A stretch of 49,633 nt of DNA, from the IMG/VR virus record IMGVR_UViG_3300023313_000009, positions 1 through 49,633 of that record; one strand, 5' to 3'. The notes beneath the pieces were generated by a model, which did no database searches, was not told where the DNA came from, and saw nothing but the letters and a program-made list of their open reading frames with translations. The position numbers were made by a program, and so were the translations under genes. This document shows, piece by piece, positions 1 through 49,633 of this stretch (within the stretch, counting starts at the first letter, position 1; every line of letters starts with the position of its first letter). The stretch is from a virus.

Positions 1-132
1 CTCGGGCATGAACTAAGACATTTAGCACAAGGTCAAAGATTAGGGCGTAATAAGTATAATAGTATGAGCATTGACGTATTGGAAAAAGACGCTGAACTAT
101 TCGAGGCGTATCTTTTAAAAAAGGGGTATTAA
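1..132 (+). CDS. C-terminal end of an HEXXH (zinc metallopeptidase-like) protein, partial
   Basis: An open frame runs from the first base to TAA at 130-132, giving 43 residues of a C-terminus whose start lies outside the window. It opens with LGHELRHLAQ, which contains HEXXH (HELRH), the zinc-binding helix of many metallopeptidases. About 25 residues later KDAELFEAYL supplies acidic residues, where IrrE/M78-like and related families carry a further ligand. The next gene starts one base after the stop, so they are probably co-transcribed. Function is inferred from the motif only. Four HEXXH proteins lie within the first 5.4 kb. Confidence 0.6.
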   Translation, partial: LGHELRHLAQGQRLGRNKYNSMSIDVLEKDAELFEAYLLKKGY

Positions 133-133
133 A

Positions 134-316
134 ATGAAGTTTACTAAAATAGTAAGTGGGCATTATACGTTTTTTATGAACGGTGAAAAGTTCACAACAA
201 TTTATTGTGAGGTAGTAAAATCATGGTCGATATATAATTGGTGTAATCATTTAGTAGCGGGCGGCGATACCAGAAATGAAGCTTTAGACAACTTTAAAAA
301 CAAATACGATTCCTAA
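134..316 (+). CDS. Small hypothetical protein, MKFT family copy 1
   Basis: Sixty codons, starting one base after the preceding stop. The N-terminus MKFTKIVSGHY resembles MKFTRIEAGIY of the 86-residue protein at 650-910. Both continue with a TYTI/TTIY-like strand and later a Trp followed by alternating hydrophobic residues, so I regard them as divergent paralogues. No membrane segment, Cys cluster or catalytic motif is visible. The product is likely a small globular accessory protein; function unknown. Confidence 0.55.
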   Translation: MKFTKIVSGHYTFFMNGEKFTTIYCEVVKSWSIYNWCNHLVAGGDTRNEALDNFKNKYDS

Positions 317-317
317 C

Positions 318-392
318 GCCCTTGGAGTAGTTTCTAAGGGCCTCTAGTGAAACGTATACATAGACAAGCACTAAGGCGTAAAAACGTCTTAG
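318..392 (+). terminator. Two stem-loops after the first small gene
   Basis: GCCCTT at 318-323 can pair with AAGGGC at 336-341. Downstream, CTAAGGCGT (371-379) pairs with ACGTCTTAG (384-392) around an AAAA loop, 9 bp with one G-T wobble. Neither has a convincing U tract, so factor-independent termination is uncertain; they could be processing or stability elements. The stretch 317-649 holds only these, the interrupted ORF at 494-634 and a promoter cassette. Confidence 0.4.
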
Positions 393-493
393 GGGCAATC
401 CTGAAGATAGGATAACTCATTGATATTAGGTTGTCAAGTAAAATCGTACATTATGAGTAAAATAAATGATATCATGTAATTACAGTATGTTAC

Positions 494-634
494 ATGGTGA
501 AAAAAATTAGAAATCGTGAAATTAAATTGAAAAGGCAATGATATCAAAGAGTTACAAAAGTAGAACCTAATGATATCGGGTACTTATGGGATTGGACGTA
601 TGGGGTTTTAAATGATAGACTTAATACAACTTAA
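494..634 (+). pseudogene. Small ORF interrupted by an in-frame TGA
   Basis: ATG at 494 opens 15 codons (MVKKIRNREIKLKRQ), then TGA at 539-541. The same frame continues for 30 more codons to TAA at 632-634. The continuation contains EPNDIGYLWDWTYG, which looks like real protein. Without the TGA it would be a 46-residue protein, like the many other small genes here. It is most simply a nonsense-mutated remnant; readthrough or a sequencing error are alternatives. SD support at the ATG is weak. The repeated AATGATATC word occurs within it. Confidence 0.35.
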
Positions 635-642
635 AACATAGG
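592..642 (+). promoter_or_regulatory. Promoter and leader cassette, copy 1
   Basis: TTGGAC (592-597) and TAGACT (616-621), 18 bp apart, form a weak sigma70-like promoter. The predicted start falls near the word AACTTAAAACATAGG (628-642), which recurs exactly at 1400-1414. ACGTATGRGGTT is also shared upstream (596-607 and 1377-1388). The AGGGG at the end of the leader serves as SD for the ATG at 650. Confidence 0.45.
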
Positions 643-649
643 GGATAAT

Positions 650-910
650 ATGAAATTTACAAGAATAGAAGCAGGGATATACAAAGCAACTAAAAATAAC
701 ACTACTTATACAATCGAGAATACCGGTGAACGATTGGGAACAGGCCGGACGGTTTGGGATATTACAATTGAAAGGAACGGGGTAAAGAGCTTTATAAATA
801 CCGATGAGAATGACAACCATATTGATACCTTTAAAAAAGCAAAGGAGGTGGCCTTTTTAAATGCTAACAATGCGTGTTGGGAAGAATACTTAAATAAGGT
901 ACGCGTATGA
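650..910 (+). CDS. Small hypothetical protein, MKFT family copy 2
   Basis: Eighty-six codons with an AGGGGAT SD in the duplicated leader. MKFTRIEAGIY matches the start of the 60-residue protein at 134-316. The middle alternates polar and hydrophobic residues (TVWDITIERNGV), suggesting a beta sheet, and the end is a helix with AKEVAFLNANNA. Its stop overlaps the next start (ATGA at 907-910), so the pair is translationally coupled. Function unknown. Confidence 0.6.
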   Translation: MKFTRIEAGIYKATKNNTTYTIENTGERLGTGRTVWDITIERNGVKSFINTDENDNHIDTFKKAKEVAFLNANNACWEEYLNKVRV

Positions 911-1032
911 GGTACACATTTAAAGGGCTTGTCTTATTACTTATGCTAATAGGTATTATAAGTATCAGTAATAAGGATTATAAGACTAAAGTAAAAAGGA
1001 TTGACTGGGCCAAAGTGGCAACACAAAGATAG
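907..1032 (+). CDS. Single-span membrane micro-protein
   Basis: Forty-one codons, with ATG overlapping the previous stop. Residues about 6-22 (KGLVLLLMLIGIIS and following) form one hydrophobic segment after a short basic N-terminus, followed by a Lys-rich tail. This fits a small inner-membrane protein or an uncleaved signal anchor; there is no Cys for a lipobox. It precedes a gene with a strong SD (AGGAGGGGG). A role cannot be assigned. Confidence 0.5.
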   Translation: MRYTFKGLVLLLMLIGIISISNKDYKTKVKRIDWAKVATQR

Positions 1033-1043
1033 GAGGGGGAAGT

Positions 1044-1280
1044 ATGAAAAAAGTAAAAAAAGAAGATAATAAAACCAACGCTATAATGGTGGCCAACGTG
1101 CTAAAGGTCTTTAGTAGTGGTAAGGCATCTTTAGTTGATATCAGTAAAATAATGCAACTTACTAACAACTGGTCTATTTCGTGTACTTTTGAATATTTGA
1201 AAGTTTCCGAATCAATGAAGTTAGTTGAGTTACTTGTAAATGAAGAAGGGACTGTGACGGTCTATTTAGAAGACTACTAA
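1044..1280 (+). CDS. Small hypothetical protein, possible HTH-like fold
   Basis: Seventy-eight codons after an AGGAGGGGG SD at 1031-1039. A basic N-terminus (MKKVKKEDNK) is followed by two predicted helices (AIMVANVLKVFSSG and SLVDISKIMQLTNN), then a third with EYLKVSESMKLVELLV and a final TVTVYLEDY strand. The helix-rich layout with a closing beta strand is like a small winged-helix protein, but no diagnostic residues allow a firm call. Confidence 0.5.
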   Translation: MKKVKKEDNKTNAIMVANVLKVFSSGKASLVDISKIMQLTNNWSISCTFEYLKVSESMKLVELLVNEEGTVTVYLEDY

Positions 1281-1300
1281 CATACTGTAATCATTAGATA

Positions 1301-1318
1301 CGCCTCTAAAAAGAGGCG
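1301..1318 (+). terminator. Stem-loop after the 78-codon gene
   Basis: CGCCTCT (1301-1307) and AGAGGCG (1312-1318) form a perfect 7-bp stem with an AAAA loop. It is followed by GTATTCTG rather than a T run, so it is either a weak terminator or an RNA-stability hairpin. A new promoter follows at 1365, consistent with a transcription-unit boundary. Confidence 0.45.
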
Positions 1319-1364
1319 GTATTCTGTAAGGGTAAAATACTAAGTAGCTGATTATACTAAGGGA

Positions 1365-1414
1365 TTGCATTTAATTACGTATGAGGTTATACTTTATATA
1401 ACTTAAAACATAGG
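1365..1414 (+). promoter_or_regulatory. Sigma70-type promoter and leader cassette, copy 2
   Basis: TTGCAT (1365-1370), exactly 17 bp, then TATACT (1388-1393). The expected start site is about 1400, the first base of the repeated leader AACTTAAAACATAGG (1400-1414), whose AGG is the SD for the ATG at 1423. The agreement between predicted start and repeat edge supports the call. Confidence 0.6.
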
Positions 1415-1422
1415 AAAACAAA

Positions 1423-1644
1423 ATGCTAAACACTAAGCTACAAAAAACAACCTTTAGGTATTATACAACCGAGTTATCGTTTTTTAAAGAATTGAATGGC
1501 AAGGGATACTATCTTATGAGTAACGAGGGGTACTCATTAATAGAAGGCCTTGAGGGGTTACACTTTAGTAGCCTTAAAAAAATAAAGAATTGGCTTAAGT
1601 GCTTCAGTAACATGCCTGAAAAGGTTTTAAGGGGGAACGTATGA
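1423..1644 (+). CDS. Small hypothetical protein
   Basis: Seventy-three codons behind promoter copy 2. The middle holds GKGYYLMSNEGYSLIEGLEGL and the C-terminus a basic helix with SLKKIKNWLKCF. A pattern of strand, strand, helix is likely, but no family is recognised. Its stop overlaps the start of the next gene (ATGA), so the two form a coupled pair. Confidence 0.55.
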   Translation: MLNTKLQKTTFRYYTTELSFFKELNGKGYYLMSNEGYSLIEGLEGLHFSSLKKIKNWLKCFSNMPEKVLRGNV

Positions 1645-1847
1645 TTAGGGAAATTATAAGCGATAAGGGAAACTGTAGGATACTTAAGGCGTATAAAGAT
1701 TATGATAACGGAGCGTATTACTTGAGCATTTTTAGGGAGCACGGGATAACAGGGGAGCGCATCTTTGAAACTGAAAGTTGTTGTGATTCTTTGATTGAAT
1801 TATTGAGAGTAGCGGGTCAATGGGAAAGGTATTATAAAAGTATGTAA
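1641..1847 (+). CDS. Small hypothetical protein
   Basis: Sixty-eight codons starting at the ATGA overlap, the last gene of the rightward group. Composition is aromatic-rich (KAYKDYDNGAYYLSIF) with an ESCCDSLIELL segment carrying two adjacent Cys. It is followed within 8 bp by the palindrome at 1855-1880. Function unknown. Confidence 0.55.
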   Translation: MIREIISDKGNCRILKAYKDYDNGAYYLSIFREHGITGERIFETESCCDSLIELLRVAGQWERYYKSM

Positions 1848-1854
1848 CGATATC

Positions 1855-1880
1855 TTTTGCCTAGTATTCACTAGGCAAAA
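1855..1880. repeat. Perfect 26-bp palindrome between operons
   Basis: TTTTGCCTAGT (1855-1865) is mirrored by ACTAGGCAAAA (1870-1880) around ATTC. The position between the rightward genes ending at 1847 and the leftward operon ending at 2237 suggests a bidirectional terminator. Because the T tracts lie inside the stem rather than after it, an operator or replication site is equally possible. Confidence 0.5.
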
Positions 1881-1983
1881 ATCATGCCAATTCAACTGGC
1901 ATGGATTTGGATAGCAAGAACCATGCCATGCCAAGTACGTATGCAAAAGTCATGCCAATTCAAGCATGCAAAAATCATGCCAA
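1875..1983. repeat. Three GCAAAARTCATGCC direct repeats
   Basis: A 21-bp word occurs at 1875-1895 and 1943-1963 with one difference, and its first 16 bases recur at 1968-1983. The first copy is part of a CATGCCA/TGGCATG stem (1883-1889, 1897-1903); extra CATGCC words lie at 1922-1932. The rest of the gap 1984-2236 shows no supported gene. The layout resembles iterated protein-binding sites (operators, origin iterons or a packaging site), but no choice can be made. Confidence 0.55.
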
Positions 1984-2236
1984 AAAAAGGCCCGGGTACG
2001 GTTTTCAGGATTCGATTCTACGCAGGGAATATACCCCTACCTACATTTTAAAAACCCCCCAGCGCACTGCATCATAGTAACCGAAAGTAAATCCCCTCTA
2101 AAGCAATCCCAAATTTTAATTTAGTAAAATAACTCTGAGCACCGTGTCATAAATAAAACGAGTTATATGTATAGGTTCTCGGAGACTATCAGGGTATGTG
2201 ACTGAGAGGTTAGGTAAGCTAGGGGAGCCGCCCTCC

Positions 2237-2374
2237 CTAAAAGAATAGTACTGTGTAATGAGTTCCATATGACCCCATCCTGAAATACGACGCAGTATGT
2301 GTTAGACTGTCGTCAACATACTCCTTGATATAAGAATCTGTCTTGCAGGTATATATCAAACACTTAATTATCAT
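2237..2374 (-). CDS. Micro-ORF family member, VLFF tail
   Basis: Forty-five codons on the minus strand, from ATG at 2374-2372 to TAG at 2239-2237, with SD TAAGGAG formed by the stop of the preceding micro-ORF. It starts MIIKCLIYTC, has a variable Tyr-rich middle and ends HYTVLFF. It is the last clear member of the leftward chain. Its own stop continues as TAGGGAGG, an SD-like sequence in a GGGAG/CTCCC hairpin (2223-2237), but no start codon follows nearby. Confidence 0.6.
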   Translation of the reverse strand: MIIKCLIYTCKTDSYIKEYVDDSLTHTASYFRMGSYGTHYTVLFF

Positions 2375-2383
2375 ATTAGCTCC

Positions 2384-2518
2384 TTAGAAGAATAGAGGGT
2401 AGAAGGCTGAGTTATACATATCAAAGGATTTTAGTCCAGTATATACCCCTTTATTATATCCAATAAAGTACATTATTGGATAGTGTACTTCACTAGGAAT
2501 CCTTAAATAGTAAATCAT
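2384..2518 (-). CDS. Micro-ORF family member, PLFF tail
   Basis: Forty-four codons from ATG at 2518, overlapping the upstream stop as ATGA. A nested in-frame ATG at 2524 inside the upstream TGG codon would add two residues (MV). It starts MIYYLRIPSE, is Tyr-rich throughout (10 aromatic residues) and ends AFYPLFF before TAAGGAG, where the stop forms part of the SD for the next member. Confidence 0.6.
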   Translation of the reverse strand: MIYYLRIPSEVHYPIMYFIGYNKGVYTGLKSFDMYNSAFYPLFF

Positions 2519-2667
2519 AACCATAGTACGAGTCCTTCGCTGTAGGGAAGCCTATATTTACAGTTGTTCATCTCTTCAGGTCTTAGGTGGGCGGTGGTTA
2601 TGTTCTGTATAAACCTAATATCATGAGGAAATCTACTCATAAGTAACAGGGAGTAATAGGGTTTCAT
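2515..2667 (-). CDS. Micro-ORF family member, VLWL tail
   Basis: Fifty codons from ATG at 2667 (overlapping the preceding TGA). The in-frame nested ATG at 2673 would give an MD extension. It starts MKPYYSLLLM and ends SEGLVLWL. The final codons CTATGGTTATGA contain both the nested ATG and the ATGA start of the next ORF, so coupling is direct. Function unknown. Confidence 0.6.
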   Translation of the reverse strand: MKPYYSLLLMSRFPHDIRFIQNITTAHLRPEEMNNCKYRLPYSEGLVLWL

Positions 2668-2792
2668 ATCCATAGTACGTAGTCGTTTATTGTATAGTTG
2701 TCAAACCTTGAGGAAAGTTCAAGACTATATACATGTAAAAACTCTAGGACATTACTCATGGTTAAAAATTTCCAATCATTACTTATGTACAT
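2664..2792 (-). CDS. Micro-ORF family member, VLWI tail
   Basis: Forty-two codons from ATG at 2792, two bases beyond the stop of the 78-codon gene. It starts MYISNDWKFL, ends NDYVLWI, and its last codons (GTACTATGGATATGA) carry the nested ATG of the next ORF in its frame. The tail motif and the coupling layout, rather than the body sequence, place it in the family. Confidence 0.6.
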   Translation of the reverse strand: MYISNDWKFLTMSNVLEFLHVYSLELSSRFDNYTINDYVLWI

Positions 2793-2794
2793 AT

Positions 2795-3031
2795 CTAATT
2801 ATCCCTTAGTTTGTTCTTCAAGTCAAGGATAAACTCCTCAGCCTCAGAACTGAATATAACCTCTCTGAGTACCCCACCTATACATTGACCTATCCTATTG
2901 TCGTTAAGGGTCTCTAAGGCGGCAATCTGAGCTTCTAAGAGCATCCTACGTAGGGAGTCCTCAGGGATACTATACCTCAAGGAGTATTCTTTTATAGTAG
3001 CCTCGATTGCTTCTTGGTCGTTTGTTTTCAT
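2795..3031 (-). CDS. Small acidic helical protein
   Basis: Seventy-eight codons from ATG at 3031, chosen because it overlaps the preceding TGA as ATGA; an in-frame GTG at 3037 inside the previous Trp codon would add MV. The sequence is almost all helix, with two amphipathic stretches (EDSLRRMLLEAQIAALETL and SSEAEEFILDLKNKL). It lacks the family tail. It may be a small regulator or adaptor; no family is recognised. Confidence 0.6.
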   Translation of the reverse strand: MKTNDQEAIEATIKEYSLRYSIPEDSLRRMLLEAQIAALETLNDNRIGQCIGGVLREVIFSSEAEEFILDLKNKLRDN

Positions 3032-3189
3032 AACCACAGTACCATGACATATTTATCATAAGTTTCCAGCATAGGGTATACATCTTCATATCCCAAATGA
3101 ATCTCCGTAGAGAAATAGTCGAGATCGTAAATATCTATCATATAAACTGCTTCATCTACATCCATAACACAGATACTCCTACGGAACAT
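3028..3189 (-). CDS. Micro-ORF family member, VMVLWL tail
   Basis: Fifty-three codons if begun at ATG 3189, which has an AAGGAG SD within the upstream ORF, or 45 codons from the in-frame ATG at 3165 nested in the upstream Trp codon. The core MDVDEAVYMIDIYDLDYF is acidic and Tyr-rich, and the end is YVMVLWL. The dual start illustrates how members are chained: SD and nested ATG are in the same frame. Confidence 0.6.
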   Translation of the reverse strand: MFRRSICVMDVDEAVYMIDIYDLDYFSTEIHLGYEDVYPMLETYDKYVMVLWL

Positions 3190-3299
3190 TGTAAAGACTC
3201 CTTACACGCGTAGTGCCAGTCTATCTTATAGAAGTGGCCCCAGTATAGCTCTTTGAATATTCCTTGTTCTAAGAGGACCGTTATTATTTTTCGATTCAT
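3156..3299 (-). CDS. Micro-ORF family member, VLWM tail
   Basis: Forty-seven codons from ATG at 3299, overlapping the TGA of the metallopeptidase-like gene upstream. It starts MNRKIITVLL, has Trp/Tyr/His in the middle (KELYWGHFYKIDWHY) and ends SVGVSVLWM. The last codons GTGTTATGGATGTAG contain the nested start of the next ORF. Confidence 0.6.
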   Translation of the reverse strand: MNRKIITVLLEQGIFKELYWGHFYKIDWHYACKESLQCSVGVSVLWM

Positions 3300-3715
3300 T
3301 TGAATACTTCCTCTAGCCAAGCTTGGTGCCACGCTTTATGTTGCCACGTTCTATAACTTTGATTGTAAGTAAGGTCGGGAAAGTAAGCCTGAAATATTTT
3401 CTCAGCCATTTTATCGACGTAAACCTCAGCCCTTAGTCCTGTCCTTCGGACTGCAAGCTTATGAGCTTTGGTCATTAGGTGAGGATATCCCATGGAATGA
3501 TATAACGGAAATATCCCCTCACGGGCGCAAATGATATGACACAGTTCATGAAATACATTGCACCACATATTAACAAGAGTGTCCCTTTCTATTATGACGC
3601 TCTCAGCGGCGATATGAGCCTCGCTAGAGTTACCGTAGGGTGTAAGTTGCATTGACACTCCAAAGTCCCTTAGAAAGGCTCTCATCTCCCTTAGACGACG
3701 CCTAGTTACTCTCAT
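3296..3715 (-). CDS. Zinc metallopeptidase-like protein (HELCH), no signal peptide
   Basis: One hundred thirty-nine codons from ATG at 3715, overlapping the end of the 181-residue gene. An Arg-rich N-terminal helix (MRVTRRRLREMRAFLRD) precedes strands and then VFHELCHIICAREG at 52-65, where HELCH (56-60) is an HEXXH zinc site. No signal peptide is visible, so it would act in the cytoplasm, unlike its two neighbours. A third ligand cannot be placed with confidence; candidates are His/Glu residues in the helix after residue 75. Substrate unknown. Confidence 0.65.
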   Translation of the reverse strand: MRVTRRRLREMRAFLRDFGVSMQLTPYGNSSEAHIAAESVIIERDTLVNMWCNVFHELCHIICAREGIFPLYHSMGYPHLMTKAHKLAVRRTGLRAEVYVDKMAEKIFQAYFPDLTYNQSYRTWQHKAWHQAWLEEVFK

Positions 3716-4247
3716 CTAACATCCCTGCTATAATTCCGTCGATATTACCTGTGAACATCTCAATTATGAGGGCTTCTCGGTGATTTTTATAGAAGTATGG
3801 GTCGCTGAACATTTCAGGGCCCATTAAAGAGATGTAAGTATTGTTGTACCTGAAGTTTCTATGATCGTAACCTAAAGCACAGTGAGCTAATTCATGGAAC
3901 ACTAACTCTTCTCTCTGGTACTTATTGTGCCTCTTGAACCTAGCCTTACTTATGAATATTTCAGTTCCACCGTCTCCTCTTGTCGCACACAACCCTTCGA
4001 GAGGTGTAGCACAGTTGCTTCTCTTGTTACAATAAAAGGAAGGTTCTTCAACTAAGTTTATGTTTATACTGGAAGTATCGACCTTCTTCTTGGTATGTTT
4101 ATAATACAGTGCTTCGAAGCTTTTCTTATATTTGTCGAATATAGGGTTGCTACGCTTGAATACGGTGTAAGTCTTATTCACAGGCAAGGCGGCGTTGATA
4201 GGGATTCCTATAGAAAGCACTGAGAATAATAGTATTAAGAATTTCAT
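3702..4247 (-). CDS. Exported zinc metallopeptidase-like protein (HELAH)
   Basis: One hundred eighty-one codons. Residues 1-20 (MKFLILLFSVLSIGIPINAA) form a classical signal peptide with an INA/A cleavage site. FHELAHCALGYDH (117-129) gives HEXXH plus a downstream Gly and His, close to the metzincin pattern but with one extra residue before the Gly. ISLMGPEM (139-146) could be a Met-turn. Three Cys at 73, 79 and 87 may form disulphides, fitting periplasmic location. It overlaps the genes on either side (TAATG upstream), within a block of three such enzymes. It could attack host envelope or periplasmic proteins; this is inference. Confidence 0.7.
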   Translation of the reverse strand: MKFLILLFSVLSIGIPINAALPVNKTYTVFKRSNPIFDKYKKSFEALYYKHTKKKVDTSSININLVEEPSFYCNKRSNCATPLEGLCATRGDGGTEIFISKARFKRHNKYQREELVFHELAHCALGYDHRNFRYNNTYISLMGPEMFSDPYFYKNHREALIIEMFTGNIDGIIAGMLDESN

Positions 4248-4384
4248 TAGTCGTTCTCCGTTTTAGATATTAAATAATACCATGTCTTTTTGAGTATAAC
4301 GCCAAATAGCACGATTGTCAAATAAGGCGGGATAAATATAGCTAAGAGTATAGAACTCATAACAGTAACAGCAAACTTTTCCAT
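4247..4384 (-). CDS. Single-span membrane protein
   Basis: Forty-five codons from ATG at 4384 with SD TAGGAG made by the upstream micro-ORF stop. Residues 5-30 (AVTVMSSILLAIFIPPYLT and on into IVLFGVIL) are hydrophobic with a Pro-Pro kink, so one long or two short membrane segments are possible. The end is polar (SKTEND). TAATG overlap couples it to the exported metallopeptidase, suggesting a linked role. Confidence 0.55.
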   Translation of the reverse strand: MEKFAVTVMSSILLAIFIPPYLTIVLFGVILKKTWYYLISKTEND

Positions 4385-4396
4385 AATTACAAGCTC

Positions 4397-4549
4397 CTAA
4401 AAGAATAGCACGTACATTTCAAAATGACATCTGGACATACATACCGTATTGATTATATCATAAGTTACTGTAACATCTGAAATCAGTATTATGTGGTAGA
4501 TTGGTGAGTCAGTATAAATATCTAAGGTATGTGCGTCTAATTTAATCAT
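4397..4549 (-). CDS. Micro-ORF family member, VLFF tail
   Basis: Fifty codons from ATG at 4549 to TAG at 4399. It starts MIKLDAHTLDIYTD, has an alternating hydrophobic core (HIILISDVTVTYDI) like two beta strands, and ends EMYVLFF. The stop is part of TAGGAG, the SD of the next membrane-protein gene. The start has no strong SD, and about 25 bp separate it from the 27-codon ORF upstream. Confidence 0.55.
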   Translation of the reverse strand: MIKLDAHTLDIYTDSPIYHIILISDVTVTYDIINTVCMSRCHFEMYVLFF

Positions 4550-4574
4550 TTCAAACTCGCGACACTATATCAAG

Positions 4575-4658
4575 CTAACAACGTAATGAAGTTAACCATA
4601 TACGTAGATAATAACACAGAAGCCGATTCATGTCAAATATAATGGTTATCATATCCAT
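4575..4658 (-). CDS. Very short ORF after the ILWI micro-ORF, doubtful
   Basis: Twenty-seven codons starting from the ATG nested in the previous ORF (ATGGATATG), reading MDMITIIFDMNRLLCYYLRIW and ending LRC. It has the nested-start arrangement but not the terminal motif, so it may be a truncated or decaying member. Evidence is positional only. Confidence 0.3.
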   Translation of the reverse strand: MDMITIIFDMNRLLCYYLRIWLTSLRC

Positions 4659-4897
4659 AATATATAAAGGCTGAGGATAGGAGGTCTAACGCTAAGTCCC
4701 CGTATGTACATTCGTTGAGGGTACTTAATACTGGTGTAGTTCAGAAAGGGGGACGAGGATGTGTGGGGATATAGGTCAACGGCCTTGGCCAGTATACCAC
4801 CGGGGAAGGATTGCTCGTCGGCTGTAGGGTTCCAATGTAACCATAGACGAGAGATGGAGAGGGAGGTTCGTATGTTATCAGGCTTACAGCTCACCAT
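4649..4897 (-). CDS. Micro-ORF family member (long form), ILWI tail
   Basis: Eighty-two codons from ATG at 4897, overlapping the end of the exported metallopeptidase gene. It begins MVSCKPDNIRTSLSISRLW, is Pro/Ser-rich in the middle, and ends PPILSLYILWI. The last codons (ATATTATGGATATGA) hold the nested ATG of the following ORF. It is longer than most members, so either the true start is internal or the family varies in length. Confidence 0.5.
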   Translation of the reverse strand: MVSCKPDNIRTSLSISRLWLHWNPTADEQSFPGGILAKAVDLYPHTSSSPFLNYTSIKYPQRMYIRGLSVRPPILSLYILWI

Positions 4898-5387
4898 GTG
4901 ACCTTCTAGTACTTTTTAGAATTCCTAATCCTTGCCAGTAGAACTTCTTATACTTAGAGTAACACTCATCGTAGAACATTCGGTGTCCGGCTTGCATTAT
5001 TGTCGTGGGACAGTTGTAAGGGGATTTCCAATTTCTAGACCCTAGAGTGCCGAAGGTGTGTTCTAAGTTTAATACACAATGTCCGAATTCGTGAAATATG
5101 AGGAGTTCTTTACCCTCTTCAGATAAATGGTCCCATAGCTCAAAATGTATCTCAACTGCGTTATTACGGTTTCTGTGACAGTATCCCAAGATATCGTTCC
5201 GTCCTAAAGGTATCCCCATATACACCCTTTGGTTCTGTAAATCTACTCCGAATTCAGAGTACACTCTTTCGAAGGTTCTCATATATTTCCAAAAAATTTT
5301 CGAACTAGCGTGGTATCTTCTCTGTGGATGGTTTCTGACTGTGGCGACACATAATAATATTACCACACATGCAAGCATCTTTCTCAT
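4884..5387 (-). CDS. Exported zinc metallopeptidase-like protein (HEFGH)
   Basis: One hundred sixty-seven codons from ATG at 5387, chosen for its AGGAGG SD; the nested in-frame ATG at 5405 would add MDLGGK. MRKMLACVVILLCVATV is a signal peptide, or lipoprotein-like around Cys. LLIFHEFGHCVLNLEHT carries HEXXH (99-103 by this start) and a His seven residues later. PTTIMQAGHRMF further on could be the Met-turn. It shares layout with the 181-residue enzyme: signal peptide, about 100 residues, HEXXHC, C-terminal Met-containing turn. I take them as diverged paralogues. Probable periplasmic protease; target unknown. Confidence 0.7.
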   Translation of the reverse strand: MRKMLACVVILLCVATVRNHPQRRYHASSKIFWKYMRTFERVYSEFGVDLQNQRVYMGIPLGRNDILGYCHRNRNNAVEIHFELWDHLSEEGKELLIFHEFGHCVLNLEHTFGTLGSRNWKSPYNCPTTIMQAGHRMFYDECYSKYKKFYWQGLGILKSTRRSHGEL

Positions 5388-5395
5388 TTTTCCTC

Positions 5396-5563
5396 CTAAA
5401 TCCATAATACTGTTTGTTTGAGTCTATATACTGAAGTTGTTACTCCCTTTAAATCAGTAAGTCCGTGATAGTATCCTATGATACGGGTACTATCTGACAA
5501 CTTCAAATCCCTTTTGGAGTTTATTACTAAAAGTGTTATACACATTCTTACACCTAAATCCAT
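5396..5563 (-). CDS. Micro-ORF family member, TVLWI tail
   Basis: Fifty-five codons from the nested ATG at 5563 (MDLGVRMCIT), or 49 from the second ATG at 5545 after AGGTG. It contains LVINSKRDLKLSDS and ends RLKQTVLWI. The last codons plus stop, TTATGGATTTAGGAGG, contain both a nested ATG and an SD for the exported metallopeptidase gene, the clearest dual coupling in the window. The same 14-base word minus the final G occurs at the end of the previous member. Confidence 0.6.
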   Translation of the reverse strand: MDLGVRMCITLLVINSKRDLKLSDSTRIIGYYHGLTDLKGVTTSVYRLKQTVLWI

Positions 5564-5712
5564 AATATAACCATTTTGAATGGGAGTATTTGAGTGACAC
5601 AATCTTTCATATATCTTCTATATCTATATTGACTCGAAGGGAGCATACTATCTAGATTAATAAAGGAGAGTTCATCAAATTCAGTAATTAATGTATAATG
5701 AAGGTTTCTCAT
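5554..5712 (-). CDS. Micro-ORF family member, MVILWI tail
   Basis: Fifty-two codons from ATG at 5712, overlapping the TAA of the regulator gene (TAATG). It starts MRNLHYTLITEFDEL, has a basic aromatic patch (SQYRYRRYMKD) and ends PFKMVILWI. Its final codons TTATGGATTTAGGTG include the nested ATG of the next member. Confidence 0.6.
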   Translation of the reverse strand: MRNLHYTLITEFDELSFINLDSMLPSSQYRYRRYMKDCVTQILPFKMVILWI

Positions 5713-6485
5713 TATTTACCCTTTAATTTCAAGTAGTTATACACTGTACGTTCCCCGATTCCATATTTCTCAGCTAACTCTTTAACGCTCATACCACTGA
5801 TGTGGTAATCATTTGATATCTCGTTATCGTTCTTAGCCTTCATTAACTGGCCGCTTTTCTTCAGCTTACGTATGGCTCTCTTAAATATCTTGGAACAGAC
5901 CTGACGGGTTATTCCTACCTCTAAGGCTATGTCATTCCAATCCTTAAAGTAGAGGGTGCGCAACTCTACGATTTTACGTTGCTGCTCATTAAGTATGTTC
6001 CACGGGATATCATCTCGGGTGTATTTGGTCTTCCAAGTCGAGACTTCGGCCTCCTCGTAAACCATCTCTTCGAAGTATTCCTGAGTCCTGTCAGGAGAAG
6101 GGGCAGTCTGAGGGAGGTCTTTATCTAGAAAATCTGACATAGTTCCACACATGCTGTCACAGCTATTTTTAAACGGACAAGTATTACATTGAGTGGCTTT
6201 GAGTAACCATACTTCCTTCCCCTTGTATAATCCGACTTCTAAGCCGTCTAAGAGGCTCGCTGAGGCTCTTAACTCGGGGTACATAGGTATAGGTCTACCC
6301 AAGCATTCTGAGCCGCAGAAATCGGCCTTAGAGCATCTACGGGCCAGTAGGTTCTCATTGAAGTCTGTCATACTTCGTTTGGCTAACTCATAATACAACC
6401 CATCACTGAGGTCTGCCGTATGATATAGTGGGAACTTACTACATATGGGGGCTTGTTTTTTAAGGAATTCTAATTTATTCGTCAA
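5712..6485 (-). CDS. Sigma/HTH-like transcription regulator with Cys cluster
   Basis: Two hundred fifty-seven codons from TTG at 6485 behind TAGGAGAGG. The N-terminal half has Cys at 15, 51, 57, 61 and a tight CNTCPFKNSCDSMC cluster (100, 103, 109, 113), suggesting bound zinc or an iron-sulphur cluster. Residues about 165-210 (LNEQQRKIVELRTLYF, then WNDIALEVGITRQVCSKIFKRAIRKLKK in two helices) resemble sigma70 region 4. A second HTH lies at 232-255 (SVKELAEKYGIGERTVYNYLK). It is the second gene from the promoter at 6829. It may control phage transcription, possibly late genes; it is not a full sigma factor because no region 2 is evident. Confidence 0.65.
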   Translation of the reverse strand: MTNKLEFLKKQAPICSKFPLYHTADLSDGLYYELAKRSMTDFNENLLARRCSKADFCGSECLGRPIPMYPELRASASLLDGLEVGLYKGKEVWLLKATQCNTCPFKNSCDSMCGTMSDFLDKDLPQTAPSPDRTQEYFEEMVYEEAEVSTWKTKYTRDDIPWNILNEQQRKIVELRTLYFKDWNDIALEVGITRQVCSKIFKRAIRKLKKSGQLMKAKNDNEISNDYHISGMSVKELAEKYGIGERTVYNYLKLKGK

Positions 6486-6493
6486 ATCCTCTC

Positions 6494-6820
6494 CTAGAAT
6501 ATTAATACTGAGTAGTAGTTTCTACTCTCTAACATTGATTGGCGGGTTGTTTTTATTAATGTTGCATAACGTAAGTCATTGTAATTATAGGGTTGTGAGG
6601 GGTAACGCCCTCTTACTATCCTCCTATACGGGAGGCCATAGAAGGCATATTCTTCAAACGACTCAGTACATAAGAATTCGATTTCCTTGATAAATTCGAA
6701 TCTAACACCCATGTATGTAGACAATCTACGATGTTTTCCACATTCCATACACTTATCATGTGTGGAATTGACATGTAAATTAAGGAAACATAACACTCTG
6801 AATAATATTTTAGTGAACAT
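6494..6820 (-). CDS. CxxCG zinc-finger-like protein with VLIF micro-ORF tail
   Basis: One hundred eight codons from ATG at 6820, first gene of the leftward operon. The start KILFRVLCFLNLHVN then HDKCMECGKHRR matches the common small phage pattern of an LCxLxxH strand and a CxxCGK knuckle. The rest is aromatic-rich and ends RNYYSVLIF, the micro-ORF tail, directly before TAGGAG, the SD of the regulator gene. It looks like a fusion of a zinc-knuckle domain and a family member. The promoter predicts a start site only about two bases upstream, so translation may be leaderless or begin internally. Confidence 0.5.
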   Translation of the reverse strand: MFTKILFRVLCFLNLHVNSTHDKCMECGKHRRLSTYMGVRFEFIKEIEFLCTESFEEYAFYGLPYRRIVRGRYPSQPYNYNDLRYATLIKTTRQSMLESRNYYSVLIF

Positions 6821-6828
6821 ATAATACA

Positions 6829-6857
6829 GTTATACCATGATAAATGTCCTCAGTCAA
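6829..6857 (-). promoter_or_regulatory. Sigma70-type promoter of the leftward operon
   Basis: On the minus strand TTGACT (6857-6852) is separated by exactly 17 bp from TATAAC (6834-6829), and TGG directly before it gives an extended -10. It is the best promoter in the window and points into the leftward operon at 6820. Expected start site is about 6822. Confidence 0.7.
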
Positions 6858-7000
6858 TGATTTTACCCTTCTAAGCGATAAATTATATAAACTGTAAGTA
6901 GTTGAAATTACTCAAATATTGAAAATAGTTTAAAAATAATTTGTGAAATAGTTGCAAAAACGGGTGCCTTACTAAAAGTAGTAGAATTACATTAATACAT

Positions 7001-7060
7001 ATTAAGTAATACTTATTTAGTAATAACTTATTAAGTACTACTTATTTAGTATTTCTTATT
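7001..7060. promoter_or_regulatory. Two operator-like inverted repeats in a 29-bp direct repeat
   Basis: TAAGTA-A-TACTTA (7003-7015) and TAAGTA-C-TACTTA (7032-7044) are perfect 6-bp inverted repeats around one base, each followed by TTTAGTA, centres 29 bp apart. A third half-site (TTCTTATTTAGG) follows. This is the usual look of a site for a dimeric repressor or activator, placed between the divergent leftward operon and the structural operon. The rest of 6858-7000 is AT-rich without a recognised gene. Confidence 0.6.
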
Positions 7061-7175
7061 TAGGAGAATGTAGGTCAACTACTATTCATGTAGTATCATG
7101 GTATCTCCTATACTAGATAGTACTACTGACTGGCCGTAGTATGTCTAATTTCAAATAGAGTATCAAATCAGGACG

Positions 7176-7250
7176 ATGCTGCTCTAACTTCCCTCCTCGG
7201 AGCAGTATGGGAGGGGGGTTGGCTAAGTTTAGGCTTGCCATCCCCTTTTT
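7176..7250 (+). promoter_or_regulatory. Leader RNA: pseudoknot versus terminator switch
   Basis: ATGCTGCTC (7176-7184) pairs with GAGCAGTAT (7200-7208). The loop CCCTCC (7191-7196) can pair with GGAGGG (7210-7215) just after the stem, an H-type pseudoknot. The adjoining GGGGTTGGC (7215-7223) pairs with GCCATCCCC (7237-7245), one mismatch, followed by five Ts: an intrinsic terminator 19 bp before the first structural gene. The two structures compete at the G run, the arrangement expected of an attenuator. The ligand or signal is unknown. Confidence 0.5.
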
Positions 7251-7268
7251 CAAATACAAAGGGAACTT

Positions 7269-7472
7269 ATGAACGGATTCAAACTAGGCTTCAGAAGGCC
7301 CAAATCAATCCCTAAGGCGTTAGAAAAGGATTACATACGTTGGAAGCAGGACCCGGAAAAATATGAGAGAATGTATCCGGTCTTAGCTAGAATTATCAAG
7401 GAACAACTAACAAAAGAAGGGTTATATGAAAAAACAAGAGAAACAGATCAAAGTGACGAAAGCTCAAGCTAA
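7269..7472 (+). CDS. First gene of the structural operon, hypothetical
   Basis: Sixty-seven codons with an AAGGGAAC SD. Basic N-terminus (NGFKLGFRRPKSIPKALEK), an amphipathic centre (WKQDPEKYERMYPVLARIIKEQL) and an acidic Ser-rich end. It overlaps the next gene by 47 bp. The position before the small terminase suggests a packaging or early-head role, but nothing in the sequence identifies it. Confidence 0.5.
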   Translation: MNGFKLGFRRPKSIPKALEKDYIRWKQDPEKYERMYPVLARIIKEQLTKEGLYEKTRETDQSDESSS

Positions 7473-7626
7473 ATCTCATTTAGACAGTAAATTAGGTGAA
7501 GTTACTACAAGATGGCACCTAACTCCTAAAGCTGACAATGCTTCGACTATGACTAAAAACATCAAAACGGGCGTAAAAGCAACTAAAGCTAAACCAGTTA
7601 AAGTTGACCAGCCAAAGAAGAAATAA
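7426..7626 (+). CDS. Small lysine-rich protein
   Basis: Sixty-six codons with AAGAAGGG upstream. About a quarter of residues are Lys, especially at the two ends (MKKQEKQIKVTKAQAK and KPVKVDQPKKK), suggesting nucleic-acid binding or a DNA-associated virion protein. It overlaps the previous gene in another frame. No family recognised. Confidence 0.45.
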   Translation: MKKQEKQIKVTKAQAKSHLDSKLGEVTTRWHLTPKADNASTMTKNIKTGVKATKAKPVKVDQPKKK

Positions 7627-7627
7627 T

Positions 7628-8218
7628 ATGAAAAACCTTCCATTTCAACAAGATAAGGATGAAGCCGTTCGCGAGAATCTCAAAGAACTTCAAGAAATCC
7701 AAGAAAACAAAAGTCTTGACAAAAAGGTAAAGCAGATCAAGATTCACCACAAACTCAAGGATATGTCCGAAGGTAAGTGGACGATAATCGAAGATGCTCT
7801 ACTAGAAATTGAAGTGGAATGTCGAACTGAAGTTCTCCTCAAAAAGATAGAAAAAATACCTCCCCTAACTAAAAGGGTCGAGTCAATGAAAGATAAACTA
7901 TCAGAGAAATTTAAAGAGGAATCAGAAGTTCTTAATACCTTGTTATCCGCGATACCTGATATTAACAACGTCAGGAGATGGGTAAAGAAGAAGGAATGGA
8001 TAGAAGAAATCGATCGAAGGATGCGGGATACCGAGCTTTTCAGTTCAGAGAATCGCCACCAAATGATTAGAGCAATATTCAATTCAGGAATCAAGGGAAG
8101 CGCAAAACACGCTGAGATGTATTTGAAAATGAGTGGAGATTTAGGAAAACCTAATGAGAAAGAAGACCCTAAAGAAAGTATCTTCTCACAAATGCAATCA
8201 GCCATGAAGAAGAAGTAA
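7628..8218 (+). CDS. terS: Probable small terminase subunit
   Basis: One hundred ninety-six codons from ATG at 7628, which directly follows the preceding TAA; an upstream in-frame start at 7604 lies inside that gene and has no SD. The protein is highly charged and helical, with a coiled-coil-like centre (LLKKIEKIPPLTKRVESMKDKL) and a Lys tail. The assignment rests on position immediately before the large terminase and on size and helix content usual for TerS; there is no diagnostic HTH motif. Confidence 0.55.
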   Translation: MKNLPFQQDKDEAVRENLKELQEIQENKSLDKKVKQIKIHHKLKDMSEGKWTIIEDALLEIEVECRTEVLLKKIEKIPPLTKRVESMKDKLSEKFKEESEVLNTLLSAIPDINNVRRWVKKKEWIEEIDRRMRDTELFSSENRHQMIRAIFNSGIKGSAKHAEMYLKMSGDLGKPNEKEDPKESIFSQMQSAMKKK

Positions 8219-8346
8219 TGATTCCATTATGGGTTAATTTTGAAGATGAAGTGATATCTGACTCAAAGTATGATACCCCGAAAGCATTACCATATCACCG
8301 ATATTTAAAACCTCTCAGGAGTTTTAATTTCGTTTTATTTTTCTAG
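8218..8346 (+). CDS. Micro-ORF family member, VLFF tail
   Basis: Forty-two codons, ATG overlapping the TerS stop (TAATG). It starts MIPLWVNFEDEV and ends RSFNFVLFF. This is the first rightward member, sitting between the two terminase genes. The stop TAG is followed by AACACGTCAAGGAGGGGG, so here the SD is separate from the stop. Confidence 0.6.
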   Translation: MIPLWVNFEDEVISDSKYDTPKALPYHRYLKPLRSFNFVLFF

Positions 8347-8366
8347 AACACGTCAAGGAGGGGGAT

Positions 8367-9938
8367 GTGAGTATAGAATTCGAAACAGACGACACTGGTC
8401 ATCGACTCAGAACCGAAGACCTTAACATTATGGGTCTCGCTAGAGTTCTATATGATAATAAAATACGTTGGAAAAACGGTAAGATTATCGGAGAACATAG
8501 AGACGACGATGGAAATAGAAGTTTCATAGGATTACATGAAGGACAAGAGAAGGTTATTAGTTCTCCTGCAAGATTCAAAGTAGTCGCATGTGGCCGCCGC
8601 TGGGGAAAAACTGGATGCGCTGCGCTAGTAGCTTTAGCTACAATTCTACAACCAAACAGAAGGGTCTGGGTCGTTGGACCTGAGTACTCACATGTAGAGA
8701 AAGTATTTCAAGAATTATATTACATATTAGTAGTTCAGTTAAAACTTGTCGGAAAGAGTGTACCAAACTCAGCAGCTCGTAAATCTAAAGGTGACTACTA
8801 CATAGAAACCCCTTGGGGTTCAATCATAGAAGGTAAGTCTTCAGGAAACCCCGACTCAATGGCAGGGGAAGCGTTAGACTTGGTTATCTTCGATGAAGCA
8901 GGACTAGAACGTAACCTGTCAACCATATGGAGACAGATGCTTAGACCCACGCTAGGGGATAAGTCAGGCTCGGCAATGTTTATATCAACACCACGGGGTA
9001 AGAATGACTTCTATAAGTTATTCAAAGTCGGTGAACTCGGTAGAAGACAACATGAAGGTTATGTACAAATAAAGAATGAATCCGAGGATTTTAGAGATTG
9101 GGCTAGTTGGTCAATGCCAAGCTACACCAACCCCTTTATTCCTCGTTCAGAATATGATGACGCAAAAAAAGAAGCTCTAATGGCTGGAACGTATTTACTA
9201 TTCCAACAGGAATATGATGCAGACTTCGAGTCAGTGAGCGACGCGGCTTTTCCCGGATTCAGAGCAACAAAGCCCGACAAGGAAAACCCAGATATAAGAA
9301 CTCCGTATCACGCTCAAGACTATAAATATAGCCCTGAATTTGGCCCGTGGTTTGCCTCGTGTGACTACAACATTGCAAGGCCAGCATCTACAATATATGC
9401 ACAAGTGGACAAACAAGGAAATGTAATGATTTTCGATGAATTGTTCAAACCTAATACTACAGCTTATATGCAAGCTGAGTACATAAAAGAAAAATGTAAA
9501 GAATTAGGAGTACCGTATAGAGATGTTATAGGAGACGTATCAGGCTCGTTTGCAACAGCCAAAGGCATGAATGAATTCAATCAGTTTGAAACAGTTCTAG
9601 GACATTCCCCCGTAGGAATCAGACAAGGACGAGAAACTGGAAACCACTTGATTCACGAATGGTTATCATATCCAATAATAAGTAAAGACGGAAGTGTTAA
9701 GATGGACGAGTTCGGAAATCCCGAAACTTACCCTAAACTTTTTGTGGCTTCCCACTGTATAGAAACTATACACGCATTAGAAACAGCTAAAAAGAAAACA
9801 GGCAAAGACGGTTCAATTAAACAAGATTATTCTGAGTTCGTCTCAGGCCATGAGGGACTAATTGATGCAGTGCGTTATTTATTAGTTTTCTTATTTAACG
9901 AGAGACAAACAGTAACAAGTTCAAAAGGCTTGTACTAG
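8367..9938 (+). CDS. terL: Terminase large subunit (ATPase and nuclease)
   Basis: Five hundred twenty-three codons from GTG at 8367 behind AAGGAGGGGG. The ATPase domain has Walker A GRRWGKT (76-82), Walker B DLVIFDEA (171-178) and the coupling motif FISTPRG (205-211). The RNase H-like nuclease domain shows acidic residues in SCDYN (D333), VIGDVSG (D390) and GLIDAVRY (D500). Full length for the family. It cuts concatemers and pumps DNA into the prohead through the portal. Certain as a family assignment. Confidence 0.95.
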   Translation: MSIEFETDDTGHRLRTEDLNIMGLARVLYDNKIRWKNGKIIGEHRDDDGNRSFIGLHEGQEKVISSPARFKVVACGRRWGKTGCAALVALATILQPNRRVWVVGPEYSHVEKVFQELYYILVVQLKLVGKSVPNSAARKSKGDYYIETPWGSIIEGKSSGNPDSMAGEALDLVIFDEAGLERNLSTIWRQMLRPTLGDKSGSAMFISTPRGKNDFYKLFKVGELGRRQHEGYVQIKNESEDFRDWASWSMPSYTNPFIPRSEYDDAKKEALMAGTYLLFQQEYDADFESVSDAAFPGFRATKPDKENPDIRTPYHAQDYKYSPEFGPWFASCDYNIARPASTIYAQVDKQGNVMIFDELFKPNTTAYMQAEYIKEKCKELGVPYRDVIGDVSGSFATAKGMNEFNQFETVLGHSPVGIRQGRETGNHLIHEWLSYPIISKDGSVKMDEFGNPETYPKLFVASHCIETIHALETAKKKTGKDGSIKQDYSEFVSGHEGLIDAVRYLLVFLFNERQTVTSSKGLY

Positions 9939-9946
9939 GAACAAAT

Positions 9947-10183
9947 ATGAAGAAACTACCCCTAATTAAAAGAGCGGGGAATCGATTTGCAGTTGACGAA
10001 TCAAAGATTCTACCGTACATGAGAAAGTCTAAAGGACTAATCATGTCTGCTATCGGAGTAGCTACTGAGTATTTAAAAGAAAACCCTGATGAATTTGAAG
10101 GACTTGCTCCTAATGATAAGTTAGACAAATTAAACGATATAGTATATGAAGTCCTCACGGATTGGGGAATATACAAAGGATAA
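9947..10183 (+). CDS. Small hypothetical head-region protein
   Basis: Seventy-eight codons with AGGAAC upstream. Helix-rich: LIMSAIGVATEYLKENP and LDKLNDIVYEVLTDWGI. The next gene follows after two bases. Position between terminase and portal suggests a packaging or head-assembly accessory; no family recognised. Confidence 0.55.
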   Translation: MKKLPLIKRAGNRFAVDESKILPYMRKSKGLIMSAIGVATEYLKENPDEFEGLAPNDKLDKLNDIVYEVLTDWGIYKG

Positions 10184-10185
10184 AA

Positions 10186-10368
10186 ATGAAATACTTTTTA
10201 GATCATCCTCAGATTAAGAGGAAAAAGGCTTTAGGGAATGGAAGCACACCTTCTAAAACAAACCCCTTAACTGGCGCAACAAAACCTGCTACTAAAAGTG
10301 TAGGACAACAACCAAGTCCTGATATTTCAGATTCAAGTATCAAGACAAGTACTAAAGGGGTTAAGTAA
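10186..10368 (+). CDS. Tandem paralogue A with conserved basic head peptide
   Basis: Sixty codons from ATG at 10186. Its first 19 residues, MKYFLDHPQIKRKKALGNG, are shared from the KYFL position with the next protein; the remainder is a Ser/Thr/Pro linker (PSKTNPLTGATKPATK). A basic peptide on a disordered tail suggests binding to an acidic partner such as DNA, scaffold or capsid. It is immediately followed by its paralogue (TAATG). Confidence 0.6.
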   Translation: MKYFLDHPQIKRKKALGNGSTPSKTNPLTGATKPATKSVGQQPSPDISDSSIKTSTKGVK

Positions 10369-10634
10369 TGGCAAAGAAGAAAAACGCCATAAAATACTTC
10401 TTAGATCATCCACAAATTAAGCGCAAAAAAGCTTTAGGAAATGGAGAAGGCCCTAAACAATCCTCTGGAGGGTTTATGGCAGGGGTTAAAAATCTCTTCA
10501 GCGGAGGGTCTAAACCTTCTACTGAAACAAAGAGTACCTCCTCTAAAACTTCATTCGCCTCTAACAGTGGAGGAGCAGCAAAAGCCTCAAGCGGATTTGG
10601 CGCACTGATAAGTGGAAACAAACCTAAAAAATAA
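10368..10634 (+). CDS. Tandem paralogue B with conserved basic head peptide
   Basis: Eighty-eight codons overlapping the previous stop. After MAKKKNAI comes KYFLDHPQIKRKKALGNG, identical over 18 residues to paralogue A although the DNA differs at several third positions. The tail is Gly/Ser/Lys-rich (SGGSKPSTETKSTSSK), low complexity. A recent duplication is unlikely given silent differences; the peptide is under selection. Confidence 0.6.
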   Translation: MAKKKNAIKYFLDHPQIKRKKALGNGEGPKQSSGGFMAGVKNLFSGGSKPSTETKSTSSKTSFASNSGGAAKASSGFGALISGNKPKK

Positions 10635-10645
10635 GGAGTTAATTT

Positions 10646-11146
10646 ATGTCAAAACTGACAGGAACATTCAGAAGAATGGCAAAACTTCGCGACAATATTC
10701 AAAGAAAGGTTAAGTTCGATAAGATCAACATCTCTGACGACCTCAGAGGAACAGACCTTACAAAATATATTAAGGCTAGAATTGTTGACAAGGGAATTGA
10801 AGTAATGAGAACTTCAGAAGCTCCTTCTCAAGAAACTGACCTAAATATTAAAGCGTCTCTAACTGTTAACGGTATTAAAATGGATACTGATGCTAACGGT
10901 CAAAACGCTAACTTGATTACATTTGAAATTGTAGACGGAGAAGTTGCTGGAGCAGCTTCAGTACAAGTTAAAAAGAAAAGACACATTAAGCTTAAAGTTC
11001 AATCTGGAGTAACTACTATTAACACTGCAATCGCCGCACTACAAGGTGATAGTAGAGTAGAAGCTCTTGTTGATATATCCTTAGTTGGAATAGGAACCGA
11101 CCCTGTTACCTCGACTAAAGGAAAAACATTTATGGACGGTAGATAA
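10646..11146 (+). CDS. Hypothetical head protein, possibly decoration
   Basis: One hundred sixty-six codons with AAGGAGTTAATTT. A basic N-terminal helix (FRRMAKLRDNIQRKVKF) is followed by a beta-rich region with repeated LNIKASLTVNG and RHIKLKVQSG strands. Upstream of the portal, similar-sized beta proteins are often capsid decoration or internal head proteins; I could not match a family. Confidence 0.5.
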   Translation: MSKLTGTFRRMAKLRDNIQRKVKFDKINISDDLRGTDLTKYIKARIVDKGIEVMRTSEAPSQETDLNIKASLTVNGIKMDTDANGQNANLITFEIVDGEVAGAASVQVKKKRHIKLKVQSGVTTINTAIAALQGDSRVEALVDISLVGIGTDPVTSTKGKTFMDGR

Positions 11147-11166
11147 CAATTATAGGAGAACCTACT

Positions 11167-11343
11167 ATGGAAAGAAAAATTAAAGGCGGTCTTAAAAATA
11201 AAGGCCTAAGAAACGCACCTTATGAAAAAATGGAAAAGTCAGCTAATGAATCTGATGAGTACGCAAAATGTGACCAAGCTTCAGGTAAAGAATCAGCCAA
11301 GAAGATTTCACATGGTCACAAGACTGTAAAAGAAAGCATGTAA
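11167..11343 (+). CDS. Small charged hypothetical protein
   Basis: Fifty-eight codons (ATG 11167, TAA 11341-11343) behind AGGAGAACC. Basic start (MERKIKGGLKNKG) and a helical charged body with a Lys/His patch (KKISHGHKTVKES). No family recognised; the SD, spacing and position after the 166-codon gene make it a credible gene. Confidence 0.5.
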   Translation: MERKIKGGLKNKGLRNAPYEKMEKSANESDEYAKCDQASGKESAKKISHGHKTVKESM

Positions 11344-11374
11344 TAACATCTTTTTTAGATCACCTCTATCCTTT

Positions 11375-11531
11375 CGAGGGTAGAGTGCCAGCCTTAACAG
11401 GTATGGCTTTAAACGGCGTCCCTGATTCCTAACCAATGACAGTATCAATGCTTGGGCCAGAGTAGAATATAGTCAAGGGATTAAACAGCCGGTTATATAT
11501 AGGAGGGGTGGACTTAAAACTTCCACCCCTC
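11375..11531 (+). terminator. Hairpin and intrinsic terminator before the portal gene
   Basis: CTCTATCC and GGGTAGAG around TTTCGA form an 8-bp hairpin near 11375. Further on, GAGGGGTGGA (11503-11512) pairs perfectly with TCCACCCCTC (11522-11531), followed by TTCTATTAT, an intrinsic terminator. The gap 11344-11553 otherwise shows no gene. Portal expression must come from readthrough or from a promoter that I could not identify. Confidence 0.6.
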
Positions 11532-11553
11532 TTCTATTATCCTTGGAGGGACG

Positions 11554-11703
11554 ATGGATGAAGAAAGAGAATTGGTCATAGTATATCAATCGAATATGAA
11601 AGAATATATAAAATATAGAATAAAGAGAAAAACTGAAATACGAAGAAGTCGAATAAGTTCGACGGAACCTATGATAACGAGTCTTGGAGGGAAAGATGAG
11701 TAG
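11554..11703 (+). CDS. Small basic protein overlapping the portal start
   Basis: Forty-nine codons from ATG at 11554 (SD TTGGAGGG). Arg/Lys-rich centre (KYRIKRKTEIRRSRI). Its end encodes SLGGKDE, whose DNA includes the GGAGGG SD of the portal gene, and its TAG lies inside the portal reading frame, so translation is coupled. Function unknown; it could be a leader peptide setting portal levels. Confidence 0.5.
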   Translation: MDEERELVIVYQSNMKEYIKYRIKRKTEIRRSRISSTEPMITSLGGKDE

Positions 11704-13660
11704 TATATTTACAATAGTCAAGACCACCGTTAAAGAAATCTTAGGAAATGAGAACGGAAGTTTCAACTTTGGACTTAGCCAAAATGGAAGTGTCGCAGCT
11801 ACATTTGCTTTAAATTCAAATTTTTATTCATCTCTAGTATACCGACGATGGGTAACTCGCATCGCCTTAGATTTCTATACAGGAAGACAGGATAACTACG
11901 TATGGATGGATTTGCAGAAATCCTTTAGAGACCCTAGTAAGCAACAAATAATTCCATACAACATAACCCAAGAGATTATAGACGAGACTAGCATATTATA
12001 CAGAGAAGAGCCTAATTATCTAGTTAAAGATAAAGAAGGAAATGTTTTAGAAGAAGAGACTAAACTTTGGAAACGTATAAGGAAAACTGGCCGTTATCAT
12101 AATTTATGCCAACAACTAGACTCCATGACCAAGTTACTAGGAACAGTCCTAGTTAAAGTTAGCTTTGTTGACCCCATGACCGGAGATTTGGTTAATAAAA
12201 ACGAACCGGGAGTCGTACAATTCGACTTGGTATACGGAGGTTATTTCAATGCAACATGGTCTAGTTCCCCATATTATATTACCGAACTTGATTTCGAGTT
12301 TGCAGACGGAATAAATCAATCACAAAATAATTACATGATGGGTGCCGAAATTAGGCCCTCTAATACATTAACTGTTGCAACTGTCCCTACAGATACTACT
12401 AAGATTTCAGAACGTAGAGTAGACAGTTTGAATAAGTTAAGTAAGATATCAAAAATAACATGGTCCATTAAAGATCATAAGGTCGAAGATGAGGACGGAA
12501 ATACATTCGAGGGAGAAAACCCCTACGGAGTAATTCCGGCAGTACCATTCTTCAATCAAGACCCCGGCAATAGATTCTTTCTACCGATAAATGAGCCTTT
12601 GTTATATGCTAACCATGCAATTAACATGAGACTCAGCGACTTGAACCATATAGCGAAATATCAGTCGTTTGGTCAAGCCGTAGTAAAAGGAATTGAACGG
12701 CCCGTAAATAATAGATTCGGAAGGCCCGTAGATGATTATAACTCTGCTGGTGGTTCTAGAACTTTTGGTTTAGGACAAGGAGCTAACGTCGGGCCTACAG
12801 GCTTAGATAGAAACTTCCACAGTCCCTTTGATTATTATAGTGACGGAAATGCTACAGCTAATAAGAACGGCTTTAGTGTTGGCCCTGACACAATAGTAAG
12901 TGTAGGCGAGACAGGAGACTTTAAGTTTGTCTCTCCAAATGCAAACATTGGTGGGTTAACTGAGACAATATACACAATGATGGATATGCTCAGAATTAAC
13001 CATGGACTTAGACCAAAACATAAAGGTGGAACTTCTGGTTCTGGATACAACGCTACTTTAGAGAAGTTAGGAGTTGTAGAGAAGAATAAGAAACGTTCAC
13101 TATTCTTTAAAGAAAGAGAACAACAACTATTCGAGATAGTCAAAAAGCTCTGGAATGTTCATCATGCTGAATCAGAAGAAAAGACCTTTTGTGAAGACTG
13201 TGAATTGGACATTTATTACGTTGAACCTGAATTTGCAGTTGACCCTCAAACCAAGATGGCAGCTCTTAAACAGGAAATGGAAATCATAGCTACTGGAGAC
13301 AGACAGGCTATTAGAAAGATTAAACCTCACCTAGACGATGCAGCACTTGACGAACTATTGAAATCTTATCATAAAGATATGATGGAACAGATGAAGCGAG
13401 ACGTTGAGATCGAGAACTATAAGTTCAATAATCTAGATGAAGTACAAGCCGAGATAGAAGTGCAGGATTCCGAGCTAGGAATCAGTACTAGTTCAGGGGG
13501 TGGAAGCTCTGACACAACTTCAGACACTCCAGCAGGGGCCAAAACAAACCCTGCCAAACACTCTAAAGAATCTTCTATCCAACCGGGTAAAAACGGAGAC
13601 ACAAGAAAAACAGACGCAGCAAAAAGAAAACAAGCAGACAAAGAAGCTAAGAAAAAATAA
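11696..13660 (+). CDS. Portal protein
   Basis: Six hundred fifty-four codons from ATG at 11696 (SD GGAGGG, spacing 5). The central region has the SPP1-like portal layout: an N-terminal wing with WKRIRKTGRYHNLCQQLDS, strands, then the stem helix region NEPLLYANHAINMRLSDLNHIAKYQS, and a long C-terminal helical section (PQTKMAALKQEMEIIATGD). The last 60 residues are a disordered Ser/Gly/Lys tail. It forms the ring through which DNA enters. It precedes scaffold and capsid genes as expected. Confidence 0.85.
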   Translation: MSSIFTIVKTTVKEILGNENGSFNFGLSQNGSVAATFALNSNFYSSLVYRRWVTRIALDFYTGRQDNYVWMDLQKSFRDPSKQQIIPYNITQEIIDETSILYREEPNYLVKDKEGNVLEEETKLWKRIRKTGRYHNLCQQLDSMTKLLGTVLVKVSFVDPMTGDLVNKNEPGVVQFDLVYGGYFNATWSSSPYYITELDFEFADGINQSQNNYMMGAEIRPSNTLTVATVPTDTTKISERRVDSLNKLSKISKITWSIKDHKVEDEDGNTFEGENPYGVIPAVPFFNQDPGNRFFLPINEPLLYANHAINMRLSDLNHIAKYQSFGQAVVKGIERPVNNRFGRPVDDYNSAGGSRTFGLGQGANVGPTGLDRNFHSPFDYYSDGNATANKNGFSVGPDTIVSVGETGDFKFVSPNANIGGLTETIYTMMDMLRINHGLRPKHKGGTSGSGYNATLEKLGVVEKNKKRSLFFKEREQQLFEIVKKLWNVHHAESEEKTFCEDCELDIYYVEPEFAVDPQTKMAALKQEMEIIATGDRQAIRKIKPHLDDAALDELLKSYHKDMMEQMKRDVEIENYKFNNLDEVQAEIEVQDSELGISTSSGGGSSDTTSDTPAGAKTNPAKHSKESSIQPGKNGDTRKTDAAKRKQADKEAKKK

Positions 13661-13686
13661 CGGTCGAGCCGTTAGAGGGAGTTCTT

Positions 13687-14022
13687 ATGATTAATGCTTC
13701 ACAAGCCGCACCAATGTTTTTGGTGACAGTACTTAGACAAGGTTCTCCAGAACCTTTAGTAACTTTAGAAACTCATGATAAAAATGAGGCTATAGAAAAA
13801 CTTAAAGCTTTAGATGGTGAATGGATTAAAAGTGTCGAAGAGAAAAGACCTTTTAGAATTACTTTACCATTCTATGCTAGTTTTTCACCTTCATTGGTTA
13901 TAGAAATTAAAGTTGAAGAATTAAGTGCTGAGGATTACAGTAGATTAAAGGATGGTTTCACTAAAGAAATGGTTGAAAACGGACTTACTGGATTCGCACA
14001 AAAAAACAACTGGGGCGCATAA
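13687..14022 (+). CDS. Hypothetical protein between portal and scaffold
   Basis: One hundred eleven codons with GAGGGAG SD. Predicted alpha/beta: FLVTVLRQGSPEPLVTLET, helix with KNEAIEKLKAL, then strands and a terminal helix LKDGFTKEMVENG. A capsid assembly or head accessory role is suggested only by position. Confidence 0.5.
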   Translation: MINASQAAPMFLVTVLRQGSPEPLVTLETHDKNEAIEKLKALDGEWIKSVEEKRPFRITLPFYASFSPSLVIEIKVEELSAEDYSRLKDGFTKEMVENGLTGFAQKNNWGA

Positions 14023-14047
14023 ATACTACAGGATGAGCCTATAGTAT

Positions 14048-14965
14048 ATGCCTAAATTTGAGATCGAGTCTCAATGGGAGATTACAATGCTTTACGGATT
14101 TAAACATTTTAAAATGGGTGCAATGGAAGACCTACTAGGTGCTTCTGGTGGATTACCAGCCGCAGCAAAAGTAGAAGAAAGTGCAAAGGAAGAAGACGCT
14201 GAAATAAAAGCCGACTCCTCTCCCGAAGCAAATACAGATGGAGGGGAACCATTAGTAGCCGCAGAACCAGTAGTTGAAGAAGATTTTGAAACCATCAAGA
14301 GACGAACACTAGAGTCTATGGAAGACGAAGTTAAAGCCTTGAGAGCAGAATCAACTAAACGAAGACTTGAGAATAAAGCACTTAAAGCTAACGCCTTAGA
14401 GTTATTTGAAGACGAAAGAAAACAAATGACTGCTAAAACTAAAGAGCTTGAGAAACAACTTAAAGCCTTTCAAAAGCTACAGTTAGAAGCTGAAGCAGAA
14501 AAAGCTGGCGTTAAGATCGACGCTAAGACTCAAGAAATCCTACAAGCAAAAGAACTCGATTTAGAGCAGAAGCAAAAAGACTTTGAAAAGCTTGAAAAAA
14601 AATATGCCGATATTGAAAGCAAACATAACGAGTTTTTAGAAAGACAAAAAGAAGAAGCAGAACTGAAGGAGAAGGTTCTAAAAGCAAAGATCGAGTCTGA
14701 GCTAGAACTAATACCTGAAGACAAAAGAGATTTTGCACAGGCTCTTGTACGGGGGTATGAGGACATGCAAGACGGATACTTTAAACTACTTGAAGCCAAA
14801 CAGGGGGGCCTATTTGGAGTCAAAAAAGTAGAGGTATCACATCAGGTTCCTATCGACAAAGGGGAAGATAGCAAACCTGAACAACATCGTAACAACAAAG
14901 AACGAATATCAAAAGGGTTAAGCAAAATAACGGGTCAGATGATGCCGGGACAACGCTTAATCTAA
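14048..14965 (+). CDS. Capsid scaffolding protein
   Basis: Up to 305 codons from ATG at 14048; a second in-frame ATG at 14090 has a better SD (GGGAG) and may be the true start. The protein is acidic and low complexity at first (EESAKEEDAEIKADSS), then a coiled coil of about 150 residues (TAKTKELEKQLKAFQKLQ and so on), then a globular-looking end with DKRDFAQALVRGYEDMQDGY. This composition directly before the capsid gene is standard for scaffold. No protease motif was seen, so a protease fusion is not supported. Confidence 0.7.
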   Translation: MPKFEIESQWEITMLYGFKHFKMGAMEDLLGASGGLPAAAKVEESAKEEDAEIKADSSPEANTDGGEPLVAAEPVVEEDFETIKRRTLESMEDEVKALRAESTKRRLENKALKANALELFEDERKQMTAKTKELEKQLKAFQKLQLEAEAEKAGVKIDAKTQEILQAKELDLEQKQKDFEKLEKKYADIESKHNEFLERQKEEAELKEKVLKAKIESELELIPEDKRDFAQALVRGYEDMQDGYFKLLEAKQGGLFGVKKVEVSHQVPIDKGEDSKPEQHRNNKERISKGLSKITGQMMPGQRLI

Positions 14966-14982
14966 ATTTAAGGAGACATTGA

Positions 14983-16644
14983 ATGGCAAGTGTAACTTTA
15001 CAAGAAGCTGCCAAACTGTCGAACAACGAAGTAGTCGAAGGGATTGTTGAGGATATTATATCTGAAGACAATTGGTTTCAGTACCTACCATTTGTTCAAC
15101 TGAACGGATTAGCTCACACTTTTCAAAGAGAAAAGACTTTAGCAAACGTTGATTTCGCTGGAATCGGTCAAGACCTTACAGGGGATGAGTACCGTGGCGG
15201 TGCTACATTCGATAATGTAAACGTCGGACTAGCAGCAATTATGGGTGAGATTCTTATCCCAGATCAAATCGACGATCAACTAAGCGATATAAATGACCAA
15301 CTTCAAGTGCAAATCTCTTCGAAGTCTAAAGCATTTGCTCGTTTTTTCATGAACGCAATCATCAACTACGGTTCGAATGGTTTTGCTCTTTCACAATCTA
15401 ACAACGGCCCTATCGGTGCTGACGGATTTGAAAACGCCCCTCTTATGAAGGGTATGAAAGCAATTCTTGATGAAGAAGTAGGAAATGCTGATGATGTTAA
15501 CCATCCATTTTATCAGTCAGGACAAGCAACTCAAACTATCGAGTTGATTGAAGACGACGCAGCTTCGGCTCGTGTTGGATTACCCGGACGTACATTTGGA
15601 TTAGAAGACCTTGACTCAATTCTTGATGCAGTTACTAAGGGACCAGAATTCCTTTTAATGAACAAAAAGATGAGACGAGTTCTTAGAACACTTTTACGTA
15701 ACACTGGTGGCGGTACTGACGCTGCTCAAATTATGAGACAAGACCTTGGTTCAGGGAAGCCTATGCTTCACTACCAAGAAATTCCAGTATTTATTTCAGA
15801 CTTTGTTTCTGACGTAGAACCTGTACATCAAGTACATTCTACAGCGGTAACTATCTCGTCTATAAATATCGGGGCAAGTACCTTGACTCTTTCTGCTGAT
15901 ATTAGTGCAGAAATCACCGCAGCTTTACCTGTTGCTGGTGCAACTTACCTTGTAGCTCGTTCAGGAGTTGCTGGTAAATTTAAGAAAGTCGCTCTTAAGA
16001 TTACAGGTATTGCTGGTGCAGTACTTACTTATGACGCTGCTTTCCAACTCAAGAACGACGAAACTAACCGTCTTCAAGGTTCCGATCTTACAGGTCTCGA
16101 CAACGCTCAAGGGCTTGTTGGTAGAGCTGCTACAGTTTGGGAAAGAGTTGATGGAACTTCTATCTACTCCGGTAAATTCGGAGAGCAAGAAGGTTTCTGT
16201 GCCTTTACCATGCGTCAAAACGCTGGCATCCAAGTGAAATATGTTGGACCAGTTCGTGAAAGAGACGAAAGTCAGTATAGGATAAGCGCATAACATTTTG
16301 TCCTATTAAAATTCCGTGAATTGCTGGAAAACCCTAAAACTTAGTTAACTACAACATAACCTGTAAAGGTAAGTGTGAACGTTTGAAAATAACTAAGATA
16401 ATACAATGGGTAATCAGCATCCAAGCCTCCTAGAAATAGGTGGAAGGTTCAGAGACTAGAGTATGGAGTCTAAACGAGTAAAGTCGTAGACGGTAAAACT
16501 CCACGAGCGCGGAACTCCTGTAAAAGGGATGATGATATAGTCCGTCCTTATGTGAAAGCATTCGAGATTGGGATAATTAAAAAACCTAATAAAATCAAGT
16601 ACTTAGGAAATGGTACGTTTCAGCTCAAACTTATTCCAGACTAG
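14983..16644 (+). CDS. Major capsid protein, interrupted by a group I intron (join 14983-16283, 16608-16644)
   Basis: The SD AAGGAG and ATG 14983 open a reading frame that in the unspliced RNA ends at TAA 16291-16293 with 436 residues (QYRISA). Removing the intron 16284-16607 keeps frame and gives 445 residues ending QYRINGTFQLKLIPD. The strand-like FQLKLIPD end is what HK97-fold capsid proteins usually have. Residues 1-280 fit the fold (long N-arm, MGEILIPDQIDDQLSDIND helix region, GRTFGLEDLDSI). Residues about 285-345 are an extra beta-rich insertion (TISSINIGASTLTLSAD). It forms the icosahedral shell. Confidence 0.85.
16284..16607 (+). ncRNA. Self-splicing group I intron in the capsid gene
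   Basis: Group I core words are present in order: TGCTGGAAAACCC (P3/P4 side), GTAATCAGCATCCAAGCC (Q/R side), GGTTCAGAGACTAGA with GACTA 16454-16458 of P7, and GATATAGTCC with TAGTC 16538-16542. The 5' exon TAGGAT (16278-16283) pairs with GTCCTA (16300-16305), giving the obligatory U-G at the 5' splice site. The 3' exon AAATG (16608-16612) pairs with CATTT (16294-16298) as P10, and the intron ends in G 16607. There is a GAAA-capped P9-like hairpin at 16550-16561. There is no endonuclease ORF. Confidence 0.85.
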
Positions 16645-16725
16645 CTCTAGCGAGACTCAAGTCTGTTTTAGGTCTTGACGCATAACAAACGATAAGAAAG
16701 TTATCAGGGTAGCTCCTTGGTGATT

Positions 16726-16762
16726 GAGGAGAGGGCCTACACCCTCTCCTCTTCTTTTGTTT
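16726..16762 (+). terminator. Strong intrinsic terminator after the capsid gene
   Basis: GAGGAGAGGG (16726-16735) pairs perfectly over 10 bp with CCCTCTCCTC (16742-16751) around CCTACA, followed by TTCTTTTGTTT. It sits 82 bp beyond the spliced capsid stop. It would isolate abundant capsid mRNA from the tail genes. Confidence 0.85.
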
Positions 16763-16784
16763 ATAATCTATTCTGGAGGGAAGC

Positions 16785-17300
16785 ATGAGATATCAAAGAG
16801 GTGGCTACGACCACGAATTCATTGTAATTAAACACTCACTAAAGGGTGTTAATACTGACGTACTCGGAGTACGATACCGAGATGGTTACGGAGTTGTTGC
16901 TAAGGGGTCTAAAACTCATATACAACTCAAAAGAATTAAATTAGCTATAACTGAAGAGTTGCCTATTACATTCCTAGAGAACCTAGCATGTGTGGTAAAC
17001 GACAGACAAATAAGATATATCTGGGGAAAGCCAGTGTATGATTACTTCTTAAAGCAGAAGTTTAAAGTAGAGCATAAGGATGAGATTAAAGTAATCCTTG
17101 ATGATCTTCCTCAGTGTGAGGGACAAACTGCTACAGGAGACCAGTGTAAACGTAAATCCTTAGTCGGAACTGAATGGTGTAAGTCACATATTTCATGTCA
17201 TCCCGATATTGGCCCAGAGCTTTTAAAAAGTAAAGCCAAGGGAGCCGAACGTAAAAAGGTCGTTAACGCGCTTATTAAAAAATACATAAAAAAAGACTAA
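16785..17300 (+). CDS. Hypothetical protein with C-terminal zinc-knuckle-like domain
   Basis: One hundred seventy-one codons behind TGGAGGG. The N-terminal half is beta-rich (GVRYRDGYGVVAKGSK) and contains ENLACVVNDRQIRYIWGK. Residues 111-136 carry C-x10-C-x9-WCxxH (QCEGQTATGDQCKR, then WCKSHI), the layout of small phage/bacterial DUF5763-like zinc domains. A basic helix ends the protein. It may be a head-tail region accessory; nucleic-acid binding is possible. Confidence 0.55.
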   Translation: MRYQRGGYDHEFIVIKHSLKGVNTDVLGVRYRDGYGVVAKGSKTHIQLKRIKLAITEELPITFLENLACVVNDRQIRYIWGKPVYDYFLKQKFKVEHKDEIKVILDDLPQCEGQTATGDQCKRKSLVGTEWCKSHISCHPDIGPELLKSKAKGAERKKVVNALIKKYIKKD

Positions 17301-17310
17301 AGGGTGAGTT

Positions 17311-17625
17311 ATGAAACTTAAAGGATTTGTTCATTATGATTGCGCAACTGATAAGTTTGACATAGTTGCATGGTTAGAAGATTCAGGAGCAATCCTAAAA
17401 GTCGGACTCTCAACAATGTTAGCTCAATTATATGACAAGGACGGAAATCCTTTATCATACAATGAAGCAGGGATAGTTCCTGACGCTTTAGGGTTATTTA
17501 ACTTCACTGAAGTAGATAACCCCTCATTCATTGAGAATGGAAAAACATACTTACTTAGACTGGAGACGACATATGCCGCTTCAGAAGTAAGTACTTTCAT
17601 ACCTTTTAGAATAACCAATATATAA
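17311..17625 (+). CDS. Hypothetical beta-sandwich connector-region protein
   Basis: One hundred four codons, SD AGGGTGAG. Alternating strands (DKFDIVAWLEDSGAILKVG, KTYLLRLETTY, STFIPFRITNI) suggest an immunoglobulin-like sandwich. Its end resembles the N-terminal beta part of the next protein, which describes a polymer-like domain (QASFSNNDKPIQVDAG). Probably a small neck or decoration protein; not certain. Confidence 0.45.
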   Translation: MKLKGFVHYDCATDKFDIVAWLEDSGAILKVGLSTMLAQLYDKDGNPLSYNEAGIVPDALGLFNFTEVDNPSFIENGKTYLLRLETTYAASEVSTFIPFRITNI

Positions 17626-17638
17626 CAAGGAGTGATAT

Positions 17639-18451
17639 ATGGCCACAACTTTTTGCAAGGAAAACGCAACCGTTGCCCAACAAGATCAAGGTAGTCAGAA
17701 TATCACAAACAAGAAGGGTACTTCGAACAATACACCAAGCTCAACAGGTTCGAGAATAATCCCTCTTAACGCATATAAATTTGTCCTAGGTGAACGTGCT
17801 GAGATGCAAGCGTCCTTTTCAAACAACGATAAACCTATTCAGGTGGACGCCGGAAGCAAACCTAAGGCCACAATATACCAAGACAACATTCCCATTGAAA
17901 CTATCGACGGAGTTTTAACTTCAGGTCAGACCTATGAGTATAGCTTCTTTTGGGATATTCCCGCAGATATAAACCCTCGGAGACTGTACCAAGTCAAGTA
18001 TTCAGGGTTCTTAGGTGGAACTGAATATGTTTGGGGTGACGAGTACTTTGATATAAGTGCTTCTCCAAGTAATATCAAAATGAAACGCCCAGCTTATGCG
18101 ACAGTAGACCAACTCAGGTCAGCAAAACCTAACATAGATTCATACTTACCCTCTGTATATAAGAGCGATAAGGTTAAGCGCGACAATCTTCTACAAGAGT
18201 ATTTAGCAGATTCGTCCCTAGAATTAAACGGTCAACTAAACCTTAGAGATTTCCACTCAGTATACAACGATAACTTTAACCTTTACGTTAAGTATCATGC
18301 TATATGGGCAATCTTAGGGTCTCAGTTAGGAGAAGACGGCTCCTCTGTAAGCGACAGAACTTTAGGGTTCTGGGAAAAGCGGTGGAAACATACATTAAAA
18401 CAAATTAAAATGCACTCACAGTTATCTCACATTCCTACTGGACGAGCATAA
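17639..18451 (+). CDS. Head-tail connector (adaptor) protein
   Basis: Two hundred seventy codons, SD AAGGAGTG. After a low-complexity start and a beta domain (about 40-145), the C-terminal half begins KRPAYATVDQLRSAKPNIDSYL and continues as long helices (KRDNLLQEYLADSSLELNG, VKYHAIWAILGSQ). The helical C-terminal domain with this position fits gp15/gp6-like adaptors that dock onto the portal. Fusion with an N-terminal beta domain is unusual. Confidence 0.55.
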   Translation: MATTFCKENATVAQQDQGSQNITNKKGTSNNTPSSTGSRIIPLNAYKFVLGERAEMQASFSNNDKPIQVDAGSKPKATIYQDNIPIETIDGVLTSGQTYEYSFFWDIPADINPRRLYQVKYSGFLGGTEYVWGDEYFDISASPSNIKMKRPAYATVDQLRSAKPNIDSYLPSVYKSDKVKRDNLLQEYLADSSLELNGQLNLRDFHSVYNDNFNLYVKYHAIWAILGSQLGEDGSSVSDRTLGFWEKRWKHTLKQIKMHSQLSHIPTGRA

Positions 18452-18452
18452 T

Positions 18453-18995
18453 ATGATAGAGATCAAGGTAGATACTAACGGATTTCACAAACGGGTAGAG
18501 AAGATGTTTCAATACATCGATAATAGAGTATCTAACCCTAATGAATACAAAACTATCGTTGAAAAAGCTCAAAAAGGTTTAAGAGAAAACCGTGAAACTA
18601 CAATTAAAAATGAATTAATATACGCAGATATGAAAACCGATTTAAAGCAAGAAGGTTATATACCCGAGGATACCCCCCTCTCAGTTACGGGACAGCTTAT
18701 AGACGATTTGTATTACGATACAATGAGCAAAAGTCCCGATGAGATTCTTGGAGCTATGACATTTCGAGCTGAAGAACGAATGCGGCCAACTTATTATAGT
18801 ATGTGGCAAGTGTATCACGATGAGATCGAGTCTCTAGATTACAAAGCTAGTAAATCTTCTGACGTTATGAAGAAGTTACAAACACGCAAAGGGTGGCCAA
18901 TTATCGAAACACTTTACAAGGGTTATAAACAAGATTTCGTAAAAAAGGTATCAACAATAGTTGCTGAGGCCTTTTGGAAAGCACCACGTAAATAG
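18453..18995 (+). CDS. Probable head-tail joining / tail completion protein
   Basis: One hundred eighty codons starting one base after the previous stop. Starts MIEIKVDTNGFHKRVEKMF, then helical with KAQKGLRENRETTIKNE and GQLIDDLYYDTM. An initial strand, a long helix and central helices resemble HK97 gp10-like neck proteins, in the expected gene position. No exact motif. Confidence 0.5.
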   Translation: MIEIKVDTNGFHKRVEKMFQYIDNRVSNPNEYKTIVEKAQKGLRENRETTIKNELIYADMKTDLKQEGYIPEDTPLSVTGQLIDDLYYDTMSKSPDEILGAMTFRAEERMRPTYYSMWQVYHDEIESLDYKASKSSDVMKKLQTRKGWPIIETLYKGYKQDFVKKVSTIVAEAFWKAPRK

Positions 18996-19003
18996 GAGGA
19001 ATC

Positions 19004-20428
19004 ATGAGTCAAGTAATAAAAGACCTTGAAGAAGCCTTAAAACGTGAAATATCAAGTTTATCAACCCATCATAAAGTGACAAAAACAAATACTTCGATGC
19101 AAACTACTTACGACCCGTTATCAGGGGAAGCAATCGAGACCCCTCTCGAACCTAGTTTTTATGACGAAAACTCAGGAGCTAACGCTGTAACTTACCCAAG
19201 AGTAGATATTACATTTGATAAAATACAAGAAGATCGAGATTCTGGTAGAATGATTTCTATATGGGAAGATCGATTGACGAGTTATCGTATTTTAATAAAA
19301 CCTAACCAAGACCGCCCCCAAGTCTTTGAACAGGTAACAAGTGGAACCGACGGAGTAAATGTTGGGAACGGATTACAAATCAGCTCACTGAAGCTAAATA
19401 AGATTAGTACGTCCAATCTCATTAAGATCGTTTCAGGAACAAACAAAGGAACTTATTCTATACAGTCTTTAGACTTATTGAATAAAACCATAGTTCTTGA
19501 GCCAGAATTAGTTTCTAATATTCAGGAACTTTCTTATAACGCATCTACAAGAAAATTAACACTACTAAACCCTACAGACTTATTCGTGGTTAGAGGTGGA
19601 GATTTATTTGAAGATTCGTTGGGAACCCAATTCCCGATAATTGAAGTGAATACAAAGAAGAGAGAGATTTACCTCGGAGGACAAGGAGTACCCGACCTTG
19701 GAATTGGAAGTAAAGTTATTAGGATAGGAGACGTTCTCAGGAACGTTGACTCTGACCCTGTTTATTACATAGTAATGGACAAGGACAAACCTCTACTCTC
19801 TAGTCAGTATCCTCACAACCCTTTAACCGACTCATATCTAACGTCACATCCAGCTACACCTTTTAACTACTATTACACAATAGAAATTAAAAATAAGAAT
19901 CGGAACGCTCACATTGAGACAGCCGACAGGATGACGGAGACGGTTGTAAACAGACCCCGTAGAGCTATCGAAGTTCTATTGAGGTGTCCAGACTCCGCTG
20001 AGTCTAATATAAAGTGCGGCCCTTCTAACGGAGACGGTCGAACTGTTGAGGTAGAGTCTGTTGAACATTTTTGTATCAACGACTCAGTATACCTAGCTAA
20101 CAGGTTTAGAATCAGTGAAAACAACCAAATAATTGATATAGATGAGGCAAACAACTTACTCATATTAAGGAATAATATCCCTAATGAGTTCGGTGAAAAT
20201 AATAATACGGTAATCGTATCCAACGCTGATTTAAAAACATGGTCATTCTATTTGAATGAAGGAAGTGTAATAGTCAGTCAGGACTCTGTTAATAACTTTT
20301 TCAGGCAAGAATATTCTATTAGAATTGAAGGCTGGAAATCTGAAAAAACTGGAGACCATGAAGAAGGCGCGATAACTAAGATTAGTGGGACTATCGAGAC
20401 CCCTAGTAATATAGTGGAGGAATTTTGA
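19004..20428 (+). CDS. Large neck/tail-terminator-region structural protein
   Basis: Four hundred seventy-four codons, SD AGGAGG. Beta-rich throughout. It contains one copy of the recurrent module (FVVRGGDLFEDSLGTQFPIIEV near residues 198-220) and another partial one near 130 (SNLIKIVSGTNKGTYSIQSL). The C-terminal part has RIEGWKSEKTGDHEEGAI. By position it lies between neck proteins and sheath, where tail terminator genes sit, but it is far longer than a usual terminator, so it may be a terminator fused to exposed domains. Confidence 0.45.
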   Translation: MSQVIKDLEEALKREISSLSTHHKVTKTNTSMQTTYDPLSGEAIETPLEPSFYDENSGANAVTYPRVDITFDKIQEDRDSGRMISIWEDRLTSYRILIKPNQDRPQVFEQVTSGTDGVNVGNGLQISSLKLNKISTSNLIKIVSGTNKGTYSIQSLDLLNKTIVLEPELVSNIQELSYNASTRKLTLLNPTDLFVVRGGDLFEDSLGTQFPIIEVNTKKREIYLGGQGVPDLGIGSKVIRIGDVLRNVDSDPVYYIVMDKDKPLLSSQYPHNPLTDSYLTSHPATPFNYYYTIEIKNKNRNAHIETADRMTETVVNRPRRAIEVLLRCPDSAESNIKCGPSNGDGRTVEVESVEHFCINDSVYLANRFRISENNQIIDIDEANNLLILRNNIPNEFGENNNTVIVSNADLKTWSFYLNEGSVIVSQDSVNNFFRQEYSIRIEGWKSEKTGDHEEGAITKISGTIETPSNIVEEF

Positions 20429-20712
20429 AAAAATATAGAGTAAAAAGAAGTACTCCCAAACCTTTCATGAACGCCAATAGGTTAGTAATGCTAAACCCCG
20501 GTTCAATTCAAATGTTAAAGCCTGAAAGACAGGTAAAACAATTGATTGCTCAGGGTTATCTTGAGGAAGTTATCGAGCTTAAGAAAAACGAAGCTAAGAA
20601 ACCCTCAAGAGAAACAAAGAGACCATTTAAAAAGATTAAAGGTAAATCGGAGACTAAAGTTAAGGAAGAAAATCCTAAACAAGTCGAAGAAACCAAATCC
20701 AAACAGGAGTAA
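20425..20712 (+). CDS. Small basic protein with charged tail
   Basis: Ninety-five codons from TTG at 20425 (SD GGAGG), overlapping the previous stop. First half MKKYRVKRSTPKPFMNANRL with QLIAQGYLEEVIEL; second half almost entirely Lys/Glu (KKNEAKKPSRETKRPFKK). The N-terminal segment resembles small phage proteins preceding the sheath, probably a tail assembly accessory. No function assigned. Confidence 0.5.
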   Translation: MKKYRVKRSTPKPFMNANRLVMLNPGSIQMLKPERQVKQLIAQGYLEEVIELKKNEAKKPSRETKRPFKKIKGKSETKVKEENPKQVEETKSKQE

Positions 20713-20715
20713 TAG

Positions 20716-23322
20716 ATGGCGATTAACATCAACCAAGGCCCTGAAAGGGTCGAAGTAACTCCTAAACCGATTGGAACGGTTTTTGTTCCCGGTGCTAGTA
20801 CAGCTCGAACTGCAACGCTTATAGCTACCAGTAAAGCCTCAGCACCTCTAAATACTCCAATTTCAGTATTCAGCATGAGCGAATTTGAGGAGTCATTTGG
20901 AACAGAAGCAGACATGGGAGAAGCATACTTATCATCAAAGGGTTATTTCGATAACGCTGGTGAGGGAGCCGAACTTATAGTCATAGCAGTTTCACCTTCT
21001 GGAGTATCAGGGTCAATCCTTGAAGCCGCAGAAATCCAAGCCCCTAGAGCCATTATAGGTAGCCTAGGTAAACTATTAGACGACGGAGAAATCCTTACAG
21101 GGGCGACCCTTACAAGTTATGATAGTGCTAAAGGTGAAATGCTTTTAAATACTGGTGCTGCAACAGGTACTTATTCAAAAGCCAAGATTGGAGATTTCAT
21201 TAGAGACGCAGAAGGTAGACTATACCAGATTAGCGGATTTAAAGGAACTTCAACAGTTCTAATCGATTCAGGTTTAGATCAAGAGTTAAGCAAATCCTCT
21301 AAAGGACTTTCAGCAGACGGAGCTAGTATTACCATAGTTCGTCTTTTTGATGCTGGAGCTTATAGCGGTAAAATGAGTGTTCAAGAAGGTGTTACATACG
21401 GTTCAGGAGTTACGACTACTGTATCTGGTAGTACTTTAACCTTAGCAGGGTTTGACGCTAATTTGAATGACGTCAGAAAGGGTGATATTATAGTAGATTC
21501 TCTTAACGAAGAATTTATCATAACTTCAGTAATAGACGGCGATAATATTGAAGTTGATAGAGACGGCTTAACTGCTGGAGTTATTGACATTAAAAGAGGA
21601 ACTAAAGTTAAGATTATAGAGTCTGGTAGTGATGCTGGTTCTGCTAAACTTACTTTGAGTGTTTCTCCATATGAAGCTGCTGATTCTAAAGTAAAGTTTG
21701 CATTAGCTGACAGTGCTCTAAACTCTCCCGAAGGTTCACTCGCAGGAGACTTCTTAGAATTCTCTGACGGGACTAAGGCTGAGATTACTGCAAATACTAT
21801 AGTAGCAGAGTCAACAATCATAACGGCAGCAATGGCCGGGACAATTTCATATGTAGCTTCTACAGGAATAGTAACTGCTACAGGTGAGACAATCCAAACT
21901 GACGGAGCTAAAGCAGGAGACGTTTTAATCGACGCCTCAGGTAAAGAATATATAATTCACGAAGTTATCTCAGAAACAGATATTCGCATTAATAAGAATA
22001 TCGCCTCACCTAGTTCATTAGCCGGAGCGAAAGTTCATAAAGGTGCTATGGAACTCACAGTAGGTTTAGACTTAAGTGCTAAAATTACAGGTGAAACTGG
22101 AGCAGATACCTCAGGGGTTATTAAGTACAAAGCTAATTCACTTTCAGTTGACGCAGATACCAATATGAGTTCAGATGATTATTTCATTGTAGAACCTTCA
22201 TATGAGTCTCAGGATTACATTGGAAGCGAAGCAGACTTTAGCGGCCTTAGAGCGTTAGACGCTTTAGACACTGTAAATCTAATAGCTATTCCGGGTATAT
22301 ATGACCCTGCGGTACAAGGCGCATTAATCGACTATTGTTCGGTTACTAGAAGCGATTGTATGGCATTAGTAAGCGTTCCTGAATTTGTTACTTCAGCGTC
22401 TAAGGATGTTTTAGTAGCTTCTAACTTGGTTATTGCAAGTGTTCAAGAATCTCTCACTGGTAGTATTGTAAGCTTCTCAGCTTCTCCAGACCTCTCAGGG
22501 GTTTCAACTTACGACCTGTTAAAGATCGGGGTAAAGACCTTTGTAGTGAAATCAGTTAGCGACCAAGACGACCAAATAGTTGTCTTTGAAACTACGGGAA
22601 TTCCTACAGTAGGGGCTGTATCAGTACAGAGTCCTTCAGCTATTAGTTGGAAAGATTCAATTGTTAATAAACCCACTACTAAAGTAAGTTGGTATTTTAA
22701 CCACGTAATAGTTAGTAATTCTGACGGTGGAAGTTCAGTAGTAGACCCTTCATGTCATGCTGCTGGAGTTATGGCTAGGATTGATTCAAATATTGCTGAA
22801 GGTGGAGTATCCCACGCACCAGCAGGAATCAGGCTTGCCCAACTCGCAGGAACCACAGGCTTACAACTACAGCTTTCTGAAAGACTTGACGGGGGCCCAC
22901 TAAGGTTGGCATTCATCAATAGGATTACAAGTTCAACTGGTAACGGTAGATACATCTTTGGTGGATATACTGGTGCTGGAGATTCAGCTACGTCTGATGA
23001 ACAGTTAATTCAGGTTATCAGAAGTGTACTATTTCTTAAGTCATCTTTAGAGTCTGGTTTGGTTGGATTCCTTTGGGAAAATAACTCTCCAGTAAATAGA
23101 TCGAATATCAGCAATGCTATTCTAGCGTTCTTAAGAACAAATGCTTACCTTTTCCCAGCAGGATTGCCAGAAGACCAGCAATTCAAAGTGGAAAGTATCA
23201 CCCCAGACACACAGGCACTAGCTCAAGGGTTAGTTAAAGTAAGAATTCAGGTCAGGTTTAATACCGCTATCAGATTTATCGATATAGACCTCGAATTTCC
23301 ACTTCCTGTTTCTCAAGCATAA
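20716..23322 (+). CDS. Tail sheath protein with inserted beta modules
   Basis: Eight hundred sixty-eight codons, SD AGGAGTAA. The sheath core is split: an N-terminal part (GTVFVPGASTARTATLIATS, then EGAELIVIAVSPSG), LIAIPGIYDPAVQGALIDYC at about 528-547, and a C-terminal part (SNISNAILAFLRTNAYLF, DTQALAQGLVKVRIQVRF) typical of contractile sheath subunits that interlock. Between them are about four inserted modules with GDFIRDAEGRLYQI, GDIIVDSLNEEFII and GDVLIDASGKEYII cores. At nearly 870 residues it is longer than most sheaths; the insertions should decorate the tail surface. Confidence 0.85.
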   Translation: MAININQGPERVEVTPKPIGTVFVPGASTARTATLIATSKASAPLNTPISVFSMSEFEESFGTEADMGEAYLSSKGYFDNAGEGAELIVIAVSPSGVSGSILEAAEIQAPRAIIGSLGKLLDDGEILTGATLTSYDSAKGEMLLNTGAATGTYSKAKIGDFIRDAEGRLYQISGFKGTSTVLIDSGLDQELSKSSKGLSADGASITIVRLFDAGAYSGKMSVQEGVTYGSGVTTTVSGSTLTLAGFDANLNDVRKGDIIVDSLNEEFIITSVIDGDNIEVDRDGLTAGVIDIKRGTKVKIIESGSDAGSAKLTLSVSPYEAADSKVKFALADSALNSPEGSLAGDFLEFSDGTKAEITANTIVAESTIITAAMAGTISYVASTGIVTATGETIQTDGAKAGDVLIDASGKEYIIHEVISETDIRINKNIASPSSLAGAKVHKGAMELTVGLDLSAKITGETGADTSGVIKYKANSLSVDADTNMSSDDYFIVEPSYESQDYIGSEADFSGLRALDALDTVNLIAIPGIYDPAVQGALIDYCSVTRSDCMALVSVPEFVTSASKDVLVASNLVIASVQESLTGSIVSFSASPDLSGVSTYDLLKIGVKTFVVKSVSDQDDQIVVFETTGIPTVGAVSVQSPSAISWKDSIVNKPTTKVSWYFNHVIVSNSDGGSSVVDPSCHAAGVMARIDSNIAEGGVSHAPAGIRLAQLAGTTGLQLQLSERLDGGPLRLAFINRITSSTGNGRYIFGGYTGAGDSATSDEQLIQVIRSVLFLKSSLESGLVGFLWENNSPVNRSNISNAILAFLRTNAYLFPAGLPEDQQFKVESITPDTQALAQGLVKVRIQVRFNTAIRFIDIDLEFPLPVSQA

Positions 23323-23333
23323 GGAGTTAAATT

Positions 23334-23870
23334 ATGGCAAGATCAGCTTCATTTGACCCCGTAGACAAATTTAGATTTTTAGTGAGTCTATCAGCTTTAG
23401 AAGGGTCAGATATAAGTAGAGCAGGATTTACATCCTGTACTCTACCCTCAGAATCTTCTGGGGAAATAAGCTACCGCGAAGGGAACTACCGCGATAGTGT
23501 AGAAAAGTCTCCGGGACTAACCTCTTACTCAGACATTACACTAAGTAGGGGAGTTACAACAGACCAAGACTTTTACAAGTGGTGTGAAACCCATAAAAAA
23601 CATTCAGCTACAGTTCGTCCTAGCGGCGATAGTCAGTTCACTGCTACAGATGAACGTCCTTCTGATGATGCTAAAAACACCATAAGAAGAGAAGTTACAA
23701 TCACTGTCCTCGACAGAGAAGGTAAAGCTGTTAAAATCTGGAAATGCTATAACTGTCACATCTCTGAGTTTACTCCGGGTGATAGTCTTGATAGTTCTTC
23801 AGAAGAAAAATTAATGACGTCTTTAACTTTAAGAATTGAAGGTTACGAAGAAATTCTACCTACAGCTTAA
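23334..23870 (+). CDS. Tail tube protein 1
   Basis: One hundred seventy-eight codons, SD AAGGAGTT. FDPVDKFRFLVSL, RAGFTSCTLPSESSG, then EGNYRDSVEKSPGLTSYSDITLSRGV and DFYKWCETH are the standard order of gp19-like tubes: N-strand, loop, RGV strand, helix. The end RREVTITVLDREGKAVKIWKCYNC and SLTLRIEGYEEI complete the fold. It sits directly after the sheath and before a terminator, consistent with the major tube subunit. Confidence 0.85.
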   Translation: MARSASFDPVDKFRFLVSLSALEGSDISRAGFTSCTLPSESSGEISYREGNYRDSVEKSPGLTSYSDITLSRGVTTDQDFYKWCETHKKHSATVRPSGDSQFTATDERPSDDAKNTIRREVTITVLDREGKAVKIWKCYNCHISEFTPGDSLDSSSEEKLMTSLTLRIEGYEEILPTA

Positions 23871-23886
23871 TCAAGGACGATTAAGA

Positions 23887-23932
23887 TAGAGACGGTGAGT
23901 CCATGAAGGACTTACCTCTCTTTCTTTATTTT
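23887..23932 (+). terminator. Intrinsic terminator after tail tube 1
   Basis: GTGAGTCC (23895-23902) pairs with GGACTTAC (23908-23915) around ATGAA, with further AGAG/CTCT pairing outside, followed by TTTCTTTATTTT. It would cap sheath-tube mRNA. It also rules out the ATG at 23903, which lies in the loop, as start of the next gene. Confidence 0.65.
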
Positions 23933-23941
23933 GGAGGTTAC

Positions 23942-24643
23942 ATGGTAAGGGCAACAGAACATGACCCTGTAGATTCATTTAGATTCGACGTTAGAATTAT
24001 AAGTGTATCACTGGCTCCGGGAAACTTACTTAATAATTTTAAGAAAGGTGGAGCAATCTCACAGTTTGCTAGAGTAGGATTTACAAGTGTAACTATACCA
24101 GAGTTCACCACAGCGGTTACAGAGTATCGTGAGAATACCGATAACTATGTGATGAGAAAAATACCCGGATTAATGCACTATAATGACATTAAGATGGAGA
24201 GGGGTGTGATGCCATCTCCCAAGGGCCGTAACGAGATTCAAAAGGCTATAGGGTCTAATAAAGACTTCTATAGATGGTTGACTAAAGTTAACACGGCAAA
24301 CCCTGCAATATCAATGATAGGGGAAATCACAGGTACTAAAAGTACTTCATTATTAAAACAAAGTGAAAACTTCCGTAAGGATATGATTATCATATTACGG
24401 GATAGAGAAGGTAAAGCAGCGAAACGATGGTATGTCGTGAACGCATGGCCTACTGGATATAAAGGTTCGAGCGACTTAGACTCGACCTCCGAGAGTAAAG
24501 CGATTGAGTCACTAACTCTTACCTATGAATTAGCATTTGAGTTACCTTCAGTAGCAGACGCCGCTAAGGAATTAATCGCTAACATATTCGACAGTTCGTT
24601 TACCGATATAGCGGACGACCTCGATTTAGACTTCGGATTTTAA
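23942..24643 (+). CDS. Tail tube paralogue 2 (tube initiator-like)
   Basis: Two hundred thirty-three codons from ATG 23942 with SD GGAGG. EHDPVDSFRFDVRI, FARVGFTSVTIPEF, RENTDNYVMRKIPGLMHYNDIKMERGV, FYRWLTKV and MIILRDREGKAAKRWYVVNAWP align segment by segment with tube 1. A longer loop and a C-terminal extension (ELIANIFDSSFTDIADDL) distinguish it. Such variants often form the tube-baseplate junction. Confidence 0.75.
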   Translation: MVRATEHDPVDSFRFDVRIISVSLAPGNLLNNFKKGGAISQFARVGFTSVTIPEFTTAVTEYRENTDNYVMRKIPGLMHYNDIKMERGVMPSPKGRNEIQKAIGSNKDFYRWLTKVNTANPAISMIGEITGTKSTSLLKQSENFRKDMIIILRDREGKAAKRWYVVNAWPTGYKGSSDLDSTSESKAIESLTLTYELAFELPSVADAAKELIANIFDSSFTDIADDLDLDFGF

Positions 24644-24644
24644 C

Positions 24645-24944
24645 ATGAGTATGAAAGATATAGAGAGGCGTTTAGATACCCTCGAAGAAAAAATGGAAAT
24701 AGTTGCTACAGCAAACCAGAGTCAAGAGATTAGTCTTAGTAAGATGACTACGATTCTTGAAGGGCAACATGAATCCCTCAAAGAACATATCTCAGCCAGT
24801 AAAGCGAATGGGGCTAGACTTGTAATGGTCGAGAACAGGGCAATGAAAGACAGAGCAACCATTAAAGGTGTTGTAATAGGTATAACAGCCTTCTGGACGG
24901 TTTTATTAGCAGGGGTAGGGTTATACCTAAGGATGGGTGGTTAA
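24645..24944 (+). CDS. Coiled-coil plus membrane anchor protein (XhlA-like)
   Basis: Ninety-nine codons. Residues 1-65 form a charged helical coiled coil (MKDIERRLDTLEEKMEI) and 75-95 a single membrane span (VVIGITAFWTVLLAGVGLYL). This is the layout of XhlA/hemolysin-associated lysis accessory proteins, but here the gene sits between two tube paralogues, with single-base spacing on both sides. Alternatives are a small tail component that reaches the membrane. Lysis role is inference. Confidence 0.55.
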   Translation: MSMKDIERRLDTLEEKMEIVATANQSQEISLSKMTTILEGQHESLKEHISASKANGARLVMVENRAMKDRATIKGVVIGITAFWTVLLAGVGLYLRMGG

Positions 24945-25547
24945 ATGGCTAGAGCGGGCAACCTAGACCCTCTAACGAAGTATAAATTCACAGTCTACAT
25001 CAACGTGGACGGGAATAAGGATTTCTTCAAGAAACTCTCATTCCAGAGTGTTACTTCTCCTAGAGTGGATATCCTAACAAATAAGTATAACGAAGGTGGA
25101 CGACACCTCAATTCAAGAATAATAGTAGAAGGGGCCACATTCAGTCCTGTTACGATGAGAAGGGGTAAATCCTTTAGTAACGATTTCATGAACTGGATAG
25201 GCGCGATATGGAAAGGTACTTATGGCGATAAAAAAGGTCAGAGTGCCAACTATAGAGCAACGATAGTAATAGATCACCATGACCGAAGTGGTAACGTTGT
25301 TAAGAAATATGTACTCTTAAACGCAGTACCTACGATGTATATGCCGAGCAATGGGTTTGACGCAATGGACGACTCAGAGATAAGCATCGAGACATTATCC
25401 TTCGAGTATGAAGGGTTTGAAGAATACTCATTAGATCAACAACAATTAGCGAATATATTAGGCGGTGCAGGAAGCGACCTCCTTAATAAAGTAAGAGGAA
25501 AACCTAGTATGAAAACACTAGACCCCGGATTTAAGGGTCTTAAATAA
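24945..25547 (+). CDS. Tail tube paralogue 3
   Basis: Two hundred codons. NLDPLTKYKFTVYI, KLSFQSVTSPRVDIL, NSRIIVEGATFSPVTMRRGKSF, DFMNWIGAIW and YRATIVIDHHDRSGNVVKKYV follow the same order as the other two tube genes, and SIETLSFEYEGFEEYSL matches their last strand. A C-terminal Gly/Lys tail follows. It could be the tube-to-baseplate adaptor or a second tube layer. Confidence 0.75.
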   Translation: MARAGNLDPLTKYKFTVYINVDGNKDFFKKLSFQSVTSPRVDILTNKYNEGGRHLNSRIIVEGATFSPVTMRRGKSFSNDFMNWIGAIWKGTYGDKKGQSANYRATIVIDHHDRSGNVVKKYVLLNAVPTMYMPSNGFDAMDDSEISIETLSFEYEGFEEYSLDQQQLANILGGAGSDLLNKVRGKPSMKTLDPGFKGLK

Positions 25548-25557
25548 GGGAGAAAGT

Positions 25558-26277
25558 ATGGCCAAACTCAAATTGCCTAACGGCGTCAAAATAGACGACA
25601 AGCATTACGATATCGCATACCTCGAAGAGATGTGCGGTAAACAGCAAAACTATTTAATCAATACTAAATATAAATCACCTCTAGATCATATCCTACCTCT
25701 CATGGATGATCTTCTAATTCGTATAGAAACTGAAGAGGGCGACGAACTTAAACTTCCTATGAAGGAAATATTGAAGTCTCATTTACAAATTGAAGACTTA
25801 CAATTCCTATTAGTTAAACTCAGAGAAATTACTTTCGATGAGGAACTAATCATAGAGAAGAAAGAGTGTCCCCACTGTCAGCACAAACAAGACCTTGTGA
25901 TCGGCCTTGATGAATTAGAAATAATCCAACCCTCAGAAGACCAAAGTATGACAGTTCACCTTCCTAAGGAAGATGTAGAAGCTGAATACAGACCTATTAC
26001 GTTCGGAGACCTACTCAAATATGCAGTAGACCCCGACCGCCTCCTAAATAAAGCAAGCACAACAACTATATGTATGGTCCTTAAACGGATTGGAGAAGAG
26101 ACAAACATCACAGAAGAACGTGTTGAGTCTCTCAAGGCTAAAGATATTAAAACTATCCGAGAAGGCTCTCCAGACTATCCTCACCTAGATACAAAGATTA
26201 TTCACGCCTGTAAGGGTTGTGGAGAAGACTTTGAATTCGAACTGGAGACGATGGTGGCTGATTTTTTGCTCCGTTAG
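25558..26277 (+). CDS. Tail assembly chaperone, T4 gp26-like, with zinc ribbon
   Basis: Two hundred thirty-nine codons, SD AGGGAG. LPNGVKIDDKHYDIAYLEEMCG starts the protein, KILKSHLQIEDL-type helices follow, and ECPHCQHKQDL (about 103) plus HACKGCGEDFEFE (about 219) form two CxxC knuckles that can bind one zinc. CxxC-containing proteins of this kind lie before tape measure genes in myoviruses. Near the end, T TTT TTG (26262-26268) is a -1 slippery heptamer that opens the next frame. Confidence 0.65.
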   Translation: MAKLKLPNGVKIDDKHYDIAYLEEMCGKQQNYLINTKYKSPLDHILPLMDDLLIRIETEEGDELKLPMKEILKSHLQIEDLQFLLVKLREITFDEELIIEKKECPHCQHKQDLVIGLDELEIIQPSEDQSMTVHLPKEDVEAEYRPITFGDLLKYAVDPDRLLNKASTTTICMVLKRIGEETNITEERVESLKAKDIKTIREGSPDYPHLDTKIIHACKGCGEDFEFELETMVADFLLR

Positions 26278-26456
26278 TGGACTTAGATAACCGTATATAT
26301 ACAAATCACTACGAACAAATGATTCAAGATGTACATTTCCTCAGCTATCACTTAAAGCTCGGAGGGGATTACATCGAGTCTTTGACGTGGAGAAGACGTA
26401 AAGAAATGATAGGTTATCACGTAGCCGTTCTAGAAGAACAGCAAAAGAAGAAATAA
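26268..26456 (+). CDS. Frameshift extension of the tail assembly chaperone
   Basis: In the -1 frame after TTTTTTG the reading continues GCT CCG TTA GTG GAC and runs 62 codons to TAA at 26454-26456, giving a fusion of about 299 residues ending VLEEQQKKK. The extension has YTNHYEQMIQDVHFLSYHL and LTWRRRKEMIG, helical like lambda gpT-type tails. Independent start at GTG 26277 (TAGTG overlap) is possible but has no SD. The gene pair directly precedes the tape measure, as in G/GT systems. Confidence 0.65.
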   Translation, partial: APLVDLDNRIYTNHYEQMIQDVHFLSYHLKLGGDYIESLTWRRRKEMIGYHVAVLEEQQKKK

Positions 26457-26482
26457 AGTTCACTTAAAATAAGGTAACATCC

Positions 26483-28399
26483 ATGGCAGGATTCGACCAT
26501 ACAATTTCAATAGTTCTCAAAGTCAAGAACGCCGCCCAAGCCAAAAAAGAGATCGACAGTGTAATATCAAACACTACTCTAGGTAAGGTAAAAGGTTATA
26601 ACGCTGAGACTAAGAAGACTGATGAGACTCAGAAGAAAGTAGCTAAGTCAGCTCGTAAAGCCCGTTCAGGAATTAAACAGTTCACAGGGACTATCTTCAG
26701 TAGTTTAGCTGTAATGGCACTCTTTAACAGAGCGTTAAGAGGAAGTATAAACTTATTCGATGAGGCCGCAGGGTTTGAACGAGTAGGGAATGCTTTTGAG
26801 CAGACTGTAGGGAAGATGAATCAGTACCTACCTGAGCTTAGAAGGTCTACTAGAGGTGTCGTAGATGATATGAACCTCCTGAAGGTCTCGACCAGAGCGG
26901 TTACTGAAGGACTTGGTAAGGATAAGCTGTCCTCAGTATTTAAGCAAGCTACGGTTGCCAGTAGGAAGTTAGGACTTTCGACCAAGGATACAATCGCGAC
27001 TATAACCAAAGCAATTACACGCCATGACGAGTCGGCAATGACTACGCTTGGCATTATAATAAAGAATAATAAAGCATATCAAATGATGCAAAAGGCTATA
27101 GGAGCAATCAAAGGCCCAGCTAACGCCGCTGTTAAAATCCAAATGAGACATTCATTTATAATGAGTCAACTTACTGAGAAGTACGGAACTTTTAACTCAC
27201 TACAAAGGGATAGTTTAGAAATCCTAAATCAATCTAGAACCGCTTGGTCAAACTTTAAAATTAGTGCTGGTAAAATAATGATATCGGTATTACAGCCTTT
27301 AATAGAAGGATTTACAGGACTTGTTAATAGTTCCTCAGGATTCTTTGCAATGGTTCAGAATAATAAAGGAATGTCAAAGTTTGTAAGTTCATTAGGAAGT
27401 GTTTCAGTGATAGTAGCAGGAATAGCTACAACTCTAGGAGCTATTAAATTAGCCTCAAGTGCAGGACTCTTTTCATTCTTAATGAATCCGGCAGTACTAT
27501 TAGGTTCAGTCGCAGCACTCTCATTAGGAGTAACTACTGAATTTGGTGACATTGAAAAGGTCTTCTCTAAAGTAGGACTAGCTGCAAGTGTATTCTTCCA
27601 GTTATTAGGAAATTACAATTCAGGGACAGGAATGACTTCCGTTCTGACTAAAGATAAAAACGCTTTAGGGGATTTATACGGATTAGTATTCAACCTCGCT
27701 AAAGGGTTTAAGATATTTCAAGCAGTTGGAATGGGAGTATTGTCAGGAATAGCAGAGGCTCTCAAGGGGATGATTGGTCCCCTAGGCAATCTAGGAGGAT
27801 GGTTAGGGAATCTTATAGGGATATTTACAGAAGGAAAACCCGTAACTCAAGACTTTTTAAATACTACCAGAGATGTATTTCAAAGTACAGCTAAATGGGC
27901 TACCAGAATATATGTAGTATCTAAAGCTGTTAATACATTAGCTTCAGGATTAAATAAGGTAGGGGACATTCTATTACGGATTGCTCCTTTACTAGGTTCA
28001 ATGGGGCTATATGAGATAGGGACAGGGTTAAGTGAAGTAACTACTGGAGGTTTAATAACCAAAGCTGCCAGAGGTTTAAATAAATCAGGGATTGCTGGAA
28101 TGGGAGGAGCTGCCGCAGCGAGCCTCGGCCCAATCGACGATATAGCTGATAAATACTTTCCGATACCAGAACGTTTCCAGAACTCTAGACCAGACGCTCC
28201 TAAAGTCAGTACCACTCAATCCTCATTGAACGATGCAGAAGAAATGAACGGAGAGAGTTCCGGTAAAATATTAAAAGATGTTAGAGAATTATTAGAAAAG
28301 AAAGATGAGAGAGATACAAGACAAGAAGAAAGAGAAGTTAAAAAAGAGATTAAAAGAGATACTATACCTCTTGATAGACCTGTACTGTCATGGGATTAA
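26483..28399 (+). CDS. Tape measure protein
   Basis: Six hundred thirty-eight codons, SD AAGGTAAC. Starts GFDHTISIVLKVKNAAQAKKEID, a lead segment found in many tape measures. A helical region with KLGLSTKDTIATITKAI follows, then long hydrophobic stretches near 300-345 (VSVIVAGIATTLGAIKLAS and VLLGSVAALSLGV) that may enter the host membrane. At about 1.5 angstrom per residue it predicts a tail near 95 nm. The C-terminus is charged coiled coil. Confidence 0.85.
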   Translation: MAGFDHTISIVLKVKNAAQAKKEIDSVISNTTLGKVKGYNAETKKTDETQKKVAKSARKARSGIKQFTGTIFSSLAVMALFNRALRGSINLFDEAAGFERVGNAFEQTVGKMNQYLPELRRSTRGVVDDMNLLKVSTRAVTEGLGKDKLSSVFKQATVASRKLGLSTKDTIATITKAITRHDESAMTTLGIIIKNNKAYQMMQKAIGAIKGPANAAVKIQMRHSFIMSQLTEKYGTFNSLQRDSLEILNQSRTAWSNFKISAGKIMISVLQPLIEGFTGLVNSSSGFFAMVQNNKGMSKFVSSLGSVSVIVAGIATTLGAIKLASSAGLFSFLMNPAVLLGSVAALSLGVTTEFGDIEKVFSKVGLAASVFFQLLGNYNSGTGMTSVLTKDKNALGDLYGLVFNLAKGFKIFQAVGMGVLSGIAEALKGMIGPLGNLGGWLGNLIGIFTEGKPVTQDFLNTTRDVFQSTAKWATRIYVVSKAVNTLASGLNKVGDILLRIAPLLGSMGLYEIGTGLSEVTTGGLITKAARGLNKSGIAGMGGAAAASLGPIDDIADKYFPIPERFQNSRPDAPKVSTTQSSLNDAEEMNGESSGKILKDVRELLEKKDERDTRQEEREVKKEIKRDTIPLDRPVLSWD

Positions 28400-28411
28400 C
28401 AAGGAACTGAT

Positions 28412-29440
28412 ATGCCATCATTCAGAGGATTGCCTAGTTTTGGAGATATAAAAGGTAAAGATCAAGAAGATAAGGAACCTAAGACCTCCCAACTAACTGC
28501 TCCAGATAAATTAGTCAAGATGGAAATCATAGCAGTTGACAAGGTTTACAGTCCAGAAATAACAAAGTTGTCTGTAAACCCTACGACCATATCCGAAAGG
28601 AAGGCGTCTAACTGGGTCAAACATAACGTACCCGGACAGTCAGACCCTTTACTTCAGTGGATTAACGGGTCGTCAAGAGTAGTCTCTTTCACAGCAATCG
28701 TGACTAAAGACCTCAGCGAGAACCTTACAGTGAAAGTTCCATCCTCTGACATTGTAAAGGTTAAAATAAAAGAATCTTATGGAACTTTTGGTGGTAAAGA
28801 AATAAATGGAAGTCCTATTTCTACTGCTGAGGGTAAGATACTTAAAGAACTTCTTAATGGAGACCTTAACACTCCAAACACTCCAGAAGGAAAGTTTGAT
28901 GCGCTTCTTAAGAAAAGTACCTTTAAAATCCCCGGATTAGCAGCAAGGGTCGATGAATCTTCTGATAGCTTATGGTTCAGAAGTATAACCCCTTACCTAG
29001 AGTATTATAGGTCATTGGTAATTCCAAGAACCTCTAATAGAAATGACCGCTCAAAGACTCCTCCATTAGTTCAATTAAAGATGGGAAGTATTCTAGGGAA
29101 TGAAGATATTTCATCCAGAGACAAATGGGTTCTTGAGAGTTATAGTATAACAATAACTAAAATGAGTCCTGACCTCAAACCTATCGAGGCCACTGTAGGA
29201 TTCACTTTCATAGAGTACGTTGATAAGACTAAAGAAGTTAATGTGAAATCTGCATTAAAAAGACTTAGTTCTGATGAAAGTAAAAAGAATAATGCACAAA
29301 ATAGTAATATTCCAACTATCGCAAATAATATAGATAGTAAGAATCTTAAACTTAAAACTCCTAAGTTTAATCCTCCTAAACTCAAAACTCCAAGTTTCAA
29401 TACTCCACACTTTACACCCCCTAAAGGAGTTATAACATAA
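28412..29440 (+). CDS. Tube-associated baseplate protein (CIS tube/LysM-type)
   Basis: Three hundred forty-two codons, SD AAGGAAC. Residues 35-105, KMEIIAVDKVYSPEITKLSVNP, then SERKASNWVKHNVPGQSDPLLQWINGS split into strands, and RVVSFTAIVTKD, match the N-terminal domain of CIS tube proteins that join tube and spike. The end holds four imperfect KLKTPKFNPP-like repeats (about 310-335), probably extended. It occupies the usual spot after the tape measure. Confidence 0.65.
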   Translation: MPSFRGLPSFGDIKGKDQEDKEPKTSQLTAPDKLVKMEIIAVDKVYSPEITKLSVNPTTISERKASNWVKHNVPGQSDPLLQWINGSSRVVSFTAIVTKDLSENLTVKVPSSDIVKVKIKESYGTFGGKEINGSPISTAEGKILKELLNGDLNTPNTPEGKFDALLKKSTFKIPGLAARVDESSDSLWFRSITPYLEYYRSLVIPRTSNRNDRSKTPPLVQLKMGSILGNEDISSRDKWVLESYSITITKMSPDLKPIEATVGFTFIEYVDKTKEVNVKSALKRLSSDESKKNNAQNSNIPTIANNIDSKNLKLKTPKFNPPKLKTPSFNTPHFTPPKGVIT

Positions 29441-29769
29441 TGTCAAACTTTAACGAAGATTCAAGATATAGAGAAACAACTGTCACTCAGATAGATAATG
29501 GAGATGAACTGACTGAGTATGTTATATTAAGAAAACCTTTAGAAGTTCCTTTAACTGATAGAGATCAGTATGTAACTATTGATGAAGGGAACCAGTTTAG
29601 ACCTGATTTATTATCACAACAGGTTTATGATACTACAAGATATGGATGGGCATTGATGGAAGTTAATAACATCCGTTCGTTTATAGAGTTACAGTTCGGG
29701 ATTAGAATAAGAGTCCCTCCTATAGATGAGATAACGTCGAGGATTGGTGAAAGTAATTCAGTAATATAA
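29440..29769 (+). CDS. Baseplate wedge protein, gp53-like
   Basis: One hundred nine codons overlapping the previous stop (TAATG). DQYVTIDEGNQFRPDLLSQQ and VYDTTRYGWALMEVNNI, then FGIRIRVPPIDEI, follow the gp53-like pattern: short beta, the RPDxxS segment, WxIxxxNNI and a final hydrophobic strand entering IPxx. Acts at the baseplate wedge. Confidence 0.65.
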   Translation: MSNFNEDSRYRETTVTQIDNGDELTEYVILRKPLEVPLTDRDQYVTIDEGNQFRPDLLSQQVYDTTRYGWALMEVNNIRSFIELQFGIRIRVPPIDEITSRIGESNSVI

Positions 29770-29903
29770 TGGAGTATTTACATAGAGATATATACGGACG
29801 TACACTCTTATTTAAAAATACATATATAAGACCTCCTTATAAATACATGGTTAGGTACAACTTAACATACTTTGTATATAAGGAACACGTCTTATTCTTC
29901 TAG
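29769..29903 (+). CDS. Micro-ORF family member, VLFF tail
   Basis: Forty-four codons, ATG overlapping the previous TAA (TAATG). It starts MEYLHRDIYGRTLLF, contains 8 Tyr and ends YKEHVLFF. TAG and GGA directly after it provide a weak SD for the next gene, which starts at GTG 29912. Confidence 0.6.
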   Translation: MEYLHRDIYGRTLLFKNTYIRPPYKYMVRYNLTYFVYKEHVLFF

Positions 29904-29911
29904 GATTAAAT

Positions 29912-31468
29912 GTGGCCAGTACAAAAAACAAACAAACACCATTCTACGAGATCAGGGTATATGCTTTTGATTCTAGAGGCAAGACTAGAGATGCTAAACT
30001 TACCCAAGAGATTAAACGTCTAATTGATAATATTGTTATAACAGACGCAGCGACTTCATCCATAAACAAAGGTGTGAGTAGTTTAGAAATAACATTCAAA
30101 GAAACAGCTTACCTCCCTCAGGACAGCAACCTCAGAGGTACAAGTAATAACGTCCACGGCCAAATAACGAACAGGCCCGGAGCAATATTAGACTTGAGGT
30201 TTAAGTCTGAGAAAGGATTTACTTTTGTTTCTAAGGAAGAAGTTGAAAGAGGTAAAATAGATTCAAATGGTAAAAAAGAACCTCTGATATACTTATTCCA
30301 GAGTGGAAACCTCATCGAGGTTACTTGGGGTTATTTAGACCCGTATAAATCTAAAACTCAGACATTCGAGATTAAGACTATTTCAGTCAGTGGTGGGGGA
30401 AGCGGCGACGGAAATGTTACCTTAACAGCTATTCCACCGGGACTTAAATCTGCAACAAAGAATAAGGTTTCTAGAGCTGTTACATTTCTAGATGAGACAA
30501 ATGAACACCAGACAGTGCCTTTATCACTTAAACAAGTTGTATGGAAAGTTGCTAAAGCGAATCAAGTATATTTAGTTTTCGACCATAAACCTATAGATAT
30601 GAAAAAACTTCCTGAAAGAGGTCTTAAATATGATAGAGCACTGTCCAATGGAGATTCTGCTCCCGCCGATAACGTACCGTTTGTTTTACCTAGAAACTCT
30701 ACTACATATGAATTTTTAGATGAGTTAGCAGAGTTATATCAGGCAGTTGTTGAGATAAGACAAATTAGGATTGAAGACCCTAAAATAATAAAAGACCTAC
30801 ATATAAGAAGAGACAACTCTACAAGATTTAGAACTGTATTATTTTTCACACCATATAGAAAAATATACAACATAAAAAAGGTAAAGACGATTCTAAAATA
30901 CCGTGACACTGAGGGGACTATACTTTCATATAATATAGATGACATTAACGGTTCTAAAATAAGAGGTGCCACAGTGTCAGCACTAACGGATGATACCATC
31001 AGTGAAAATAGTTCAGTTGTTGTAGATCAACTTGTTGTTCCTAACAAGAAAGTAGAGAGTAAAGATAATATAGATTACAGTTTACAAAAATCGTTCAAAG
31101 ATAATCTGGGAGTATCCCCTGCGGGGAAAAGTTTAACAACTCCATATGGCGGTAAGGATTCTAAAGAACAGCTTTCAGATAAAGCTGTAGCTGTCAACTC
31201 TTTCCCTATTATGATATCTTTGAATGTTATAGGAGATACTTCTTTGATTACCGAGACTGTTAAAGTTAAAAACATAGGAACCCGATATTCAGGAACCTAT
31301 GATATATTTTCAGTGGTACATAACATAGGCAACCACGGTTATACATGTACTCTACAAGGTAGAAGTCAATACATTTCTCAAGGAGGTACTGACGCTTCGG
31401 AGTTGGTTATCGCTAAGAAAGAGGAAGAAGTAAAAGTTAAATTAGTAACAGTACCATCCAAAGCATAA
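29912..31468 (+). CDS. Baseplate hub protein
   Basis: Five hundred eighteen codons from GTG 29912. FYEIRVYAFDSRGKTRDAKL, then NKGVSSLEITFKETAYLP and GNLIEVTWGYLDPYKSKTQTFEIKTI, are typical of gp27/gpD-like hub domains that form the ring on the spike. The C-terminus with IPMISLNVIGDTSL-like strands and YDIFSVVHNIGNHGYTCTLQG fits. Length and gene position before the spike support it. Confidence 0.7.
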   Translation: MASTKNKQTPFYEIRVYAFDSRGKTRDAKLTQEIKRLIDNIVITDAATSSINKGVSSLEITFKETAYLPQDSNLRGTSNNVHGQITNRPGAILDLRFKSEKGFTFVSKEEVERGKIDSNGKKEPLIYLFQSGNLIEVTWGYLDPYKSKTQTFEIKTISVSGGGSGDGNVTLTAIPPGLKSATKNKVSRAVTFLDETNEHQTVPLSLKQVVWKVAKANQVYLVFDHKPIDMKKLPERGLKYDRALSNGDSAPADNVPFVLPRNSTTYEFLDELAELYQAVVEIRQIRIEDPKIIKDLHIRRDNSTRFRTVLFFTPYRKIYNIKKVKTILKYRDTEGTILSYNIDDINGSKIRGATVSALTDDTISENSSVVVDQLVVPNKKVESKDNIDYSLQKSFKDNLGVSPAGKSLTTPYGGKDSKEQLSDKAVAVNSFPIMISLNVIGDTSLITETVKVKNIGTRYSGTYDIFSVVHNIGNHGYTCTLQGRSQYISQGGTDASELVIAKKEEEVKVKLVTVPSKA

Positions 31469-31477
31469 GAGGTATTC

Positions 31478-32263
31478 ATGCACCATGTAAATTCACCGGA
31501 GGGAATGCTCCTATTAGGGCAAGGTGAAGCTATAGTAGTGGACGTCCAAAATAACGGAAAGGCTCACACTGTAAGAATACTTCACCCTGACTTAGGTACT
31601 ACAGACTTTATCCCGTACATCCAAACCGCAGGGTTATACAGAATCCCTAGGGTCGGCGATAAATGTTTTACATTCTGTAAGGAAGCCTTCCATCAGTACC
31701 CCGTAGCTTGGGGTAACATAATGACTAAAGCACAGATTAAGGTGCTAGTCGGAGACCGTGAGGATAATATCACGATACTCTACTCAGGAGGTCCTGATAA
31801 CAACGAAGTGTCTCACAGGATAGAACTTGACGACGGAGCCGACAGAGGGGTTAGAATTACTACAGCGGGTGGAAATAAGCTCGATTTAAAGAATGAAGAT
31901 GAGATACAAGCAACTCACCATACTGGAAGCTTCATTAAAATGAACGCCGACGTAATTGAGTTGTCTGTAAAAGGTACAACCTTAAGGTTAAGTTCTGAGG
32001 GTTTAGAATTAATATCAGCTCAGGGCGCATCAATCAAGGTAACAGACGGAGTAACTTCAGAGTCTTCAGCAGGGTCTAAGGAAGTACTTGACGTTGGTTA
32101 CAAGGTTACATCCTCTGAAGGAAGTGAGGTTGACGTATCTAATACAATCAAAGGCAAAGCCGCTGATACATTTTCTAAGTTTGATAATGTTGTAGTGAGT
32201 ACTCATCAGCACCCCGGAAATCTGGGCTACCCTACATCAGCACCCATCAAGACGGGAGCATAA
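31478..32263 (+). CDS. Central spike protein (gpV/gp5-like) with HxH tip
   Basis: Two hundred sixty-one codons, SD AGAGG. An OB-fold (ILHPDLGTTDFIPYIQTAGLYRIPRVGD, QYPVAWGNIM) is followed by a beta helix of short repeats (RITTAGGNKLDLKNEDE, SFIKMNADVIELSVKG, ISAQGASIKVTDGV). STHQHPGN at 241-248 has H243-x-H245, the iron-binding tip motif of P2 gpV-like spikes. It pierces the outer membrane. No lysozyme domain is fused. Confidence 0.8.
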   Translation: MHHVNSPEGMLLLGQGEAIVVDVQNNGKAHTVRILHPDLGTTDFIPYIQTAGLYRIPRVGDKCFTFCKEAFHQYPVAWGNIMTKAQIKVLVGDREDNITILYSGGPDNNEVSHRIELDDGADRGVRITTAGGNKLDLKNEDEIQATHHTGSFIKMNADVIELSVKGTTLRLSSEGLELISAQGASIKVTDGVTSESSAGSKEVLDVGYKVTSSEGSEVDVSNTIKGKAADTFSKFDNVVVSTHQHPGNLGYPTSAPIKTGA

Positions 32264-32421
32264 TGGATATATATGTAAATTATTACTGGATAAATTCATG
32301 GAGTTCTAAGAACGTTCCGGGAAATTTTGAAAATAGTACATGTAGAATTCCTTCAGGGTGTCTACTTAGGTATTATTCATACTTGCCTGAAGTTGAGGGA
32401 TGTGTAGTATTATATTTTTAA
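32263..32421 (+). CDS. Micro-ORF family member, VVLYF tail
   Basis: Fifty-two codons; ATG overlaps the spike stop (TAATG). It starts MDIYVNYYWIN, has a Cys/Ser middle and ends EGCVVLYF before TAAGGAG, where the stop is the SD for the next gene. It sits between spike and gp25-like genes. Confidence 0.6.
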   Translation: MDIYVNYYWINSWSSKNVPGNFENSTCRIPSGCLLRYYSYLPEVEGCVVLYF

Positions 32422-32431
32422 GGAGCCGTTT

Positions 32432-32704
32432 ATGGCTATGAGTGGAAAACGAACTGTTCAGAGATTTAGAGAAAAACTCTCCCGAAGGTTTAATATTAAT
32501 TTAGGAGACGTTCCAGAGTTGGAACTACTCTTTGAATCTCTTATCGAGGAAATACAACAGGAAATGGAAGCCTCTAAGGTTAATAGTCCATCCCAAGGGT
32601 ATACCGTAACTATACCCGACCCTAATAACCTCGGCCAAGATATTACATATGATATAGATGGAACCTCAACTGACGGCGACATTAATAAAGGTAATTTCAG
32701 ATAA
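32432..32704 (+). CDS. Small baseplate-region hypothetical protein
   Basis: Ninety codons behind TAAGGAG. A basic helix (KRTVQRFREKLSRRFNINLG), an acidic helix (ELELLFESLIEEIQQEM) and a terminal beta-like region with YTVTIPDPNNLGQDIT. No family recognised. Placement next to gp25-like gene suggests a baseplate part. Confidence 0.5.
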   Translation: MAMSGKRTVQRFREKLSRRFNINLGDVPELELLFESLIEEIQQEMEASKVNSPSQGYTVTIPDPNNLGQDITYDIDGTSTDGDINKGNFR

Positions 32705-32868
32705 ACAATACAAGCAAATATGTATTAGTTACGAATACATGGTTTTCTGTTAATACAAGTACTGATTCAATATACTATATCGAACTTAAACAGTACGACG
32801 ACATGTGGAGCTACTTCACAAGTTCAATAGGTAGTCAAAACTTAGGTTATTCAATACTATTTTTCTAG
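32701..32868 (+). CDS. Micro-ORF family member with non-ATG start, ILFF tail
   Basis: Fifty-five codons ending GYSILFF. No ATG, GTG or TTG lies near the beginning. The best start is ATA at 32701, overlapping the previous stop as ATAA, with AAAGG eight bases upstream. The body (VLVTNTWFSVNTSTDS, IYYIELKQYDDMW) is as Tyr/Trp-rich as other members. Either a rare ATA start or a start-codon mutation; TAGGA at the end serves the next gene. Confidence 0.5.
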   Translation: MNNTSKYVLVTNTWFSVNTSTDSIYYIELKQYDDMWSYFTSSIGSQNLGYSILFF

Positions 32869-32875
32869 GATACAC

Positions 32876-33253
32876 ATGGCTAATGATTTTTTAGGACAAG
32901 ACACTGTACTTCCTATCTCCGGTAAATTTAAAACAGTTACAGGGATAAATACAGTAGTCCAAGACATTCAGATACTCCTAGGAACAGTGCCCGGAGAGAG
33001 AGTTCATAGACCCTTATACGGGTGTAGACTTTACACTAGAGTCTGGGATAATATAGACGACGTTGCAAACAGTGGAGTCATTGATATAAGAGACGCTATT
33101 ATAGAGTTTGAACCTAGGGTTGACCTTACAGAAGTCGGCGCAAAGATTGACCGTACAAGTGGTAGAGTATCGTTTCAGGTGTCCTTTGTTATAAAAGATA
33201 CAAACACACCCTTAAACTTGGTATTCCCATTTCAAACTAACGTGAGCGGATAG
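32876..33253 (+). CDS. Baseplate wedge protein, gp25-like
   Basis: One hundred twenty-five codons. VVQDIQILLGTVPGERVHRPLYGCRL and IIEFEPRVDL contain the conserved EPR motif of the gp25/gpW family (residues about 76-80). Strands VSFQVSFVIKDTN finish the fold. It nucleates sheath assembly at the baseplate. Confidence 0.85.
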   Translation: MANDFLGQDTVLPISGKFKTVTGINTVVQDIQILLGTVPGERVHRPLYGCRLYTRVWDNIDDVANSGVIDIRDAIIEFEPRVDLTEVGAKIDRTSGRVSFQVSFVIKDTNTPLNLVFPFQTNVSG

Positions 33254-33255
33254 TC

Positions 33256-33396
33256 ATGATTATTTACATGCACGATGAAGCTGCTATGTTCGATTGCTGG
33301 TTTTATATAGATGAACGCAACTATAACGTAATATATAAGCAATTTTCAAAATTAAGTAACGCAAGAAAGAGGCACTACAAAGTATTGCTTTTTTAA
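33256..33396 (+). CDS. Micro-ORF family member, VLLF tail
   Basis: Forty-six codons from ATG 33256, two bases after the gp25 stop. It starts MIIYMHDEAAMFDCW, ends HYKVLLF, and is followed directly by TAAGAGGATAATAT, an SD region for the J-like gene. Basic C-terminal helix (SNARKRHYK). Confidence 0.6.
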   Translation: MIIYMHDEAAMFDCWFYIDERNYNVIYKQFSKLSNARKRHYKVLLF

Positions 33397-33407
33397 GAGG
33401 ATAATAT

Positions 33408-36400
33408 ATGGCTGGTCAAGTTACAGATACAGTAGCAAAGGATTTCGATTCAATACTAGAGAGTCTGATTACATTCGCTAGTGTTGAATATGGAGAAAGG
33501 ACTCAAGCTAATAGAGTGTGGTCTGATTTCAATATCAGTTCCTTCTCTAGAAACTGGGCAGAATTGGTGGCGTATGTAGGCGACCAGTTAATGTTCTACC
33601 TAGACAATCAATCTAATCAGGCTTATTTAGAGACAGCGACCATCCCCGCCTTTATAGCTAGGATAGCACAGCAGTCAGGGTATAATATACCTACACAACA
33701 AGCCTCCTCAGGTAAGGTACAATTTACCACATCAGGCCCGTTCACAATACCTGAAGGTACTGTAGTTACTGGTAACGGAATACCTTTCTTTACAATAAGA
33801 CAAATACAAGGAAGTACGGCGGGGGAATCTGAAGTAGACGTAATCCAAGGGAATAGGTTCAATGAGTCATTTGATTCAGAAGGGCTACAGAACGAACAGT
33901 TCATATTAAACAACCTTGATATAGTTATAGACCTAAATAACTCAAACCCTGACCTCAGGAGTCCAATCCTTAGGGTTAATGGAAATGATTATAAGATAGT
34001 AACGACCCCAGTAGATAGTAGTTCAGTCGATAAGATTGCAACCAGAAGTCTACTCCCTGACGGACGTACAGTCCTAACCATGGGCGACGGAGTGTTCGGT
34101 AGAAGGTTAACTCCTAACGAATCTGTCGAGATTATCTACAGAACAGGCGGCGGTTCACAAGGGAACGTCGAAGCCGGAATTATAGATACTATACAGACTT
34201 CAATATCAGGAGTAACGTCAGTAACTAACGCTGATAGGCTTTCAGGGGGAGTTGACGAACTGACTATAACTGAGATCAAAGGAAGGATACCCCTTTCGCT
34301 CAAAACAATATCAGGGGCAGTGGATTTAGTTAGTTATGGAAATATATTAGAAGCCAACTTCTCACAGGTATTAAACGCCCGTTCAACAATAAATAATACA
34401 GAAAGTGGAATAGACATTGACATATTTGTTTTACCACAAGCAACAACAGTAACTCCAGTTACCGACAATAAGGTTCTCTTTGATACTCTTACAGACTTCA
34501 TTGAGACTAAAAAGACTGTAGGTACTAAATTCCTAATCAAGGACGGAGAAGAGATTCTAGTCCAGATCGATATAGAGGCCTTTTTAAATAGGGACTCTAG
34601 CAGGGGTTCTGTTGAAAGTAATATAAGAGAACAGATTAAAGCTTACTTTGACCTTAGAACTGGTGGAAGTATTGGAAATGGAATAGAGTTTGCCCAGACT
34701 ACGCGCTTAGGTGATATCTTCGATATAATAAGAAAAATCCCCGAGATAAGTAGTTTCAAAGTAAACAAGTTCACAGTTTCCCCTAGAATATCAGAAGTAG
34801 TCGCCTCGATAAACCAGAACTTCTTTAAGAGTGAAGTGGAAGTATTCCCTTCAGTCGGTGAGAATGAATGGGCTGTGATTACAAGTGAAGTCGCAAACCC
34901 TGAACCTTTAGACGGTCAGGTTGAGTATAGTGTTTTTAAAAGAACACTTCTTACAGCTACTTCATTAACTGAGAGCAGTATTCAAGACTCTAACCTCGAT
35001 TTAACTCTGAGGGATGGAACTGCCATTGTAATTAATAACTCTACAGTCACAGATACGGGCAACGTATTTAACCTCGGAGAATACGACTCAGAGATTCTAG
35101 TAGATTCCAATAATAACATGTGGAAGATTTCATCCACTAATAGTAATTCAATTGACGTATTAAGTCCGGCCTTAAATAACGCTGCAATTACAGCAGTGGC
35201 CAACGGAGCCTATAAAGTAGTTAGGTCTTTCTTAGGAGAGAAGTTAGCTATTAACGGGATTACTTTTACTATTATATACAATAATAAGAACACCTTCTTT
35301 TCACCGGGAGCCAGTTTCAACATTATTGCAACAAATAAGACAGAGTTCTTTATCAGTGAAGAACAAGCTGTAAAGGGTACTTACGGAGTTCCAGTTGGTA
35401 TTACAGGAGTAAACGCTTCAGGAGCTACTCCGGGCGACCTCGCTAGTATTACTTTTAACGGAAATCCTAAACTCCAGTCAGTCACTACAGATTCAGTTCT
35501 AATTGACAGAGTAGGGGAAGTATTTGAGGTAACTCAGATTACTGACGATGAAACCTCAGTGGCGAGTTACTTTAGTGACGCCAATTTAGATACTGACGTA
35601 ACCTTAACTGATACAGGAACTTCTCAATACTTTGGAATGCCGTTTTTTGCTGAGGCTGAGATTGTAAGTTCATTTCTTACAGTGTCGCTTAAATCTGAGA
35701 GACTGTCGAATCCAGCAGGGGGACTTTTAGTAGACCTTAAAGCTGACGATGGTTCAGGGAAGCCGGGGACGTTAATCGCGACTTCAAACTTACTACTTAG
35801 TAGTAACATACCTAGTGGTGCAGGGTTCAATAACGTAGATTTCACATTCGCTACTCCAGTGTCACTTACTAAAGATACAAAGTATCATTTAGTAGTTTAC
35901 GGAGATAACGCTTATAAGATTTCATACGCAGCATTGGACGGCTCGATTAAAGTTGGCATCGATAGTACAACTAAGGGGTACTTTCCATCTTTGACAGCAC
36001 AAGGAAATATTGAAGTTACAAATAACTCAACAGTGAATGTAGCGGCCAAGGCCAACGGTTCAATAACTGTAATAGATAATAATATACGCGAAAGAATTCA
36101 GGCGACTAATGACATTACAATCGTTAGCAACGACTGGACGGGAAGTAATATTATAACGATTGCAGGAGTTACCTTTGAAGAAGGTAATAACTGGAACTCG
36201 GGAGCGTCAATTACACTAAGTAGAGACGCCCTTCTCACAGCAATTACAACACAACTTTCAGGAGTTGTTGCTGGAGTATCAGACAGTACCGACCGTATTA
36301 TACTCACAGCAGACGCAGGAAGTAACCCCGGAGAAATAGGAAATAATCTGACCATAGAAGTTTCAGAATCCTCTCCTACAAATTACAGCATACGTTCGGC

Positions 36401-37643
36401 TAACTTTGGCGGCGGTACTGACGGGGATAAGTTAGTAATTAACGCACCTAAGTTTCTTAACTCAGGGTTAGTTAGTTACGCTTACAATAGTTTTGACGGA
36501 GTAGTTACTTTCGGAGCAGCAGTAACTTTACCTCTATTTGAGGCTGGGATGTTGTTCACTGACGGAGCCGGAACAGAACATGAAGTACTGGCGGTAAATG
36601 ACGGAGCTAATACAGTAACCCTGAATACAGGAGCCTCTGTAGACGCCTCAGTACCCTCTGAGACGAGCGGTTCGTTAAAAGGCGACCATGAATTCGAGTT
36701 CGGAGTTAACGTAGCTGTAGGGGCCACTGTAGACCTCACAGCGGCTAACCTTCAAGTAGTCACAGATTCAATAGCTAGTATAACCACAACCGTCACTACT
36801 AATAAAGTAGACCTTGAGTATGATACTAAGGGTGAGTACGGAAATACAGTTACTATGTCTCAAACTGACATAGGTACTACAAACTTTGACCTCTCAGGAG
36901 ATACCTTGATAGGTGGACAAGAGTCTGACGTGATTACAGTCGGTTCTGATACTTACTCAGCCGTAAGTGGAACTCCTGCAAGTACCTCAGAGTTCGAGCT
37001 TGGGGTAAATGCAAATACTACCGCTAATAACTTGGCTGACCAGATTAATACAGTCGGCAACGCTATAGCAACGGTAAACGGTGACAAAGTGATTATCACC
37101 GCAACTACCTCAGGGGCTAACGGAAACTCTGTAGTATTAGATATTAAAGAGAAGACTACTGGAAGCTTTATTAAGTCTGGAAGCACATTAGAAGGCGGCA
37201 AAGACAACGCAAGGGTTCTAAATAGTTCAGATAATACAACTTTTACAGATTACACTATTGACAGTGAACTACTTTTCAAGGTAGTATTAAGTAATGACGT
37301 ACTGGTAATTGTTAGCAAGTCTAATAGTTCAGGGTCACAAATACTACCGCAACTTTCTTTGAATAATGACATTGACAGTTGCATCGGAAAAAGGTACTAT
37401 GATGATAAGGGCGAAGTAAGCTTCTTAATTGCAACGCTTACCCCGAACGCTTTCATTGTAGGAGCCGCCGACGCAGACCTTTACGGAAGAGGAACAGTCA
37501 GTGGTAATTCAGGAGTTCAAGTAGATCAGTTTATCTTCAGAACTTCATCATACCGAGGGGACGTAGAAAACCTTCGAGACATGGAAGTTCCTGTAGTTAC
37601 TGATGAAAGTTTAAAGATTAACTTATTAGGTGGTGTTTCTTAA
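33408..37643 (+). CDS. Baseplate J / gp6-like wedge protein with large insertions
   Basis: Fourteen hundred eleven codons. Residues 1-460 follow the J-like fold (SLITFASVEYGERTQANRVWSD, then NSNPDLRSPILRVNG, VLTMGDGVFGRRL and the GGSQGNVEAGIIDTI stretch). Beyond about 480 it carries decoration: an Ig/CBM-like region (GTLIATSNLLLSSNIP), two recurrent modules (FEAGMLFTDGAGTEHEV and SEILVDSNNNMWKIS) and at least three copies of a hook-IN-like repeat with GN-rich motifs and GGxxG ends (LIGGQESDVI, LEGGKD). Ordinary J proteins are a third of this length. Confidence 0.75.
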   Translation: MAGQVTDTVAKDFDSILESLITFASVEYGERTQANRVWSDFNISSFSRNWAELVAYVGDQLMFYLDNQSNQAYLETATIPAFIARIAQQSGYNIPTQQASSGKVQFTTSGPFTIPEGTVVTGNGIPFFTIRQIQGSTAGESEVDVIQGNRFNESFDSEGLQNEQFILNNLDIVIDLNNSNPDLRSPILRVNGNDYKIVTTPVDSSSVDKIATRSLLPDGRTVLTMGDGVFGRRLTPNESVEIIYRTGGGSQGNVEAGIIDTIQTSISGVTSVTNADRLSGGVDELTITEIKGRIPLSLKTISGAVDLVSYGNILEANFSQVLNARSTINNTESGIDIDIFVLPQATTVTPVTDNKVLFDTLTDFIETKKTVGTKFLIKDGEEILVQIDIEAFLNRDSSRGSVESNIREQIKAYFDLRTGGSIGNGIEFAQTTRLGDIFDIIRKIPEISSFKVNKFTVSPRISEVVASINQNFFKSEVEVFPSVGENEWAVITSEVANPEPLDGQVEYSVFKRTLLTATSLTESSIQDSNLDLTLRDGTAIVINNSTVTDTGNVFNLGEYDSEILVDSNNNMWKISSTNSNSIDVLSPALNNAAITAVANGAYKVVRSFLGEKLAINGITFTIIYNNKNTFFSPGASFNIIATNKTEFFISEEQAVKGTYGVPVGITGVNASGATPGDLASITFNGNPKLQSVTTDSVLIDRVGEVFEVTQITDDETSVASYFSDANLDTDVTLTDTGTSQYFGMPFFAEAEIVSSFLTVSLKSERLSNPAGGLLVDLKADDGSGKPGTLIATSNLLLSSNIPSGAGFNNVDFTFATPVSLTKDTKYHLVVYGDNAYKISYAALDGSIKVGIDSTTKGYFPSLTAQGNIEVTNNSTVNVAAKANGSITVIDNNIRERIQATNDITIVSNDWTGSNIITIAGVTFEEGNNWNSGASITLSRDALLTAITTQLSGVVAGVSDSTDRIILTADAGSNPGEIGNNLTIEVSESSPTNYSIRSANFGGGTDGDKLVINAPKFLNSGLVSYAYNSFDGVVTFGAAVTLPLFEAGMLFTDGAGTEHEVLAVNDGANTVTLNTGASVDASVPSETSGSLKGDHEFEFGVNVAVGATVDLTAANLQVVTDSIASITTTVTTNKVDLEYDTKGEYGNTVTMSQTDIGTTNFDLSGDTLIGGQESDVITVGSDTYSAVSGTPASTSEFELGVNANTTANNLADQINTVGNAIATVNGDKVIITATTSGANGNSVVLDIKEKTTGSFIKSGSTLEGGKDNARVLNSSDNTTFTDYTIDSELLFKVVLSNDVLVIVSKSNSSGSQILPQLSLNNDIDSCIGKRYYDDKGEVSFLIATLTPNAFIVGAADADLYGRGTVSGNSGVQVDQFIFRTSSYRGDVENLRDMEVPVVTDESLKINLLGGVS

Positions 37644-37693
37644 CACTTGACAGCCCGGAAAGACGGGCACACTTCAACCCTGAGGAAGGGATA

Positions 37694-37852
37694 ATGTCAA
37701 AGTATAGTATCGATTATTGTACATGTCTACATATAACACATAAACATGTTAACTTTATACCTTATAATATGTACAGAATTGAACTTCAAATTAAAAGATA
37801 TCCTCTACTAACAAATAGGATGTTTGTCAATGATGTAATATTATGGATATAA
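37694..37852 (+). CDS. Micro-ORF array member 1, VILWI tail
   Basis: Fifty-two codons, SD GAGGAAGGG. It starts MSKYSIDYCTCLHI and ends VNDVILWI; codons TTATGGATATAA contain the nested ATG of member 2 (ATGGATATAAG). A GCCCG/CGGGC hairpin lies just upstream (about 37663-37678). Body: Tyr-, His- and Cys-containing, beta-like ends. Function unknown. Confidence 0.65.
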   Translation: MSKYSIDYCTCLHITHKHVNFIPYNMYRIELQIKRYPLLTNRMFVNDVILWI

Positions 37853-37989
37853 GAGTAACTAACATTGAAATTGAAGACAATGAGATATACTTCGCTAACT
37901 ACTGTATTATGGGCGATTCTTACATAGAGATTCAAAATATGTGGTATAGTTACCCCGAAGTACTCGAAGGAATTGTCCTATGGTTGTAG
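37843..37989 (+). CDS. Micro-ORF array member 2, IVLWL tail
   Basis: Forty-eight codons beginning with the ATG nested in member 1 (overlap 10 bases). It starts MDIRVTNIEIEDNEIYF, ends LEGIVLWL. Acidic and strand-rich. CTATGG at its end carries the start of member 3. No separate SD, so it depends on coupling. Confidence 0.65.
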   Translation: MDIRVTNIEIEDNEIYFANYCIMGDSYIEIQNMWYSYPEVLEGIVLWL

Positions 37990-38135
37990 AATTCAAAACC
38001 CTTGAGATGAACACTCATTCAGTCGATATATCCTTTGACGAGTTTGTATGTAGTCTGAACGAATGGTTTATGTATGAAAACCCTTCGAGGATGGCCGATA
38101 TGTTGGTATGGGATGGATGGGTAATGTGGATATAA
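37980..38135 (+). CDS. Micro-ORF array member 3, VMWI tail
   Basis: Fifty-one codons from the nested ATG. It starts MVVEFKTLEMNT, has SFDEFVCSLNEWF and ends WDGWVMWI. The end ATGTGGATATAA gives ATG or, in the correct frame, the GTG start of member 4 (GTGGATATAAG). Trp-rich at the C-terminus. Confidence 0.6.
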   Translation: MVVEFKTLEMNTHSVDISFDEFVCSLNEWFMYENPSRMADMLVWDGWVMWI

Positions 38136-38257
38136 GAATTTATGTATCATGGAATTTAGAAGATATTAATCATTCTGAAATATCAATGATATCATTGGAT
38201 ATATTTCATTATCCTCTCAAATCTTTTAACAACTATTATACATGCTTATGGTTTTAG
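38126..38257 (+). CDS. Micro-ORF array member 4, CLWF tail
   Basis: Forty-three codons from GTG 38126, nested in member 3. The start DIRIYVSWNLED is nearly the same as DIRVTNIEIED of member 2, so these two share an N-terminal motif. It ends YYTCLWF. TTATGG at the end nests the start of member 5. Confidence 0.6.
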   Translation: MDIRIYVSWNLEDINHSEISMISLDIFHYPLKSFNNYYTCLWF

Positions 38258-38394
38258 CACATATTACATATATTTACAAAAGTTTAAAGCTTATAGACTA
38301 CTTAACGGTTGCTGAATCGTTACCAATGACCTATAAATGGATATTTGAATTACAAAATAGTCCATGTAATAACGGTTATTTACTTCTATTTTAA
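38248..38394 (+). CDS. Micro-ORF array member 5, LLLF tail
   Basis: Forty-eight codons from the nested ATG. It starts MVLAHITYIYKSLKLI and ends NNGYLLLF. The stop is followed by GGATATTTA (TAAGGA SD) for the large gpI-like gene, so the chain hands translation to a standard structural gene. Confidence 0.6.
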   Translation: MVLAHITYIYKSLKLIDYLTVAESLPMTYKWIFELQNSPCNNGYLLLF

Positions 38395-38403
38395 GGATAT
38401 TTA

Positions 38404-41400
38404 ATGGCAAAGGTCAATCCTGAAAAATTAACTAAGAACTTCAAAGTAAGGTCTGGTAAATCTAATGAGACTTGGCTCTCATGGGACGCTCCAGTAGACC
38501 TTCAAGAAGGCGAAGAACTCATAGTAGTTCGCCGTAAGGACGCCTTTCCTGTAGAGGTCAGAAACCCTAACTATGAAGATCGATACACTGACGTAGCACA
38601 GGTCGAGGTATTCAGGGGAAGTTCCCTCTACTGTTCGCACCTAATCCCAAACGGAGACAAGCTGCAAATCGGAGGGACAAACACCTTCATCCCCTCAACC
38701 GTTACACAATTCGACACAAATAATAAGTACAACGGTCGTCTCATAAGAGACTCCATTGGCCAAGTATTTAGAATAATTACTAATACAGATACCGAGATTA
38801 CATTCGAGAACATATCTAAGAACGCTGATAATCAAGTTTCCCCAGCAGAAGGGGCGTTTGTACTGTTAGTGGACTTTACTAAAAGCCTCACAAAGGGGCA
38901 AACTGTAAGTCTTCTACAAGACGCTAAGACTCTTAGAGTATCCTCCAATACTTTCGTAGGTGGGGATAAGATAACCCTACTCGGAACTACAGACTTACTA
39001 TTCGGTACAGACTGGATTGCAGGGGTTACTGAAGAGGACACAGCCACTAATATTAAGAAGGCCATTGAGAACTCAGGGGTAAACTACTCCGTAGAACAAT
39101 ATGGCACGACACTATTAATCGAGCTTGCTACTGAAGAGACGTTAATCTTATCCAGTAATACTTCAAGCGTTGAGGTAGTTCAATATGCGGTAAGCGGCAA
39201 AAAGATATTCACAGCAGACGGACGGTTTACTAAGAACCAACTAAGGGACTTTGTACTCCAGTCAGGAATAACTAACTTCTTCATTAAGAAGAACGAAGCT
39301 AAGTATATAGAATTATATGAGGACGTAGCTTTAGAAGCACTTCCAAACCTAGACTTCTTTTTACTTAGTAACTTTAATAACACATTTACAGCTAGTTATA
39401 TTGATACTTATAAGTCATACCTAGAAGCTTTACTTCAGAAGGGTACAGGTCTAGAGGACGAAACTACTTATTATTACACAATCTTTACAAGTAAGCCTCA
39501 AAGTGATACAATCTTAACTAACGACGATACTGACAATTATACAGTAGATAAGATCGACAACTACATAACTAGGATATTCTATGAAGATATTATTTTGGAT
39601 AATAGCTCCAGCACTCCTTTCAGCTATAATTCACTCACTGGTGAAGTCAGCTTCACGGGCGCGCCAGACCTGTCGAGTTCGGGTATCCAAATCGGAGACC
39701 TCTTCTCAGATTCAAAGGGACAGAGACACTCGATACTAGGAGTCTCTAATTTAGCTTCTGGAGCGTTTTTACTGTCTACAGGACTCAACGTAAGCCCTAC
39801 CATAGAAAACGCCCTCCACGGGGCTGTGACGCGCTCTAACCCCCCCTTAAACCTAGGGTCAGTACAGGTCGGTGACACATTCAAAGATATAGCAGGGAAT
39901 TCCTTTGAAATAGCAGCAATTCCGGGAAGCCCTCTAACAGGGTTAACCAACCCTCCAAGTAACTCATTTGACGTACTTCAAGGACTAACCGACACTGTAA
40001 TCTTTACAAACTCATTCTTAGTACCTTTTACATATTCTCCGAGTACTTCAATAGTACAGTACGGGGAACGTCAGATAACTATTAACAAACTCCTTTCAGC
40101 GATAGGATATAATAGTATAAGTGGAATATTACAATACTCAGGGGCCACCATTGACCTTACAAACGTCAGCATCGGCCACTTCCTAGTAGACGGAGCGGGG
40201 AATCGCTTTGAGATAAGGGATGTAAATCACGCTAACCAGCAGTTATTGTTAGATACTGGATTGCTCTTAGATAACACTGTCGATGATAACAGAGACGGCG
40301 GGGTTATAGAAGAGGTAGGGTTTAAGGATATTGAAGGAAATGACCTTATCGACTTAACCTCAATAGAGACTTCGGACTTATTCAAGACTAATTCTAAGGC
40401 GGTATTCTCAATAAACAGTACAGACCAAAGCTTAGGTCAAGTAACGTTGGAGGCTGGGGCTTCGGATATAAGCACAATAATCGAGACCCCGTTTGACGGT
40501 TCGGTAATAAGAAGAGGTAAGGAAATTGCTTGGAGCGGCTTCAATAATGAATTGTTGGCAACCCTTCAAAGCATTCACCAAGCCGGAGTAAAAAGATACT
40601 CAAGCGTTAATGAGGTTCAATACTCATTATATTCTAATACATTGTCAACCCAAGCGTTCGGAGTTAGTACTCAGGACAGACTCTTCGGAGATTTCCTTTA
40701 CAGGTTATTTCCAAGCATATTCAGACAAACTGACGCCACAGGAGATTTAGAAGACCTTATGAAAGTCTTCGGAACTCAATTCAATAATATGTTCTCAGAC
40801 ATAAACTTGTTCGAATTAAGAAACCCTGATGTAATTGAGGCTAACGTCTTAACCAAAGCAGCTTCTTCAAAAGGAATAGATTTAACCTCTGAGAATCTAG
40901 GAATCGATACAAGGCGCAGGATTACTCGCGATATCGTTCCGGCTTATAAGCTCAAAGGAAACCGTGAGGGGATATTCAAGTATATTAAAATACTAACTAC
41001 TTGGGATATTACAAACGGTACAGGAGACCTCAAAGAGGCCATTATAGACGACACGCCAGAAACTACAGGCCTCAGGCTTTATAGTTCCTCATTAGGAACT
41101 GGTAATACTCGTTATATTGACACCCTCGATGTTCAATCTCCACCAGCGGGAAGATTCTACAAAGGAATCCCCGGACTTACATTGCCCGGATTCTTTGCTT
41201 TTAAGGAGTTAATTATTACACTCCCTAACGTGGCAATGGAAATCGGCAATAGTACAGACTTAGGATACTTCGGAGGGAACACTACGTTGTCCGACGATAA
41301 CGCTGACTTAGGATTAACTAACTCTCTAAAGGATTGTTTTTTAATACCTAATGAAGGAAATCCTAATGACTTTTATAAGATTACTTCAAACACTTCTACA

Positions 41401-41565
41401 ACCATAACTGTAGAAGGGTCGATTCCTCAGGAGTCGCTAGGCGCGAAGTATATAGTATTAAGTCCTTTGAATATGGACAGATTCACAGCCTTAGACGCGA
41501 GTATAAGCGAATTTATCCCACACGACACAATAGCACTTTTTACCTTTACACTTACCACAGTTTAA
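38404..41565 (+). CDS. Baseplate protein with tail protein I-like domain and inserted modules
   Basis: One thousand fifty-three codons. The gpI-like part lies at about 750-880: FLYRLFPSIFRQTDATGDLEDLMKVF, FELRNPDVIEANVLTKAASSKGI and RRRITRDIVPAYKLKGNREGIFKYIKIL, split here for length. Before it lie at least four recurrent modules (GRLIRDSIGQVFRII, GDLFSDSKGQRHSIL, GDTFKDIAGNSFEIA, GHFLVDGAGNRFEI) and one hook-IN-like repeat. The C-terminal 150 residues are beta-rich. It links baseplate wedges to fibres. Confidence 0.65.
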   Translation: MAKVNPEKLTKNFKVRSGKSNETWLSWDAPVDLQEGEELIVVRRKDAFPVEVRNPNYEDRYTDVAQVEVFRGSSLYCSHLIPNGDKLQIGGTNTFIPSTVTQFDTNNKYNGRLIRDSIGQVFRIITNTDTEITFENISKNADNQVSPAEGAFVLLVDFTKSLTKGQTVSLLQDAKTLRVSSNTFVGGDKITLLGTTDLLFGTDWIAGVTEEDTATNIKKAIENSGVNYSVEQYGTTLLIELATEETLILSSNTSSVEVVQYAVSGKKIFTADGRFTKNQLRDFVLQSGITNFFIKKNEAKYIELYEDVALEALPNLDFFLLSNFNNTFTASYIDTYKSYLEALLQKGTGLEDETTYYYTIFTSKPQSDTILTNDDTDNYTVDKIDNYITRIFYEDIILDNSSSTPFSYNSLTGEVSFTGAPDLSSSGIQIGDLFSDSKGQRHSILGVSNLASGAFLLSTGLNVSPTIENALHGAVTRSNPPLNLGSVQVGDTFKDIAGNSFEIAAIPGSPLTGLTNPPSNSFDVLQGLTDTVIFTNSFLVPFTYSPSTSIVQYGERQITINKLLSAIGYNSISGILQYSGATIDLTNVSIGHFLVDGAGNRFEIRDVNHANQQLLLDTGLLLDNTVDDNRDGGVIEEVGFKDIEGNDLIDLTSIETSDLFKTNSKAVFSINSTDQSLGQVTLEAGASDISTIIETPFDGSVIRRGKEIAWSGFNNELLATLQSIHQAGVKRYSSVNEVQYSLYSNTLSTQAFGVSTQDRLFGDFLYRLFPSIFRQTDATGDLEDLMKVFGTQFNNMFSDINLFELRNPDVIEANVLTKAASSKGIDLTSENLGIDTRRRITRDIVPAYKLKGNREGIFKYIKILTTWDITNGTGDLKEAIIDDTPETTGLRLYSSSLGTGNTRYIDTLDVQSPPAGRFYKGIPGLTLPGFFAFKELIITLPNVAMEIGNSTDLGYFGGNTTLSDDNADLGLTNSLKDCFLIPNEGNPNDFYKITSNTSTTITVEGSIPQESLGAKYIVLSPLNMDRFTALDASISEFIPHDTIALFTFTLTTV

Positions 41566-41580
41566 TAACGGAGACGACTA

Positions 41581-44175
41581 ATGTCAACACCTTTAAATTT
41601 TTATAGAAGTGGTCGATACAACCGAACAGTATTTAGAGAAGGAAGATACCTCCTAAATACTGAGGCAATGGAACTTCAATTAGAAACATTGTCTAACATC
41701 CGTGACCAAATTGCTAAGGTCTTCGGCCCTTACTCAGCAATAGGTAAAGCGGTAAAGGTAGAAATTGACCCTACAGATTCAAACCGAATCATAGTGAGGC
41801 CGGGGGAATTCTTCTTAGACTCTTATTCATTAAGAATACAGTCAGGGACAGATCATCTAGTGAACTTAGGAACTAGTCCTGCTGAGATTACCTCTAGTGA
41901 CTTTGTTAAGGTTGAGAATGACGGAACTGACGTTGGAGGGTTTGCCATTAGTTTCGGGGCTCCCACAGCTTCATTAGCAGATACTTATTCAATCGTAGTG
42001 TCAGTTGAAGAGGAATTAATTACCCCTTCGAACGACCCTTATTTAAGGTCAGCAAACCTAAATGAAGATACTGCGGATAAACACCGTATAATCTTAAATA
42101 TAAATGTAGTAGAAAGCTCAAAGTTAGACTCTAGTCCGATTCCTTACGTAGGGGCGGCTCAAGGGAACCTCGTCAATGAAATCGAGGTATCGCGCACAGC
42201 AACTAACTATGGTATCGTAACTACAAACCCTATTACAGGGTCAGAGGCAATCGACGGGGCTAACCTTGAGGTTGTAATTAATAATGGAAACGGAACAAGT
42301 ACAGCAGCGTTGCCAGTGTCGAACGTTGACCTTGACGAATATATCCAAGGGAAACTAATCGACTCTAACGGAGTATCCTTTCATATTACTAATATGTTTG
42401 TAACTCCGGGCAATTCAAGTACAATTACAATGAGACTAGACCTTGAGAAGACAAGGCCAGTGTTAGCGGCTACAAATCAAGACGCCCCCATACTGAACGT
42501 TGCAATTCCTTACAAGTTAGTAAAGAAAGACCTCTACGTTACTTCAGCTTCCCAGCTTCCTACAGGGAAACGTTACTGGGAAGTGGCTCAAGTAGAATGG
42601 AGTGGGACAGCATTTACCTCGATAACAGACCTCAGGTATAACGTATTAGCTCGTGACGGAGTACTAGCTCAAATAAGAGAGTCAGGGTTAAACATACTAA
42701 GTGAGTCACTATTCACATGGGATAGTATAACTAACGGAGGAACCTTAGGATGGGACGCTCCTATAGAATTTCATTCAACCTTCGATAGTTTTTCATGGAC
42801 AGTAGGAGCCGGAGACACCTTTAGCCTGTTCGCTTCAGGACTGGCCACTAATGAAATCCTTTATGTGAATTTAGACGACGCCCCTCAGGGCGGCTCAATA
42901 AGTCTAAAGAAAGGAATAAGAGGAGTTGGAGAGTTGTCCTTAAAAGGAATGAACTCTCATAGAATAGTATGGTTGGCTAAAAGACTCTCAGACGACAGGA
43001 CGTACTTTTATAACGGAATGGTTATAAATGACATGTCCGTGGGAACTATTTACGACCCTATCGTACCAAAGAAACTCCCAGAGGACGTAAGTACTCTAGG
43101 ATACAAAGCGATGTTCTTAGATGAGTTTGCAGACCAAAGTGTTATAAATACAACTAATTCAACTGGATTCTTCTTCGCTGAAAGTTACACTCTTCAGTAT
43201 AATAATAGAATACTTTCAGTCTCAGGAAATACTATTTCATTAGGGACGGCTCCTTCATTTACAGTACAAGTCGGGGACGTAATCGTTCAGAATGGAAAGT
43301 ATCAACTTATTACAGCTATAAACAGTCCCTCAAGTTTTACAGTAGCCGACGGTTCAGTATTCACAGACGCCGTAAACGGAACTATAAGTCAAACCTTAGA
43401 AACTAACAATTTGAGAGCGACAGGCGACGATGTAAAAAGTAAGATTGAAACTTATTTTTCATCAAATGTAGACGACACTTTAGTAATTTACGACGACGGA
43501 GTAGTTCCAATTTCAACAAATGCAGTAAAGTTAGGCCACAGCTTAACTTCTGACGGAAGTACTTACAGTGACGTCGCCTCAAGACAAGCGTCGTTAAACG
43601 ATATAGAAACGATAACAATTGCTCCTGTAACAGGAACAGATGTAAAACTAAGGTTTTTTGCAATTGACACTACTAGCGATGGAAGTGCGACTTTAGAGAA
43701 CTTTAGAACATACATGCACAAAAGAGATTTCGTTGGAACTCTTTTAGCAGCAGTCGCAACGACAAGTGGAATTACAGCAGGAAGCGGAGGAAGTGTAGCC
43801 CCTCCAGCAGCAGGACTTCCTAATAATACAGGAACAACCTTAGCTTCTGGACGAGTAGTCGCGATAACGCCGACTGGGTTAATTTACGCAGACGCAACGA
43901 TTCCCAGTACGGCCTCTAAAACCATCGGAGTTTTAACAGCCCCTCTAAGCCCTTCGACAACTGCCTCTGATATTGTTTCAGAAGGCTTTGCTTCGGGAGT
44001 ATTGACAGGGTTAGGATTTACCGCAGGGGATGAAGTTTACTTAGGAACTGCCGGACAATTAATAACCCCAGCAGCAGCGGCAGCTTTACCCGGAGGGTCT
44101 TCATTAAAGGAGATCGGAATAGCTTACAGCGCACAAGATTTATGGGTTCATTTTGGGGCCTTAGAAATATTATAG
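41581..44175 (+). CDS. Baseplate-fibre protein
   Basis: Eight hundred sixty-four codons, SD ACGGAGA. It starts with NFYRSGRYNRTVFREGRYLLNTEAM, followed by a beta-rich domain (RIIVRPGEFFLDSYSLRIQSG) like DUF4815-type fibre attachment proteins. Recurrent modules occur near 260 (GKLIDSNGVSFHITNM) and 570 (VGDVIVQNGKYQLITAI). The last 120 residues (LAAVATTSGITAGSGG and VAITPTGLIYADATIPST) form a fibre-tip-like domain of the DUF2190 type. Probably the proximal tail fibre. Confidence 0.6.
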   Translation: MSTPLNFYRSGRYNRTVFREGRYLLNTEAMELQLETLSNIRDQIAKVFGPYSAIGKAVKVEIDPTDSNRIIVRPGEFFLDSYSLRIQSGTDHLVNLGTSPAEITSSDFVKVENDGTDVGGFAISFGAPTASLADTYSIVVSVEEELITPSNDPYLRSANLNEDTADKHRIILNINVVESSKLDSSPIPYVGAAQGNLVNEIEVSRTATNYGIVTTNPITGSEAIDGANLEVVINNGNGTSTAALPVSNVDLDEYIQGKLIDSNGVSFHITNMFVTPGNSSTITMRLDLEKTRPVLAATNQDAPILNVAIPYKLVKKDLYVTSASQLPTGKRYWEVAQVEWSGTAFTSITDLRYNVLARDGVLAQIRESGLNILSESLFTWDSITNGGTLGWDAPIEFHSTFDSFSWTVGAGDTFSLFASGLATNEILYVNLDDAPQGGSISLKKGIRGVGELSLKGMNSHRIVWLAKRLSDDRTYFYNGMVINDMSVGTIYDPIVPKKLPEDVSTLGYKAMFLDEFADQSVINTTNSTGFFFAESYTLQYNNRILSVSGNTISLGTAPSFTVQVGDVIVQNGKYQLITAINSPSSFTVADGSVFTDAVNGTISQTLETNNLRATGDDVKSKIETYFSSNVDDTLVIYDDGVVPISTNAVKLGHSLTSDGSTYSDVASRQASLNDIETITIAPVTGTDVKLRFFAIDTTSDGSATLENFRTYMHKRDFVGTLLAAVATTSGITAGSGGSVAPPAAGLPNNTGTTLASGRVVAITPTGLIYADATIPSTASKTIGVLTAPLSPSTTASDIVSEGFASGVLTGLGFTAGDEVYLGTAGQLITPAAAAALPGGSSLKEIGIAYSAQDLWVHFGALEIL

Positions 44176-44176
44176 G

Positions 44177-44203
44177 ATTGATGAGAAAGGGAAGAGCATC
44201 AAT
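44177..44203 (+). other. Hairpin after the baseplate-fibre gene
   Basis: ATTGATG (44177-44183) pairs with CATCAAT (44197-44203), 7 bp, loop 13 bases, with TTTTTA about 15 bases later. It may weaken transcription between fibre genes, but it is a poor intrinsic terminator. Confidence 0.35.
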
Positions 44204-44234
44204 GTAATCGTGACCATTTTTATACGGAGTTGTA

Positions 44235-45752
44235 ATGGCAAAGATTATGGTTAAAAAGGGGTTGACGATATCAGCCAACCCAATCGACGCATTGGACGCG
44301 TCGTCACAAAAGATTTCTAACGTAGCAGACCCTACGTTATCACAAGATGTTGCAACCAAAGCTTATGTAGATAATTCTACAGGAGCGGCAAGTTCAGCAG
44401 AAGACGGAGTTTTTAGAATTAAAAACACCGCCGACCTTACCAAGCAACTAGCGTTTGACGTTAGCGGTGTCGCAACAGCGACTACCCGAACCGTTATTAT
44501 GCCAAACTCGAACGTTGACCTTGGTTTAATTGCAACAGCAGTTCAAGCCTCTGAAAAAGGCGCAGCAAATGGAGTAGCAACCCTCGATGCTACAGGAGTT
44601 TTATCCGCAGGACAAATTCCAGCCATTGCTATAACGAACACCTCTGTTGTAGCAACCGAAGTAGCTATGTTAGCTCTGACAGCACAAACAGGTGACGTAG
44701 CAGTTCGGACAGACTTAAATAAATCTTTCATTCTCAAGGGAACAGACCCAACTCTCTTAGCAGACTGGCAAGATTTATTGCATCCAGCAGACACAGTTCT
44801 TTCGGTAAACGGAGCAACTGGAGTCGTTGTACTTGATACCGACAACATTACTGAAGGTGTTACTAACAAGTATTATACCGAAGCAAGGTTTGACGCAAGT
44901 TTAGCTGGAAAATCTACTACTAATATCGCAGAAGGAACAAACCTGTATTACACACAGGCCCGTTTTGACGCCGCCCTTGGATTAAAGTCTACTACAGACT
45001 TAAGTGAAGGGACAAATCTTTACTGGACTCAAGCTAGATTTGACGCTGCTTTTATAGCCAAGTCAACAGATGATTTAAGTGAAGGTGTAACAAATAAGTA
45101 TTACAGTACGGCCCTTTTCAACGCAGACTTAGCTACTAAGACTACTGACGATTTAGGCGAAGGTGCAACAAACCTTTACCATACAGCACTCAGAGCTAAG
45201 ACCGCAGCAGTAGTAAATTCATTAGCAGGGTCACAGACAGACCAAGCCCCATCTGTCAGTTCTGTAAATTCAGCTTTAACGGGTAAAGCCGCACAAGCTG
45301 ACATGAATACAGCTCAAGGTGATATCGCTCAACTACAAGGCGAGAGTGGATTAGCTTTCAACGCTGGAGTCGCTGGAGAAGCTTATTCAGCAAATCAAAT
45401 TTACTTAGTTCGTAGAGCTAATAATGGTGAAACAATAAGCCGCTTTTATAAGGCTCAAGCTAATTCGGCAGCGAATAGTAGAGCTGTCGGAATTATAATA
45501 GTAGGCGCAACTCCATTGATAGCAGGGGACGCAGTGACAGTTTATAGAATCGGCTCAGTTACATTAGGAACTTCCGATACTAACTTTGGAGCAACTGATA
45601 CAAATAAGATTATTTATTTACATCAAACAACTCCGGGTAAATGGACTCTTGCTCCCACACAAAATACTGGGGATATTATAGCAGAGATAGGTTATGTTGG
45701 AGATACAGCGGTCATGGATTTATTCCAAGGCGGTTTAGCATTTGAAGTTTAA
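44235..45752 (+). CDS. Tail fibre with five-fold 20-residue repeat
   Basis: Five hundred five codons, SD ACGGAG. Residues 1-60 (GLTISANPIDALDASSQKIS, NVADPTLSQDVATKAYVD) are a fibre N-domain found in many phages. Residues about 205-330 hold five repeats with TTDLSEGTNLYYTQARFDAAL-like units (Phage tail repeat type), which build a beta-prism shaft. The C-terminal domain ends with a DUF2190-like part (VGIIIVGATPLIAGDAV). A trimeric fibre. Confidence 0.75.
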   Translation: MAKIMVKKGLTISANPIDALDASSQKISNVADPTLSQDVATKAYVDNSTGAASSAEDGVFRIKNTADLTKQLAFDVSGVATATTRTVIMPNSNVDLGLIATAVQASEKGAANGVATLDATGVLSAGQIPAIAITNTSVVATEVAMLALTAQTGDVAVRTDLNKSFILKGTDPTLLADWQDLLHPADTVLSVNGATGVVVLDTDNITEGVTNKYYTEARFDASLAGKSTTNIAEGTNLYYTQARFDAALGLKSTTDLSEGTNLYWTQARFDAAFIAKSTDDLSEGVTNKYYSTALFNADLATKTTDDLGEGATNLYHTALRAKTAAVVNSLAGSQTDQAPSVSSVNSALTGKAAQADMNTAQGDIAQLQGESGLAFNAGVAGEAYSANQIYLVRRANNGETISRFYKAQANSAANSRAVGIIIVGATPLIAGDAVTVYRIGSVTLGTSDTNFGATDTNKIIYLHQTTPGKWTLAPTQNTGDIIAEIGYVGDTAVMDLFQGGLAFEV

Positions 45753-45773
45753 TTAATTACGGGAGTTTTACTA

Positions 45774-46157
45774 ATGGCATTAAAATATATAGTCGGACAA
45801 GGACTTGTTCAAACTAGTCCTAATAGTTTAATATATGAGATTTCTGGATTAGTAGAACTCCCCGTTTTAACCCCTATAGGGTCTTCAATTTATAATAAGG
45901 ATTCTATAAGTATTACGACTGCGAAGGTTACAGCTAAATTAGCGGGGACTTCGCAATACAGAATAGTAGTAAGAAGTTACGGGTCGTTGGGTGGAACTCA
46001 AACGACTCATATAGACCAGACAGTTACCTTAGGAACTAAGACGATTGTCAATTTACCAATTACAACAGCAAATATCGGGGCAAACCGGACAGTACACGTT
46101 GAACTTCAACAACTGACAGGAACCCCGAGTGAAGATATAACAATAACCTTACTATAA
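45774..46157 (+). CDS. Small fibre-associated beta protein
   Basis: One hundred twenty-seven codons, SD GGGAGTT. Body: SQYRIVVRSYGS, THIDQTVTLGTKTIVNLPITTANIG, VHVELQQLTGTPSEDITITLL. These segments have counterparts in the next protein (SQYRIKVINRNLIGSN, VDQTLTFSTDRAVYSLVISDA, LEVTIEEVVQG and DLTVSAIVEN), so it is a stand-alone copy of that N-domain. Likely a fibre partner or adaptor. Confidence 0.6.
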   Translation: MALKYIVGQGLVQTSPNSLIYEISGLVELPVLTPIGSSIYNKDSISITTAKVTAKLAGTSQYRIVVRSYGSLGGTQTTHIDQTVTLGTKTIVNLPITTANIGANRTVHVELQQLTGTPSEDITITLL

Positions 46158-46167
46158 GGGAATAACG

Positions 46168-47184
46168 ATGGCAATAACTAGACAAGTAGGAAGACGAGTA
46201 GTCGTCCTTCAGAATACGGAAGCAGAAGTCTCGACAAGTCAGACCATTGCACCTCAGTACACATGGACAGTCAATGGAGAATTGACCATTCCAACTGAGA
46301 CAGCTTTAGACGCCCTTCATCAAATTGACGCTACGGCGCAGTTACAGGAAGTAAGGGTTTCAGCTAGAACTCTGGGAGACTCGCAATATAGAATCAAGGT
46401 AATTAATCGAAACCTGATAGGGTCGAATGTTAGAGTTCTGGTAGACCAGACCTTAACCTTCTCCACTGACAGGGCGGTTTATTCATTAGTAATAAGTGAC
46501 GCTACGTTAGAGCAACAATCTACTTTAGAAGTCACGATAGAGGAAGTAGTTCAAGGAATTTCCCCCGCTAAAGACCTCACAGTAAGCGCAATAGTTGAAA
46601 ACTTTGGAGCGGCCAACCCCGTTAGGAACGGCCACATAATCCAGCGCGACGACAACACAAGTCTCCCTCAGCAAGATATACTAAAGTTTGCAGGAGCCTT
46701 CGCAACTACAGACAACGCAATCGACGGTAAGACTGAAGTAACTCTCACAGCACAAGCGGTGATTGACTTAGTTTACCCCATAGGTTCCTATATCACAGCG
46801 GATATCACAGAAGCTCAGATGCAGACCCAGATGGGCTCAGGATTCATCCTAGCTGACGGAAGGTCAGTAGTAGGGTCTGCTTATGAAACCCTCACAGGGA
46901 AGAGTACAGCCCCTGACGCGAGGGGTGTGGCATTCAGAGGGAAGAACGAAGGGCGAGCAGACGGGAATGAAAACCCCGACGGAGAAATCGCTTTAGGAAA
47001 TTATCAGGCTGATGAATTCAAAAGTCATAATCATACTATTCCCGGTAATCCTGAAATAGGGGGAGTATCTCAAACTACATTTGGAACATTCACCAATCCG
47101 ACAGTAAGAAGTACAAATAATACAGGCGGCAACGAAACCCGCATGAAGAACATCACAGTAAACCGCTTTATAAGAATTAACTAA
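46168..47184 (+). CDS. Tail fibre with collar-type C-terminal domain
   Basis: Three hundred thirty-eight codons, SD AAGGGAAT. The N-domain (1-150) matches the preceding protein. Residues 200-338 are a tail-collar-like domain: YPIGSYITADITEAQM, FILADGRSVVGSAYETLTG, PDARGVAFRGKNEGRA and KSHNHTIPGN, ending NRFIRIN. This domain type recognises host surface or anchors the distal fibre. Confidence 0.75.
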   Translation: MAITRQVGRRVVVLQNTEAEVSTSQTIAPQYTWTVNGELTIPTETALDALHQIDATAQLQEVRVSARTLGDSQYRIKVINRNLIGSNVRVLVDQTLTFSTDRAVYSLVISDATLEQQSTLEVTIEEVVQGISPAKDLTVSAIVENFGAANPVRNGHIIQRDDNTSLPQQDILKFAGAFATTDNAIDGKTEVTLTAQAVIDLVYPIGSYITADITEAQMQTQMGSGFILADGRSVVGSAYETLTGKSTAPDARGVAFRGKNEGRADGNENPDGEIALGNYQADEFKSHNHTIPGNPEIGGVSQTTFGTFTNPTVRSTNNTGGNETRMKNITVNRFIRIN

Positions 47185-47217
47185 CCATATTAGGGTAAGA
47201 CCCAAGAAGGAATAAGT

Positions 47218-49633
47218 ATGGCACAAATTATAAGAGACCTAATTACACAACCCTTAGCAGGGGAAGATTTACTCGCCACAGAAGCCGTCTACATTTCAGA
47301 CGGAACCGGAGTAGACTCGGCTAGAACTGCTGGGAGTGCTTATAAATTAGAAGTAACTACTGCTGGACGTGACACGTTCGCAGGGTTTGTTAAAGCAGAC
47401 GCCCTTACAGGGGCCAACGTTAAAATCGTTAACTCAGGTAGAGTCAAAGGATTCACCGGGTTAACCTCAGGGAAGACCATTTGGGGAGACCCGGCCACCC
47501 CCGGAGCTTACCTCTTAAGCGAACCCTCAGTGTCAGTGCCGTTAGGAATTGCTGAGTCGGCTACCGTGATAATCGCGACGAGCAAATTCGGGAAACAAGA
47601 CAACCTCTCAGGAAAGGCCATCATTGACCCTTCGAGAAGTGACGTCAAAAAGGACACTAAAGCGAATCTTGTTACTTACGCTTCAAGCGCGACTAACGGA
47701 CAAACCGTTTACGCCACCGATACTAAAGAATTCTTCGTTATAACAGACGCGGCCTTAGTAGAAGTAGGGGGAGCTGGTGGAGCTGGAAGTGTTGACGTTT
47801 TAACAGTTATTAAGGATTTCACTAATTCCTTAGGTTTAACTACTGTAGCAAGTGGAGTTAACGCCGGAACTTTCCGACTTACCCACGACCCGGCCCTTAC
47901 ACAGTTCGCTGAGACAACCTTAGCTGTTACTAATAAGTTTCAGGGTAAAATCTTAGCCTTACGTCTCGATAAACGTTCCACGGCATTCTCAGGTAACTTT
48001 AAGGTCATCGTAACTGACGAATCTAACGCTTCAGCAGTTCTGGCCGACGATATAATTTCTCCCGAAGTAGCTGGAGTTCTAACTGATAAGAAGTTAGTTA
48101 CATTCAGTACCGCTCAGGGAAGTAAAACTAACCCCGTTGCAAGTATCAAGGTAAGGTTTGAGGCCTTAGCTGAGGCCGGGGCTCCTTTTTCAGAGTTCGA
48201 CGACATTGTAGTTGAGTTGGATACAACTGAAACTAGGGAATTAATTGCAGTTACTCAGGAGACGAATAACTTCAGCGCAAGAATCGCCAATAACGGAACT
48301 GCTTCAATTACAAGTCAGTCAGAGAGTTTCATACAGAGCGTTAATAGGACCGCTTTAGGAAATGTTGACGTGGTATTCATTCCGGGGTTCTTTACAGTAG
48401 CTCCTTCGGTTATAGCTACAGGTTCTAGACCCTCCCCCGATGGAGTGAATGTGACTGTAGTGGAAGGAAGTCTCACATCTTCAGGATTTTCCGTAGTGAT
48501 TATGAACCCTCCAAATGGGGCAGGTGCGTTACAAGATCATCCATTCGATATCCACGTCTCCCGTCAGTCCTCCGACTACAAGAACATCACCCGTATATCA
48601 GAACGTGAAGTATCTACATTCCATGAAGTAATTCAGCAGGAAGCTGATGTTGTAGTTGTAGCGGGGAATAACCTAGGTGAATCTATTACTGCAAATGTAA
48701 CTGACATACCTTTTGTGTTAATATCAGATACAAGTGGTGGATGGAATGGGTCTACATTTACTGTCCCAGAAGATGGGATATATAATTTTAATATCACAGC
48801 AGCATTTACAACAGACAACAATAGGGTATTAGATTTATGGAAAAATGGTTCTAATTTTTATAGTTTAGGATTTAGTAATGTCACCCCACACAATGGAACA
48901 ACTAGTTTAAAATTAAAAACTGGAGATGTGATTTCAATTAGAGTGACTGCCGGAGGAACATTATCTAATATTTCGGGACACAACTTAAGTATAACCAAAG
49001 TAGGACTCCCCAAGATAGCCTCAGTAGCCCCCGACTCTAAGGTAGAAATACCTACGTCCGAATTAAGGATGGAGGGGAGTTCCAGTAGGGGTACGGGAGC
49101 GGAAGCTACTACTGTTAAATTTAATACTATTGCATTGTTAAGGGGAGACGCATTTACCGTAGATAATACTAATGGTACTGTAGTTACTATAAAAAAAGAT
49201 GGAAAAATAAGTGTAAACTCTTCAATAATATCAAGCGGTAATTCAACTTTAATTATATCGAAAAACGCCACCAATCCGGCAGTTCTACCGTTAACTTCAG
49301 AGAGAGTAGTAAGTGTTACAGCACAACCTTCAATATTTACTCAAATTTCCGGGAATATAGACGTAAAGAGTGGAGATGTAATAAGAATAGCGAATGACTT
49401 AGTTCCTATTTCTAATGTTAATGAGATACTTTCAATAACCCACCAAGAGCAACGCATCCAAGTGGCAGTCTCAAACGTCCAACCCCAGTTCCAAGACGCT
49501 GACAGTATGGTCAGGCTTCATACGGGGAATGGTCACGGTTCGGTAAATACCAAGATACGAAGGTTCTCAGCATTAGCCCAACCTATCATAGGTACGGATA
49601 TTACATATACCGACTCAGCTACCGACGGGGCTA
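47218..49633 (+). CDS. Receptor-binding fibre with C1q-like domains, partial
   Basis: ATG 47218 (SD AAGAAGGAAT) opens a frame that continues past the window end, giving at least 805 codons. The N-terminal 120 residues (DLITQPLAGEDLLATEAVYIS, GFTGLTSGKTIWGDP) are a DUF2190-like attachment domain. Near 500-580 (GGWNGSTFTVPEDGIYNFNIT, AFTTDNNRVLDLWKNGS) is a C1q/TNF-like jelly roll. A second one near 635-710 (GDAFTVDNTNGTVVTIKKDG, KISVNSSIISSGNSTLIISK) follows. The C1q-like parts are visibly more AT-rich than their surroundings. Confidence 0.65.
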   Translation, partial: MAQIIRDLITQPLAGEDLLATEAVYISDGTGVDSARTAGSAYKLEVTTAGRDTFAGFVKADALTGANVKIVNSGRVKGFTGLTSGKTIWGDPATPGAYLLSEPSVSVPLGIAESATVIIATSKFGKQDNLSGKAIIDPSRSDVKKDTKANLVTYASSATNGQTVYATDTKEFFVITDAALVEVGGAGGAGSVDVLTVIKDFTNSLGLTTVASGVNAGTFRLTHDPALTQFAETTLAVTNKFQGKILALRLDKRSTAFSGNFKVIVTDESNASAVLADDIISPEVAGVLTDKKLVTFSTAQGSKTNPVASIKVRFEALAEAGAPFSEFDDIVVELDTTETRELIAVTQETNNFSARIANNGTASITSQSESFIQSVNRTALGNVDVVFIPGFFTVAPSVIATGSRPSPDGVNVTVVEGSLTSSGFSVVIMNPPNGAGALQDHPFDIHVSRQSSDYKNITRISEREVSTFHEVIQQEADVVVVAGNNLGESITANVTDIPFVLISDTSGGWNGSTFTVPEDGIYNFNITAAFTTDNNRVLDLWKNGSNFYSLGFSNVTPHNGTTSLKLKTGDVISIRVTAGGTLSNISGHNLSITKVGLPKIASVAPDSKVEIPTSELRMEGSSSRGTGAEATTVKFNTIALLRGDAFTVDNTNGTVVTIKKDGKISVNSSIISSGNSTLIISKNATNPAVLPLTSERVVSVTAQPSIFTQISGNIDVKSGDVIRIANDLVPISNVNEILSITHQEQRIQVAVSNVQPQFQDADSMVRLHTGNGHGSVNTKIRRFSALAQPIIGTDITYTDSATDGA

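Follow-up and report, generated by a model that had tools for sequence, protein, structure and literature searches.

The capsid targeting sequence of phage T4 is N-terminal and is removed by the prohead protease. Encapsulin cargo-loading peptides are short, hydrophobic docking peptides at the C-terminus of unrelated proteins. The T4 internal proteins (IPI-III, Alt) have diverse counter-defence bodies (PMC3012670). For the protease Tsp, a preference for nonpolar C-termini is described (Silber 1992, as cited in PMC9382460). Among overlapping genes, phase 1 overlaps outnumber those of phase 2 (−7, −10, −13) several-fold (PMC10666635).

The window is the whole record IMGVR_UViG_3300023313_000009, 49,633 nt of phage DNA. 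It contains 21 small ORFs with a hydrophobic tail, 11 with and 10 without a Trp (Table 1). In G001, a syntenic relative of 68.6 kb with 70% identity in the MCP, 67 small ORFs end in [LIV]-x-[VI]-F. As for the T4 internal proteins with their targeting sequence, small and diverse phage proteins have only a short peptide in common. In contrast to T4, the putative tag is C-terminal, has four residues, is present on 21 to 67 proteins and differs between relatives. Encapsulin cargo also carries its short hydrophobic end on unrelated proteins, but no encapsulin system was identified and the end is found on dozens of microproteins instead of a few enzymes. A literature search surfaced no paper on shared C-terminal tags of phage microproteins, and in the collections and papers searched, no described phage with up to 67 small proteins of one four-residue ending was found.

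Searches with terminase, portal, MCP, baseplate and DNA patterns revealed only G001, G002 (16 kb) and G003 (4 kb) as close kin, and the tail comparison rests on two tail-bearing genomes, the window phage and G001. Eighteen contigs have a doubled Trp-junction pattern; none bears such tails. Sheath and portal had no match among phage records. The host search was negative, with remote MCP matches and no portal match in genomes. For the RNR of G001, the closest match was in Myxococcus phage Mx1 (56%). In the window phage and G001, the tail genes occupy equivalent gaps between syntenic structural genes. Control phage DNA (segments of T4 and Mx1, other loci) had no common ending.

The tail ORFs encode about 50 aa in both phages (medians 55 and 50.5 aa). 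Tyrosine accounts for 9.9% and 10.0% of residues, versus 3% in large proteins. The tails are uniformly nonpolar, with a hydrophobic alternation at −2, −4 and −6. Pfam and PHROG profiles gave no significant match for 10 window tail proteins; 22 proteins of G001 had no Pfam match and one weak PHROG match (E 0.004). A PDB profile search was also without significant match. Homology of the bodies was detectable for few pairs, the remaining profile scores were near those of shuffled controls, and iterative profiles without the tails failed to unite the set. At the N-terminus, a weak positional signal and a loosely placed strand-like motif, [YHF]x[VIL][DSE][ILMVFY], were found and no shared sequence; the motif is enriched in G001 (16/67 vs. 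4.3 expected) and in the window (4/18 vs. 1.3). Predicted structures were of low confidence (pLDDT 42 and 57), and the fold search is therefore uninformative. The tail could be conserved for folding, as the C-terminal beta-strand of a single small fold shared by a paralogous family, and have no external reader. The alternation, the N-terminal motif and the existence of some clear paralogues agree with such a fold. It is a somewhat unlikely explanation: the exact end of the chain is preserved on bodies so varied in length and sequence that no likeness remains, the entire set changed as one in both phages, and the low-confidence models support no fold.

Residue −1 in G001 is Phe in 67/67 tails, encoded by both TTT and TTC, and residue −2 is Val in 64/67. 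The tails comprise 49 distinct DNA versions and 15 amino-acid versions. The tail is constrained at the protein level because the Phe end is constant across these 49 DNA versions. One conceivable role is a degradation signal, with the proteins as short-lived substrates of Tsp/Prc, FtsH or a ClpXP-like enzyme. Proteases preferring nonpolar C-termini exist, and the tails share the short hydrophobic end with the degrons of Tsp/Prc and FtsH and with ssrA-like tags. This role is unlikely, as the Phe and Val in G001 are stricter than a general reader of hydrophobicity needs and a limitation to Tyr-rich small proteins has no evident reason. Unlike degrons, the putative tag is encoded in a dedicated gene set, is lineage-specific and has a strict terminal residue.

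In the window, the codons of the tails also contribute starts. In each of the 11 small genes with a Leu/Met-Trp-X end, a nested ATG or GTG spans the boundary between the Trp codon and the codon before it. This start shares its frame with an overlapping downstream ORF in 11/11 (overlap −10 nt), and 8/11 of these ORFs themselves have a tail of this kind. The original prediction had named the starts 2673, 2524, 3165, 4658, 5405, 5563, 37843, 37980, 38248 and GTG 38126, all of which are present and in frame; the frame tabulation added an eleventh that had been missed, GTG 3037. From 10/11 nested starts of the window, the ORF has at least 40 codons. Among in-frame '..A TG.' control sites within large genes, such an ORF arose in 0/53 window cases and in 1/51 cases from the relative. 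The lengths of the nested-start ORFs are far beyond chance. Chance or an artefact of the gene caller was ruled out by these internal-site controls and by other phages.

Table 1. Tail ORFs of the window and one adjoining gene without tail.
Position	Strand	Feature
2237..2374	−	tail ORF, VLFF end, no gene after
2384..2524	−	tail ORF, PLFF end; start at 2524, nested in the preceding tail, or at ATGA 2518; TAAGGAG stop = SD of 2374
2515..2673	−	tail ORF, VLWL end (CTA TGG TTA TGA)
2664..2792	−	tail ORF, VLWI end (CTA TGG ATA TGA)
2795..3037	−	80-aa gene without tail; start at GTG 3037, nested in the preceding Trp tail, or at ATGA 3031
3028..3165	−	tail ORF, VLWL end; start = nested ATG 3165
3156..3299	−	tail ORF, VLWM end (TTA TGG ATG TAG)
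4397..4549	−	tail ORF, VLFF end; TAGGAG = SD of 4384
4649..4897	−	tail ORF, ILWI end; promoter-like 4636-4608 after; gene from nested ATG 4658 improbable
5396..5563	−	tail ORF, VLWI end; start nested ATG 5563 or internal ATG behind TTAGGTG
5554..5712	−	tail ORF, ILWI end
6494..6820	−	108-aa ORF, VLIF end, membership less certain
8218..8346	+	tail ORF, VLFF end, upstream of terminase
29769..29903	+	tail ORF, VLFF end, between structural genes
32263..32421	+	tail ORF, VLYF end; TAAGGAG = SD
32704..32868	+	tail frame, ILFF end; no ATG/GTG/TTG near 5' end
33253..33396	+	tail ORF, VLLF end
37694..37852	+	tail ORF, ILWI end
37843..37989	+	tail ORF, VLWL end; start = nested ATG
37980..38135	+	tail ORF, VMWI end; start = nested ATG
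38126..38257	+	tail ORF, CLWF end; start = nested GTG
38248..38394	+	tail ORF, LLLF end; start = nested ATG

The arrangement resembles termination-reinitiation overlaps (−4 ATGA, −1 TAATG, −8), in which the stop of one gene overlaps the start of the next co-directed gene. Stop and start are as close as in such genes: the window has 11 overlaps of 10 nt, and in G001 the ATG directly follows the stop in 36/67 tail genes. G001 uses the known TAATG form, and ATGA is additionally present at four junctions of the window. Unlike usual overlaps, the window uses −10 repeatedly and the start signal is located inside the codons of a conserved peptide.

The junctions differ in their dependence on the nested start. 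At 2515, 2664, 3028 and 4649, the Trp tail has TGA as its stop, and an ordinary ATGA start is available in the same frame, which makes the nested ATG dispensable there. A sequence at 5396-5405, in which nested start and Shine-Dalgarno (SD) stop had been noticed together, was confirmed; TTATGGATTTAGGAGG occurs once in the record (5392-5407, minus strand). At the 5405 junction, the ATG at 5387, behind AGGAGG and with the signal-peptide-like MRKMLACVVILLC, is the likelier start. The 5563 junction has an alternative ATG behind TTAGGTG. Five junctions (3165, 37843, 37980, 38126 and 38248) depend on the nested start or a distant internal codon. TATTAT/TACTAT in the tails was also considered as promoter and rejected; sigma-70-like sites were not enriched (21 vs. 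19.1 expected).

The non-Trp tails of the window number 10 (six FF, one YF, two LF and one IF). Trp tails overlap the next gene in 11/11 cases, non-Trp tails in 0/10. The stop had been proposed to be part of the SD in Phe-type tails. This holds for 8/9 tails with a following gene, where the stop leads into purine-rich sequence resembling an SD; the exception is 8346, with AAGGAGG further downstream of the stop. Leu is encoded by NTA in 9/10 Trp and 7/7 non-Trp tails, versus 53% in the genome. NTA yields no ATG in non-Trp tails, yet is equally favoured there; the Leu codon is therefore no sign of nested-start selection, and selection of the nested ATG via this codon was rejected. The choice of Ala and Val codons in G001 depends on whether an ATG comes directly after the stop. 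Codon −3 ends in G in 31/36 tails with an immediate ATG versus 2/31 otherwise (p 1e-11). The dependence holds for synonymous codons alone: Ala at −3 is GCG in 11/11 versus 1/10 and Val is GTG in 10/11 versus 1/9. The resulting xxG-GTG creates GGTG, a Shine-Dalgarno-like element five bases before TTTTAATG.

These codon data, together with the in-frame nested starts and their long ORFs, would suit a tail that is purely a translation-coupling cassette, placing start codon and SD with the amino acids as a by-product. Such a cassette is very unlikely. Tails exist without a following gene, at 2237 in the window and at 60218 (convergent with the next gene) and 60006 (followed by a terminator-like hairpin) in G001. 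A Trp tail that persists without a following gene had been named as refuting the coupling view, and the 4649 tail is probably such a case: the 27-aa ORF from 4658 lacks a tail, and a promoter-like TTGACA-17-TATTAT (4636-4608) runs across it. Phe-ending hydrophobic tails are kept where start and SD lie past the stop, the NTA bias is identical in non-Trp tails, and 49 DNA versions encode 15 peptides. The DNA devices differ between the two relatives while the kind of hydrophobic C-terminus is the same: the 67 tail ORFs of G001, the same gene class, have no Trp and no nested ATG. Selection of the tail at both protein and DNA level, with codons that help to start the next gene, is supported, including by the codon choice in G001; the view of the tail as essentially a coupling cassette is not. 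The protein tag is primary and coupling is layered on top.

Unselected DNA duplications or recombination joints, with cassettes shuffled at junction repeats, could also produce shared ends. Adjacent paralogous pairs occur in G001 (33578/33734 and 57112/57262), and the junction sequences are repetitive. This origin is highly improbable in view of the synonymous diversity within tails of strictly conserved amino acids, the dependence of codon choice on the neighbour and the presence of both a Trp and a non-Trp DNA type in the window.

The tail is probably a lineage-specific C-terminal recognition tag with codons recruited to start the next gene. The tag would be a short hydrophobic chain end, [VI]-L-[FWYLI]-[FIL] in the window phage and [LIV]-x-[VI]-F in G001, borne by a large set of Tyr-rich proteins of about 50 aa with otherwise divergent sequences. 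One phage or host partner per lineage may read it, for example a docking groove, a packaging site or a protease, and the variable bodies may carry individual functions. Recruitment of the tag codons would be due to the head-to-tail packing of the genes. In the window, the Trp codon after NTA would supply the nested ATG within the 10-nt overlap, probably for termination-reinitiation, and at non-overlapping junctions the stop would continue into the Shine-Dalgarno sequence. The relative would instead obtain an in-tag GGTG, as ribosome-binding element, from xxG-GTG. More tentatively, and with somewhat less than even confidence, dozens of fast-evolving, Tyr-rich microproteins may dock via their lineage-specific tag on one partner (virion, phage compartment or protease), and the tag codons may have evolved start signals independently, a nested ATG in one phage and an in-tag GGTG in the other.

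The tag offers a way into phage ORFans that otherwise resist annotation: a single binding partner would account for dozens of genes. It also shows, in a clean form, how two codes can act on one sequence. The synonymous switch by the next start is near-complete, as for Ala GCG, and the balance between protein and translation signal is therefore measurable.

The phage, represented by a 49.6-kb IMG/VR contig, is contractile-tailed; the roles of several of its structural genes follow our reading of gene order and homology. It has no close named host or isolate, and a search of 50,697 phage records matched neither its sheath nor its portal. In its relative G001 (contig IMGVR_UViG_3300011261_000157, 68.6 kb) the structural genes are in synteny with those of the window, with identities of 56% for the portal, 70% for the capsid and 57% for the sheath. 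A class I ribonucleotide reductase of G001 (L020 215-2970, minus; L020 denotes its coordinates) has a beta subunit with 56% identity to the Myxococcus phage Mx1 counterpart, a weak hint to the host group.

Features of the window phage and its relative G001
Feature	Genome	Coordinates	Strand	Remark
Terminase	window	8367-9938
Portal	window	11684-13660
Capsid	window	14983-16293
Sheath	window	20716-23322
Tail VLIF	window	6494-6820
Tail VLYF	window	32263-32421
Tail ILFF	window	32704-32868		no canonical start
Tail VLLF	window	33253-33396
HExxH metallopeptidase-like	window	1-132	plus	partial
HExxH metallopeptidase-like	window	3296-3715	minus
HExxH metallopeptidase-like	window	3702-4247	minus
HExxH metallopeptidase-like	window	4884-5405	minus
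HExxH metallopeptidase-like	G001	L020 8242-8529	minus

Small proteins of the window share a short hydrophobic C-terminal tail. A scan of open frames outside the large genes gave 23 hits; two antisense hits (1266- and 32697-) were dropped. The 21 tails kept, more than reported earlier, comprise 11 ending in Leu/Met-Trp-X and 10 non-Trp tails (FF, YF, LF, IF). The tail pattern was picked after the sequences had been seen, and the tests on the next gene are independent of that choice. The ILFF frame lacks ATG, GTG or TTG near its start and begins with ATAAAC right at the previous gene's stop; this might mean initiation at AUA, an error or decay.

The nested starts of the original prediction, spanning the Trp codon and the codon before it, were all present and in frame; GTG 3037 makes 11. 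They open 46, 52, 80, 45, 27, 173, 55, 48, 51, 43 and 48 codons, and a tail of this kind closes eight of these ORFs. Control in-frame sites (..A TG.) within large genes opened at least 40 codons in 0/53 cases in the window and 1/51 in G001. At four of the 11 junctions the same frame also offers a conventional ATGA, and at two a better start lies further downstream (5387, and one behind TTAGGTG). The 27 codons belong to 4658 and run across promoter-like sequence. This near-consensus extended promoter (TTGACA-17-TATTAT with TG; 4636-4608, minus) directly follows the ILWI tail of 4649. Terminator-like hairpins, repeated CATGCCAATTC/GCATG with T-runs, lie between the two gene blocks (1880-1985, minus).

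The next frame overlaps by 10 nt in all Trp tails and begins past the stop in nine of the 10 non-Trp tails; none follows 2237, where the tail is nevertheless retained. The exact probability of this association is 1/352716 (about 3e-6, our arithmetic), or 1.3e-5 with only the eight non-Trp tails first known. Non-overlapping tails finish with Phe in 10/10 cases, Trp tails with Ile, Leu or Met in 10/11. Because the residue tracks the junction type and the last residue differs, the Trp tail looks like a variant of a [VI]-L-x-F tag moulded by the nested start. Leu codon choice is no argument for such shaping, since NTA is favoured in Trp (9/10) and non-Trp tails (7/7) alike, against 53% genome-wide. 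The coupling is probably of the known termination-reinitiation kind and differs by its -10 overlaps, a phase that is reported to be several-fold rarer than phase 1 (PMC10666635).

No small gene of G001 carries an LWI or LFF tail. Instead, [LIV]-x-[VI]-F ends 67 small ORFs, a mechanical count that may include a few spurious members; some overlap other ORFs, e.g. 24863, 25535 and 33240. Counted back from the stop, position -1 is Phe (67/67), -2 Val (64) or Ile (3) and -4 Leu (49), Ile (11) or Val (7). The ORFs form arrays at both ends and also occupy gaps between structural genes. Both phages use the gaps between the two large baseplate genes, before 29912 and before 32876 (window coordinates). 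The tail sets as a whole thus bear different tags in these two related phages.

The original prediction also suspected selection on the tail at protein and DNA level, and G001 bears out both. Its 67 tails spell 15 peptide endings with 49 different DNA 12-mers; both TTT and TTC serve for Phe, and all six codons for Leu. The commonest last dipeptide ends 56/105 ORFs, compared with 2/41 in T4 1-50 kb; control phage segments had no shared ending. The tail is also retained at 60218, where the next gene is convergent, and at 60006, followed by a terminator-like hairpin.

Codons in G001 are tuned to the next ATG. Where ATG immediately follows or overlaps the stop, GTG stands at -2 in 27/36 tails (8/31 otherwise, p 8e-5) and the -3 codon ends in G in 31/36 (2/31 otherwise, p 1.4e-11). 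Among synonymous codons, Ala is GCG in 11/11 versus 1/10 and Val is GTG in 10/11 versus 1/9, an effect reached by 0/100,000 permutations; these tests are mutually non-independent. The choice yields GGTG five bases upstream of the next ATG. GGTG is complementary to the anti-Shine-Dalgarno region CACC; G001 thus has another DNA device for the same purpose as in the window, on a different tag.

The protein bodies are small (median 55 and 50.5 aa in the two phages) and rich in Tyr (9.9% and 10.0%, versus 3.2% and 3.1% in large ORFs). Ala and Gln are reduced in both phages; Trp and His are elevated in G001. Clear paralogues occur among them (E down to 1e-12); for the remainder, profiles built without tails gave no linkage above shuffled controls. 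A strand-like motif near the N-terminus, [YHF]x[VIL][DSE][ILMVFY], occurs in 16/67 ORFs of G001 (4.3 expected, 0/500 shuffles) and 4/18 of the window (1.3 expected, 14/500 shuffles). The tail proteins scanned had no significant match in Pfam or PHROGs, and AlphaFold2 models were poor (pLDDT 42 and 57).

In both phages, a sigma-70 region 4/HTH gene (window 5712-6485, minus; 29% identity to that of G001) adjoins two tail genes. Several small HExxH metallopeptidase-like proteins lie among or beside tail genes in both; their resemblances (PhageMetallopep, SprT-like, M78-like) are all under Pfam cut-offs. Two from the window appear to have signal peptides.

Each lineage would have one reader of its tag. 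An analogy is the T4 internal proteins, a diverse set with a capsid targeting sequence as sole common part (PMC3012670). Alternatively, the tail may act as a degron or form the final structural strand of the protein. The analysis rests on two informative genomes with mechanically predicted ORFs; the coupling by itself would be a variation on known coupling.
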